From Stropharia rugosoannulata (taxonomy: Eukaryota > Basidiomycota > Agaricomycetes > Agaricales > Strophariaceae), in contig JANCIK010000006.1 in assembly GCA_028532985.1 (NCBI GenBank), positions 3,100,001 to 3,164,000 of the forward strand: 64,000 bases of DNA, written 5' to 3'. A program made the position numbers and the translations under genes. Positions 1 to 64,000 of this stretch are shown in pieces. The number at the start of each line of letters is the position of its first letter. Within the stretch, counting starts at the first letter, position 1. Below the pieces are notes generated by a model. The model was not told the origin of the DNA, did not search any database, and worked only from the letters and a program-made list of their open reading frames with translations.

Positions 1-2287
1 GCTGCAGCCGGGTCAGGTACTGTGAACGGGGTCAGGTCTGCAGACACAGCTGTCACAGGTTGTGCAAGTTGATAAAGACGAGTTGGGAGCGGTGGACGCT
101 TGGGTACAGTTTTTGCAGGGAGTTGTGTAGACGTAATGGATGCCGCATTGTCTGATTGGTGAGGTTCATTGGTTGGTATTTCAGCGTTCCAATGCTTTCG
201 CATCTTCTTCCTAGCGGGTTCCCCCCTTTTACGGACCGATTCCACATTATCGATGACCTCAATTATAACGGCGTCTGGGTTAGCATCATCGATTCCTGCC
301 GACTCCATCACTTTGCGCTTCACGATACTGCTCGATGGCATATCCGTGGGCTTGCCAGTAGCGTCCTTGTGTAAAGGCGCGCTGTTGGTTTCCTTTGGAT
401 TGTTTGCTGGGCGACGTTGTGCGTTGTCAATTGCTATCCAGTTATTATCATTTCTCGTAGCAGTAGGTCCTTCCACTCCGGAGCTGCGTGTCATGCTATC
501 AGTCTTTGGGCCGGGCTTACTAGAGATAGCTGTAGGTGCTGTGGTCGACACGCTCTTGATCTTTTTGGCCTTTGGACTCTTCGGCATGCACATTCCATTG
601 ATTTCGTTTGCCCGTTTGATGGCTGTCGCGAGGTCGGTTATTTCAGGTTTCAATGTATCTGACCAAACAGGCATCGAACTCGACCTAAATATCAGCATCA
701 GTAATGCGACTATGTAATTCAAAGGTAGAAAGAGCACCATTCAATAACGAGGCCATCATCTCTGATTAAGGTATGATTAAGACAGCATATACTATGTAGG
801 AGGTATGCAACTCACCTCCAGAATGCCTTCGTCTTCTTTAAGCCGAGTTGGCGAAGTTCCCTCACTTTTTCGACGAAGAAAGACCTGCGATTATTAGCAA
901 AATCTGGGTTTGACTTCTTGCACATATCCGGAGTTGGGTAATATTTAGTAGATTCGGTTATTAATTTGCGAGCGGGCTGGTATGACTCTGCCGGATGCGG
1001 AGATTGAGGTTCCTGCTTGACAGAACGCTGGTTTTCTGATTTCACCCTGACGGAAGACGGCGCTCGTTCAACTGTGACCGCGGCAGTTGATTTAGCAGGA
1101 GCAGAGGAAAGCTTTCTCGCAGAACGATCTTCTACTTTAATCTTCACAGGAGAAGGCTCTTGTTTAATCGTAACAGAGGTTGTTGATTCCGGAGGGGTGA
1201 GAGGAAGCTCTCTCGCAGGCCTGGCTGGAGTAGAGATGATCAAATTTTGAGGAGTCTGGCGGCCTGTCTCAGGTAGTGGAATATCAACTGGATCTCCTAT
1301 TGTAATCCTGCTCGCTAACTCAGTATCAGTTATAAGGGAATACTGGATCTCCCTGAGGGTGGTGTCGATCATTTCCGTTGTCGACATATTAGGAGGAAAT
1401 CTATCGTGCGTAATTTTTCGGCGCTTAAGGGGCGCGGGAGGCAGTAAAGGAGATGGGGACCGTGAACGGATACACCAGTAGGGTATTGGTTGGTATACGG
1501 GAGATGTAGGTTCTATAGTAGTGCTGCTTGGATTAGGTGTATGCGAATAGTTTTGTTCTGGCTTCATCGGGGAGGGTGATAGGCTGCGTTTCACCGGAAG
1601 TGGTCTGTCCGGCTGCGATCTGTCTCTTCGGTGACTTGGAAAATCCGTTATAGGTTTTGGAGGCAGACTTGGATGGTGTATCATAGACACATTGCGCGGA
1701 TTCTGATGCATAGAAAACTGGGTGTCTGTCTTAGCAGCAGAATTCCTGATGGAGTGGTAACTCGAAGTCGAGCTGACAGATGTAACGGTCGACGTTGACG
1801 ACTGCGGGGTTGATGATGACGACGACTTCCACGATGCAGTGCTTTCCTGCCGTCCCCACTGCGCAAAGGGTTGTTGTTTGAACGACGATGGATGCGCCGA
1901 GGGTGCTAGGTTAATCAAATATTCTATAAAAACGATGTGATGAAACAAGATGCAGTAAAACATACTATTTGGATAGCGATAATGATCCCCATTATGAGGA
2001 AACGGTCCTCCTCTACTCGATCCGCGACCACGACCGCGATCTCGCCATGAACTGTTACCTCGCACAGCATACTGCGTGAATGGTCCCCCTCGATAAGGCC
2101 CTCCGCGGTATCCTCCTCGTATTCCTATGCTACCACCACGCAATGTCGTAGTCACCGCAATGTTTGGAGGAGCCCTCTGCGTCCCTCGGCGGCCCATTTC
2201 ATTGGGCTGCACATCTTCGGGGTGGAGGACGGGTGTTAGAGAAGATTGCGCTGCCACACCGTATTGTCGCAGGAGTCTGTTGGACAT
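1..2287 (-). CDS. Disordered RGG/proline-rich protein, 3' end outside window
   Basis: I do not recognise this protein. It starts at the ATG at 2285-2287 (MSNRLLRQYG). Residues ~40-90 form an arginine-glycine patch (GGYRGGPYRGGPF, RGRGRGSSRGG) of the kind that binds RNA or undergoes arginine methylation. A long Ser/Pro-rich, charged, low-complexity stretch follows. A 60-nt intron lies at 1906-1965; it has no stop and a length divisible by three, so a naive reading runs through it. A conserved-looking segment (VRELRQLGLKKTKAFWR) ends at the intron at 685-815. The next exon continues in frame (SSSMPVWSDTLKPEIT) and runs off the left edge, still rich in Ser, Pro and Lys. The RGG patch suggests a nuclear or RNA-associated role, but that is inference only. 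Splicing is clear; function is unknown. Confidence 0.75.
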
Positions 2288-3144
2288 CACTGTTGCATTG
2301 AATGACTGTGGTTATGGAGTGGTATATCGAGCAAGGGTCTGTAGGACTGTATAAAAGTGGGGAGGTCTTAATGTTGTCTTAATGAGAGGTCAATGGGAGT
2401 CCGAGAGTCGGAGTTTTGGCGAATGTGCCACAGCAAACCAACAGCAAACAGCAAACACATGTAGGCGGAAACCCGGCCCGTCGCTTCCATCTAATCAGCT
2501 TGCTTTGAGCTTTGTTTGAGCTTGACAAGAGCTTGACAAGAGCTTGAAAAGCTTAAAAAGGTCAGAAAGGCCATCACCACGTCGACTAAGTTCTATAAGG
2601 AAAACATCAGTGGAAAATTTGTGGCAAATCAGTGGCCACCGTTGGGCCACCTTTGGTCTTGTATTGATCAGTAAGTAATAAGTACCACAAGCCTGAGGTC
2701 TAGGTAACCCAAAAGAAATCGCAGGAAAATTCAAATGGCAGACTTTCGCGATATCGCATTGGGCTTGCATTGGGCACCGCGTGCATACCCAAAAGGAAAA
2801 TGCATAGTCGAAAATGGAAATTACCGCGCCGGGGAAGGTTCAGGGCTGTTCAACGTTCAGGGCTGCACAAGCGAGCATGTGGAGTAGGGGCAGGCCGTAA
2901 GAGCCATGCTTGGCTAGGTCACAAAACATGTAAGTAAGCCGTAAGATCTCGAAACCAACTAGAAACACAAAAAACCGTACTACTTGCTCTGGTTGCGCCG
3001 TTAACATTCAATTTAGAAACAGTTAAAGATAATTGAATACCAATCAAACTCATATGGTACAATGGTATGATCGATTCATGTTGGCGTTATCATCCATAGT
3101 AAGTAGGTTCATAATAACGCTTGAGAGCTCTGAGCAACCGTCAA
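2288..3144. other. Intergenic, with a short tandem repeat
   Basis: No convincing gene. At about 2510-2560 there are three to four imperfect direct copies of an 11-12 bp unit (gagcttgacaa). The part next to 2287 is the presumed promoter of the RGG protein gene. Open frames here have neither splice structure nor recognisable protein content. Confidence 0.6.
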
Positions 3145-3632
3145 TTAGGACTGGGTGGTAACAACACCATCTGGCTCTGGAATAATAAGTCAGCCAAGAT
3201 AATATAGAGGAGCAAGATGATGGTGCACACTCACCAATGTAATCAATCTCGGAACCTACAAGCGACTGCAGCTTATTGAATGCGGATTCCGGAATAGTTG
3301 CAGCAAAGCCCTGGTACGAGGAGTGATTCATATGTCTCTTCAGGTTATAATAGGTCAGAGAGATAGACGGACGTTGAGAATGCCTTTGCCCTGGTCCCAA
3401 CGATCCTTAAGCTCTCCGCCTACAAATATGATCATGACATCAACGAAGTCCCGCGCCTGTATGAGCAGTACTCACCGGCCTCTTCTACCTTCTTAACATA
3501 ACCTGATATTTGGTCCGAGTTGACTGAATCTTTGAAGACGACGATATATCTATCGCAAGATGTTCAATTCAAGGTGCACCACGGAAATAGGGGTAAATCC
3601 GCGCACTTCTGAGCCTGCTCTCCTGTTGACAT
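3145..3632 (-). CDS. Small I9-type (Pbi2-like) proteinase inhibitor
   Basis: Five small exons join into an 84-residue protein. Exon 1 is MSTGEQAQ plus two bases of the next Lys codon. Later exons carry KYIVVFKDSVNSDQISGY, GGELKDRWDQGKGILN, GFAATIPESAFNKLQSL and the tail YIEPDGVVTTQS. The order YIVVFK, then G(F)AA.IP, then Y.IEPDG is the hallmark of the peptidase-inhibitor I9 / subtilisin-propeptide fold, best known from the yeast proteinase B inhibitor. The length fits a stand-alone inhibitor: there is no signal peptide and no protease domain. Such proteins inhibit vacuolar subtilisin-like proteases from the cytosol and assist vacuole fusion in yeast. Every junction has GT-AG ends and conserves frame. 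The first intron is the least certain because it rests on a two-base split codon. Confidence 0.85.
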
Positions 3633-4299
3633 CCTGACGAATCTTCGGCTGACGAAAATGGGCGAGGTAGTTATATACGAATAGTGGTGGTTAGCGAAGA
3701 TTGATGGGCGCTGGTGGAGAGTCTGGAGACTGCGCAGGTGGCTTATATAGGTGAATCTCAACCCCATAACGCCATCTCGGAAATGATAAGATGCTGTCCA
3801 GATTTGGTCTCCTGATTCATTGCGGGCTACGGCATATTCCCATTGGCTTTCACCCGACCGGGCCATGTGCATGAATGACGATCTTCAATGGCTAGGACGG
3901 CTCCACAGATGGGCGGCGCGTCTCTACTGCAGTGTACAATACACGACGACCAACACTTCTAGCGTCTGCTGACGCGCATCCATATTCCACACCCAGTGCG
4001 CTCTTTCATCATGGCGGCCACTTTCACTGCTTCAGTGCGCAACGTGCTGCACAATAGCTATTGCATTACAATGGACACCTCGACGAGATATCTACAATTT
4101 TTTTCGAGTCATCTCTGCCACTATTATGACTTATGTACAAAGAATTAAGTGAATATATAACCCAATACTTTACACAAATTCAATGCAAATCAGGGTCTAA
4201 CTGTCTAAGCCAAAAGGCGCCATAAGTATGGTATATGCATAATTGCCCGTAAATCTCAATAAAAAGCTGTACGCCTGCGGTAGCCACGCCTGTCCAAAC
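3633..4299. other. Intergenic between inhibitor promoter and VPS9 gene 3' end
   Basis: Holds the 5' leader and promoter of the inhibitor gene and, below 4300, the 3' region of the VPS9-domain gene. An open stretch upstream of the inhibitor ATG is in frame with it, but no conserved residues are seen, so I treat it as leader. Confidence 0.5.
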
Positions 4300-7200
4300 C
4301 TACTCTTCAAACCCGCCAATAGACCGGATGCCTTCGACAAGTCGCCGGTAGTCGCGCAGAAGCTCAGCGATCTCTGACATCCGCAGGTCATCTGCAGCGC
4401 AGTTCAAGAAGCGTTGTTTCGGCGGTGCAAGCTGCAGCAGAGGCGCAGTTGGTCCAGGTGATACTGCGCGCGATGAAGAAGGACTGCCGCGTCCACGGCT
4501 GCTATTCTGATGTAAAAGAGACGCTCTTCTTGAAGACGAGTCTGTACCTCCCTAGATAGTCAACCAGAGTTAATATATTTGTACCATGCCACAAAAGATA
4601 AACATACCTTTAAGCTGGCAAGTGCTGAGACCGATGCTAGCCGGTCAGAAAGACTTTTCCTAGAGCGCGCCTTTTTCTTGCTGGCACTGAGCATGCTCTC
4701 AAAGCTGCGAATACTGCGCGTGTCATTCACCGCGGCGGCATCCTCTTCCTCATCCTCTTCCTCATCCTCCTCGTCGTCATCCGCAGCAGAGCTCTCCTCC
4801 GCACTTTCACTCTCATCCTGACTATCGTCATCGTCGTCCCTGCTGACCTTGAACGACCGAGCCGACGCACGCGAACGGACAGATGACGGCCTCGACACGG
4901 TCAGCAACTGCTGTCCTGACTCCTCCGTGGCAGTGTTCGACCTAGAGCGCCCAGAAATGGGAAGAGACGCCGCCAAGCTGGCAATGGAAAATCCGCTTTC
5001 CCGGCGCAGCAGGCCGAAACCAGGGCGCAGGCTGCCAAGTACAGGTGTACCAGGAGAAGACACCGGCCCACTCGCTGCGGTGTTTGTCGTTGGCATGAAT
5101 GAGCGGAGGATACCGAACGAGGAATCCACCACGCCTGTGATCACCTTGTTGGCAGAATCGGTTATGGCATCGACCTGCTGTCCAACGCGTCCGCGCAGTC
5201 CCTGGTCTGCAGGCTCGAGTGGTGTCTCCCCAGTGATCGGGCTGCGGGTCAACGTGATTGGCGTGAGATCAGCGGTGCTATACAGTGCAGGGTGAATAGA
5301 GCGATTAAAAGAAATAAGTCGAACAGAACATACCTCATGACTTTATCATTATCTCCCAATCCCAAGCTAGCCATGTCGACGTTTTCAAGGAATTCAGCGA
5401 CTGCGAGCATATTTATCAAACAATAGCTTTCCTCTCCGCCAACGGTTTGGTTACGGAACCGCTGTATGAAGAGTAGATTGGATACTAAGTGAGGTGGGTT
5501 AGCCTTTACGACTGAGAATATGATCAGGGGAAGCAGAACATCTCCGGAAACTGGTGTAGGATCCTCAGAAGCCACTGGCGCCAGCTTTTCAATATCCGAC
5601 GCAAGCTGTTGCGCTGGGGTTGAAGCGGTCGTGTCGAGTTGCAGTGGCGGAGGGGGTCCCTTCGTTTTGAAAGGTGGCGTTGTACTCTTCGACTGTATAT
5701 CTATGGGCTGCGACTTAGGAGCCGTAGCTGAGTAGACCAGGTCGTCACCAGATGTCGTAGGGGCTGTTGATTGGGCCTCTGAAAGGGAGGCCTTCGGCTG
5801 GCCATCAGACGTGAACTTAGGTTTAGCGGTTGGTAGATCATCTTCCACCTCACTTGATTTGTCGTGCTCGGAAATAAGACGAATAGGCGGTAGCTTCGAT
5901 AGACCGTCTGAACAAACAAACAAAAAATAGCATGTTATGATTGATCAAATCGTCCGATAGCATGCAGGCTCACCAACAACCGTTTTGTGTGCAGCAACCA
6001 GCAGTGCCGACTTGTCGGATGGGCTGTAGCAGTGATCCAGCCGAGTAAATACTAATAAAGGTGGCTTCAGATGAGGTGTTCAAAATGAGGCTGTATACTA
6101 CTTACGGTCACCACATTCTTTAATAACCGCATTCAACGCAGTCTCATCGACCGATTTCGGGACCTCAATCCCAAGATGAGCCAAACGAAGGTCGAGCATA
6201 TTCAGTGCAGCTATGCGAGTCGACAACGCTTCATCGTGGGATGCATCATCCGTCGTAGGTTGTTTATGCAACCTAGCATATATTAGTAGGTGTGGAAATG
6301 AGGTTGGAAGAGCAATCTGTACCTATCATAAAAGACAGTCATAATAGTGTGTTCGATGGCTTCCAGTACTTCGCGTATGCGCGTTTCACTTTCCATGCGG
6401 CCCTGCTCGCGTTGTTCCCGATCTTTTTCATCATCCGCTTCGGATTCCGTGTCGCCACCTAATCTATCCTTCCATCTGGGAATAAAGGATGATCCTCCAG
6501 AACGCATGTCTTGCTCTAGGGCTAGATAAAAGTCCTGCAGATGTTCCGCTGCATCGTCTGGGTTTTCGTCCAAGGTGTTGACGATATATCCATTACCGTT
6601 GCCATCCTTTCCGCCTTTCTCACCACCTAACTTCATTTGCAGGGAAGACGCTGACGATGTCTTCTTAAAAAAGGGGTACCAATCTGCAGTGACCCCGTGG
6701 AGACGATCCATAACCCAGCTTGGTATCGGTGCGTGGTTGAGGGATGCAGTGTTTGCCAGCGTGACTTTAACTTCGCTTTTCACCGCCCTATTCAGCTCTT
6801 TTGCTAAATCTTTGCGCACAACTTTACGATCAATAGTGAAAGCAGATAGTTCAACCGCGCCATTATTATCTTGAGAAGAGTCAAAGCTGCGCACAGATGC
6901 TGGAGGAGATGCTGGGACGGGAGTGGTCGTCTTGGAGGAGGGTCCACCAAAGAGGGACACGAACGGAAGACTGATCCTCGACGAAGATGACTGAGTGCTT
7001 GGGGCGGGACGGCTCCCAGGGCGCGGAGGAAGAGGTGGTTTAGGTCCTATTTGGGCCCGCGGAGGAAGATGCAGTGATGGTGTATGTGATGGAAGAGTGT
7101 ACTCTGGGTATGCAATGGGTATAGCTTCAGGCAGGCTAGGGAGTGGGGGTAAAAGAGATAGAGCAGCCGATCTTGTCGAAGGCGCAAGAATGTCTTGAAA

Positions 7201-7941
7201 TAGTTTGGAAGTGGGGTTAATTGTCGAGCGGAAGGAAAGTGTTTCGCTAAGATGGGGTCAGATTGAGATAAAAGGACTGGTAGAATATTTTGATTACTCT
7301 TCCAAAGTGCCCCGGAGACCTGAGAGGGTAACGATTGGCGTATTCTTCTTTGAGGGGCTGTCGGAAAGAACGAGATGGTCCTTGACAAACTCTGCAGTGA
7401 TTTTGCCATGGTTTGAGGCTGATTCTAATGGCAGCAGCAACGTCGCCTAAGAGCAATTAGCTATATATGTAGTCACAATGTCGCATTCATGACTTGCCTT
7501 GCCGGACGTGATTGTACTCCAGACCTCTACCCAGTCTTCTGAGACCTCAGGCTCAAGCACAAGTTTCTCCAAAATCAACCAGCCTAATGTGCCACTGTCA
7601 AGACCAATACCCTGGGCGGCGGCCTTGAGGTGCATGATTTGGAGTTTACTCGTGGCATCCCCCTGATGCTGCTGGGGAGACGAAGGATGCACGGTCGTGC
7701 CTGTTGTCGCCGATGTAGGGGTAACTCGCTGCCTCGGGGTGTACGGTACATATCGTGGTTCTCCGTTGACGCTGAGGGTCGCCCCACCTGCCCCCGTGGC
7801 TTGTTTCGAGGACGGGGTAGGACTAGGCCCGGGGGAGAGTAATGGGTGAGCTTCATGAGCCGCAGAAGCCAGTTGCAGCCTGTTTCCAGAGGTCCTTCCT
7901 ATCGATGTTACTGGGAAGTCGTTTCCTCTATTCGAAGCCAT
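4300..7941 (-). CDS. VPS9-domain protein, probable Rab5-type guanine nucleotide exchange factor
   Basis: About eight exons join in frame into a protein of roughly 1,080 residues. The N-terminal part (from MASNRGNDFPVTS at 7941) is Ser/Pro-rich and contains a conserved-looking LGWLILEKLVLEPE segment. A Pro-rich linker, the VSLFGGPSSKTTTP region and a helical part follow. The VPS9 core is spread over exons at ~6.2-5.3 kb: LFTRLDHCYSPSDKSALL, DGLSKLPPIRL, then DVLLPLIIFSVVKANPPHL, SNLLFIQRFRN, ESYCLINMLAVAEFLENV. These match the catalytic VPS9 fold (conserved D...P and Y motifs), which exchanges GDP for GTP on Rab5/Vps21 GTPases at endosomes. The C-terminal half has a long acidic run (~4740-4850) and ends RDYRRLVEGIRSIGGFEE. 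The first intron (about 7450-7500) uses a GC donor (AAG|GCAAGT). Confidence 0.9.
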
Positions 7942-8258
7942 TTTGCCTTGATGCACCCAGGCAGAATGTACGACGTCTTATTGCAAGGCCTCAAAGGGAT
8001 TCAGTCTTGGGCGCACCTCTTGGGCGCTCTTCTCATCAATTTGGAGCGGGGTACGTCAGAAAGTAGGAACTGCACCCAAAGACGATGCGTGGAGATGGAG
8101 AGAAGTGGCAGGCCGCCGCAGACGTCGTGAGCAAGGGATGATCCAATTTGGCTTGTCCAAATTTAGATTTGTATCCTGACCTCGAACTACCATCTACCAT
8201 CAACCCTACAATCTATTTCTTTAATCACCTACAGCGAACGAGCTCATTGCCTATCTAA
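7942..8258. promoter_or_regulatory. Shared promoter region between divergent genes
   Basis: This 317-bp gap separates the start codons of the VPS9 gene (minus) and the small coiled-coil gene (plus), so it must hold both promoters. No single element stands out. CT-rich stretches occur at ~8190-8230, upstream of the plus-strand ATG. Confidence 0.4.
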
Positions 8259-9228
8259 ATGAATCCAGAAACGCATCTACTGAGACTTCCGAATAAATTA
8301 TATAATGGACGCAACGGGTTCAAGCAGGATTTCACAGATCCCAGCCAAATTCAGGATCCATACCGAAAACAAGTTGCCTTAGAAGCCCACCGTAGAGCAA
8401 TGTTCATTCTCAATAACAAGAAAAGGGTGATACCGAGGTATATCCAAACTGTTTTACACTTTCCATCTCTTGACTGACTTGAGTGGGCTTCAGTTTCGAC
8501 AAGATGGAGCCGGACTTGGATGATTCGAACATCTTGACTCACAATAGTGATGCTATACAATCAGTCAAAGATGACCATCTGCTTGACTTGCAGAAACTAT
8601 ATGAATATCAGGCGGATGAATACCACCAAGAAATATTGGATAAGTATGTATTCAATGATGAAAGCTGGTATGAACCAGAGAACACAGGCAAGTCAACAAA
8701 AAGATTGCAGGTAAGTGTTGGAGCAAAATATGTGTCCTATAACTTATCTGTTCAATCTCAGGAGCTTCTCTATAATGGCTTTACAAAAGATTATCTGTTA
8801 AAAGCACAATGGCAGGGAGACTATGAACAACTCAGTCACACATACCTTTCCCAATTGCTTGCTCTACAAAGCGAGCAAGTTGAACTGCGAAAGAAGCAAG
8901 AAGAAGAGCGTAGGAGGTGGGAAAAGGCATTTCCTTTGAGCAAAGAAGACTTCAACAAGAAGGGAAGGGATGTTCAGCTTAGAGTTGCCCGGTTCCTGAT
9001 TGCTACAGAACATGAAAAAGAGAAGATGCTCAGCATATATAACTGGGCCTGGAGGCAGGTCATGCCTCTTCAGGAACTGTTCAAAACAGATGTATGTGAA
9101 CCCTTCTACTTTTTATTCATTCTTTGATTTATTTATTTTTTGTCCAGGCTCGGTTTGCAGCTGATATACGTGGGCTGGTTATGGCAGATAATGCTGTCTC
9201 TGATCCACGGCGGGCAAGGATGCAGTAG
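8259..9228 (+). CDS. Uncharacterised coiled-coil protein
   Basis: I do not recognise the family. Four exons join cleanly. Exon 1 (MNPETHLLRLPNKLYNG) ends KKRVIP; the intron at ~8438-8494 ends ttcag before FDKMEPDLDDSN. A second intron interrupts after TKRLQ and a third after ELFKTD. The last exon reads ARFAADIRGLVMADNA and ends at the TAG at 9226-9228. The middle is strongly helical and charged (QVELRKKQEEERRRWEKAF), typical of a coiled coil. No transmembrane segment or enzyme motif is visible. Base composition is more AT-rich than the VPS9 gene. It may be a lineage-specific gene; its role is unknown. Confidence 0.6.
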
Positions 9229-10324
9229 TGATAGATGAGTATGTTCTACTCCTTTTCCATTATTATTCCATTCACTGTATCATTCATTTTTATGTACAGT
9301 AATTACACGGTCCTTGAGACTGTCATGGTCAAGGTTGTCACGGTCAGCCTCATTCGTACTCTTGATTGCTTATGTTGTTCTGTTGTTTGCTTCACTTGAC
9401 TGTCTCGAAGTCCATACCATTCATCCACCTCCTTCCTTTGTACTTACATAGTATTTACTTGTCCCCTTCATTCTCTTCTATAATTCCTTATATGTTCTTG
9501 ATATGTTCATGCACTTCTCTCTTGTCTTCCTCGTAGTATATATTCCGCATGTAACTTAGAACTTAGCTTCGTCGAATCAACGCGTATCATCTCTCATCAC
9601 TCGCCGTGTGATTCTCGTGACTTCAACTTCTGTGACCTTGCCCGTAACAGTTCATGACTCCTTGTTTGTTTCCTTGTCACCCTTTCCTGAATCCTTAGTA
9701 CCTTGGGTCACTTCTATATGATATATAAAAAAAGATTGTGAAAAATGACAGTGAATGAGTGGAGACAGCCTCTACAAAATTGGGTTTTTGGCTGTCCGCC
9801 AACTATATCCTCAGTGCTGAGCTCAAATCCTTTTCGATGGATGTGAAATCCTACAGAATAGTAGACACAGCCTATATGTATACATTACAAAGTAAATTAC
9901 AGTCCTATCTTCTCAGGTGCTTGTGCAATTTGCATTTGTCTCAAGGAATGGTAGTGTCTCAAGGACCGTGCGATAACTGTACAAGACAACCTGTTCACCC
10001 ACGCGCATGACATCATATGTAACTTCTTCGAAAAATAGGTCATTCCCAGGGTTCTTACTTTCAATCTGGTGGGGTAGTTGAACCCAGGGTTTTTGCCCTG
10101 AACTCCACATTTTCCAGCCAGGGTCTTCCCAATTTAGATGTATTTGTCTCATAATTTCCACACGTCATAGTGCGTCATGACCCAAATTTAGCACAACATC
10201 CGGGCAACCCAAAGCAGAAGGGGGGATGTTTGTATTCAAATTAAAGAATTCTATGATAAAATCGGTACAGTATCACTTTAGTATACAAGCAGGGGATGTA
10301 ATAGTAAGAGGTGTAATTTATAAA
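9229..10324. other. AT-rich intergenic region at left side of the mobile-element block
   Basis: No gene is supported. If the transposase at 10325-14543 belongs to an element with terminal repeats, its left end should be here. I compared this stretch by eye with 14544-15313 and 28690-28792 and saw no convincing inverted repeat. Confidence 0.45.
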
Positions 10325-13300
10325 TTATAAGCAGTCCATACGAAGATATTTACGGCTGTTATACGTTGAAATAAGGGAGTCATCCGATGGCAATGACAGC
10401 TCCAGACCATCGAAGAGAAGGAAGTAAGAGTGGCCGTCGACTACCGTAGTCCTCTCCTGAAGCATCTCTGAGAATGCGAGATCTTCAAGGATTGTGTCGG
10501 AATCATAAGGCGTCGCTGACTCGCCTTTAACGGATTCATGTTCGATGATCCGTTCATAGAGGTCGTGAACAGCGGTAAGAAAAGATGCAACATTGAATTT
10601 TACGCCTTTCTCAAATATTCCAGGAGGCTGCGGGTACTTGGGCACAGACAGGTCAATGGATGTCTTTTTGGCTTTCTGTGGACCGCCATCCAAGCAGTAG
10701 CCCTTATTATGATTGGCCACGCCAGCACGGCCGTACATTTTGGTGCAGCAGCGTGTGCATGTAGCACGCTTGCATGGCTGGATGCATTGAAAATTACGAT
10801 ATGAGTTGATGATCAACTGTGGTACTAAATCGGAGCCACGTACCTTCTTCGCCGCAGCTTTAGTCCCATCAGCCTCAGCGGTGTCTGCCTCAGCAGCATC
10901 GCCGTCTGCCTCTGTGCATTCCTCGGTGCCCAATTTCGAGGGTTCAGCCTTGACCTTCAGTGCGGGTACGGCCTCGCAATGGGTCTTCCAGAAGTGATCA
11001 CTACCAGAGCCTAGTAAATGCAAAACAAATCAAGATTCAAGCATTAGTAGACGCCAATAGACGGACATTAATGAACTTGAACTATAAATTGCGTACGTGA
11101 TGTGTAATCCTCCTTTGCAAGTCTTGCGATGACAATATCCTCGATAGCCGATAGCTTCTTCTGCAGGGCTTGCGGGTACTTCTTGATAAACAGACTTGGC
11201 TTATCTTTTATAATAACTTGTAGTCGATTATTGTATACCTCTGTTGCTGTAGCCCACTGTTCCATAGTCATCGCGAATGTCGTCCATTGATACTCCTTAC
11301 GCATATCCATGAATAAATAAAACTCTTCCTTGGTTTCGATGGAGAGAGATCGGATATCAATAGTTGTCCCAACAGAAAAGAGGAGCTGGGAACGTGTCAG
11401 CCCTTTTGCTTGAAGGTTAGCCGGAAGGGGCAGTCGGCGCTGCAGTAGCTCCGCAGTCGTGAGCTGCTTGGCTGATAATGATCCCGCTGTCTTCAAAGAG
11501 CTGCCTAAGACTTGTAGCCGCTGCACTGCTGATCCATTTTCTGAGTGGGATGTCCCTGATTTACGACAGATCGGCATAAATGCCCAGGATGCTTGCATAA
11601 CCTTGCCGCCAGCTGCGTCTGGAGCGACGATGTCTGAGGTGCTTTGAATGACATCCTCTGATGGCTCGCAATTCATGGCAGCAACCGCTTGCATAGGCGA
11701 GCCCGAATCAGAGTTATCTATTATTATTGCCTGGATAATTATAGAATACAGTATGGTCAACACATAGTAGTAGTAAGTGAATAAATGCTTACGTCTGCAC
11801 TATTGCCTGGCGTGAATGGCCTAGCATCATAGTGTCTTCGTTTTGGGCCAGGCGTGTTGACTCTGTTGTCAGCTGAGTGGGATTCAAGTTCACCAACCTC
11901 AGCCGGCGTATCGGCTTGGTTGGGTTCCTTCCTCTTCTCACCCCGTGTATTGAAGTCAACTCTCGCCAATGGGGCATTAACAAGGCTTTCGTCTAAGCCC
12001 AGATTCTGGAGAACATGGTACGTTGCCGCTTCTTCTAAATCCGGGTCATGATTGTCTAGTAGCAGATCGTACCCTGGATCTTCGGACTCAGCCAATGTAT
12101 TTTCAAGTTCACCTGCAGTAACAAGGCCGCCGTATGTTGTTGAGTGATGGGACTCAACTAGTCCAAAGGTCTCTGAGTCACATACGGCAGGCAGGATGGG
12201 TCGAAGTTTAATCTGAGCAGTAGAGTTGTGGTCAGTCTTTTTGGAGATTAGTAGATTAGATAGTTGAGCGATGTAATTGACGAGGTGGACGTGGTGCGAT
12301 CCGTTCAATGATTGAATGAACTCTGGAAGGTTTATATCTCTGTGCTTGGTTTCTACCCGTGCTGTACCTATGCGGATGTTTCGGCGATGGAAATGATCGT
12401 GCGCAAGTGCGGTGTACATCTCCAATCCACTCGAGAAGGAACGCTGGATTGAGTTCCATCCCTTATGCGAGCCCTCGATGCGGCTTCCATCCAGGGCAAT
12501 ATCTTGAATATTATCAGGGCGAGCAAGGCACCCTTTATGAACGTGCTCAAGCTGGTCGGCATGAACCTTAATATGAACCATAATGATTAATATAGCTTGC
12601 TAAAACAGGGTGAGAGCATAACTTACTTTGGGTGCAGCAGCTGACCATACGCTGCCTTTACGCGCCCACTTGCTATAGGCATCAGCCAATCTGATTCCCT
12701 GCTCTTCTCGGCTCCAGTAAGTTGCCGGTTGGCCTTTCTTGGACGATGTCTTGATTATTGCATCCTTGATGGAGGCAAGAACTTGCCGTTGAAACGGGTT
12801 CTTAGTGCCACGGTGGATAACTGCACCGTATCTAGATTGAATAATAATCACTCGCAATTTAAGTATACAGATGTGTGCAGGAATAGAACTTACCGCCTAA
12901 TGAAATGAAATACGTCAAGGAACACTAAAATTCCTTTACCAAAAGCCTGTTCAATGAAGCGCTGCACAGTGCAGCAATTATCTACGATAACTGCAAGAGC
13001 TTTGGCGAGTTCCATAAAATCAAGACGTCCTGTGATGCCGGCTAAAAGCTCCTGTATTTCTATGGGCGATGCTGTCATACAATACCTCTGTAATGCATAC
13101 AGTGCCGCGTCAGATCAATTTATTTACAGATACTTTATTTAGCAATTACATACCCATGCAAGGCCCTCGTTAAGCTCGTTCAAAGCACTAAGAATACCAC
13201 CGTTCATTGGACTTTCACGCCGCTTGTCTTTAGAGACAACAGTTGCCTTTGCTGCGGACTTGAAGGTATTGTCTACAGAAATAGACTTGGCTAACAACGG

Positions 13301-14543
13301 TATTATTAGAACGTAGGTCGTGCTCCAGAAATAATGTGTGTAATGCGATGCGCTTACCCCCTCTTGTTTTGCCATAGTGTGTAGACTCATTCTGCCTGCC
13401 TCCTGTTCCAGTAACAAAATCAAGATAAACCTCTGTAACAAAATCGTTAGTAATAGGCGCATCGTTGTAGTTTTTTGGATCAGTTGGAGTCGAGAACGGC
13501 GTAAATATGCGGGCGGTCTGGTATGAATGGCTGTGTGCAGCCTTAAAGTGCTGTAAGTACTCCATAAACCGCTGCTGGTACTCAAGTAAATGAAGCTCTA
13601 AATGGCAGAGAATTAATATTTTAATTCAAATCGAAAATAATCGCCTACGTTTGATGTGTTCTGCAAGACCAGCAGATGTAGAAGATAACCGAAATTCGGC
13701 TATTAGCTGGTATAGCTCATGACTAACTGCTGCGCGTTTGAAAAAGTACGGTATACTGTCTGCAGACGCATAACCCCAGATTAGCCTAGCCACGGCAACC
13801 GTTACAGCCACTTACTTGGAATTCTCCAGCGCTCCCACTTATCCCAAAAGACGCAGTTGGTCGTTGCAAAGCAAAATCCTGTTTTACTTTTAGAATCTGC
13901 GACTTGGGCGTCTGCTGCCTTGCACGACTTGCAGCGCAACTGATAGCCAATTGTGCGTTCATTCACCCTCAGTCCATATACATCACGCGCGCCAGTGGCG
14001 TTCCAGCTATCCCATAAGGTATCCGAAGAGTCGCATTGCGGACATTTGCCAGTTAGTGCAGTCGGATAGAACACCCAATGAATGACGGTGATGGGTTTGA
14101 TGTACGCAGTTTCTGGGATAATTTTTGGGGTGGCGTCTTGTCTCCAAATGTGCATGTATGTTGGAGGGACAAATCGAGGACCTAGAAGGGGGATACCCCG
14201 GTTGTTGATGAAGAGTTTTGCATCCTTCTCTTTTGACTTCTTGTTCACAGCCAATATACCTCGTAGGTAATTGGTGTACTCAACCACAGCGGCTTCAAAC
14301 TGAAGCTGAATCTCTGGCGTGGTCCTATTGTCCTTGTTGGATTTCCACGAGTTCACCCGCTTCCCAATCTGTGAAAAATACGCCGTCAGCGCTCCGCTAA
14401 ACAGTTCTCAGCCTGATATTAAGTTGGCTCACATTGTCCGCCCAATCTTTCTCAAACTTAGCTTTAGCTGCCTGGGTAGGCTGTGCTGCTTTGAGAACGG
14501 CCAAGATCGTTGCGGGCTCGAATACATCTCCTCTTTGCGACAT
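10325..14543 (-). CDS. Large DDE-type transposase with two cysteine clusters (DUF6729-like)
   Basis: About nine to ten short-intron exons splice in frame from MSQRGDVFEPATIL (14543) to RKYLRMDCL. The N-terminal part carries a zinc-binding cluster (GKCPQC ... LRCKSC, ~14050-13910) followed by FWDKWERWRIPS. The core then shows SVDNTFKSAAKATVVSKDKR (first Asp), IVDNCCTVQ and VFLDVFHFIRRYG (second Asp) and IALDGSRIEGSHKGWNSI (Glu). That order suggests an RNase-H-like DDE nuclease of the kind I associate with fungal DUF6729/KDZ-type transposons. The C-terminal exon adds a second Cys cluster (PCKRATCTRCC ... GYC). Every splice I tried keeps frame, so it may be active. It lies head to head, 770 bp away, with the TET/JBP-like gene, which suggests both belong to one element. 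The family name is from memory and uncertain; the transposase call is firmer. Confidence 0.7.
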
Positions 14544-14704
14544 AGTAGCTCTGCTTAATGTCTTGTCGAGCTCTCAATGTTCAACTTTGCCTGGCAAATA
14601 TGGCTAATTAGGGGATCTACGATGTCTCGGCAACTCCATGACTAAACACTCACCATAGTGTGGCATCCCTGAAAGCCCTGAGATTTAGCATTGCCTAGAT
14701 AGAT

Positions 14705-14745
14705 CTCAGCTAGCACCAGCAGTTCAATCTGCTGGTGCTGCTGAG
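14705..14745. repeat. Near-perfect hairpin, 17-bp stem
   Basis: The left arm (ctcagctagcaccagcag) pairs with the right arm (ctgctggtgctgctgag) around a six-base ttcaat loop, with one bulged T. It sits 160 bp upstream of the transposase start codon and could be a subterminal transposase-binding site, a transcription control structure or a small fold-back repeat. Confidence 0.8.
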
Positions 14746-15183
14746 ACTAAGTTTCCGACCCTAATATGCACGCCAAGCATGAGCGCCAGCTAAGCGCAGA
14801 GATATTATATTGATAAACAAGCTGCTTTAGGACGCCGAGACGGAATCAAACAAGGCAGTTTGCCGAGACGGAAGTAAACCAAGTTTAGATGAGCGAGCAC
14901 AGAGGACACTATGCAGGTGCAGCAAAGCAGGGCTAGCCGGGCTAGTTGGGTTAGGCATGGATTCAGTTTGGGGCGTAGTACTTTGGGTTCAGGTCGGAGG
15001 CGTGGGCAATAAGGGATTCGATTACAAATAACTACCCACCGTACTACATGTACTAAGTAAAATTTTCTATCACAGTTGTTATACTCTCAACTACTCTCAG
15101 CGCCTGAAGGATCAATCTTCCCCCGGGGGGAAACGCAAGATTCTTCACATCTAAAGTTGCTGATCCCAGGTGAGAAATGATCT

Positions 15184-15224
15184 CTAGGCTGGTTTGAGAG
15201 TTCGTGGCCGGACTCCCAGCCTAG
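15184..15224. repeat. 9-bp inverted repeat upstream of the TET/JBP-like gene
   Basis: The arm ctaggctgg (15184-15192) is matched by ccagcctag (15216-15224), ending 90 bp before the ATG at 15314. The 23-base loop is too short and lacks the arms for a tRNA. It may form a leader hairpin. Confidence 0.6.
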
Positions 15225-15313
15225 TAAAGATTTGTAAAGGCAAAGACTTTACTAACTGCATCCCACACTGCTACGCGTCTTTAGGGCCCTTTTCACCCCA
15301 AGGTTTTGGCATT

Positions 15314-16162
15314 ATGAGCAAGGAAGGTATGTATTCCCTATTAATAGATGCTGTGCAGACTCAAGCGCCGCTTCCTTCGAGGCAGCTCAGGTCAAGGTGC
15401 CAGTGGTGGCTTCAGCAATAGACAGATGCTCCCCCATTTTCTGCGACATCGACTTTGCGGAATTACTGTACTCTGCAATTGATGCAGCAGATACGGATGG
15501 GGAGCTACTGCCGAGTAAGTAAACTAGCCGTCTTTGCCATCTGCACAGCTAGCTCACTTGCCTTAGATGCCGTATGCAGTCACTCTGAATCAACCCAAAG
15601 CGCAAAGCGCACCCAAACAGCTGAGTATTATACAACGCAGACAGCTCAGGATAGCCGCCAACCCCGTCAAAATAAAAGAAGAAGCCGTACTAGGGCTGAG
15701 AAGAAGACCAAAGAGGGGTACACCGCATCTGGCAAAGTAGCGGAAAGGCTGATACCAAAGGCATCCCCCATTCAGACGAAAATCGATGCAGAAAAGTTGC
15801 CTGTAGCACAAGGGGCGTACACGGCTTTGAATAAGCCCATCCTTCCCAGTGTAAACAAGCCGCCTAATATTGCAAAACTGGTTGAGGAAGAGGGATTCTG
15901 CTATGTACCAATCGATACAACCAAGAGGCAAGCCCATTTATGCCACAGTGTAGCCAACCCACAGCACTTACAGGTTACATCTAGGGATGACACGCCTTGG
16001 CCAATCCTGGACAAGAACAGACGCATTATCGCATACATTGGATACCCGCCCAGCAAGAAAGACTACGACCGCGATATACATGAGCTCTTTGGCATAATTA
16101 TAGATGAGTCGAGCGGTGCATTTAGTGCAAATGAGCTTCGGCACAAGCGAGGGGAATTTCAT
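15314..16162 (+). pseudogene. TET/JBP-like 2OG-Fe(II) dioxygenase gene, 5' part, interrupted by transposon
   Basis: Exons 15314-15326, 15386-15514 and 15567-16162 join in frame. They give the N-terminal ~246 residues of a fungal TET/JBP-like (2OG-FeII_Oxy_6 type) protein: MSKEAQVKVPVVAS, a basic Arg/Lys-rich middle, then DTPWPILDKNRRIIAYIGYP, IHELFGI and ELRHKRGEF. The RxxRRG(D/E)F-type motif is where members of this family normally run into the VxFG segment of the oxygenase fold. Here the frame instead enters the inverted repeat of an inserted transposon and stops at 16205-16207. The matching 3' part begins at 27932. TET/JBP enzymes oxidise 5-methylpyrimidines in DNA. Without the 3' part, which holds the iron ligands, this piece cannot be catalytic. 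The start codon is inferred from the first in-frame ATG that splices. Confidence 0.8.
16161..16162. repeat. Left target-site duplication (AT)
   Basis: The AT immediately before the left inverted repeat belongs to a CAT codon of the host gene. Counting it as one copy of a 2-bp duplication is the only reading that restores the host frame. Confidence 0.65.
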
Positions 16163-16181
16163 CAGGAAAATCACTTTTTTG
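16163..16181 (+). repeat. Left terminal inverted repeat of the Plavaka element
   Basis: Sequence caggaaaatcacttttttg; it matches the reverse complement of 27911-27929 at 18 of 19 positions, with one T/A difference at the ninth base. Confidence 0.9.
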
Positions 16182-16462
16182 CCGAGAGCTATTTAAAGAC
16201 ATTTTAGTAACTTTTAGTCCATCGTTTCAAACTAGATTTAATTAAAGCCCCAATCATATCTTTAAATAGCTTGATAGGTCTTCGGCAGTCTTTTTAGCCT
16301 TGCCTTAAACCAAGTATAGCTTTGTAGGTCTCTGTAGGTCTCTTTAGGTCTCTACAAGTCTTTTTTATGTACATTTTCTTATAACCATATAAAACTTGTA
16401 CATTCCACTGTAAAACCATAAATTCTATAGCTATAGGGTAAATTCTAATCTAATTACAAAAA
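16182..16462. repeat. Left subterminal repeat region of the Plavaka element
   Basis: AT-rich and without coding potential. Three closely spaced aggtctct/aggtctc copies lie at ~16325-16360, followed by acaagtctttttt. The same words recur at the other end of the element, as expected for transposase-binding subterminal repeats. Confidence 0.55.
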
Positions 16463-17706
16463 CTAACTAAAGAAAAGTTGCAACTGGTGGTCATTTCTAT
16501 GCAGGTCTTGTCGGGCTCTATTATACAAGTTGATTGGTCGGCAAACCCACCCATTCCAACTCTGGGTATTCTGATCTAATACTTGTCGTTCTGCTAGAAA
16601 CTGTATGCCATCACTGTAACTTTGATCGTCCTTTTCATGCTTATCCTGGATTGTCAGAAAGTAGACTCGTTCCAGTTGAGGCATTGTCGGCGACCAAACA
16701 ACAGACACAAGTGAGGAAACAAAGTCCCTCATATAACCCATACTAGGATTGGTGTCGTACATATGGTAATGTAGCAACCGAGGAGTATAGATAATGACCG
16801 ATTTCAGAAATGAAAGACGACCTAAAGCAGAGGCCCAGTCTCTAGAACACCATGGATATAGTCCAAGACGATTATCCTAATATAAAGAATATGAGTAAAG
16901 ATAGGGTAACATAGAAGTATACAACTAACCTGTATCGGTAGTATTGGCATACAACAGTCATATATAACCTGAAGGTTGACTAAATGGGGACCCAATGAAT
17001 CGACCCATTTATCCAAAACCTCCGAAACCAACCAAGCAACATCACCACAGTGAATTTGTAAGGCTTTTACTTGCATATTGGAGAACATAATCGCATAGAG
17101 TTTCACGATTGTATTCTGTTGGTTGTTGACTCTGGGAATTCGGAACTGCAATGCCCAAATGTTAGCAAATGCATTGGTGCAGCTGGAAAGGCGATGCTGT
17201 CGGTAGAAACTAGTAAAGTCTTCACAGAATTGGAGCTGGGTTGCATATTGGTCCAGTGATGTCAGCGAAGGCATAGTGTTTCGGCTTGCTAACCAAGCCT
17301 TATATCCCAACTGCCGAAAGACACCTCCTGACTTGTAGCTAGGCAGCTCCCAAAACAAAGCTTCTAAAATAATATCCCGAAGCTCAAAGGGAACTATTAC
17401 ATTTCACTACATAAGAATGTATATCACAATCCAAAATAAATACAACATACTTTTCGTCCATCCAGGAGCAATAAGCTCCTGAATCTCTTGCAGTGTTGAG
17501 GATAATATGTATAGCCATGAAAACATATAAGCTATAAGGTGAATACTATGTATTCCGACTAATAGCAGCAGATACGATCAGTAAAGCTTATATTGAGCTG
17601 GCATATAAACATACACTTAGAAAACAGTTCAAAATACACCTGGTGGGTTTGCCGACTAGCTACTATGGGCATTTTGATAGAAAGACAAGAAGTTGTTGTA
17701 GACATT
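16463..17706 (-). CDS. F-box/LRR-like protein carried by the Plavaka element
   Basis: The secure part is two exons: FELRDIILEALFWELPSYKS ... NLQVIYDCCMPILPIQ (~17385-16930) and DNRLGLYPWCSRDWASAL ... LHRNDHQLQLFFS, ending at 16463. The pattern (LR.IILEAL, then an alternation of LQ/LE and TP lines, W..L..L..V.I.TPRLL) resembles fungal F-box proteins with degenerate leucine-rich repeats, which act as substrate adaptors of SCF ubiquitin ligases. A first exon could start at MSTTTSCLSIKMPI (~17706), but I could not join it unambiguously. No role in transposition is known to me, so it is probably passenger DNA. The F-box assignment is weak. Confidence 0.4.
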
Positions 17707-17907
17707 GTAAGAAATGTATGGGTCGATTGAAACAGCACAGAATATAGTAAGCCTACAGCGAAAAACATTTACTGTTTGTGTAACTATAATGATCACCTGA
17801 TTATTTACCCAACTTCGCTATACCAGTACATAATGGGTATCGTTCGCAACCATAGTACAATAGTAGAATGTACTTTGTAAATAATAATGACTAGGAGCTT
17901 TAGTCTA

Positions 17908-19632
17908 CTAATTATCGCCTTCGTGATTCAAAGGCCCTTCAGCTTCAACTTCATCAACCATATTCTCAAACTCCTTTAGGTTTACCTTTCCCTCACAATA
18001 CTTCCTCCAAGCTGCTGCTAAAGTGTTTGAAGTGACGATAGCAGCGACAAGCTGCTGGAAATCAGGGTCTTCAGTGGTCGGATCAACATTGGGGACTCCT
18101 GTTCCATGAAGCCTTTTAGGCTGCCAGACAATACAAGTGTTCGTTGCTTGCTGGATACGAATCCCATATTCTGGAAGAAAGAAGTTTCCTCCATATGACA
18201 CACAGTTATGGGAACGATGCAGGGTAAGCATTGCTCCATATGTGTGGGGGTGACCTTCCTTATGCATATGCCTATAAGTTAAAGTGGATGATCAGAAATG
18301 GAGATATAGCGACAAGAGAAATATACCTTGAATAATTTCTTGTGATAAAAGCTCCTGGTGGGGCAAGACCAGTACCAAAGAAATCATATGACTCATGGGG
18401 CAGAGACACAGTATACTTTGTAACATCGGTAGTTGGAGCCTCCGAATCACCTTCTTTCATTGTCCTCACCGATGATTCTTCATGGCACTCCTGGTAGTTG
18501 TTACCTTCTCCATTGTTTGAAGGAATTTTAAGCACCTTTGAAAAGTTCTTGATATCAGTCGTCACCTCAGGAAGCTGTTTCTCCATAAGCTGCCATATAA
18601 AGGCAAACAAATTGGAACCCTCGATGTTGGCCTCAACCCTTTTATCGTCCGAAAGTTTCTTCTTTGATGCGACGATGTTTCGGACCCAGCCAAACTCGCA
18701 TCGGCTTCTGGCACCTGCAGACCAACCAAGCTGAACAAGCTTCCCAGGATCTTCTTTCTATAAAAAATATTAGTATAAGTTACAAAGACAGTAAACAAGA
18801 ATACCCTAAGATTTCGGCGAATGTCAGTCTGAAACTCGGCAGTATCCTTCGCCCATTTGAGAGCACCCTTATGCTTGCAAAAGCCACGAATAGCAACCCC
18901 AACAATTTCGCCAGTTTCAGAGTCTTCGAGAATCACATTCTCATCGGGACCAATGTCCAAAGAAAGTCTAGAAGGATCAAGCAGATGTAATGGCTTTCGA
19001 GGAATCCTAGCATCGGCCTGTTTGCCTACTGTAAAATGGTCCCTCCATTTGTCCATGATTTCCTGATTCTCGGTGATGATATGCATAGGGGGGGGGTAGT
19101 AGTCGCTTTCAGCCAGTTTCTGAACCTTTACCCTCTTGATGCCTTTAAGAAACTCGTCCTGATCCTTGTTAGTCCAGTTAAGTCTAGTTGCTTTGGTAAA
19201 GTTGGATTTTCTCTTTTTATACGACTTTGCTGCAGTTTTTCCAGCTTTATAGGCAGCAAACAAAGTAGGGAAGCGTGTATGGCGAGGTGGAAGAGCAGAT
19301 GTGATTGTTTCATATATGCTAGGAAAGGAGCTGCCAGAGAAATAGACTGCACCGAGTTCAGAGGCTTTGGCAGAAGCTGCAAAGGCAGCTCTATTATTAG
19401 ATTTGAGATAGCGAAGAGCAGTAGTGTCAGATTCTAGAAACTGAAGTAAGGATTCCAGGTCTTTCTTGGAAATAGTAGAAACAGTAGATTGGGCAATGCG
19501 AGCTTTGGCTGGCTTGAAAGGCGAGCCATTCTGGCGATGTGGTGGTTGCTGATGAAGATTAGATAAAGAATTAAATTTGGCGATCAAGCTTGAACATCGA
19601 TCAGGTAAGCGACACCAGCCAAATACCACCAC
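17908..19632 (-). CDS. 2OG-Fe(II)-oxygenase-like protein carried by the Plavaka element, 5' end unresolved
   Basis: Three exons join in frame. The first (~19600-18810) has a basic region (KSYKKRKSNFTKATRLNW) and the segments DENVILEDSETGEIVGVAIR and FQTDIRRNLR. The second begins KEDPGKLVQLGWSAGARSRC and ends GAFITRNYS. The third reads RHMHKEGHPHTYGAMLTLHR, then YGGNFFLPEYGIRI, IVWQPKRLHGTGVP. The alternation H.HKE, GG.FFLPEYG, W....LHGTG resembles the double-stranded beta-helix core of fungal TET/JBP-related oxygenases, with HKE as candidate H-x-E/D iron ligands and the His of LHGTG as the distal one. No start ATG is visible, so an upstream exon must exist. An oxygenase inside the element that disrupts another oxygenase gene is notable. 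The fold call is moderate; the substrate is unknown. Confidence 0.55.
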
Positions 19633-21252
19633 TGCCCTTACTCTTTCTGTCCTGTTTCTGTCTTTTTACTGGCTTTGGGCCCACTCAACCCTTTCCTGCT
19701 AGTGGATCTAAAGACATTGGTAATACACTTCTTACAGGCTATAGTGGGGTTTTAATCTTGCTTAAGTCATAGTAAGATGTGGATTGCTAGTGTCTGGGAG
19801 ATAACCATAGTGCAAAGGGTGTAGGCTGGGGATATAGCATTCTTCTCACATTTGCACCTTCAAGAACATCTTAGTCCTCTGCAAACCATCTCCAAGATCA
19901 TGCCAATCCATCCTGTACTAGACAAGTACCATCTTATAGGTGTCAAGTGCCCTTAGGACACAATTTTCGTCATATATCTGCCAATAACCAACCAAACAGT
20001 ATGATTTTAGCATTTCCTGATTCGTCTCATTAATACCTATCCAACAGTACCATTCATTGCGCGATTTAGTGGGTATAAAGGCGATGTCGATACAGGTGTC
20101 CTCCTTCCTCTAGATGGGACAGATTAATTCATAGGTGCGCTTCCAGCTGTCCTGAGTCCTTCAAACTTTGGGAACACTTACTGAACTACATTAGGTACCT
20201 GCCTCTACGACGGCTTAATTTATGGAGCAACCAAGCGTCCTGTACCTCAAGTTATTGTCCAACTTCGGAGTTTTGAGGTATCTCATTGATTCTGACATAG
20301 GTTCGTCTTCCATCTCTTCAATTCTTGCAATGCTGAATTCACCTTGATTGTAGCTTTCCAACGAGCCCTCAAACGCTTCATATCATTGCCTGGAACCCGA
20401 AATCACTTATGTGCTCCTCCTCCTCCTCCCTCCCCCAGGTAAAGTACTTCATATCTTGGGTTCCTGTTCGTATTTTTACCTAATTCTTTTTAGAGTCTTT
20501 TACTACACATAGTTATAGACTATTCGTCTAGGTTTCGGCAGCCGATAAGCCCTCAATATCCGACCTCCTTAATGACCATATGGCTACTGCTGCAGAGTTA
20601 AATATCATCCCCTTCCTTCAATTTTCAACAAAGGCTTTCGCAACTTGGCATGTTTATTCACCATCTATGTGGGGTTTGAACGCGTTCCTTACACAAATTT
20701 TGAGATTCCTGGATGCCTGTGAGTAGCCATGTCCTCCTCCATCTCCCTGTCTTGGACTAATTTTGCTCTAAGTCAAGAACAACTTCCTCAATTGCCTCGC
20801 GGTTTTTTGGAGCATCTTCATGTTGATTCAAGCTTTCTAACGAGCCCTTGAACGCGTTATTCCGAGCAGAATTATCATCTTCATAAGCGCCCTATCAATG
20901 TTTTGTATAATATGTATCTAGTCTTGTTAGGGTCAATATATAACTTGTTTTGTATAAGAATTTTCAATAGTACTTGTTAAATGGCAAATGCATTTCATGT
21001 ATTTTGCATACCAAATCAATCAATATTACATTCACAACTCTGCCCAAAGTTTCCTGTTGTAGTCCGGAATCATTAACAATAATCACATGATTTATTTACC
21101 AGCTTGAGACCTTTCACTTGACTTCGCTGAAACCCCAAATTTCATGCTTCCCAATAGTGATGAGGTTGAAAGCTCAGTTTACTATGAGCAAGAAAGAGTA
21201 ATTACTATAACCTTGCCATTCCCGAAACAGCCTGCTAATTACTAGTACTTAT
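19633..21252. other. Long stretch of the Plavaka element without recognised genes
   Basis: About 1.6 kb lies between divergently arranged cargo genes. It has no long open frame. An imperfect direct repeat built on agctttcyaacgagccct occurs at ~20351-20376 and ~20830-20855. It should include promoters in both directions and possibly missing 5' exons of the flanking genes. No C2H2 finger exon, as often precedes Plavaka transposases, could be found. Confidence 0.45.
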
Positions 21253-21819
21253 AGTATTTGCTTGCTCCTGCTACTTCCGATGATGCAGCTCCTGAGAACA
21301 TTGACTCTTCCGACTCTTCCCAAGTATGTATTTCTCTATGTCTATTCCGAATCTACTAAGTCCTACCAGCATTGTCTGTCATTGGATTATGCAATACTCC
21401 ATCCTGAAGACTTCTCAGATCGTAGTGAATATTACAATGCTTATACTTTGAAATATAATAGATGGCCCCAATTTTCGGATGAACAGGTATGTACTATTTC
21501 AAAATCGCACTTATACAAACTGCCTCCAAACTGCTATTGCTAATATACTATTCATACTATTTAGCTTACATTGCCATATTGGCCCAGACCAGCTGCCAAC
21601 AAAAGACTAAAGGCCAAATGTATTGAGCTGCAGCAAACGACACTTCGGTACCATCGGCGATTGTATCGTAAGTCAAAAGCTTTGGAAGCCATTTATCGCC
21701 ATAAGAGCAATAAAAGAGTAAAGCTTCTTGCATTGCTTCGACAAAAGCAGCTTCTATTAGCAAAAACGATCAGATATGCAAAGAAGACCTTAGCTTACTC
21801 ACGGAAATATACTATATAA
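21253..21819 (+). CDS. Small basic coiled-coil protein in the Plavaka element
   Basis: I do not recognise it. The best-supported piece is FSDRSEYYNAYTLKYNRW spliced at a gtatgt...tttag intron (~21487-21564). It joins LTLPYWPRPAANKRLKAKC and a very basic helix (LYRKSKALEAIYRHKSNKR ... KTLAYSRKYTI, stop at 21819). An acidic N-terminal exon (APATSDDAAPENIDSSDSSQ) may precede it. The 5' structure is unresolved. The Lys/Arg-rich helix could bind DNA, but that is inference. Confidence 0.4.
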
Positions 21820-22209
21820 ATAGGTATGTTAAATCGATTTGGTGTATATGGTTGGCAATCGTGAGCTTACAGCTTTTAATAGCACAATTGTAATTGGTAC
21901 TTTAGATATATGTGTGAGAATGCAACCGAGAGTTGTACCAAAACCCCCACTATCTCTCTTGGAGTCTGATAAGCAATGCCCAACTTTGAATGCCCTGCTG
22001 GATGCGAAAGATTTTTCAAAACCTGGGGTGGGGTAAATGCCCATTTAACCTCATCATGATCTTGCTCCTGGTATATGGAGGAAAAACTAGAGGATTTGAA
22101 TGCTGAAAACACCTACGAGATACAAGAAAATGCCCCAATACAGTACGACCTTGGATCCAACGACAACATTGCTAGCAGTGCCCTGAATACTGGACAGCAA
22201 GCTAGTAAC

Positions 22210-25089
22210 CAAACACCGAAGAATTAGATGGCGAAGATCTTGAGGACTTTTTTCATGAGGAATTCGACAATATTGTAGATGAGTTTGCTCTTATTCCAGG
22301 TCCTGACGACTACTTGGAGGGTGAGGCAGGCCCAGGTCCTCAAACTGCTGCTTATCGCAGTAGAGTGCTGTCAATGAAGCGATTACTAGATGATGATGAT
22401 GACGATGAAAGGATTGAAGAAGAGCATCCTACTGCTGGTAGAATTCTTCGATATCAAGCAACCAGTAACCCACATATCCACACTTTGGATGGCGATGGTG
22501 ATGTTCATATGCTTCAAGAGGGAGTGGATCCCAAGTTTCATCCCTTTCATTCAGAGCTAGATTGGAAAATAGCTCAATGGGCAGTTAACGATGGGCCAGG
22601 CCATAATGCATTTGACCGATTACTTAAAATTCCTGGGGTAAGTTCAATACTACTAATACAATTGTATTTACTAACTCAAACTATCAAGGTTGTCGAAAAG
22701 CTTGGCCTCTCATACCATAATATTCGGGGTTTGCACAAGAAACTTGACTCTATGCCCGAGAAAGCAGGTGAATGGAAGACTCGCAAACTAAGATTTGCCG
22801 ATAAACCTAATGAAGTATATACTATTCGGCATCGTAATCCAATACAAGCCATCGAGTCTCTTTGGAAGGACCCCCATCTGTTGCCTATGATGAAATTTAA
22901 GCCTAAGAAGGTGTATACTAGTCCTCGTAAAGATGGGCGAATATTCAATGAAATGTGGACAGGTCAATGGTGGAGTGTTCTTCAGGTATGTTATATTCAA
23001 ATTGCAATTCTTGATATAGCAAGTTGTATTTACTTCACTTTAGAGCCGACTTCCAGTTGGAGCTACTTTAGCTCCTGTCATAATTGCTACAGACAAAACC
23101 CAGTTAACCCAGTTTTCAGGGGGAAAATCAGCCTATCCTGTTTATCTTACGATTGGAAACATCCCTAAAGCAACAAGAAGAAAGCCCTCTTCCCATGCTA
23201 CCATCCTTATAGCCTACCTTTCAGTTGACAAAATCAACCGATCACAAATGAGTGAAAATGAACACCGATCTAGAGTTCAAAGGCTTTTCCATGAATCGAT
23301 GAAAATCGTTTTAGAACCTCTCATTAAAGCTGGAAATGAGGGCATAGAAATGGCAAGCTCTGATGGTGCTACTCGTCTTGTTTTTCCTATCCTTACTTGC
23401 TATGTTGCCGACTATCCTGAACAATGTCTTGTTTCTTGTACGAAATATGGGACTTGTGTCAAATGCAAAGCAAAGGCCAATAATCTTGGAGATGAAGCAC
23501 TATCGGAGCTCAGAACTCAGCGATGGACAAAATCCACCATTGAAGAGGCCAAACTTTATTCGGGAGACAACCAGAACCAGTTTCATAAATATTGCATGTC
23601 CCATAATGTTGCAGGCAGTGTATTCAAGCCTTTTTGGGAAGACTTTCCTCTGACCGACATTCACCAGTCATTAACACCTGATGTATTACACCAGCTTTAT
23701 CAAGGGGTCCTAAAGCATCTAATCTCATGGTGTGGAAAGCTTTTACAGAAAGGAGAGCTAGATCGGAGAATTCAAAGTCTTCCACCTTCCTTTGGAGTTC
23801 GCCACTTCAAAAATGGATTTACATCTCTCTCTCAAGTAACTGGGCCTGAACGGAAAAACATGGCTAAAATTCTTCTAGGCTGCTTAGTCGGAAGTATTCC
23901 AACTCAAGCTGCCCAGGCAATTACAGCACTGCTAGACTTTATCTATATTGCCCAATATCCCACCCATGATACAACTACTTTAGAGTATTTGACCGATGCT
24001 CTGAAGCGGTTTCACCAACACAAAGCATACTTTCTCAATGTTGGTGTACGAGACAACTTCAATATCCCCAAGTTTCACTCTTTGCTGCATTATGTTGATT
24101 CTATCAAGCTCTTTGGGACAACAGACAACTATAACACTGAGATGTTTGAACGACTACACATCGACTTTGCAAAGGATGGTTGGAGAGCAAGTAATCAACG
24201 GGATGAGTTTCCTCAAATGGTTACTTGGCTTTCACGACAGGAAAAAGTTACTGGCTTTGAAGCAAATCTACAAATGAATACACCATTAAATAAACCACCA
24301 AAATCAGTCAAATCCCTTGCAAAATATCCCAATTATCCTAAAAGAATGCTTTCTCTAATCCAGGAGAAGCATAATGCTCGTGGCTTTATTCACTCACTGA
24401 AGGTCTTTATTAATGGTCTCCGGTCCCAGCCTTTATCGCAACAAGCTTTAGCTGAGGCTACTTTACCCTTTACACGAGTTGATGTCTACAACATACTTCG
24501 CTTTAGTCCTACCAGTCTTGATGACGATAATATAGGGGAAAAAGACTCAGTGAAAGCTATTCCAATATCACAACAGAACAGTTTAGGAAAATTTGATACT
24601 GTTATAGCTATGGTTAATGATAAAGCAGAGTCAACTGGGCTTATAGGTATGTAGATTATATGTTGCTATAGCACTTCTAATTCTTTTAATCAAGGCACAA
24701 GAATAGGAAGAGTAAAGGTTATTTTTACTCTTCCGAAGGTTTTGGATACTCGCTTAGGGCAACAAGATGCCCCTCACAATTGGCCAACTTCGCCATTAGC
24801 ATATATTGAGTGGTACTCACCAATACCATCCCAGCCATCTGTTTCTAATGGTAACATGTATCTAATCAAAAAGATGGAACCTTTAGCAGGTGCCAATCCG
24901 ACAGGTACTCAAGCCTGGTGCTCAATTATTCCAGTCTCAAATATTCGGCAAAGTTGCATGCTATTTCCAGTATTTCCCAAGCTTGCCCCAATGCCTAATG
25001 AATGGACATCTGATAATATACTTGATAGATGCACATCCTTTTTAATTAATAACTGGTCTAGTAAATATGCATACCAAACTATATGGTAG
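22210..25089 (+). CDS. Plavaka transposase of the inserted element
   Basis: Exons join in frame from an acidic N-terminal part (EELDGEDLEDFFHEEFD, ~22225) to NNWSSKYAYQTIW (25089). Family landmarks in order: HSELDWKIAQWAVNDGPGH, VVEKLGLSYHNIRGLHKKL, MWTGQWWSVLQ, then after the intron at ~22986-23042 SRLPVGATLAPVIIATDKTQ, SGGKSAYPVYLTIGNIPK. Next come SSDGATRLVFPILTCYVADY, a Cys pair (YGTCVKCKAKA), LTPDVLHQLYQGVLKHLISW, NTEMFERLHIDFAKDGW and a C-terminal LAYIEWYSP. The conserved Asp in the DG/DYPEQ region, the Asp of TPDVLHQL and the Glu of E.LHID fit an RNase-H-fold nuclease. No frame break is seen, so the element may be autonomous. The first exon, probably holding a C2H2 finger, is not identified. 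It is 58-59% AT, more AT-rich than the second copy at 55.8 kb. Confidence 0.85.
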
Positions 25090-25273
25090 AGCTGTACTCG
25101 GTAGTCGCTATCTTTTTATATTATATAAGCCATTCCAGCTTAGTCAGACCGGAAATAGTTGCTCGTATCGTGTCTTTCCCTTCGTAAAATATACACCTGG
25201 CAATTACTTCCTGCTTATAAGCATTCATTTTTGCAAGCTTACTCATACTGCTTTCTATTTGTTTTCTATCCCT

Positions 25274-27206
25274 ATGGCCAACACCAGAAGCACTACCTCC
25301 CAAGCGAAGTCTGGTTCCAGCAAGTCGGCAGCATCGAAAAGGAAGCCAAGAGCTTCTAACAAGGGAAAGAATTTAACTATAAATGATATACCTCAGGACA
25401 TGATACAACAGATACTCAAGCAGCATGCGAGTACTTCAAAGCAAGCTGAGGCTGAGAAAGAAGAAGGTATGTATTTGTCTCCTTGCTGAAACGATACTAA
25501 TGGGTTTGGCTAGAGATTACTGCTCGCAACAAAAGACTTATGGGCGAGGAAAACGAGAATGAAAAAGACTCTGATGGTAATGAAGAAGACAGCAATAGAG
25601 CAGCTAAACGACCAAGAGTTGACAATCTCGACAGGGAAGAACTCGACATAGGCAATCAGGTTTTTGGCAAAGCGACAAATACTAACAGGCACGATGGGGA
25701 TACTACTGACGATAGTTTGGAAGATGGGGAAAATGAAGGCAATGAAGAGGATCATGACGATGGGGTTAATGATATTCCTATGGCCAGAAATGAGGTATGT
25801 TCTCTACTAGTACTATCGGTATATGCTATACTTATTCTTCTTATCGTATATAGATTATTATTTTATCGGATTCTGAGCATAAAGTAAGCACTTTGTAGCT
25901 ATTCAATATAGAACTAACCTTGAATAATATTCTATAGTCATCGAAGAGGCTTGGGACTCGGCGATCCCAGGAGTCTGTGGCAACCTCTTTCAAGAGCTCT
26001 GCACCATCGTCAACAACCTCCTCTAAGACTTCTGCTTCGTTTTTGGAAAGTCAGAACAGTGGGTTTTCCTTGCACTCAAAGAAGGTGACGAAGCATAGTT
26101 TGCCACCATATGTTATGGATACAGCTATAGAGGCGAAGAAGTATCTTCGCTTTAACATGGTGTATAGCCCAAGCTTCTGGACTGCTGGGGTAGGTCCAGA
26201 CCGAATCGATGCTTGCTGGACAGCTTTCTGTGAAGCTGCTAAGCAAGGCAATAATACCCCCCTTGTTATCCAGGTTTCAAAGGAAAGAGCTACAAAGCCA
26301 CTCGTCATTCGCTATGTGAGTACAAGTTATATTATTTCATTTGGTTAAGTATTTTGACTAGTACTAGATCTCCTATGCTCGTTCACAATTCATGAGCTCG
26401 GTAATTACTGCTGCCAGTGCAACCCAGAATGCATATGGGCTTGGTATCAATAAGAAGAAAGATCAAGAAATTATCACCTGGCTCCTGGAAAAGGCGAAGT
26501 TCATGTACGATCAAGTCGATACAACTGTAAGTAATATTTTTTCATAATTTAACATACTAATAGGAGTATTAGGCCAAGACGACTGGAGGACAGCCATTCA
26601 AGTCAGAGAAGATGCTTCATATAATTGAAGAGTTGTGGTTCAAGACTGCAACACGAGCAAATAGTTCGACAACTCTGGTTACTCGGCAATTAGCAATAGA
26701 CAAGGCATTACCACCATCGATGTTTGCGATTACTTTAGCAGCTGTATGTTTCTATTAATGTTACTTTATCGCTAGTCTATCCTTACTCACAATTGGTTTA
26801 GATGGAGCATTCGTTACAAGAGCTCAAGGAAGGCCATGGTACAAAGAGTCGGAAGAATTTTGACGAAACGACTATTAGAGTTTTGTACAGTGCTTCTGCT
26901 ATTACTTATTACCTTGCACTACTAATCATATTGCTATAGATATAGTCGCCATATGGGTAACTGGATGGTTCTCGAGCAGAAGTCTAGTGGATGGGCTTTA
27001 AAGTGGAGGCAAGATGCTTTCCAACAGCTATGGTAGGTTTAATTTGTTCGCTGGTTTTTTCCCTTACTAATTATGTTTATAGCTCGTCAGATATGTTTAT
27101 TGGGTATGACGAAACAGATGATTTAGCAGATTTTGATTTCGGAACTTTGAATGCGACTATACCAGTACTACCAGAGGCAGAGCCAGCATTACCACTGGAT
27201 TTGTAG
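25274..27206 (+). CDS. DUF6532-type protein carried by the Plavaka element
   Basis: Starts MANTRSTTSQAKSGSSKSAA with a basic, disordered N-terminus, then an acidic run (ENEKDSDGNEEDS ... EDGENEGNEEDHDDG). The folded part follows: LPPYVMDTAIEAKKYLRFNM, SYARSQFMSSVITAASATQN (~26370-26430), FKSEKMLHIIEELWFKTATR, PPSMFAITLAAMEHSLQEL and RYSRHMGNWMVLEQ, ending LPEAEPALPLDL at 27206. The order R-S-Q-F, H-x-I-x-x-hh-x-x-x-WF, LAAxxHxLxEL, H...M is what I know as DUF6532, a family expanded in Agaricomycetes and of unknown function. Six or more short introns are used. It lies 185 bp downstream of the transposase on the same strand, so it may be a functional partner rather than random cargo. Confidence 0.7.
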
Positions 27207-27910
27207 TTCATACTATTATCTAGCCTTCTTTTATAATGCCTTCTTTTATAATCGTTCTTTTGATTCCCTGTATACTTATTTTAGATAAAAGGCGACATTT
27301 AATACACTATTTTGAGCGATTGCAGAGTCTCATAAGATCTCTAAATAGCTTTCTAAGGTTGCTAATGTGCTATAGAGAAGTATTTTAAAGATACTATGAG
27401 ATATCACAAGAGTCTTCTTTTGTACTCTTTTAGGTCTTTCTAAAGCTCTAAAAATGTTTATATTTTTTAAAAAAAGACATTATGTTGTGCCTTTATATCT
27501 TTAAGTGGGTTTATTTGTTTCTCTTAGTGTCTACAAAAGCTATTAATATGCTATATAAAGACCTTGTTTGAATCTTTTAGGATCCTTAAATATGCCTGAT
27601 AATGTATTAATGTGGTTTTTTTATATCTTTTAAATGTTTAGCAAGGTCTTTTATTATACTTTATTTGAAGCACTTGATGTCTTTTGATTGCTTCAAGAGC
27701 GCTTTAAATTACTTTTTTTTGCTTTTTTTTAAGAACTGTGATGTCTTAAAGTACACTTTTTATTGTCTTTTATTGCTTCATAAAGTCTTTTTAATGTCTT
27801 TTTAACTTTTATACCTGGAGACTTTGCTTTTTAAGTCTCCTAGAGACCCAGGTCTCCTGGGGTCTTTTTAAGTCTTTTTAAGTCTTTTTGAAAAATTAAA
27901 AGACTTTTTT
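27207..27910. repeat. Right subterminal repeat region of the Plavaka element
   Basis: No coding sequence. This is a T-rich region with many copies of words such as gtctttt, agtcttttt and aggtctcc, notably three agtctttt(t/g) units at ~27858-27892 and a palindromic gagacccaggtctc at ~27843-27856. It mirrors the left end and directly precedes the right inverted repeat. Confidence 0.6.
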
Positions 27911-27929
27911 CAAAAAAGTGTTTTTCCTG
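27911..27929 (-). repeat. Right terminal inverted repeat of the Plavaka element
   Basis: Sequence caaaaaagtgtttttcctg; its reverse complement matches the left repeat at 16163-16181 in 18 of 19 positions. It is followed by the right AT copy of the target duplication (27930-27931). Confidence 0.9.
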
Positions 27930-27931
27930 AT

Positions 27932-28689
27932 GTTCCTGCTGTGAACTTTGGGTTTACTTTGCCCAACGGCTTTGAAGACCCCATTCAGCTGTCCGAAAAA
28001 CATCATTCAGCCGCAATCAATCGCATTCGCGAGTCTGCGGGCTTCAGGCAGGTTTCAAGCCTTCAAAATGGTAAGTTCATCTGTGCAACCTTAGCATCTT
28101 TTGTCCAACATGCGTGAGCTCTCTAGCACTCTTTTCCTTCTGGAACCCGTTGGTTTATGCATATCAAAATCGCCGTGTAGAGCAAATCTTGGCAAACGAC
28201 GAAGGTCTCAAACGGAATGCTCCAGCTACCGTATATCCTACTGCCGCATGCAACATGCGGAATGTGTGCTGCTGCAAACATCGAGACACCCAGAACTGCC
28301 CCTTTAGCTGGTGTGCAATCACTGCTCTAGGGAGCTTTGACCATACAAAAGGGGGACACCTAATCCTGTGGGAGCTCAAACTTATTGTAGAGTTCCCCCA
28401 TGGATATACTATCTTGATCCCATCGGCAACTATCACCCATTCAAACAGCCCTGCTGCAGAGGGAGATGTTCGCGTCTCCGTTACGCAGTACTGTGCTGGC
28501 AGCATCCTCCGCTACGCCGATAACATGTTCAACACTGACAAGAATTTGCTCAAAAAACGGCCTGCTCTTCATGAGCAAAATGCACAGAATAAACGGAGTC
28601 GTTGGGCAGAGGCAGTTCAACTTCTATGTACCCTTGATAACTTACGTCAAAAACATTCAGTCACTAAGCTCCCAGAAATGTTTAACTGA
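27932..28689 (+). pseudogene. TET/JBP-like 2OG-Fe(II) dioxygenase gene, 3' part, catalytic core
   Basis: Exons 27932-28070 and 28127-28689 continue the frame broken at 16162: VPAVNFGFTLPNGFEDPIQL, then FWNPLVYAYQNRRVEQIL. The oxygenase core follows: CKHRDTQNCPFSWCAITALG (H-x-D iron ligands), FDHTKGGHLILWELKLIVEF, YTILIPSATITHSNSP (distal His) and EGDVRVSVTQYCAGSI (the Arg expected to bind 2-oxoglutarate). These are the defining motifs of fungal TET/JBP-like proteins, which oxidise methylated bases in DNA. Joined with the 5' part the coding length is 1,440 nt, exactly 480 codons including the stop, with no other damage. All catalytic residues remain, so inactivation is by insertion only. It ends 103 bp from the stop codon of the convergent nuclease gene. 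Confidence 0.85.
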
Positions 28690-28792
28690 ATGCTAAATAG
28701 ATTTGAAACTGTAGTACAAGTTGCGCAGTTATACATAAAATTACTGATACAAATACAAGCTAAATTAAATCAATAATGCAAGCTTGACCAAG

Positions 28793-30690
28793 TTAGGTCA
28801 AGTCAATTACTTCAGAAGAAGCTACAGTTAGGTCCATATCATCTTGAGGCGACGATGTTGTAAGGTCTATGACATCCTCCAGCTGAAGGTTCGACGTAGA
28901 GGGCAAAGATGGCCTGCTTCGCTTGGAGGAAGGAGGCTGTTCAAACGCATCATCGAGTCGGTCCAGAAGCTCGCTTTTTGCCTTGCCCTTCCCTCCCTTG
29001 TCTGCCGTATTCTTGCGCTTGCGCTTCCAGCCAGCCTCAGTCGGGGCAATGCGAAGGACTTCGTGAACAAAGTATTCATGGGGGAAAAATACGGCCGAGT
29101 CGCTCGGGCTGGAGATGTCGCCGATGCTAGGCTTCATCAACCGCATAAGCTCGGCTGTAGAGACCTGCATTTTCGGGAGCGGATCTTCTCCGTACATGCG
29201 AGCGTATTGACCTGTACGCCGCTCATAACCTAAGCGAAGGACGGTGATGCGCATGCCGTTGAGCAGGTTAAGGGAATATGAGCCCAGCATATGTTGCAAA
29301 GAAGACTGGTAAGATATTATTAGTTTAGTGAGCAGATTTTGAAAAACCAAAAACATACTGAGTATATCATTTGAAGACATAGTCCCTCCAGTATATACTG
29401 CTCAACCTTGCCCTTGAGTTCCCGCGGATCGTCCCAGTGGAAGTACTTGATGCAGTGTGCAGCAATATCCTCAACATCTGGGGTTAAAGCAGTCCAGTCG
29501 GTGTTGGTTGGCGCTCGAAAGCCGGGGGTCCACGACGTGATGGGCAGGACATAGAGTGAGATAGTCTCGTACGATGGGAATGGCTCCTCGATTTTAGACG
29601 AAAGTTTTTCATTGGCGGCTTTGCTGCCTCTGAGAAAGCCTTGAACATTGTGTCGCAGTTCGGTGCGGAGCTGACCACGCCACAGGGTTAAGAATCGCCG
29701 AAACGCAGCACGGCCATACACCAAGAAAGCCTCGCGAAGCATATCCCCAAATCCGCATCGCGCAAGGGCGAAAGCCGTGTGTTGACCAAAGCCCTCGATG
29801 CCTTTGTGGTAGTCTCCGCCGCAAAGTAAAGCGATGAGAAGGGCGCCGCCCTTGGAGAGTGGCAGGCCGGGATGTTGTGAAGGGGAACCGATGTCGTAGA
29901 AGTTGTACTCATCGTCAGATGAAGCACGATCGCCTGGAGTTCTAAGGAATGGGCATGAAGTCATGGTTAGCTGAACAAGGTGAGAAGGAGAAATGGCTCA
30001 CTTTTTAAGAATTACACCCGACCCAAAGACGCAAGTATCACTGTCACTGGTGATAATCCCGTCAATCAATCCGTGCTCTTGGAATGCTGCTAGTTCAGCT
30101 TCGGCTTCACCTGGAGCCTGTAAAATCAGGTTAGTACAAAATGTTTTAGCCTCTTGAGCGCCTACATACCTGATGGGCTTCATACCCAAATGCCCTGATC
30201 AAACTAACGGCTGGTATTTCCCATGAGATGGGCCGATGAACCATGCGACGATTCCGTTTGATAGTTTGGCGAGCAGGGCCATCAAACACAAAAATGAATA
30301 CAATTGGCATCTTGAGAAGCTCGGTTAAGCGCTTGAAGAAGATGTAGAAGGCGCCTGCTGGATAGTTTTGACCAGAGTGCGCACTTCGCGTTCGCCTGTT
30401 GTGTGCTGCACTGCAGCACTCGCCTATCCACGCTCTAGTAGAAGTGAATAATGGATATGTAATTTGCAGAGCAAAGACGTACCCCATGTCAACCCCCAAT
30501 GTCAAGACTTTGCGCCTCGCAGCTGTCTGGCCCTCTGCATCAGCCTGCTTCCGATGCTCGAACGCGCATACGTTAAGCGATTGAGAGAGCCTGAGCGGTT
30601 TGAGGATCTGGGTGGGGGATCATAGTTAGAGGAGAGCACAGCAGGAGATAAAGGAGGGAAGCTTACCTGCCATAGATTCACAACTCCCAT
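28793..30690 (-). CDS. XPG/Rad2-superfamily nuclease, GEN1/Yen1-like
   Basis: Begins MGVVNLWQ, the canonical start of the XPG N-region, and splices to ILKPLRLSQSL and TLGVDMGAWIGECC. Later motifs: FVFDGP (Asp), APGEAEAELAAFQ (the two Glu), TSDSDTCVFG (the two Asp), and GGDYHKGIEGFG, where the Asp is followed by the helix-two-turn-helix DNA-binding element. The full metal-binding set of structure-specific nucleases is therefore present. The C-terminal part is basic (GWKRKRKNTADKGGKGK) with two acidic EVIDLT/DVIDLTTSSP motifs that look like SUMO-interaction sequences. GEN1/Yen1 cut Holliday junctions and flaps during DNA repair in the nucleus; architecture fits them better than FEN1 (no PCNA motif seen) or XPG (no long spacer). 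Six or more introns. It ends tail to tail with the TET/JBP-like gene. Confidence 0.85.
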
Positions 30691-31306
30691 GGCTGAGAGA
30701 ATGCATATTGAGAGAGAGATAGCGAGGAGGACGTGGAGGACATCGATTTTATATGTCGGTGGGGCCAGTAAAACATTGCTGCGGGTGTTTCACACTCATT
30801 CAGTGGGTCGTCTGGGTCGTCTGGGTCATCATCGGGTCGCGTCTGTTCGGGTCGCTTCTGTTCTGTGGGTGGGCGAGCGGCGAGGTGGGCTGGGGCTGGG
30901 GGTGGGGTGGGCAGCGTGAATGGGTCACGTCTGTTGGGTGGGCGAGCGGCGAGGTGGGCGGGTGTGTGACTGACTCGATGAATTCCATGAGCAGCTGAGT
31001 GGCTAGGGCTGAGTGGCTAGCCGGCGGCGGCAGCAGGTTGGCAATGACGTCGTCGAGTTGGGTGGGCACGGGACCTGGCATTCGGTCAAATCAGTCTGAA
31101 ATCGGTCGCTCAGTGTAAATCGGTGGGGTTGACCGAAATCGGTCCTCCCTGGGAATGACCTAGTAGCCACTTCTTCTTTTCCAACCCGATCGATGTGTAT
31201 TATGTAATTGAGGACTTTAATTTCGCCTAATCATTTGCTAATCATCGTGTGGGCTATAAGAAGGCTATTTCTATTGTCGAGCCTTCGATTCACCCTCATT
31301 TAAAAT
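30691..31306. repeat. GC-rich promoter region with imperfect tandem repeats
   Basis: Divergent promoter space between the nuclease and M1 aminopeptidase genes. A ~69-bp tandem duplication has its core (gggtgggcgagcggcgaggt) at about 30867 and 30936. A smaller duplication of ctgagtggctag lies at ~30995-31020, and three copies of an aaatcggt word occur at 31085-31145. Composition is sharply GC-rich compared with the flanks. No coding sequence. Confidence 0.65.
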
Positions 31307-34300
31307 ATGCCTACAGCTGCCTTGACTGCCAATAACCCTTACTGTTTGCCTGTGAACGTTAAACCTACACACTATGATATCATGGTCACAACTGACCTCA
31401 AAGAGTTGACATTTCACGGTTTGGTTAAGATCAAGTAAGTAGATCAATACATCGTTGATGTTTGGTCTGACCTCTTTCCAGCTTAGACGTGAACGAAGAT
31501 ACAGAAAAAATTGTACTTAATGCTGCTCATCTAGATCTTGGAAAACCGTGTGTTGAAGTGTGGAACATCCATAATAATCTGAACGTCTCGTCTCTTATAG
31601 GACGTTGTACTCATTCAACTCAGAAACAGTGCAAGAACAGTCTGTCATGATGAGAGATGATAGTGAAGAGCGAGTGATCTACGAATTGCCAAGAGTCTTA
31701 CCTAGGAATTCGAAAGCGCAGTTGTCTATTAGTTTTGCTGGGAAGCTTACTGGAAACAGGACAGGATACTACAGGTCATCTGTAGTGAAAGATGGCCAAG
31801 CAACATATTATTCTGTTACTCAGCTTGCGGTAAATTATTTACTTATACTGTCTCGAGACGTAGTGCTGATAACACAGCCTCGTTAGTCTACATACGCACG
31901 GCGAGCTTTCCCGTGCTGGGACGAGCCTCAACTGAAAGCCACCTTCGCCATCACAATGATTTCGCGCAAAGGCACCGTCAACCTGAGCAATATGCCAGTC
32001 ATCTCAGAAGAGTTGCTGGGCCCTGGCGCGAGTCCCTCATCTCCAAATTATCGGGATCAGTGGAAAGTCACGAAATTCGGCACAACGCCACCCATGTCAA
32101 CGTATATTGTCGCCTACGCCAATGGTGACTTCGAATATCTAGAAACTTCTGCAATCATGCCTCTAAGGGGGAACACCATACCCCTCCGTGTTTACGGTTA
32201 GTGCCTTGCTTCTCATCTGTGAGATATGCTAATTGTAGCCTCGTTAAGGCACTGCGGACATCATTCACCAGGCCCAGTTTGCTCTGGACGTTAAAGCTAC
32301 TGTTCTGCCATTATACGAGAAAATATTTGATATTGAATATCCTCTTCCGAAGCTAGACACGCTGGTTGTGAGCCAGCCAATTTGCTTACTTCGCATTTCG
32401 TTCTAACAAGTCTCAAGGTCAGCGATTTTGATCCAGGGGCCATGGAGAACTGGGGACTAATTACGGGAAGGTACACAGCTTTCTTGCTTGATCCTTCTCG
32501 CCAGGATCAAGCAGGCAAAATGCGAGTCGCGAGCGTACAAAGCCATGAGGTCGCACATATGTGGTAATTTGAGCGTCTTGTCTCCGGATAAAAGGCAATA
32601 GCTTATTTATTCTTCCTTCTTAAGGTTTGGTAACATTACCACGATGGAATGGTGGACTTACGTGTATTTGAACGAAGGTATGCCATACTACAATGAGAAT
32701 GTTGCAACTCATATAGACATGATTTCTAGGTTTCGCTACTCTCGTAGGTGCTGTAAAAGGGAGACGTATCAACCCTCTAACAACTCTGTCAATAGATGGG
32801 GGAAATCAATATCTTAGACAAGCGAGTCTTTTCTAGTCATGCTTTATGGTGGAACTAATTTAACATTGATCAGAGCTTTTCCTCAGTGGAAGGTTGACTC
32901 ACAGTTTATCACCCAACACTTCAGTACCGGATTGGCCCTGGATGCTAAGTTATCCTCTCACCCTGTAGAGGTAGACTGTCCAGATCCCAAGTACATCAAT
33001 GATGTCCGTTATCTTTTTTTACCCTAGTACTCGTTGCTAATATATATTACTGGTCTGCCAGGTGTTTGATAATTTGGCATACTACAAAGCAGCATCTGGT
33101 ACGTTGAATCTGACCCCGTTAGTCGCTATATTCGAGTATAAGCTGAGCCTACTGCCTATGCAGTGCTGCGCATGTTGTCCAACTACATCAGCGAAGAGAA
33201 GTTCCTCAAAGGAGTTTCACTTTATTTAAAGAATAAACTTTATGGAAGCAGTACTACACAGGACCTTTGGGACGGGATCAGCGCAGCAACGGGGATTGAC
33301 ATCGCAGCTCTCATGGATAGCTGGATAACAAAGACCGGATTTCCAATTCTTACAGTAACGGAACGGCCCGATGCTATTATTGTGCGGCAAGATCTGTTCC
33401 TGGACAGTGGCCCAGCAGCTCCCGGGGACAATGAAACAATTTGGTAGGATTCGACGATTATGGTGTCATGAGTAATGGGCTCACCTTCTTTACCGTTCAG
33501 GCAAATTCCATTGAAGATATTATCCACGAAGGACGGCAAATCGTCCATTGATGGAACAGCTCTGCTCACAGGCCGTGAAGCGGCAATTAGCATTGACACC
33601 AAGGAAGCTTTCAAGCTGAACGCCGGAACAACTGGCTTTTGTGAGTGCCTGTGGTTGTTTCTTTGCTGATTATTATTTTCTCTAAGAAAGTCACATACAG
33701 ATCGCGTACTTTACACTCCGGAACGTCTGTCCCGCATCGCGAGCGAGGCTGCCCAAGAGGACTCGATCTATTCTCTCGAAGACAGGATCGGCTTGATGCA
33801 GGACGTTTTTGCGTTGGCGCAGGCTGATTACATGGCACTAAGCAATGCACTATCGCTCGTGCTACAATGGAAGAATGAGCCGAAACGTGAGTGTATTTTC
33901 TTATGCCATATACCCCAGACACTTCCGAGCAAACTTAACGGTGTCTGTAGAACTCGTGTGGCGAGTCATTAGCAATAATCTAGCTTACCTACATTCCACT
34001 TGGTGGGAGAATCCTCACGTTGTGGCTCAGCTCGACATTCTCCGTAGAGTTGGTCCTTTCTTCGTTATTAAATCATTCCTTCCACTGACTTTTCTTCTAT
34101 AGGACCTATTTGTTCCCATAGTCAAGAAGCTTGGGTATGATTACTCGAACGCAGACTCAATGGACACCTCGTTCCTAAGGACTCTGGCCGTCGAGCAGGC
34201 CTCTGCCGCCGGTGATCAAGAGTATGTGAATCTGGATACTTAATGGACTCACTATTTTTCTGACAATTAATATAGCGTTATAACGGAGTTACGACGCCGA

Positions 34301-35226
34301 TTCAGTCTGTTTATCGAATCTGGTGATAATTCTTGCGTCCCTGCAGACTTGCAGCCTGCTATATTCACCGTTGTAAGTTTCCTTACGACATTGAAATGCA
34401 ACAAAGTGAGAGTTGATTATCATCCACAGGCCGTGAAATACGGCGGCCGCGAGGAATACGACGCGATGGTCAGAATCCATGATAATCCCAGCACGCCGTC
34501 ACAGAAATCAGCAGCTATGTAAGTCTATACACTGTATGAAAAATGACCACTCTGCGGTGCTAAATACCATGTTTCGGACAGTCTAGGAATAACGGCAACT
34601 CAAGATATAGCCCTCCTCGAACAAACCACACATTTTATCACGACGAATGCGAGGGATCAAGATATCGCCGATTTTTTTGCCGCACTGGGAACCAACTTCA
34701 AAGCTCGCCGACTGCTTACTCGGTATTTTATGGACAACTATGATATGGTATGCGCATCTCTGATCTTGCTGACTATGAACATAGTGAGGAGCAGACCGCT
34801 GACGTGATGATCTCCCTCAGTTTTACGAGAGGTTTGATGTGGGATACCACTTTTCTAAACTTCTAAAGGTGAGAAACATTTCTCTTCGGTGGTAATTAAT
34901 TTCCGCTTACGCTGAAGCCAGTTCTCCACAAATTATTACGCGCGCGAGGAGGACTACTCAATGGTGGAGACATTCTTCAAGGTCAGTCACTCCTAGCATG
35001 TTTTCCTTTAACTTACAATCGTTGCCAGGATAAGGACACATTCAAGTACAAAAATGAGCTGGCGCTCGGTCTGGAAGGTATTAGGATGCGAATCAATTAT
35101 TTGCAGGTGAGTCCACTCGCAGTCAGTGGGGCGTGTAAGTCATAATCACAATGTCTGCGTTCAAACAAGCGCTCGACTGATAACCTCGAAAAATGGTTAC
35201 ACGAGTACACATCTACTCAACATTAA
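31307..35226 (+). CDS. M1-family metallo-aminopeptidase (Aap1/puromycin-sensitive type)
   Basis: Roughly twenty short exons join in frame from MPTAALTANNPYCLPVNVKP (31307) to LHEYTSTQH (stop 35224-35226). Diagnostic motifs: ARRAFPCWDEP, VSDFDPGAMENWGLITGR (exopeptidase GAMEN), SHEVAHMWFGN (HExxH zinc motif) and YLNEGFATL (third zinc ligand Glu). The ERAP1-like C-terminal half follows (WQIPLKILSTKDG, YTPERLSRIASEA, LVWRVISNNLAYLHS). M1 enzymes remove N-terminal residues from peptides in the cytosol. No signal peptide is seen. An intron near 32820 appears to use a GC donor (AA|GCGAGT), which is needed to join GEINILDK to AFPQWKVD. All catalytic residues are present. A paralogue without the catalytic half lies at 50.3-52.8 kb. 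Confidence 0.9.
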
Positions 35227-35550
35227 CTACCATATATGTATAGCAGTCAAAGAAACCAATTCAGAGTGAAATCACGGCATTCACAACCCTTTCCCGGACA
35301 CCGGAACTTCGGTGCCCTCAAAACATATCTAAACAGGAGTTCACTAACAAAACTAAGTATAAATCATGCACAGATCGACAATAGTATGTACAAAACAAAC
35401 TCTCCCCCTCAAGCAGCAGAGCAAACAGAACGAAAGTCATAACAAGTAAAAAAGCAAACATCGTAAATCATGCACGCGTTTAAATGAGGTTTGATTTAAT
35501 CATATGCGGGTCCCCAATACTTGACCCAGTGAGTGGAACAGTCATCCTTA
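35227..35550. other. Intergenic, convergent 3' regions
   Basis: About 320 bp between the stop codons of the aminopeptidase and transporter genes. It holds both 3' untranslated regions; nothing else is seen. Confidence 0.5.
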
Positions 35551-37410
35551 CTAGATGCTGTCCGATACAAGTGGGGGCTGTTGGTGGTGACCTTGCTCTT
35601 CGTCTGCCGACGTATGATTGTCGCCTCCCCGCTTTCGGTTGACGTAGGAAGGTGCTTTGGGATCAAGAATACCTTGCTCTTCCGCTGTGCAAGATGTAAG
35701 TAGCAGTAAAATGAACATCTGATAGCACACATACGTGTGGAGTGCCAGAAGTAAGTCACAAGTCCGCCGAGGATGATCACGAAAGCGATGAAGTAGAGCC
35801 AGTAGGGGCGATAGTGCTATGATATGATAATGCGGGGTGAGCTTTAGCTAAAAGTCGTGAATGCAATGAGACGCACGTAAAGGAACAGGCCTGACAGAAA
35901 TAGGATGATGAGTTAACGTATGCGGAAAGTGACACAAAATCGTACTCACCGAAGAGAAGTCCGTAGAAGTCGCTGGAGAGAAGACTGAGGTTGAAATAGG
36001 CGGATGAGGCCATGCGGTACAGCAAGGGAGCAACCGTGTAAAGAATAACCATAGCTAAATTTATCTTTCAGCATTACTAAACGGGAGACTGAGAGGCGAG
36101 GACATACCAGAAGTGTATGCCATCAACAGACCAACTGCAACAAAAAAAAGTCGGTGAATGCTCCAATTGGCGACAATAGGAAAGTACTTACTGATATCTC
36201 CGGTCCATGGCACTTCGCGCATTTGGCGCCATTCGAGGCCCGATGATTGGATGCCGTTGATGATGAAACCCCACATTCCCAGTTGCCCTACGACCTGGGT
36301 GTCAAGTCAGAGAGCGTCCATGCCTGGAAGGGAAAATAAGGCTGACCTCGTACAACGGGCGCTTCCTAACCAAGTATTCTTCCGTGGCATTTGCTAATTA
36401 CATTCAATCAGTAGCAGTTCCAAACAATGGCTTTGAATCCTTACTGAAGCCGTAGAGAGTCGCCCCTGCAATCATGAACCCGTCTCCTTTTCCTTTAGCG
36501 ATGGCTTCCCATCCCTTCTGGGTCAGCTCATCGGAAGCCACAAGGAGCCCAAGGCCTGCAATACATATAAAGACGCCTAACAGTTGGGTCCAGTGGTAAC
36601 GCGTGCGCATATACACCCATGAGAAGAACAGGCAAACGGGAATAGCCCATCTTCATCCAATATGTTAACAGATTGTTAATCCAGTAGTGAATAATAACTT
36701 ACGCATCGAGCAACATGCAAGAGAGAAGGTCGGTATATTGGTACGCCTAATAATCATACATCGTAAGTACTGAATGCTTGCAGTAAACGATCTAGTTACT
36801 TGCCTTGACCACCAAGAAGTTTCCTTCAACGTCTGATGCGGCAAGGATGATATCTGGACTTGATATTAATAACATGAACGTCGTTTCTGCTGAATATATG
36901 CGCACATTTCCACCCATCGCGATAGATAACGTTAAGCCATCCTTTAAAGCCGTCTACGTTCATAAGTCAGGTTCACAATTATAGTCGCGCAAGCCCTGTC
37001 ATGCGTACATTGGTATATTGTATATGGTGTATACACGAGGAACAGTGTGAAATATCTATTGGTGAATAGACGAGTGAGCTATCCACATGCACCAGTTTAA
37101 AAATAAGCACGTACAAGAAGATTCCTTGGGTGGTTGACAGAGTCCATCCTCGCGTAACAAGCTCTGTCGTCGTAACATTCGTACATGTTATGCAAAGCGA
37201 CACAACCTGTCCTGCCAGCAGCGCCATGACGAAAGGCCTGGTCCAGACGCTCCTCCACCGCGCGGCGAAACTGTCCGCAAATGCCTTGGGCGACGAATAT
37301 ACGATGGCGGGGCGGGCCTTCGGGTTCAGCGCCTCGGAGCTCTCGTGGTCGATGCTGCCTTGGCCATCCTGCTTCAAGTCCTGATCATTGTCATCGTGAA
37401 CGGTGGACAT
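35551..37410 (-). CDS. SLC35F-type (DUF914) multi-pass transporter
   Basis: About ten small exons run from MSTVHDDNDQDLKQDGQG (37410) to QQPPLVSDSI (stop 35551-35553). After a charged cytosolic N-terminus come ~10 hydrophobic helices: PFVMALLAGQVVSLCITCTN, HWTQLLGVFICIAGLGLLVA, KGDGFMIAGATLYGF, LGMWGFIINGIQSS, VILYTVAPLLYRMASSAYFN and FVIILGGLVTYFWHSTPEEQ. The DGFMI.GATLYG and GxWGxIINGIQ segments match the SLC35F1/F2/F6 branch of the drug/metabolite transporter superfamily. Members are membrane transporters, and the substrate of the fungal branch is not established. The tail is hydrophilic and His/Glu-rich. The last intron splits the codon after WHST. Spacing and neighbours give no clue to the substrate. 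Confidence 0.85.
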
Positions 37411-40398
37411 CGTTGCAAGTCTCGATTACGCAGGCAGCCTGCGGGAAAACATCGGTGAGCCGCGTATGAACGATAATTGTGGGGATCGGGGGCGGGCGCA
37501 CTCACTGCAAACACACCAAGGCGGGCGGATGGTGGTGGTCGAAGGAAAGGCGGGGAAGGGGACGGGTGGGCTTTGTATTCACAAGAGTTACATAAGATCT
37601 TGGAGAAGCCCAAGCGGCGTTCTCTGTATGCGCGGTGCCCATTGAGCCCAGGACGTCAGAAGCAAATTTCAATTCTCCTTTTCGGGAGTGATCTCCGGAT
37701 CATCAGTCGGTCCGGCCTGCTGCACTTCCGCCCGTTGGCTTCCTCCATTGGCTCTGCTCCTGCCCAGTCCTGCCATGTTTTCTGTGTTTAAATAAGGCAG
37801 GTGCCTGTGGGGCATATGTATAATAGCTCTGAGAGAGCTGGCTCTCCCCATTTCGTCATGGTCAAAACCTTGACCCCTTTGTGGATTCGCCGTAAATAAG
37901 TTGTCAGGCATGTCATCGGCATATGCAGGGCATGTGCATCAAGTGAGTATCACAAGGCCATCCGGTAGCTAGTTGGAGTTTTGGATTTGTGGCATCGCCA
38001 CTAGAAAATATGATGAGTTGCTGCGATAACAACTTAGACGCCACATGCCTTATTTGTTGAGTAGAAGTCAAAAATAGGGAAGATAACGAGTCAAACTACG
38101 CAGGAATATGGCTTCAGAGAAACAGTGGAATGCTAGAGTATATAGTGCAAGTATGTCAGGAGATTGTGGTTGAAGCAAACCCGTAGTTGTGAACCTGCAA
38201 ACATGTTTGGACCAAAGACTCTGCCGTACATTTCCTATTGCAGCGGAAGTCCAGGAACAGATATGCAAATTGAATAGCTTTTCTACTTGTAAATAATAGC
38301 TTCAAGGCACGATACACAACTGTAAAGGTCCACACAGGTACGCCCGGACAAATCAGGCAAGGAAAGGACAAGTTCAAAACCGACGTGCCAGAACCAATGA
38401 TTCAAGGGGACAAACTAGTCCCAAAATATGCTGTTGTAATCTCCTCAACATAATCCTATCAGGTGTACCTTTACTAAGTTCAACTTTTTCTTTTTCATTT
38501 AAATTGAATGGAAGTCCCACATAGCACTGACAAGTGGCAAATCTGATTCCTTATGGATGAGTAAAAGGCTGCAGACCATTTACGTCCACCATTTAGAAAA
38601 TAATCAAGCTACACATTCTTAAATACATTTATGATTCATGAGTCCAAAGGAGGGACGTATGCATGCAGTCACATTGTACTGGGCGCCAATAATAAGCGCC
38701 CTCGTAGCTAGTCACTAGTCACTAGTCAACCTTCGATCATGAACCTCTGCGAATCTACATAGTCTAATCAAGTTCGTGATCCAAGATTGCCAAGCCATCA
38801 GTTTCATTTACAACAAGCCAAGGACCGGCGGTGCTTAAGTATGTACAAGCTTCGGACTTGCATGATACTTACACGAAAATACGTCTATAACACGAGCATT
38901 TCCTTAAGATAATAAGGTATGAATATGGAGTGTGTGCGGATAACCTTCATCGTAATGTCATGATCAGAGGATACAGTTATAGACCTATGAGGCGTTTATG
39001 AGATTCTGATCTGCATAGCAGAAGCCCCGATAAGTGACAGGCAGAATGGCATGACTTCGTTGATTGCAAATCATTAAGTACTTAAGTGCTAAGTGCTTCT
39101 GGTGACTTACTATGTTTTTTGCGGAACGGCTTGAAGACTTTTACTCACATTTAAACATGAATATTTCCTGAAGAAGTAAGTTGATTGCCTTTTCCGGCAC
39201 CAAGCGTGATGGTACTTGGCTCACGAATCATGATATATTGATAGATTCGGCATTTACGCGCGTATAAACGGCTCTGATAAGTAGTATCCTTTTAAATTCT
39301 GATTGCAACAGGCGGGTCAGTGACCAGACTTCTTAACCCTTCTCACTCTTATGTATGTATATGTATGGATATCAACCGTCCTGTAGTAACTACTGCCAAC
39401 CCTTAACTCAATTACGCGGCTGGTGCGCACGCCTGTTGTCATATCCCTTGTCGAAGCTCTAGTGTCGCACATACTATGCAATGATTATGACTTCATGAGA
39501 TGGACTGCGCTGAATAGTAGTAGGGCATACATCAGAAATATGGGTCATTGACTAGTACATCAATATTTTCCCGTGTTTTTTGATCTTCCTGCTCCCACTA
39601 TTTTTTGAGATCTTTCGACATTAGATATTTAGCCAATCACAAGCTGACAGACACATGAGCGTGCACATCGAAGAATATTTAGCGCTCCGAGCACTGGCGT
39701 GCCTGGACTAGTATAAAGTCATCGTTACTATGGCACGCACATAGCGCTGTGGTGTACTGGGAGCTAGGTCGTTACGGATTGTACCCGTACGTTACGGCAC
39801 GACTTGAACTTCTCATGATATTGCAAATTGCGGTCAATTACTAAAATAGTAGCACTCGATGCAGTGTGGACTGGCTACTTCTTGTTCGCAATTTGACCCT
39901 GTAATTAAACCGGCCTCATGGTATGATAAATCACCTCCGAGGAGGTAGTAGGAGGTAGTCTTACCTCGTCTGCCCGTAGTAGAGTACATATCATATGGCA
40001 TAGTAGGCAGTCCGCGTTTGGTTCCTGAGCCTGATCATTGCATCACTGATAGCAGGAGCGGCCTAAAAAAAAAAGCAGGTTTCAGTTACTCTTGCACCCA
40101 TTAGCCTAAAGTCAATCGATCAAGCACTTTGATATAGCCAGCGAAGCAACTCGAGGAGGAAATTTGACCTCAATGTTTATCCCTAGCCCTGACTACATAG
40201 TACAAAGCCACAAATTTTCATGGGAAATTCAAGCCAAGGGAAGGGCACGCAGGATCACGTCCGTATCTGCTAAGATTGCCGGTGCAGTGCTAGCGTCGTT
40301 TACTCCCCGGGGCTACGCAGGACTAAGGTCCCTTTTGCTTATAACTAGGGGTTTTTGTGCTCAGCCGCCCATTTTGCCCTCTTTATGCTCTCCATTCC
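37411..40398. other. 3-kb intergenic region
   Basis: No supported gene. A short minus-strand frame at 37669-37776 (MAGLGRSRANGGSQR...) sits just downstream of a TATA-like ttatttaaac and could be a tiny gene, but it has no recognisable domain. From ~38.0 to 40.1 kb the sequence is AT-rich, without open frames or clear repeats. I found no tRNA-like fold by eye. Confidence 0.45.
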
Positions 40399-41697
40399 AT
40401 GTCCGATGCCAATGCTACGCTGAGCCTTCCCAACGCCGACACCCCACTTGCATTCCTGCCGCCGACGCTCGCGTTCGAAACCTCCACCGCAGTCTACGTG
40501 TTGGCTGCATCCGTTGGCGTCAGTGTTGAAGACTTGGCATTGAGGATTTCTTCCGTCTCTGACGCTATTTCTCATAGGTCCTCGTGTGGGATGTACTGGA
40601 TAACATCCCGGATGAATTCACTCTGCTGTTCAAGCGCAAAATCACGCTGAGCACTATTGCGTATTTCGGATCCCGGTATGCCATCGTGTACTTATCTTTA
40701 GCTGGTTGATCGTCCCTGATAAACTCGATTTTTTCTCCTCACAGCATCGGGTCATTAGGGTACACAATAGGATCCGCCGTATTTCAAAGTAAGACGCTCT
40801 GGTTCTCCAGCCATAGGGCTAAAACTGACCTATTAGTACGAACGCTAGCCGCACCACTTGGCCACTGCGAGGCGGGCGAGACCATCCCAGATGTTTTCTA
40901 TCCCATTTCACTGAGCTGCAGCGCTCTGCTTTTCTTCATTCGTGTTCGCGCAGTCTATAACAACAGCCGCTGCGTAACGGTGGCCTTCTTCATCCTGTGG
41001 CTTGGCGTTGTGGGGTGCACATCACTCATTCCGATCACTGTGCGTGGCGCGCACGTTGGTGAAACGGCGTACTGCCAAGACGCGTCCGTGCCGCGTTTCG
41101 CTTACGTTGCACTTCTCGCGCCCTTGGTTTACGACACGCTCGTCTTTTTCGCCATGTTATGGTGCACAGCTCACCATGCGCACGTTGAGCTAGATAACCT
41201 GCGCGATGGATTCAGAGTTGTTGTACTGAAGCGCTACCTCCCTGCCTTTACGAAATATGTCATGATTGACAACCAAAAATATTACTTGTAAGTCTATATC
41301 TATTTTGATGGCACCGCTTGTCTTTAATTCATGTCCAACTTCCATCTCCAGCGTTGTTCTTGTGTCTAACATCGTCACTGTAGTATTGGCGTTTGATTCA
41401 TCTATCCCGACACCTATGAGATCCATGGCGTCCGCTCCGAACATAGTTTTGACTAATGTTATGGCCTGCCGGATCTACCGCAATATCAAATGCGGATCAT
41501 TGGACATATTAAGCGGCCTCACTCACGCATCTGGAAGGAGACCAATCTCGCCTGTGGCTTTTGGCCAGATGTCTCCTGCCTCTTCAGACCAGACGGAAAA
41601 TGAGAATATTGAGATGACTACCCTGAATACGCCATCGTCACCCCCACTGTCAAAGCGCCGAGACATAGAGTCAGGCCTCGACATCACAGAATCATAA
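40399..41697 (+). CDS. Seven-helix integral membrane protein, basidiomycete family (copy 1)
   Basis: Five exons from MSDANATLSLPNADTPLAFL to SGLDITES. Exon 1 ends VYVLAASVG and joins VLVWDVLDNIPDEFTLLF, then RIGSLGYTIGSAVFQ, the extracellular APLGHCEAGETI, SCSALLFFIRVRAVYN, AFFILWLGVVGCTSLIPIT, VALLAPLVYDTLVFFAML, VVLVSNIVTVVLAFDSSIP and ASAPNIVLTNVMACRIYRN. The hydrophobic pattern gives about seven transmembrane helices with a short hydrophilic N-terminus and a Ser/Thr-rich cytosolic tail, similar in outline to receptor-like proteins. The family is common in mushrooms and has no known function. It is a paralogue of the gene at 43120, with the same intron positions and the same DTPLAFL N-terminus, so they arose by tandem duplication. 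Confidence 0.8.
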
Positions 41698-43119
41698 TTC
41701 CTATGATTGTCAGCACTTTAAGGCCTTGAGGCCTGAGGATGGCTTACTACCTGACTGCACCTGACATCTCCCTAAAATCCGTGACTATCCATTGTCATCA
41801 TACCTTTTCCTCATCACATCTGCAGCCCTCCTGGAATGACACCAATAGTAACCTGCACCATAGTTACTTATACCTCTCGCACTGATCCGGTCATGTAGTA
41901 TTAGACATACAGCGTGCCTTTGCTCTACTTTGCTTTCTTTGCTTTCTGTTGCTTTTTATAATTATAGCCTGTACATATATATATACATCTGCATTCAATG
42001 ATGGAATTTCCCCTCGACTGGCATTAGCATGGAGCGTTAGAGCTTTGATTGACAACAAACTGTGCTGTTGACAGATGGGATCGGAGCAGACTTCTCTGCA
42101 TACGCCATAGATGAGCGCACTTAAGCGCACTTACAGCTTGTGTGAGCGCCTAACTGCACATATTTTTTCTAGGCGAATAACCGCAGACCCTTAGAGCGCT
42201 GAGAGTGAAAGTGCAATTAGCGCCGGCGCGGGATTAGTCGTTGAACATGAGCCTTGAACCAGGTAAAAGATAGTACCTTACTAGACGCAACATGTCTACC
42301 CTGGTCCTGGCTGACCTCTGAGTCACAGACGTGAAACGAGATGAAGCCGCCGCTCTTCTTCGTAGTATATCGTCCAGTTATTTTAGAGCATCCTGTGCAT
42401 GCCACGGGTATTTGTATCCTTCCGTTGTTTTATCTCTTCTGACGATCTTAAAATGATCGGGCACACCCCGGAGACGACTGGCATATTACTTGTTCATGTT
42501 AATACTACCACGATATCAATTGCTGGTTGTGACCTCCTTGCTATTGAGGTGCAACATACTTGGTTCTGAATACCGCCGAGATGTGACTGCGAAAAACGAC
42601 TTCTAGTATATATGTACCACCTCTCACATCTTCACCGGAGGTCAAGTACGACAGTCGGGACCGTGATACAGCAGTGCTTGAATTAGACACCTGGGAAAAT
42701 CCATATTTATCGTGCGCTTCTACTATGTCAATCGCACACACAGTCGCGCACAGCGGAGTGGAAGGCATGGAGTCTGGATCAATCAACTTTGATAGAAGCT
42801 CGGACGTCATTCTTCAACCCGTTTTATGCTTATATTATTAGATAGTATCTATACTGTATTAATTCCAATGTATCACGATGTGACATATCATATGCCCTCG
42901 TTTTTGACAGGTACTGAACTCAGTTTGTCTAGACGACGGGTAAGAATAAATGGTAACAGAAGGCTGTATGATCATCAGGTACAGATAACATAGGAGCGAA
43001 TTGGACGCACATAGATGCAAAGAGCTGTCCCTCTGCGGCGGGCATCAAACACTGTCGCTGCGAATAATCTTCATCATTTATAAGAGAGAACTCAAGACGG
43101 ACCTTCAGGAGCTGTCTCA
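41698..43119. other. Intergenic between the two membrane-protein paralogues
   Basis: Contains 3' and 5' regions of the duplicated pair. A weak minus-strand gene candidate lies at 42217-42810 and is listed separately. An interrupted TA repeat (tatatatata-like) occurs near 41975. Confidence 0.4.
42217..42810 (-). CDS. Possible small hypothetical gene, weakly supported
   Basis: Two minus-strand pieces could be exons of one gene: MTSELLSKLIDPDSMPSTPL ... (start 42810) and a downstream piece with VACTGCSKITGRYTTKKSGG followed by FISFHVCDSE. The C-x-x-C...H-x-C spacing of the second piece looks like a small metal site and the codon pattern is plausible. I could not find a splice that joins the pieces convincingly, so the gene may not be real. 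Confidence 0.22.
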
Positions 43120-44471
43120 ATGGCTGCCCCCAATGCAACCGCACAGCCGCCGCTTCTCAATCCAGACACTCCTCTGGCATTTTTGACTCCGGAGCAAGCA
43201 TACCAAACCTCGGTCTCTACTTACGTGCTCGCAGGATCGTTGGGGGTAAGTAGTAAATAATTAACATGACGTATTATTCAATGGCTACAACTTGTTATTA
43301 CTCACCAGGTCTTGTTATGGGATGTTCTCGATAACATAACAGACGATTTCAAAGTTGTCTTCACTGGTCGCTTTACTTTGGCTACGCTTGCTTTTATTGG
43401 ATCAAGGTAACAGTGAATACACTTAATACACTTTTGCGGGGGCTAAAGGAACTTACAGGCTTGGGTCGTTAGGCTATGTGATAGCTTCTAATATTTTCGA
43501 AAGTGAGTTCTGTTCTCAGGGGAAAATACGTCACAATTTTTAACACCGATATTTCCTAGCTGCACCCACCGGGAACTGTGTCCACTTCGAAACTATCTGC
43601 GACGCATTCTATCCAATTTCTTTGGGGTGCAGTGCACTTCTATTTTTCTTCCGCCTCCGTGCCATTTACAATCGTGACCGACTCGTCGTTGCCTTTTTCT
43701 TCATTCTCTGGTGCGGGCTCCTGACGTGTACTATTTTTATTCCTGCCGGAATTCTGGGCGGTTATATAGGGACGACGAACTACTGCGTGGACGAAGACGT
43801 ACCGAACTCTGCCTACGCGGCGATCATTGCCCCCTTGGTGCATGACACATTAGTTTTCATCGCGATATCCTGGCGCCTAGTACAGAATGCACGCGTCGAA
43901 GGAGGGCTGAAAGACAATCTGCAAGTCGCCTTGTACGGAAAATATCTGCCCGCTTTTAGTCGAGGCTTACTGCTAGATGGCCAGAAATATTATCTGTGAG
44001 CGTTAGCATTTTATTTTAGCATGAGATCAGCACTAAATCCCGTCCAGAATCACCCTGATATCCAACTTGGTCACGGTGATCATGACATTCGATACATCTG
44101 TCCCTATCCCCATGCGGTCAATGTGTGCCACTCCAAATATTGTACTTACCAGCATCATGGCGTGTCGAGTGTATAGGCGTACCAAGGCAGGCTTTTTCCG
44201 TGAAGCTGAGATATCGACCACTGCTTTATCTGAAAAGCATCGCAAACCCGACATCCCGGTTGCAATCTATCCGTCAAGATCGAAAGTCACATCTGATCGG
44301 CCGTACCATGTCGATATCGAGCTTCCTACTCGCAGCCATTCCCATCCAAGTGATACTATGACCAGTTCATATGAAGGGACCTTGTCAAGAGAGCCAATTC
44401 AAGTCCAATCCAAGGGCCACACCAAGGTCCTATCCTCCTCGTTCATAAATCTTGAGAAAGATACCATGTAA
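43120..44471 (+). CDS. Seven-helix integral membrane protein, basidiomycete family (copy 2)
   Basis: Five exons from MAAPNATAQPPLLNPDTPLA to SSSFINLEKDTM (stop 44469-44471). Helices: TYVLAGSLGVLLWDVLDNIT, TLATLAFIGSRLGSLGYVIA, GCSALLFFFRLRAIYNRD, VVAFFFILWCGLLTCTIFI, YAAIIAPLVHDTLVFIAIS, LISNLVTVIMTFDTS and CATPNIVLTSIMACRVYRR. The loop APTGNCVHFETICDAFYPIS carries cysteines that could form a disulfide. The tail is longer than in copy 1 and rich in Ser/Arg, so phosphorylation is possible. Function is unknown. Divergence from copy 1 is substantial, so the duplication is not recent. Frame is intact throughout. Confidence 0.82.
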
Positions 44472-45106
44472 TATTTATTCACTCACCATTGCTATAAGCC
44501 ATCGCTCGCGTTTTATTTGGCCAGGCACTGCCGTTCAAAATTCAAGTCATTTCGTATACTTAGCTTGGAGCACGATTTTGATTTCCCATATTTGACCACA
44601 CATTCACTTGCTACTAATATCATTATTTACCTGCCATGAAATTCTTCTTATTGTTTGTAGCGAGTTCGTGAAGAATGTGCACATTGACCTGACAAATGCC
44701 ATTGGAGTCAGCAAAGTAGGCACTTATTTCGCCGAGCTTGCCGAGACAGTGATTGGCTGAGAGTGACAAAGACTTGGCCGACGGTCGTGTGAGAGCGTGT
44801 GCGCCCTCTGACCATATAAGGAAGGCGGCTCTATAATCCCACGTCGCTGACGAGCGGCGCACGACAACCACGTTAGAGAGCACTATATATGCTGATGCTT
44901 AGCCTCATGAGCGGTATGTCATGCAGCCCAAATATCGTACCTGTATTCACATCGCCCTGATACCGCTCTATATAAGCCTGGCACTTTATCTCGACGTCTT
45001 TCCCCATTCCATTCCAGCCAAACTGTCTCATCTCTTCCAACTCTCGAAGCCACTTCTGCAGAACAAGAGGTCCTTAGTAGACTTGCTCACCTACTCCAAA
45101 CGAAAC
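44472..45106. promoter_or_regulatory. Upstream region of the pirin gene with an in-frame upstream ATG
   Basis: Holds the membrane-protein 3' region and the pirin promoter. From the ATG at 44921 an open frame of 62 codons, including the hydrophobic run [17 protein letters not shown], continues in frame into the pirin start at 45107. It could encode an alternative N-terminal extension. Confidence 0.45.
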
Positions 45107-46018
45107 ATGTCTTCTATGCAATTTGCCGTACGCAAGAGTGAAGAGCGAGGGAACGCCGATCATGGCTGGCTTAAGACCTTCCACACGTTTTCGTTTGCCT
45201 CGTAAGACTATTTTTTTTCTTGCTGCTTCTCGCCACATAGTTAAACGATACATATTTATGCAGATACCAGGACAGCGGGCATGAGCTTTATGGCCCACTA
45301 CGCGTGATCAACGAGGACCGCGTCGCTCCTCGTACTGGTTTCGGGACACATTCGCATCGAGAGTTCGAAATCTTCTCATACGTCGTATCGGGCGAGCTTG
45401 AGCAGTACGTTTTTGCTGTATCGTGTTAATTCCTCTGATAGGCTGACGCGTTTGTGCAGCAAAGACTCAATGGGCAACACCGAGGTGTTGAAACGCGGTG
45501 ATATACAGCTCACGTCCGCCGGCACCGGTATTTCGCACTCCGAAAAGGCGTACGGGGAGAAGCAGGTCCACTTCCTCCAGATCTGGTCCATCCCCTCGAC
45601 GTCCCGCTTGCAGCCGAAGTACTACACCCGCCATTTCTCGGACGAGGAAAAGACGGACAAGTGGGTGAGTGTCGTGGCGCCCATAGGCGCAGACGGTGTG
45701 TCCGAGACACGGGAGGGAAAGGGTCCTGCACCCGTGCAAAGCCCTTTAACGCTGTATGCAACTATTTTGGGGGCCGGGAAGTCGCTTGTGCATAGTCTGG
45801 ACGGAAAGAAGGGATATATTCATGTCGTACAAACGAGTGGATACAACTCGGGACCAGCCACCGGAGGTCAAGTCAGAATCAGCTCCAAGGGAAGCGAAGA
45901 ACAAACACTTCGGGAGGGTGACGGAGCGTACATATCGTCTGGGAAAGGTGGAAGCTCGCTCGTAGTCGAAAATGCTGGGGACTCAAAGGTAGAGATTCTG
46001 CTGTTCGACTTGAATTAA
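45107..46018 (+). CDS. Pirin
   Basis: Three exons give a protein of about 265 residues starting [20 protein letters not shown]. The bicupin signature is clear: [39 protein letters not shown] (iron-binding His pair), [20 protein letters not shown] (third His) and the downstream Glu-containing segment VHFLQIWS. The second cupin runs from [16 protein letters not shown] to [10 protein letters not shown]. Pirins are Fe(II) proteins acting as nuclear transcription cofactors, and some oxidise quercetin as dioxygenases. Both introns split codons cleanly (TC|A and CA|C). The conventional start at 45107 is chosen by similarity, but the in-frame ATG at 44921 would add a hydrophobic leader. Confidence 0.92.
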
Positions 46019-46084
46019 TTGTATCCCAAATGAATCCCCTCGATGTATTCCAAGTGCTATATAGTATGTATATTAACACAGTAA

Positions 46085-47656
46085 TCAAATGCTCAGCTCG
46101 TAAGCATAGCTAACGGCAAGCTTGGCGAATTCAAGAGAGTGCTCCCAAGAAAAGCCGTTGGCGGAAGTGGTGTCGGAGCTGCTGTGGATATAAGGATTTA
46201 TGTCGGCGAACTTGCTCTCAAAGGGAAGTACAGTGGGGTATCCCTGTGCGTTCCAGCTGGCGTGGTCGGAGCAACCGTATCCACACTATATTTAAAAATA
46301 AGAAATCAGTAAAATAAAATAAAAAGGTATACGGTGGAGGTTAAGCAACATACTGCGGTACTGGTAACCCATTTGAGGTTTGTGTATGCGAGGACAAGCG
46401 ACCCAACGAAGCTCGTTAAGCCTGCATCAACGTAGTCCTGAGTAGCGCACGCAAAGGTAAGTGAAGATCTGATACGGGAAAATATGATACACTTACGGGC
46501 ATCAGGCCAACGACAGCAGTAGTACCAGGCTTAACACTGAAATTTCAAGTCAACAGAATTTTTGAGCGCGTAAGCTTGCAACATACAAAGCGGTCATGTC
46601 CAATTGAAGCATCCCCTTAACATCCTTCTTCGCTGTCTTGTAGGACTTGGCAATGGCCTGCGAACCCTTAAGGCCAGCTTCCTCCCCAGAGTACCTAATC
46701 ATATAGACATATTGAGCGAGTTCTAGCCATCAATTTAAGGAATAACATACCAGTGGAACTCAACCGGATTCGTAGGCTTGAATCCAGAAGTCACCAAAAC
46801 GCGGAACGCTTCCATTAAGTTTGCAGAGCCGCTGCCATCGTCGTCCGCCCCGGGAGCGCGGGCAGTCGATGCAGTTCCCTTACCCACCGAGTCGATATGC
46901 GAGCCAAGGATTGTGATGGGGCCAGTTGCATTTTTCCCGGGGATTTTGGCAACGACAGAACTCTGGAGCCAGGTGTGCGCAAACAAGGAGACGCTGGCAC
47001 CGCTAGTAGGATACTTCGCGGTGATCTGAGGAACCACGGCACGATTAGACGAGCTACTGAACAATTGGTCAACAAGGCGGACTTACGTTGCCCAACACGT
47101 CGCGGACATAGGCAGATGCGGCCTGGCCTGTGGATGAGGTATAGTACCTGTTGTTGAACGAGGTGAGGTTGTTCAAGTAGTTCTTCATAGTGGGAAGCGA
47201 GACCGAGGCGATGAGTGGTGCAAGCTCATTCTGGTGCGATGGTGCGGCATCTAATAAATGATTAGGCGCCTCGCCACTTATAAGAAAGAGGGTGTTCGAC
47301 GCTGCTTACATGTCACAGCCGCTGCAGCCGCCAGACTTGACCTGCTCTGCTCAGGGATATCAAGGCTATCCTCCGGGTCGTAAACATCTGTAATATCGAA
47401 CTGTCTTCACATGAACACGAGTAATTTGATAATGTATAGATGAACTCACGAAACGAGTTCCTTTCTGAATGAGTTTATCTTTCTCTGCATCCGTAACCCA
47501 TACAGGTTGAGCACCCTCTGAAAGACGCAGAAGATTGAAGCCTAATGCAGCCTTTGCCTTGACTTCCGCTGCCGTGGGGGGAAGACGGGGCAGCGCCGAG
47601 GCCAGCAAGACAGCAGAACTGAGGACTAAAGCAGTAGATGCGACGTTGAATTTCAT
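46085..47656 (-). CDS. Secreted M28-family leucine aminopeptidase
   Basis: Begins [20 protein letters not shown], a typical signal peptide cleaved near ALP, followed by a propeptide ([15 protein letters not shown]). Zinc and catalytic motifs in order: [12 protein letters not shown] (His), [17 protein letters not shown] (bridging Asp), [12 protein letters not shown] (catalytic and ligand Glu pair), LQLDMTAF (Asp), [15 protein letters not shown] and [10 protein letters not shown] (last His). It ends [13 protein letters not shown]. This is the fungal extracellular/vacuolar leucine aminopeptidase layout (Lap/Ape type), which releases N-terminal hydrophobic residues from peptides outside the cell. 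Eight or so introns interrupt it. No residues are missing. Together with the I9 inhibitor and two M1-type genes it adds to a peptidase-rich window, though these genes are not clustered. Confidence 0.88.
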
Positions 47657-48639
47657 AGCAGCTCGTTGTCCAAGGGAAGGCGCACTACCAGGATAGCAGA
47701 GGAGTCCATTTTATACGCTCCTGTTATCACTGTAAACGGAAGAAATTGGAAGGAAGCAAGCAGTTTATATGACCCAAGCACAGGAGGACCATACCGCTCC
47801 CGATCGGTGACCGTAAATTGTTGCGTTTGCGAAGGATAGCCACGCGGATAGAGTTGACGATAATTGAGTGCGGATACGCAGCGCGAGCTAGCCTGAAGCG
47901 GTGCGGTAAATAAACACGCAGTTGGTGCATGAAAACTAAGCGAAACTGTGTTGTCAAGATAATACCAAGCCTTGCACCACATGTTATGTTGTAGAGAAGT
48001 GTGATACATTCGAACCAACATTTGACAGAGCATACGGAAACCTACAGTAGTAGACCATGCAATTATTGAGCGATGGTAAAGCGATGGTGTCATTCTGAGC
48101 CTCTTCTCTTGTATCTCATTACGCCATTCTCGTCGATATTTGGTCAGGATAGGAGTTGTCCGGAGGCCTGGAAACGTCCTGTAGCTTTGGTTTATTTTAT
48201 GACAAAAAAGGGGTATGAGTGGTCTAATATCCCTGTCTACGGCAGCATAGATCCACATAGAGATGTTTAACATTTCTAAAGAAGACAGAGGAAAGTTATT
48301 ATTCGAAATTGCGGTCCAGCGATTGGACAACGGTTGGAGGAGTTAGGCCTTTAAGCCTAATTGGCCCACCGAAGCAGGCACAAACCAATATCGGTTTGTA
48401 CATGGCATCCAAATGTACCACTCTGTTGCAAGTACTTTGGTTCCAGTAAAGTCGACACCTTCCCCGGACTGGCGCATCTTTGAGAGAGTATACGCAGCTA
48501 TAAGTATAAGACAAATCATGGACTTGTGCAACCATGTAAGGTATATCTTTGCGAGCACGATAGTGTACTGGCCGTGGTAATCTATGACTTGCCTGCAAAT
48601 TCTAATCGCCTAGAATGTCTTTTATTCCTATATTGTTCG
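47657..48639. other. Intergenic, promoter side of the M28 gene
   Basis: A 225-codon minus-strand open frame spans most of it (47653-48330). Its composition (Trp, Cys, His and Arg-rich, no domain) does not look coding and it overlaps the aminopeptidase start, so I leave it out. About 980 bp hold the M28 promoter and the 3' region of the NBP35 gene. Confidence 0.5.
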
Positions 48640-49711
48640 TCAGCTATCAATGGAAGACAGAAAGATATCGTAAGGCTCACGGTCAATGATATCCAGATAA
48701 GCAGTTGTAGCTGGACTATCAGGATATTCATCCAGAAAACTAACGCCGTAATCTGCACTCATGCCTATGCGCGGATCCAGTGGCACAGCACCGAGCAGCT
48801 CTATTCCTGTATCCTCCGCCAAACGTTTGGCGCCCCCAGTTGAAGCCTTAAAAATTTGTGACTCGCCCTTACAGCTTGGGCACACGAAGCCTGACATATT
48901 CTCCACTAGCCCAAGGATGCGTATTCCGACTTTGCGGCAAAAGTCTATCTCCCGCCGCACATCCTGCAGTGCAACTTCTTGCGGAGTAGTTATGAGTACT
49001 GCGCCATCAATCCCGCTCTCCTTGAGGTACTGCACAATACTCAGATGCTCATCTGACGTGCCTGGAGGAGTGTCCACGAGAAGGTAATCCAGAGTGCCCC
49101 AATCGACGTCTTTAAGGAATTGCGATATTAGACCGTTCTTTTTTGGGCCTCGCCACATGATAGCGTCCTTGGAAGTAGGAAGCATGAATCCTACAGACAT
49201 GACGGCCATATTGTCTTGCACGTAGACCGGAGACCAGCCAGATGAAGATGAGTGAACTTGCTCAGACGCAATGCCCAAAATTGTAGGTATTGACGGTCCG
49301 CAGATATCGAGGTCCATGATCCCAGTCTATAAGACGTTAGTACACTTGAAACAGGTATGCAGATGGACTACGCACCTGTAGGTTTTCGTCCGCTGCAAAT
49401 GCCCACCCTAGCTGAGCTGTGAACGTCGACTTTCCAACGCCACCTTTGCCTGAAAGAACCAGTATCTTTCGTTTCACTGTTGACATTCGTTCTCTGATGA
49501 GTGGCAAGGCTGGATCCGGAAGTTTGGTTGCTCCAGAAGCGCAGACATCTTTATTATCGCATCCCGCACATGCGTCCGACTTCCCCGCAAGCTCTGATTC
49601 TGTTCCCTGAAGCTACGTTAGCAATGTTCAACATAACCCAATGCCAAGACTCACAGGACAATGTTCGGGCGCATTGGAAGGTATAGATTTTGGATCTGGG
49701 CCAACAGTCAT
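48640..49711 (-). CDS. NBP35: Cytosolic Fe-S cluster scaffold NBP35 (NUBP1)
   Basis: Three exons run from [20 protein letters not shown] (ATG at 49709-49711) to [10 protein letters not shown]. The N-terminal cysteines (EHCPG ... [15 protein letters not shown]) form the four-Cys cluster motif that distinguishes NBP35 from CFD1. The P-loop [46 protein letters not shown] and the C-terminal [11 protein letters not shown] (bridging CPxC) follow. NBP35 with CFD1 assembles [4Fe-4S] clusters and passes them to cytosolic and nuclear apoproteins via the CIA pathway, using ATP. Length matches the family. The first intron splits directly after EHCP, with the donor gtgagt. The upstream frame beyond 49711 has no ATG, which fixes the start. 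Confidence 0.94.
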
Positions 49712-50271
49712 CTCTACCAAATCTTTACAGGAGAAAAGCGACAGGAAATCTAATCGAAAGAGTGTCCCGATTCGTAAGAGTAGATGTATGAAATGTTCTA
49801 GGAGGGATGTGGTAAAAAGGGAAGGTGTTAACCTCTCAGTGTTAACGGGCAAGTTGGTCAGGATTCAGGAATGAGTTTAGTAAGCGAGCACCAAGCGAGC
49901 ACTGGGTGTGACAGACATGTATGATGTGACAGGGTAGATTGCTTACGCATATTTTGGGCGCCTATCTAATTATTTACTTCAAATTTACTTAAACGGGCCG
50001 GTAAGCCCTTCCGAACGTCAGGGTTGCAACTTGTAAGTAAGTACATATGTATACTATTTCCATTACTTAGTAGCAGCTTTCCGATGAGATTGAGTAGCAA
50101 TATGTTTAATTATTGGGTACAACAGTCTCTTGGCAGTCTCATTTTACGACTCAATCAGCAGTTTGTAAGTTGAAAATGATTTTTCTTGACTATTTCCGAG
50201 TTGCTTTGTCCAGCCATTCCATTAAATCCACAGTCGATCGCTAATTGGAAAGTCATTATAATACCCAAATA
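49712..50271. other. Intergenic
   Basis: Promoter side of NBP35 and 3' region of the aminopeptidase paralogue. AT-rich; no gene or repeat seen. Confidence 0.5.
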
Positions 50272-52758
50272 TTACCATTTTTTTAAGAGACCTGCCTCAA
50301 CATAAGAGCTTCTTGCGCGGATATTATCCAGTGCTTGTGCCAACGCTTGGCTGTACTTCGATGTATCTTTATTCTGCCGCACATTCAAATCACTGACTCC
50401 GCAGTAGGAAATATAGAGCATACTAACCTTGAAGAAGTCCTCAATAGACGAAAGATCTTTCATGCTAGAGTAGAACTCTATGGAGTACTGATATCGTGTG
50501 AGCAAGAAGGTCTGATGCACGCTCCGGGTCTAACTAACCTTGATGAGAGAGCCCAGTTGGAAATTAGACTCAAGCCTTTTGTAAAGCTATAAAAGCATAA
50601 GCACTTGGAGAGTTTTGTACAATGAAAGTGAGAGTTACTATGTCGTAGTTATCTTCTAGATACTTGGTCAGAAGTCTACGAGCTTTATAATTGAATCCGA
50701 GCGCTTCGAAGAATTCTTCGTTATCCTGGTTGCGAACTTTCTCCGATATAAATTGTGTCGTCTCATTCAAAAGTTTGATGTCTTCCGATGAGCACATTGC
50801 AAATCTTAGGTCGTAGAAGTCAGCTCTTGAAAGAAATCAAGGTAAAATTTCTCTTACATTGCGGCCGCCTTCTGGGTTGGCGTGCTGGGATTCTCATAAA
50901 TGCTGACCATTTTGTCGTATTCTCCGCGGCCTCCGTGCTTAACGGCCTGTATTTAATAGCATTAGTATATGGTAATTGAAATACAAAGAGAAAAACATAA
51001 ATATACATACAGTACAGAAAGTAGCACGCTGCAAGTCGGCTGGTATTCTGGAATCGTCCCCAGTTTCGCTGTAATGTTTGAACCGAGCCAACAGTTCATT
51101 GACTACTCTAGAAGTTTATTCATCAGTTATTGAAACACTTACACCCATGTCAATCACGTACTCTTTATCGTCCGCCATGGACGCTTTTTCGATAACCATA
51201 GTCCGCAATAGTGAAGTGTCCATCGTTTCCTTATCCGAGTATTCGTATCCTAGCTTCTTCATCAAAGGAGAATACAGGCTCTAATGTAGTATTTTCATTT
51301 GTCAGAGGAATTAACCTGAAAGTATATGCATAAAACTTTACCCGGCGAAGTACATTTAATTTGTCGACAATGACAGCGTTCTCCCACCATATGGACGATA
51401 TATCGTCAATGGCGTTGGTGACCACTCGCCACACCAGGTCTGTGCCGGATTAAATACTTAAGACCGGAAGAATTATTGTTAAAACAGAATGCTCACATTC
51501 TTTCTCATGTTTCCAATGCTCGACGATAGTCAAAGCGCTGCTTAACTTCGCAAATCCGGCTCTGGCTAGCGCAAATGCGTCCTGAATCAAGCCCATCCTG
51601 TCGTCCAGTGTAAAAATAGAATTTTCCTTGGCTGATTCTGCAGCAATTTTTGACAGACGCTCTGGTGTGTACAGGACTCGGACTACATGTATTTGAGTAA
51701 GTTGTGGTGGGTCTTATCTAGCATAGGAGCGAAGATTACTTACAAACACCAGTAGCTCCTGCGTTCAATTTAAAAGGCTGGCTGGTGTCAAGGGTAAATT
51801 CGCCTTCACGTTTACGAAGTAGTACGGCTGTATCGACGCTTGTAACTCCATCTTTAGTTGAAGCAAGGCTCAATGGAATATTCCTGTGGTAAGACGAGTA
51901 ATGTTATTACCCCGTGTGCACAGTCTTCATAAAGTCTTACCAGATAGTTTTATTATCTTTGGGGTCGGCTGGGCCTGTCTCTAAGAATCGATCCTGTCGT
52001 ACGTGAATTCCATTTGGTGTTTCGGTTACCGTAAGGACAGGGAAGCCCATCTTATTGATCCAATTGTCCATAATCTCCGTCACGTTGATGCCTGTCGCGG
52101 CACTAATCCCGTTCCAGAGGTCGTGTGTAACGGTATTCGCAAATAAATTCTTTTTCAAATAGATTGACACTCCTTTAAGGAACTTATCCTCGCCAACATA
52201 AGCTGAAAGCATTCGTAGAACTGTGGACACCGCGAAATGCTATTCAGAATTATCACGAAGAAGAAATTGTGGCACGAACCCGATGCGGCTTTGGAGTACG
52301 ACAAGGAGTCAAAAATCTGTACCATATCCACGTTTAGTGTATTCAGTACACACTACGAATAGGCGAAGTACCTGGTTGATGTGATTTGCGTCAGGACAGT
52401 CTACCTCGATTGGATGAGAGGAAAGCTTTGCATCCAAAGACAGTGCGCTCTCCAGATGTTCCGAAATAAAATGTGAATTCATATGCCAATCAGGGAACAC
52501 TCTGCATAATGGATCGAATTAGCATTCAGCCCTAACGAGACTGCAAAACTTTTAACTGAACTTGTTTGGAATTATGACTTCATCAGTAGGTTGGGCCTCT
52601 CTCAAGCCACTCTTGTGGAGTCGTGTTATAGCTTCAGGATCTGTTTTGAAGCAATTTAGCAATTTTAGCACTTAGGGCATAAAATGGCATGAGATGATTG
52701 ATTGGGATGAGTACTGCCCCTCGCTCTAACCTTGATTTGGTGGAGATCCGGTATCCAT
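50272..52758 (-). CDS. M1 aminopeptidase paralogue lacking the catalytic N-terminal half
   Basis: The reading resembles the second half of the gene at 31307: PTDEVIIPNKVFPDWHMNSH, LSSHPIEVDCPDANHINQ, LRMLSAYVGEDKFLKGVS, WNGISAATGINVTEIMDNW, YTPERLSKIAAESAKENS, LVWRVVTNAIDDISSIWW, CSSEDIKLLNETTQFISE and SSYVEAGLLKKW (stop 50272-50274). The beta-barrel, GAMEN, HExxH and zinc-Glu segments are absent. Upstream, an ATG at 52758 (MDTGSPPNQ) splices in frame via an ~89-nt intron to DPEAITRLHKSGLREAQ, giving a possible new N-terminus. The exons I checked keep frame, so it is either a recently truncated pseudogene or a retained non-catalytic C-terminal domain protein. No peptidase activity is expected. 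Confidence 0.65.
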
Positions 52759-53522
52759 TAAAGGTATAGTCCAGACTCTTGTGATCAGACCTGTTACCGC
52801 AACTTAGATGATTACCATATTCACTTAAGAACTTAGATAATTAAAATATTCACATAAGATATGATTGCAAAGAGAAAATAATTGAATTGCGGCACGAAGT
52901 TTCAAAATCAGTTCACAGAATACATGAAGGAGGTGCTTGGGAAGTGCTATTCTAAGTTCCGGGCAATACATTGGGGGATGGGTTCAGCAATATGTTTGAC
53001 TAGGGACCATCCAGATGATATTCAGGATCAAGAAAACTTTCAACCGGCTGCAACTGGATGTCATCTGGAAAAACCTCATTTTATGATATGGTAAAATCAG
53101 GTTTCAAGCAGGTAAGATATGTAGGATAATCTAGTACGGTTTCTTATTGATATTTATTCACGCCTTTTCTTTGCTTATTACATTCATTTATATCACAGCA
53201 ATTTGCTTATTACCACTTATATACAACCACTAAGCACCCATTATGCAGATCACATCTGATCCTCAACCCATTTTCACTAACACTTACACTGGCCATTTAG
53301 AACAACTTATCTGTTCTGTGCTGCTATGGACGAGAGTCTGATCATGTGGCTTAACAGTCACATTACCTCTCAGTCACATATACCAGTGGTCACTCGTCAC
53401 GTAGTCCATCTCGCAAAGTCGAAGTCGAAGTCAAGTCCAACACAAAAATCAAACAAAATGCGAAAAAATATTCGCATAACTACAGATAGACGTGTACATG
53501 ACATGCTATATACAATAACAGA
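52759..53522. other. Intergenic
   Basis: No M1 N-terminal remnants were found here, so the missing half was not simply left behind. An open frame at 53326-53613 on the plus strand overlaps the coiled-coil gene and has no coding features. Otherwise AT-rich. Confidence 0.5.
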
Positions 53523-54360
53523 TTATTCCTTGTTACCCTGCAGCGCCTGGGCCATTTCGAGCATAGCAAGCCGGGACGCATTCAAGGCCTTCTCCGCACC
53601 AGACATCTTCTGACCCACCGAGTGAGCAAAACGATCTTCGTCTTCGCGCGCCAGCTTGTATTGGCCGAGATGCTTCTGAAGGTTTTGTAAACGCAGGTCA
53701 AAGCTCTGCAGAGACCGAACGAGGCTGTCTGTCTCGACGTTCACAGTTTTCAGTATTTCAACCGATGATGCCTTGGGAGCTCGGGCAGTCGGTATGATTT
53801 CAGGCGGCTCACGTTCATCTTCTGTCTCGCTCACGGTCTCGGAGTCATTGCCGGATTGAACAACTCCACCAGTAACGTCCGAGGGTTTCTGCCAGCGAAC
53901 TTCCGCGGCCGCATTGCGCTGCTTAAGCCAGTCCGTGCTGTTGGAAGCACCTGTGGCGGGGGAGCCCTTCAATGGGGTTTGTATGCCGGCCATAGGTGAC
54001 GTGCCATTGGACTGGGTACTAGCAGCCGCGTCGCGTCTGGCTAAAATGCCGCCAAATGCCCCAAGGAGCTCCATTTGCGTCTCTGGACCGAAGTATTCCG
54101 AGTCGGCAGGATGTGCAGTGCTCTCTGGGTTCTTTGGAGACCGTTCACTATTTGTAATGAGGTCAGTATATCATCAAGAACTACGCAAGACGTTCAAAAG
54201 CGGTACAATAGGAAACACTGGCGTACCTGTCAGCCTTCAAAACAAGTGCTGTGGTCTGAGCACGGGCACTGCTTGCAGTACGAGCAATGCTGACCACCTG
54301 TGCAGGGCCTTGTTTACCCTTCTGACTACGACGGGGCGTTGTGGACTCGGCGCGTGGCAT
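53523..54360 (-). CDS. Uncharacterised Ser/Thr-rich protein with C-terminal coiled coil
   Basis: I do not recognise it. Two exons join in frame: MPRAESTTPRRSQKGKQGPA (ATG at 54358-54360) ending VLKAD, and SERSPKNPESTAHPADSEYF, GPETQMELLGAFGGILARRD and onward. The middle is disordered and acidic (SETVSETEDEREPPEI). The last ~70 residues form a heptad-like helix (VETDSLVRSLQSFDLRLQNL ... MLEMAQALQGNKE). That layout suits an adaptor or a subunit of a coiled-coil complex. The start is uncertain because a longer upstream model could not be spliced in frame. Confidence 0.6.
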
Positions 54361-54762
54361 CCTTCTTACGTCGGGTGGTACGTTGTTCTTACTGGTAAGT
54401 GAGAAGGATTGGGTCAGTATAAAAATTTCGCGTGGGACAGTAAAAAATAATCACCGGTGTAGTATGGCATATCTTTTTCCCAATTACCGCTTTTGTGAAT
54501 ACTGGGACTACCAAATGCGCCCATTCCATGGAACGGCGGACCGCAGGTCGCAACTGCGAACGGATAGAAAGTAGGCACTGGCAGACGATGGTGGGACGCA
54601 AGCAAGCGCAAATGCATCACAAAATTGAAAGCCCGGTTGTTTAGGGCACGTCATTCATTTGATCAGGTGGACAATTAAACATTGTAGACAATTATATTTT
54701 AGTAAGTAATGAACGTAAATGAGTGGCTATGAGATAATGCTAGTAAATTACTATTCAAACCA
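54361..54762. other. Intergenic
   Basis: About 400 bp of promoter for the coiled-coil protein and 3' region of the next gene. A short ATG frame (MGAFGSPSIHKS) lies at ~54520 but could not be joined. Confidence 0.4.
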
Positions 54763-55646
54763 CTAGGCATCGAGACGACGCATAAGTACTTGAAATGCTC
54801 GGCGAGCCTGGTCCAACCTGTCATCTACCTTCTGTAACTGCCTCCTAAGCACCTTTTCCCTGCTGCGTATCTTTCGATTCTTGACAGCCTCGATGTGGTT
54901 CATGTACAGCTGATTGGTGATAACTGAGGCTTCGTGATGACGGTTTTTCCCAATCAGGTACTGCTTCACTTCGTGTAACTGGTCGCGGTGCTGTTTGTAA
55001 TTCGAAGTGAAAGGCGAAGGAGCGCTGATTTCATCGTCTGAGGAACTAACCAGGTCGGGAATGTCAACGTCGTCGTCGCGAGTAGCGTCAAGAGTAGGGG
55101 GGACATTCTCCTTGTCCGAGCTTCCATGGTCCACAAAGTCGCGTAAAGCGAACGGGTGCGGGATATCCCCGAAATCGCTACTAAACGAGCGGGGCATTGT
55201 CCAGCATTGAGAGTCCGTGTAGGCCTGAAGGTACTGAGTATACGTAAGAGGTTCAGCGGTCTGCACCTCTGCAACAGCGGCACGGAATTCGGTGTAGCTG
55301 ATTGGTGCTCTCTCAAGAGCAGCGGCCAATGCAGCCGGATATTCCCTGCTAAAGAACAAGATTAGAGGTGTTATGATTAGACCAACCATGACGACGTACT
55401 CTTCAGTGGCAACTGAGGATGCAATGCCATTCAAAACGCCGCTGCCCATGTCCGCATGGTCCCCAGGTATTGCTAAATGAACACTGTAGAAGCGGTAAGT
55501 TGCCAGGGTCCGAGGCGTCTGGATGAAGGTACGTACGCCCGGATAATGAGCTCGGAGTTGGCAAGTTTATCACCGTCCCCGTGGCTATTGTGAGTGCCAT
55601 TGCCCGTAAGAGCGAGTTCTTCAACGCTATTGCTGGAGGTGGACAT
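54763..55646 (-). CDS. Uncharacterised acidic protein with C-terminal basic helix
   Basis: Three exons from MSTSSNSVEELALTGNGTHN (ATG at 55644-55646) through AVHLAIPGDHADMGSGVLNG to REYPAALAAALERAPISYTE and the stop at 54763. Middle: SSDKENVPPTLDATRDDDVD, an acidic linker with a KEN-like box (DKENVP) that in other proteins signals APC/C-dependent destruction. C-terminus: a charged helix (NRKIRSREKVLRRQLQKVDD ... QVLMRRLDA). No enzyme motif. A cell-cycle link through the KEN sequence is speculation. The promoter region is shared closely with the Plavaka 3' end. Confidence 0.65.
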
Positions 55647-55788
55647 AGAATATTGCTGAGAAGGCCGGTTGGATAAGGCTCAGGCTGGACAGAGCTAAAG
55701 ACCGAATGAAATTTTGGGTAATCGAGCAACTATACAGTTGATTACCTTGTATGGTATATATGATCGAGGCGGGCGCCTGGCTTCGGTA

Positions 55789-58700
55789 TTATGTGATTGT
55801 CGAAAAGGTAAAGCGGTCGAGGAAAGGGTTGACGTAGAAAGCTTTTGCGAGGTCTAAGACATTGCTTGATTTCCACTGGACTGGAGCCACAGGCCCAAAT
55901 TTTGGAAACAGATGTATACTTTGCCGGATAAATGTGATAGGGACAATGCTGCAGACGCGCGAATTGTTCTTGATATGAGGTGCAATGCGGTATAGTCGGC
56001 TGTGGCGATCCAGTCGCGCCTGGCTAAACGGTGTATACCATTCAACATAGGCCAAATGCTTGTGCTCGAAACCATTTGGGAACCATTTTGCGATGTGGTC
56101 GTTAGGAATTGTGAATATGCAGCGTACACGGCCTGCAGACCACCCTGTAATTACATTTAAATCACATTTAGCACGCTTATTGACAGATATTATCAGAATA
56201 AAATGTACCTTCAAGTCCAGATGCTCCACCATCGCCCACGTTGACCAGTCCAACATCAAATCGACCTGGAACCCTTTTCCCATACTTGTCCGTGCGCGCG
56301 GGTTCTACATGAATGGAGTCTACCACGCTGGCCTTCAGAGGATCGAGATTATGGACGTCGCGGCTGGTGAATTTGATGCGGTGGTATACAGAGATGCGAG
56401 TGAAGTTGAGGTGTATGGCATGAGCAAGCGTCTCTAACTGAGCATTGGACGAGACACTGGGATGCTGATACAATGCCACAAAACGCCGTAAAGCCCATTC
56501 AAAGTGAGTTGCGCCGTACTCTGCCCGGATAATAGCGAGGCTAACTCGCCGCTTAGATGGGTGCTTTGACATCTGCTGTTCACGGCGCGGGATTAGTGAG
56601 ATCAGAGGCCTTTCAACACAGGGCCCGGGGTTGTCCGTGGCGAGCCGACGTCGAATATACTTCTCGTGTAAACGAATTTTCTCTTGGCGGTCCAACCATA
56701 GGGTCATCTGGCAGTATTCGTCCTTCCGGTTCGTGGCGGCGTACGCATGTTTGGCCATATCGATATGTAGACGTTCCGTAGTTTCCGTATTGAAGTTGTC
56801 CAGCGTACCAAACAACTCAATGAAAAAACGATAGTGACCCATAGCGTGCATTTTTGGCATGTCGAAGTGCTCGCGAATACCCATGTCCACAAAGATATGC
56901 CGGGAGGAATGAAACTCAGCAAGAGCCTCATCCAGAGAGTCCAGCGTAGCTGAACTATGAATGGGATAGCGCGAAAGTTGAATGAAATCAAGTAAGGCGC
57001 GCACGACTCGAATAAGAGGGGCTGAAGAGATACCGTTTGGAAGGGAAATGTCGACAAGAATACCCAAGATGAAGCGGGCAATCTGTTCATGCTCCGTTCC
57101 GGTGACCCTGGACATGTGCGTAATCCCGTTCATGAACAGTCGAATGTGATGATTGGGGGGTAATCGACGACACCTCGCATCGATCTCTGCATCGCCGCAT
57201 GCTTTTCGTAACCACGCAAGGACATGCTTTAGTATGCCCTGGAACAACTGATGCAAAATATCCGGTGTAATTGCCTGATAGATGTTGAGAAATGGGAGTT
57301 CCTCCCAGAATGGGCCTTGAACTGGCTTGATACCGGCCGCGGAGCACGCGTTGGCGAATATGGTGCACCCTTCGTCGAACTGGCCAAGTGCTTCCAGGAT
57401 CGGTTCAATGTCCCGCGGCGGTAAGATACTGTCCAAGTTCCCTATACCTATTCGCGACGCAGGGCATATCGGACATTTGCCTACTCAACCGCAGTTAGCA
57501 GCCGAAATGTGATCAGAATGTAGTATGTGTAGTACGTGCCTGTATTCACTAAAGTCACTAAGACTTGCTCGGGGTAATCACCAACAAAACTGGCATAAAT
57601 GGGGAAGCAACGGCGAGCAGCGCCATCACCACTAACAAGAACAATTCCCTCTCGTCCAGCGTCTTTGAGAGGGGCCAAAATCGCCTTCATACAGAAATGA
57701 AAGAGGTTTGCCATGCAGCGGCGACGACTAGACTTATTACCAATATGTTCGAGTTTGGTGGTAGGCAAGTACGCAAGCAGCACTTGACCTTGTCGAGAAG
57801 GCTTGCGTCGTATGTGTTTGGGCAAGTTTCCAATAGTCATGTACACAGGATATGCCGTTTTGTTGCGAAACTGCGTGAGCTGGGTTTTGTCCGATGAAAT
57901 GATGATCGGAACAATAGTACACTTCTGCTCGTTTGTAGCTGATGCGACTTCGGCCTGGTAATGATTAACTACAGAATAAAATACAACGTAAACTGAACCG
58001 TACCTGTTTTCGCCACCACCACTTTCCGGTGTGCATATCGTGGTACAGCCGAATCGTTTGATCTTCATCAGCATACTGACGGACAGGTTCAAATATTAAG
58101 TCTTCCGCGAAGTCCACATCCCCCCAAATCGCTTGTAGGCATTCAATGATATTGCGACTGTAGAATTGAAATGCCTCGCCTTGAACAGCACATTCATGCC
58201 TTGTAAATTCAGGACGCCCCGGCAGCTTATTATCAATAATGCGGTTCAGCTCATCCGAGGTCTTGTAGGACAGCCCAAGCGCTTCCTGAATCTGTAAGAC
58301 AGCAGGTGAGATAAATAGATAAATATTTAGCCAGCTGAACATTGCTCACCCCCGGTATGGTAAGCAAGTCCGAAAATGCTGTTGACCCAGGACCTCGCAG
58401 TTTCGCCCACCGTGCCATTTCCCAGTCGAGGCGTGACTGGAAAGGCGCCCATGGGTTATCTTTTGAGCCGACAATTGACATGTAGAGATCGTCCGGTGTC
58501 TCATGGTACCGTAAGGCTTGCCCGGCTAGAGCAGACGGATGTCGATCAGAGTAGCGCACGGTTACCTTGGGTTTGACACCAGTACCATCACCGATAAGTA
58601 TGCGCTCTGATTCCCTCCGGTGTTCATCACTGATAGCACCCCGTTCGGATAACAAGTTGTCGTCCTCATCGGGCACAGGTACATTTACTGTAGGCGCATT

Positions 58701-59057
58701 TGGTCGGGGTACCTCCCACCCATCTTCTTCAGCGGCTTGCATTGCTGCTTCCACCATATCATCGCGTCCAGCGCCATCCTCTTGCTGGGCCTCAGAACTT
58801 GAAGGCTGGCCAAAACTGTCGTTCGCGTATTCTTCAGGTGTGCCAAACAAATCGCCTTCAAATGATGAAGGCTCTTCGTCTTCAGAAATGGTTGATGTGA
58901 TGGATGTCTTAGGGCGTTGTGGACGAGGGGAACGTCGCTGAATTTGCCGGTATATATCTTGACACATCACATCTCTAGTCTGGCGCAAGTGTGCTAGGTA
59001 TCCGCGCGTTGTTGGGAATGAACGGTCACATCCGACGCAAACGGGAGTCCGGGCCAT
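55789..59057 (-). CDS. Second Plavaka transposase, apparently solitary
   Basis: Exons join from MARTPVCVGCDRSFPTTRGY (59057) to NPFLDRFTFSTIT (stop 55789-55791). The N-terminus is a C2H2-type finger (CVGCDRSFPTTRGYLAHLRQ) that binds DNA in this family. Then come LDWEMARWAKLRGPGSTAFS, LGLSYKTSDELNRIIDNKLP, MHTGKWWWRKQ, SSDKTQLTQFRNKTAYPVYM, VSGDGAARRCFPIYASFVGD, the Cys pair KCPICP, ITPDILHQLFQGILKHVLAW, NTETTERLHIDMAKHAYAAT and LAYVEWYTPF. The expected Asp/Asp/Glu positions are present and no frame break was seen. It is GC-richer than the copy at 22-25 kb and only distantly similar in sequence. Neighbouring genes start within 145 and 290 bp, and neither gap shows an inverted repeat. Confidence 0.87.
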
Positions 59058-59344
59058 AAATACTACCAGGCATGATGTTAGTATTGACCACAGTCAAGCA
59101 TGAAGGACCCACTTACTTGATTGACGCGTCGAGCAGCAATTATAGTTCGTATATTCGAGGTTGTGAGTACACTGTTTGTTGATATCCCGTCTGTTGACGC
59201 GCTGTTTGGATGTGATGCACGACGGAAGTATATGACGGGTCAGGCTCACAAACTCTGCATGACAAACATGACAATACAGCGAGTTTTTTCCTGTCCATCG
59301 TGGTACTACTTGTAAAGTCGTCCCAACCAGCCGCCTAACCGACC
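59058..59344. promoter_or_regulatory. Divergent promoter between Plavaka and DUF6532-type gene
   Basis: This 287-bp gap separates two divergent start codons, so the transposase and the DUF6532-type gene likely share regulatory sequence. No inverted terminal repeat matching 55647-55788 was seen. Confidence 0.45.
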
Positions 59345-61975
59345 ATGAGTTCGTCCGAAGATAACGAGAACTTCGACAGTGCCCTTGAGGCCAGTCAAGC
59401 TTCTAAAGGCCGCAGAGACACGCAAAGAGCAATGCGCAAAATGCAGATGGAGCGCGAGGCCGAAGAGCTCATAACTGCTGGGCGAGGTTAGCCTAATCAG
59501 TGCATATGCTGGCATGTAAACTCACAGCTACTATGTTTCAGGTGTTCGTGCGTCAAAAGCCCGACTAATGCAGAACCCAGGTTTGCTGTTACCTGTCAAA
59601 ATACAGGATAAAAAGTTTCTCATTGGCGTTGTAGTGTGGGAGAAGCGCAAGACAAGACACAAGTCACCCCAGGAGGAGAATGGACCCGCTGATGAAGATG
59701 TCGACCGCGGTGAGCTCGCGCGCAGTAGCACCCTGTCATTATTTGTTGCTCTGAACGGGCATGTTGTAGATTCCAAGCGTCCCAGAGCTTCCAAGAAAGA
59801 AAATAGGGAGCAGAAGCAGGGGTCCACGCATCGTGGCAAATCGCAGAGAGGTGGTGGCACTAAAGCAAGTGAGTTTCCCCCACGGTCCATAAGTCACAAA
59901 ATTGATGGCTCAATGGGCTCTCCGGTCCATCGGACCTAGTTGGAGCGTACCTGAAAGGTCAGCCAATCAAAGCATTTCCCCACTCTTTCGCCGTGACGCT
60001 TATTACCTACTTGCAGTAACCTCGAAGGCCACAGACAAAAACCAGCTACGCGAATCTCGTAAGGTATCTCAACCAGACTCCCATAGCTCTGAGTCATACT
60101 CCAATGACGATGATGAGGGTTCGGAAGGGTCGGACGAGGCTAGTCAATCGGACACTGGACTTCCGCAAATGGCTTCGGAGACGCAGCTCAACCAAATCTT
60201 CATGGCCGAGGTGAGTATTCATCCTGGCTCTGCTGTTTTCTTCCTGCTTCACGTGAATCTTTTGGTAGGCACCGACCAAGCATGGCAGTGCAGAGCTGTT
60301 CGACATTGACGACGAAGATGTCACCTATGCATCGAAGCCCCGCCGCAGTCGTCCGCGTTCGCCTTCTCTCAGTCGCAGCAGGTTTTCCGAAGATGAAGAC
60401 CATAAGGCCGTCCGTCCTCAGCAGCATAAATTGAAGGAGACACCTAAGGACTCAGAGAGGCCCAAGGTAACGTTACAACCACGTATTCATTTGTGAGTCT
60501 CAGTCTAATCAAAATTTTCACTCTACGTTGGGACAGTCGCGCAAACAAAATGAACAGAAACTCTTCCTTGAGGCAAGTTGCTTGTTATCTTTTGATATTA
60601 GTTCTAAGCATTTCATCACAGCGACCGCTCATGACCGAGAAGCAGGCCAACCCCATAGGCACACGTACCAAGAAGACTGCAAGTGCGCGCCACAGCAGTG
60701 ATAGCAACATTTCGGAGCTGTACTCCTCTCAGTCAAGGATGTCAACCACCTCACGCGGATCTAGTGAAGTTCGGCAGGCGCAGCTAGATCTTGATGAAGG
60801 CGGTGAGAACAAGTGGGCCAGTGTGACGAACCTTCGTGGAAAAGGGCTTCTCCAGCAAAATCTGACGGTGCGTATGGTATGCAAGGAGGCTATCAAACTT
60901 GCAGAGATAACACTCATCACGGAGGATGCATGGCCGGAGCTGCACAGAGCGCCTGAGTATCGACTCGAAGTCCTTACTGCGGCTGCTAAACTGAGGGCAA
61001 AAGCGCATCCCGAGGATGCAGAGGCGATCAATGCGGTCAGAAAACGTATCAAGAAAGACGACGACTATGCGAAGATATTGGGTAAATGGGTATGTGTCTG
61101 ACCTTCATCTCATTGTACAAACCATTTCATCACACTGTCACTAGGTTATTGACCGCCTGGCCCATTACCGGGGCCCAGTTCGCAGCACCGCCCTTGACCA
61201 AATCGCCGTGTTCCAGCTTGGGATTGACAAGATCTGCCAACAGCGCGTTCAAGCTCTGTTGGACTCTGACACGTACATATATCCTGGGCACTGGGGCCTG
61301 GACGAAGCAAAGAATGTAAGTAGCATAATGCAATACTTCATTGTGACGAATGTTACTATTTGACCTTACTCGTATACAGCACAAGTGGATCGTGAAAGGT
61401 CGTGAGATGTACCTGAACGCAGCAATGGTTCACATTCTCCGGGCTTCATTTTTTTCGTCTCGAGACTCCATCGGTTATCGACATCGTGATCGCTATAAGT
61501 CAAGCCACCCTAACAAAAGGAGCCGGAGATGCCTATGTCTTTAGTCGCTCTGGCGGCTACGGGGTAAGTCTCTAGACTATCATATCTGCTTGTGTTATTG
61601 ATTACCTACCGAATTGGTACATCAGATACATGCAGCTCTTGATGCCTGGCTCGTACATCAAAAAGAAATCTGATCAATTCAACGGCGAGGTCTACAAGTC
61701 GGTCTACAATCGCCACATGGACTACCTACATGACCTACATGATGCTAGCCTTAAGGCTTTTCATGTCATCATGTCTGACTTGTATAACAAGGTTGTGTAA
61801 GTGACTCTTTTAAACATCATGTATTGTGTAGCGCTAATGTATCATCAGTGGTGAAGTGCCCCAGGACGACAGGAAGGAAGTCCGTGGCAATGCCATGGCC
61901 GTGTTTGACATTAGTGGTTACGAGAGTGAGGATGACTTCGCTGTCGAAACTCTGGAGACTGCAAAGACGGCATAA
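59345..61975 (+). CDS. DUF6532-type protein with apparent frameshifts in the domain
   Basis: Starts MSSSEDNENFDSALEASQAS, followed by a helical basic segment (RDTQRAMRKMQMEREAEEL) and a long disordered, charged region. The domain begins near 60800: LTVRMVCKEAIKLAEITLIT, KAHPEDAEAINAVRKRIKKD, RVQALLDSDTYIYPGHWGLD, MVHILRASFFSSRDSIGYRH and RDRYKSSHPN. The expected continuation EMPMSLVALAAT lies in another frame (one A too few at ~61514). AIHAALDAW lies in a third relation to the next part, QFNGEVYKSVYNRHMDYLHD (one A too many at ~61660). It ends ETLETAKTA at 61973-61975. Either the gene is freshly broken or homopolymer errors exist. It is divergent from the Plavaka transposase. DUF6532 function is unknown. 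Confidence 0.65.
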
Positions 61976-62470
61976 ATGGCTATAGTCTAATTTTTATAAT
62001 AGTATTTATATTTATATGCTGTTTATCCGACATTTATTTTACATTTATTGTGTTCTAATGTTGCCTTAATGCCAATGATACGATGTTCTATTTTACCTAA
62101 TGCATGCATAATGTTGACATATTTGAGAAAATACACGATGATAGACGTGATGCGAGGGGACAATGAGCCCAGCTAAGTATGCATAGTCATCAAATTTGGC
62201 CCTAATCACTGATATATTTGGACGGACCAAGCTAAAACAAGGGCAAATTAGCATTGGATCATGGCCGGATAAGGAGGGGGCAATCATTATCCACCTGATC
62301 TGACTAAGCGGCCTGATGCCTTCATGATCAAGCCTCATTCTTCCATAATATACATAATAATTCCTTATCAGCAATTGAGGTTTTGCCTGATGGTTTTCAT
62401 CTGTTCCCTGATACCTGATAAAGGAAAACATCTGAATTAGTACAGGCAGACCTCAAAGACGCAGAAGCAG
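61976..62470. other. Intergenic, convergent 3' regions
   Basis: About 500 bp, AT-rich, between the stop codons of two convergent DUF6532-type genes. Nothing else seen. Confidence 0.5.
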
Positions 62471-64000
62471 TCACCGTAGACCATATAACTTTTCACGGAC
62501 TGTCCTGAAATGTTCTGCTTTTTCCAGATTCAGGCCATCGACAATCCTGTGGAGATCGCTGAGAATAGTCTGGTGTCGAGACTTATAATTTGCGAAAGAG
62601 AAGCTAATGAGTGTATGAACGCCTGTCTGGTAACTGTCAAGCACATAATGGATCTTAGAGAATGTAAACCAGGGTTAGTATTACTTTTAGAGAGGGAAAG
62701 AAGAGAAGTACGCACACAGGTGAATATAAGGGCCATTAGGTTGAGCGGAAAAAGTGGCCCATACTCGTCTGCATAGCTTCCTCGGCCGTAGCTAGAACTC
62801 TTCTTATAGCACAGCTCGCGGGCAATAAAAAGCAAAGCGGGGTGAGAATACATGTTGCCGTCGGAATCCTAAAATCTATGTCAGAAATAAGGCTCTAAGT
62901 CAGACTAGTCTAGGTACTTACCCTTGTATATGCTCCATATGTCTTCAAATCGTGTACTCGTCCTCGAGTATACTCTTTCTGTTCATCGAGGTCTGGTATG
63001 TTGGGAGGCAGCAGTTGATATAATGATGGGACACATTTGAAACATATCTCTTTGAGCATGGTACCACGAACGTGAGCGAAGGTGGACATGAGCTGCATAA
63101 AATGGTTATATAGCTGATGAATAAAATTTTAATAAAAAATAAATCTCCTCACCGTTTTCCGGACTGCACCGGGAACTCTTTGGGGTTTGTTATTAAGGAC
63201 AGCTTGAGGATCTGCGAGCATTGAAAATTGATTAGACATAATGCATTAAATTGAAAGAAGACATACGGAACCCAGTGGTCTCATAGTAGCCGTGTCCATA
63301 CGCCTCATTGATCCACTTCTCCTTCATGTCAGTGTCAGGAAAACCGTTGATTGTTAGTATCCTAAATATTAGCATTTTCTGAGCAGGATTGACAATACTC
63401 TGTTCTTCCTCGGTTAGTACAGAAGTGAGTTGATCACCACGTCGTTCAAGATCAATTTCAGCCCGTTTCCGCCTTCTCCGCCTTTCAAGGTGCGAGCGCT
63501 CCATGTTGCTCGCATATTGCGATTCAGTCGAGAATGCGGAATGATGGGATGATACACGGGATCCGCGAGAGCGGCTTTGAGAGGACGTAGCAGGGCCATG
63601 AGAGGAGGTTGAGCCACCACTGTGAGAAAATGATACTGACACTGCCGGTGCTGACGTTGCTTGTGCATCGGTTGGCAGAGTATCGTCATGGAAAATTTCA
63701 AGATAATTCGGATCTGGCGGCCTGATTCTTCCACGTCGATCTTGAAATGCCATAAGAGTGTCAGTCATAGGACCACTCCGCTATAGCCACAGCAAGTATA
63801 ATTAGTGGTTGTGCTACTTCGGAGGTTATGAAAAACATACCGAGAAGAGTTGGTTCTGTATTCCTGCTCTCGGCTGGATAACCACATTCGTCGGAAGGGG
63901 ATCAGGTGCCCACAGTCTCAACATGCTGGGCCGAATACGCATAGAATTGTCGGATGGTGGTGGTACTGACTGCCAGGTCGCATCCACTGCGGCTGTGCGG
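62471..64000 (-). CDS. Third DUF6532-type protein, 5' end outside window
   Basis: The gene enters from the right edge (SDNSMRIRPSMLRLWAPDPL, IQPRAGIQNQLFS). It splices to RSGPMTDTLMAFQDRRGRIR, a Ser/His-rich disordered stretch and a basic helix (HLERRRRRKRAEIDLERRG). Then comes the domain: AQKMLIFRILTINGFPDTDM, GTMLKEICFKCVPSLYQLLP, HPALLFIARELCYKKSSSYG, FPLNLMALIFTC, and after an intron IHYVLDSYQTGVHTLISFSF, SRHQTILSDLHRIVDGLN, ending REKLYGLR (stop 62471-62473). The ALxxTxIHxxLDxxxTG block matches the other two DUF6532-type genes in the window and confirms where the 59345 gene is shifted. Function is unknown. It lies tail to tail with the second copy but is quite different in sequence. Confidence 0.72.

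Follow-up and report, generated by a model that had tools for sequence, protein, structure and literature searches.

TET-carrying Plavaka transposons are a kind of element that is already known. TET+ PlavakaB transposons have been described from two species, Agaricus bisporus and Gymnopus confluens, with no more than a faint HHpred link to CMD1 reported for their PE-type enzymes (Kojima 2025, PMC12730594). The element that we report here lies in a stretch of 64,000 nucleotides from Stropharia rugosoannulata (in the following the window) and adds a member to this class, namely a young one with many copies. Judged by the published description (PMC12730594), it shares with the TET+ PlavakaB elements the Plavaka transposase, the CATCA...TGATG ends, a 2-bp target duplication and a carried dioxygenase, here putatively TET-like, with HxE replacing HxD. 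It differs from them in belonging to another fungal lineage, and the copy in the window sits in a TET/JBP-like gene and has a frameshift in its own cargo. Two further systems serve for comparison, CMD1 of Chlamydomonas (PDB 7cy4) for the carried gene and CcTET of Coprinopsis cinerea (PDB 7vpn, 7w5p and 8jkk) for the interrupted one. A search for literature joining TET, JBP, XPG and a transposon in fungi found none.

Very probably, a resident TET/JBP-like gene was hit within its coding sequence by a member of a PlavakaB family that carries both a transposase and a TET dioxygenase of distant, PE-type-like character. The event, presumably an ordinary transposition of DNA, duplicated the dinucleotide TT and would have inactivated this one paralogue by separating its N-terminal part from the catalytic core.

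Results and Discussion

Borders of the element and the rejoined gene

The transposon is 11,773 bp long (16160–27932, forward strand) and was identified by Pfam Plavaka matches and by its genome copies found with a transposase probe, its ends being set via ten other copies. Its termini read CATCAGG...CCTGATG and lie in inverted repeats of 22 nt with 21 matches, the left one being CATCAGGAAAATCACTTTTTTG (16160–16181, forward strand) and the right one occupying 27911–27932 on the reverse strand. The terminal repeats of the original prediction are thus real but longer than the 19 bp with 18 matches given there. Its borders at 16163 and 27929 have to be moved outwards, as the AT taken for the target duplication belongs to the element: CATCAGG or CCTGATG was found at all nine left and all ten right ends that were read in the ten other copies, which are located at unrelated sites. 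Comparison of the flanks and alignment with paralogues identify TT as the duplicated dinucleotide (left copy 16158–16159, right copy 27933–27934), and a duplication of 2 bp fits the PlavakaB criterion of 2 or 3 bp. Equal dinucleotides directly outside the ends were seen in the window copy and in eight of the nine other copies with both ends read, the ninth showing CA and TT.

Removal of the element together with one TT, a stretch of 11,775 nt, restores RGEFPAVNFGF exactly as in two paralogues in a gap-free alignment, and the predicted empty site of the gene would be GGGGAATTTCCTGCTGTG. The join proposed before, by removal of 16163–27931 (11,769 nt), leaves two additional codons for HV, with CATGTT kept between GAATTT and CCTGCT. 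That these codons truly belong to the gene and that AT was duplicated is hardly credible: AT does flank the inner repeat at both sides, but the ends of the other copies begin with CAT and finish with ATG, and HV is present neither in the two paralogues nor in any of the 18 homologues (out of 19 aligned) that cover the insertion site. One homologue, P0014, shows unrelated letters at this position. When an element is lost precisely along with one copy of its duplication, any reading frame is recovered, regardless of how long the element is. Therefore the divisibility by three and the exactly restorable frame that had been emphasised for this locus carry no weight.

Transposase, copies and age

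The transposase gene (22209–24654, forward strand) consists of two open frames bridged by a putative GT-AG intron near 22985–23043, which was read by eye. The frames match PF18759 (Plavaka) over profile positions 1–99 and 106–325 with E 1e-16 and 4e-87, in agreement with the family named originally, and transposase domain, CATCA...TGATG ends and 2-bp duplication together mark the element as PlavakaB-like. The genome holds 19 near-full copies including the one in the window, with 98–100% identity over the 1.7-kb transposase probe, and because the unit recurs in this way it is not a chance pattern. The window copy carries 8 private substitutions, the fewest among ten compared copies, the nine others having 12 to 271; the insertion is young relative to the other copies, and its description as recent holds. 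Other copies were observed inside other long open frames, whose products gave no match above a Pfam cut-off, and an Rfam search returned nothing informative. That the element prefers TET genes was considered and rejected: a TET-like locus lies about 1.8 kb away from another copy, on C11, but one such neighbour is not improbable according to a rough estimate made without a script.

A putative TET-like dioxygenase carried by the element

On the reverse strand inside the element we found a putative TET-like dioxygenase gene that had been missed before (17908–19529, exons at about 19529–18805, 18757–18327 and 18271–17908), delimited with the help of PF20515, CMD1 and a comparison of copies. It encodes HKE, that is HxE instead of HxD, at 18264–18256 and the distal histidine in HGT at 18108–18106. 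Its matches to PF20515 have E 4e-4 and 1e-3 (19–21 bits, below the cut-off of 27). When 177,635 PDB sequences were searched up to E 10, the cargo matched CMD1 alone, at only E 1.6, in a faint alignment spanning both metal-binding motifs, in which HxE of the cargo is placed over HxD of CMD1 and the distal histidine is aligned too. We infer from these matches that the cargo is probably a distant, PE-type-like TET dioxygenase. It might instead be another 2-oxoglutarate oxygenase or an unrelated protein, which would leave the element as a normal Plavaka that lacks a TET-type gene, as all of these matches are weak, protein searches with the cargo found no homologue and a profile comparison with the family of the interrupted gene gave no alignment. 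Nevertheless, the matches from two libraries are to TET-type enzymes, the one hit in the PDB is a 5-methylcytosine enzyme aligned on its metal ligands, and PlavakaB with such ends is the very class reported with PE-type enzymes, where the link to CMD1 is faint as well (PMC12730594), making such an alternative identity quite unlikely. The cargo of the window copy is frameshifted near its start, and with five of the nine others its frame is broken in six of ten compared copies; it is open at full length in three and open with a 45-nt deletion in one.

The interrupted TET/JBP-like gene

The element is flanked by the two parts of one former gene, as had been proposed: coding sequence of the same gene is present on both sides and homologues span the site. 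The 5' part (15314–16159, forward strand) comprises about three exons with uncertain splice sites and was traced by translated homology to the paralogues L011 and L012, alignment and splice enumeration, while the 3' part with the catalytic core (27933–28689, forward strand) is supported by alignment, homologues and the fold of the family. The iron- and 2-oxoglutarate-binding residues are kept as stated originally, with HRD at 28279–28287, the distal histidine at 28438–28440 and the distal arginine all present, and the catalytic exon is constrained (pN 0.13 versus pS 0.91 against L012). A coding sequence of 1,440 nt with an open joined frame does exist but is not unique, as this length is reached by seven of 160 open splice combinations of varying length, and one such exon set shrinks to 1,434 nt without HV under the corrected borders.

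For the identity of the gene we relied on the predicted fold of the family member P0001, a homologue and not the interrupted protein itself (mean pLDDT 79), which matched CcTET best (E about 1e-13), followed by NgTET1, CMD1 and TET2. By this model of its family the gene is TET/JBP-like, as first suggested, and resembles CcTET in this fold and in the HxD...H metal site. In contrast, the family has no match to CcTET at the sequence level: a search of PDB sequences with the family profile brought up no TET chain. The reconstructed segment of the gene gave no hit to Pfam at E 1. The Tet_JBP profile was matched by four of the 19 family members (E up to 0.1, best 9e-6). The family has at least 13 loci in the genome including the interrupted one, some of the others being broken or partial, and 31 other genome matches above the Tet_JBP cut-off are found at places other than these loci. 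The nearest named relatives come from Crassisporium, Flammula, Hypholoma and Pholiota. A scan of viral contigs for homologues gave seven pattern matches, none of which was confirmed.

Consequence for the host gene

Separated from its N-terminal part, the gene has probably lost its function, and the downstream catalytic part could in principle still be expressed. The description as a natural knock-out of a putative 5-methylcytosine oxidase is right in that one gene has been cut but overstated, given at least 12 other family loci and the 31 Tet_JBP matches, and for the same reason there is no genome-wide loss. What we see is ordinary transposon mutagenesis of one among many paralogues. The locus might also be polymorphic or somatic, with the element in one nucleus or in some cells only and the gene still working. 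The element does look young by its private substitutions, and monokaryotic isolates of Marasmius oreades showed both insertion and excision of transposons (PMC9674265). On the other hand, a search of the assembly, which may represent one haplotype, found no empty site and each flank is single-copy, so that we regard a locus of this kind as conceivable but doubtful.

CpG decay and the role of the carried enzyme

Among the six most alike of the ten aligned copies, all within the cargo-bearing family, 100 transitions fall on 532 CpG positions versus 29 on 4,186 other G/C positions. As near-identical copies thus differ mostly by CpG transitions, the cargo appears not to have prevented methylation-type decay of the element copies, which bears on the idea that a TET cargo lets transposons escape methylation. 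If it works at all, the enzyme would act against 5-methylcytosine on the element family and also in trans, because many copies have their cargo broken. One could go further and see rival demethylases at one locus, with a resident TET/JBP-like gene put out of action by a TET-type-carrying family that has spread despite a strong methylation-type CpG scar and the loss of six of ten cargo frames. We think this rather unlikely; if true, the carried enzyme would fail to keep methylation off its family and would act in trans, only briefly around transposition, or via mutagenic oxidised bases. The genome could serve as a test bed for such questions, as it unites three TET-like gene sets (the Tet_JBP matches, the family of the interrupted gene and the cargo) with several near-identical copies of the element that keep a record of decay.

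Outside the insertion, an XPG-like nuclease gene (28793–30619, reverse strand) with a weak XPG_N match (E 0.065) is the convergent neighbour of the interrupted gene, and its paralogues adjoin TET paralogues elsewhere.

Results and Discussion

The TET/JBP-like gene on the plus strand at 15314–28689 has suffered a real and young disruption by a copy of a PlavakaB family that bears a putative TET-type gene. The disruption is ordinary in kind, and the cargo gene and the CpG scar of the family add interest. As originally predicted, a Plavaka element lies between two halves of one gene: PF18759 (Plavaka) matched two frames of the element with E 1e-16 and 4e-87, which a putative intron would join. 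The halves belong to one gene because they match the two nearest paralogues in the genome, L012 and L011, in order and because database homologues hold both parts. With L012 as query, the closest proteins came from Crassisporium, Flammula, Hypholoma and Pholiota (48–60% identity in the seven named entries of the best eight). The assignment as TET/JBP-like, also made in the original prediction, is borne out by homologues: the twelve PDB chains that best match the structure model of one of them, P0001 (pLDDT 79.3), are those of CcTET, followed by NgTET1, CMD1 and TET2, and 4 of 19 homologues matched Tet_JBP (best 9e-6), so that the gene is TET/JBP-like as judged from a modelled fold and these matches. 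A Pfam search with the host gene's own segment matched no family and a search of the host-family profile against PDB sequences did not find a TET chain. In the catalytic exon, differences from L012 fall on 57.5 of the 427 nonsynonymous sites and on 108.5 of the 119 synonymous ones, by which measure selection had maintained the gene. HRD and the distal His are intact, both downstream of the insertion.

To define the element we searched the genome (48 Mb, 20 contigs) with a 1.7-kb transposase probe and found 19 near-full copies including that in the window, with 98–100% identity. Nine left and ten right ends, from 10 of the 18 other copies, were compared; CATCAGGAAAATCACTTTTTTG opens and CAAAAAAGTGTTTTTCCTGATG closes every one of them at unrelated sites. 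CAT/ATG is therefore part of the element, which spans 16160–27932 (11,773 bp), and the predicted borders 16163–27929 with flanking AT had to be moved outwards. The target-site duplication is TT. Among the nine other copies read at both ends, eight have equal outside dinucleotides (CA, AG, TG, CA, AA, TT, TG, GA) and one has unequal flanks, CA/TT. When the element and one TT are removed, the host junction aligns to L011 and L012 free of gaps, reading RGEFPAVNFGF. The join proposed earlier contains an additional HV that is absent from all 18 homologues covering the site; the 19th aligned, P0014, has unrelated letters there. The proposed coding length of 1,440 nt can be obtained by 7 of the 160 open splice combinations tried, one of which becomes 1,434 nt with the corrected borders.

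That the insertion is recent was confirmed in an alignment of ten copies, in which the window copy has the fewest private substitutions (8, and one private 3-nt deletion) and the nine others have 12 to 271, the high values including a divergent middle segment. In place of the 1.15 kb at 19834–20987 of the window copy, some copies hold a longer middle segment that is unaligned or divergent; it measures about 2.25 kb in C1_241k, about 2.6 kb in C10_931k and about 5.7 kb in C12_423k, so that the family exists in more than one form. A second Plavaka transposase in the window, at 55789–58251 on the minus strand (PF18759, E 4e-55), apparently belongs to another family.

Among the six most alike copies CpG transitions make up 100 of 170 variants, with transitions at 100 of 532 CpG versus 29 of 4,186 other G/C positions and transversions at 3 and 7, respectively. 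Over all ten copies the numbers are 208 at 536 CpG versus 176 at 4,183 other G/C positions, CpG transitions being just 208 of 1,188 variants. The ratio of observed to expected CpG is 0.57 for the element majority, compared with 0.89 for the remainder of the window. For the one family compared, the simplest reading would be that CpG sites were methylated and deaminated in the past, in a family bearing a putative demethylase of its own. C5-methyltransferase domains were found in the genome (six exon matches). The host family has at least 13 loci including that in the window among the matches listed, a count that includes partial loci and loci with stops, possibly introns. The catalytic core of L011 has lost 4 nt; L012 is open across the compared exons. 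A further 32 genome matches to Tet_JBP, 31 of them above the cut-off, coincide with no host-family locus.

The cargo gene lies on the minus strand of the element (19529–17908, three exons) and its C-terminal part reads HKEGHPHTYGAML...GGNFFLPEYGI...LHGT. It matched PF20515 (Tet-like 2OG-Fe(II) oxygenase) below the cut-off, with E 4e-4 for a part and 1e-3 for a longer query. In the PDB, CMD1 alone matched with an E of 10 or less (E 1.6), in an alignment that places HKE over HLD and HGT over HGT. Two protein searches returned no homologue of the cargo, and comparing profiles gave no match between it and the host family. According to Kojima (2025, PMC12730594), TET+ PlavakaB elements occur in A. 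bisporus and G. confluens, with CATCA...TGATG termini, duplications of 2–3 bp and cargo enzymes of the PE type, a TET/JBP class with the hallmark HxE and a faint HHpred link to CMD1. Our element agrees with them in the features that could be tested. Among the titles and abstract openings covered we found no earlier report of such an element within a TET gene.

The cargo occurs at 29 genome places among the matches listed, the window's included and fragments among them, leaving out one weak 34% match. Its frame is broken in six of ten compared copies, near the gene start in the window copy, and open in three at full length and in one with a 45-nt deletion. A copy can thus be young without a working cargo gene, which fits a product acting in trans as well as a dispensable cargo; the case for a cis-acting cargo is weakened by these broken frames. 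The variants over ten copies (35 nonsynonymous, 24 synonymous; p 0.04 versus a neutral ratio of 2.6 that uses a transition weight of 4 and leaves CpG bias aside) give no more than a weak hint of constraint on the cargo.

Other copies have also entered open frames. The element at C1_82k is bordered on each side by 529 codons without a stop. The right flank at C10_931k has 482 such codons (its left flank is covered for 28 bases), the flanks at C12_2464k have 183 and 90, and the remaining six of nine have 77 or fewer. Insertion into long open frames is therefore not TET-specific. One further copy, at C11:278700–292000 (L048, L025/L026), has its end some 1.8 kb away from a different TET-like locus.

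The region immediately upstream of the TET-like gene (10325–14407, minus strand) holds large open frames that resemble exons and show a cysteine pattern like that of a zinc ribbon; they gave no family above the cut-off in a Pfam search. Convergent to the TET-like gene is an XPG-like nuclease gene (28793–30619, minus strand). Such a convergent pair is present at three loci, on contigs C6 (the window, 3100001–3164000), C9 (L047) and C1 (L011 with L045, L046), which suggests duplication as a unit, and a flap-type nuclease adjoining a base oxidase could be a candidate repair partner. At C1:263000–275900 (L045, L046) the XPG-like gene is itself interrupted by roughly 11 kb of inserted DNA, which has at its edges direct repeats that resemble LTRs by eye, and the gene's TET neighbour carries a 4-nt deletion.
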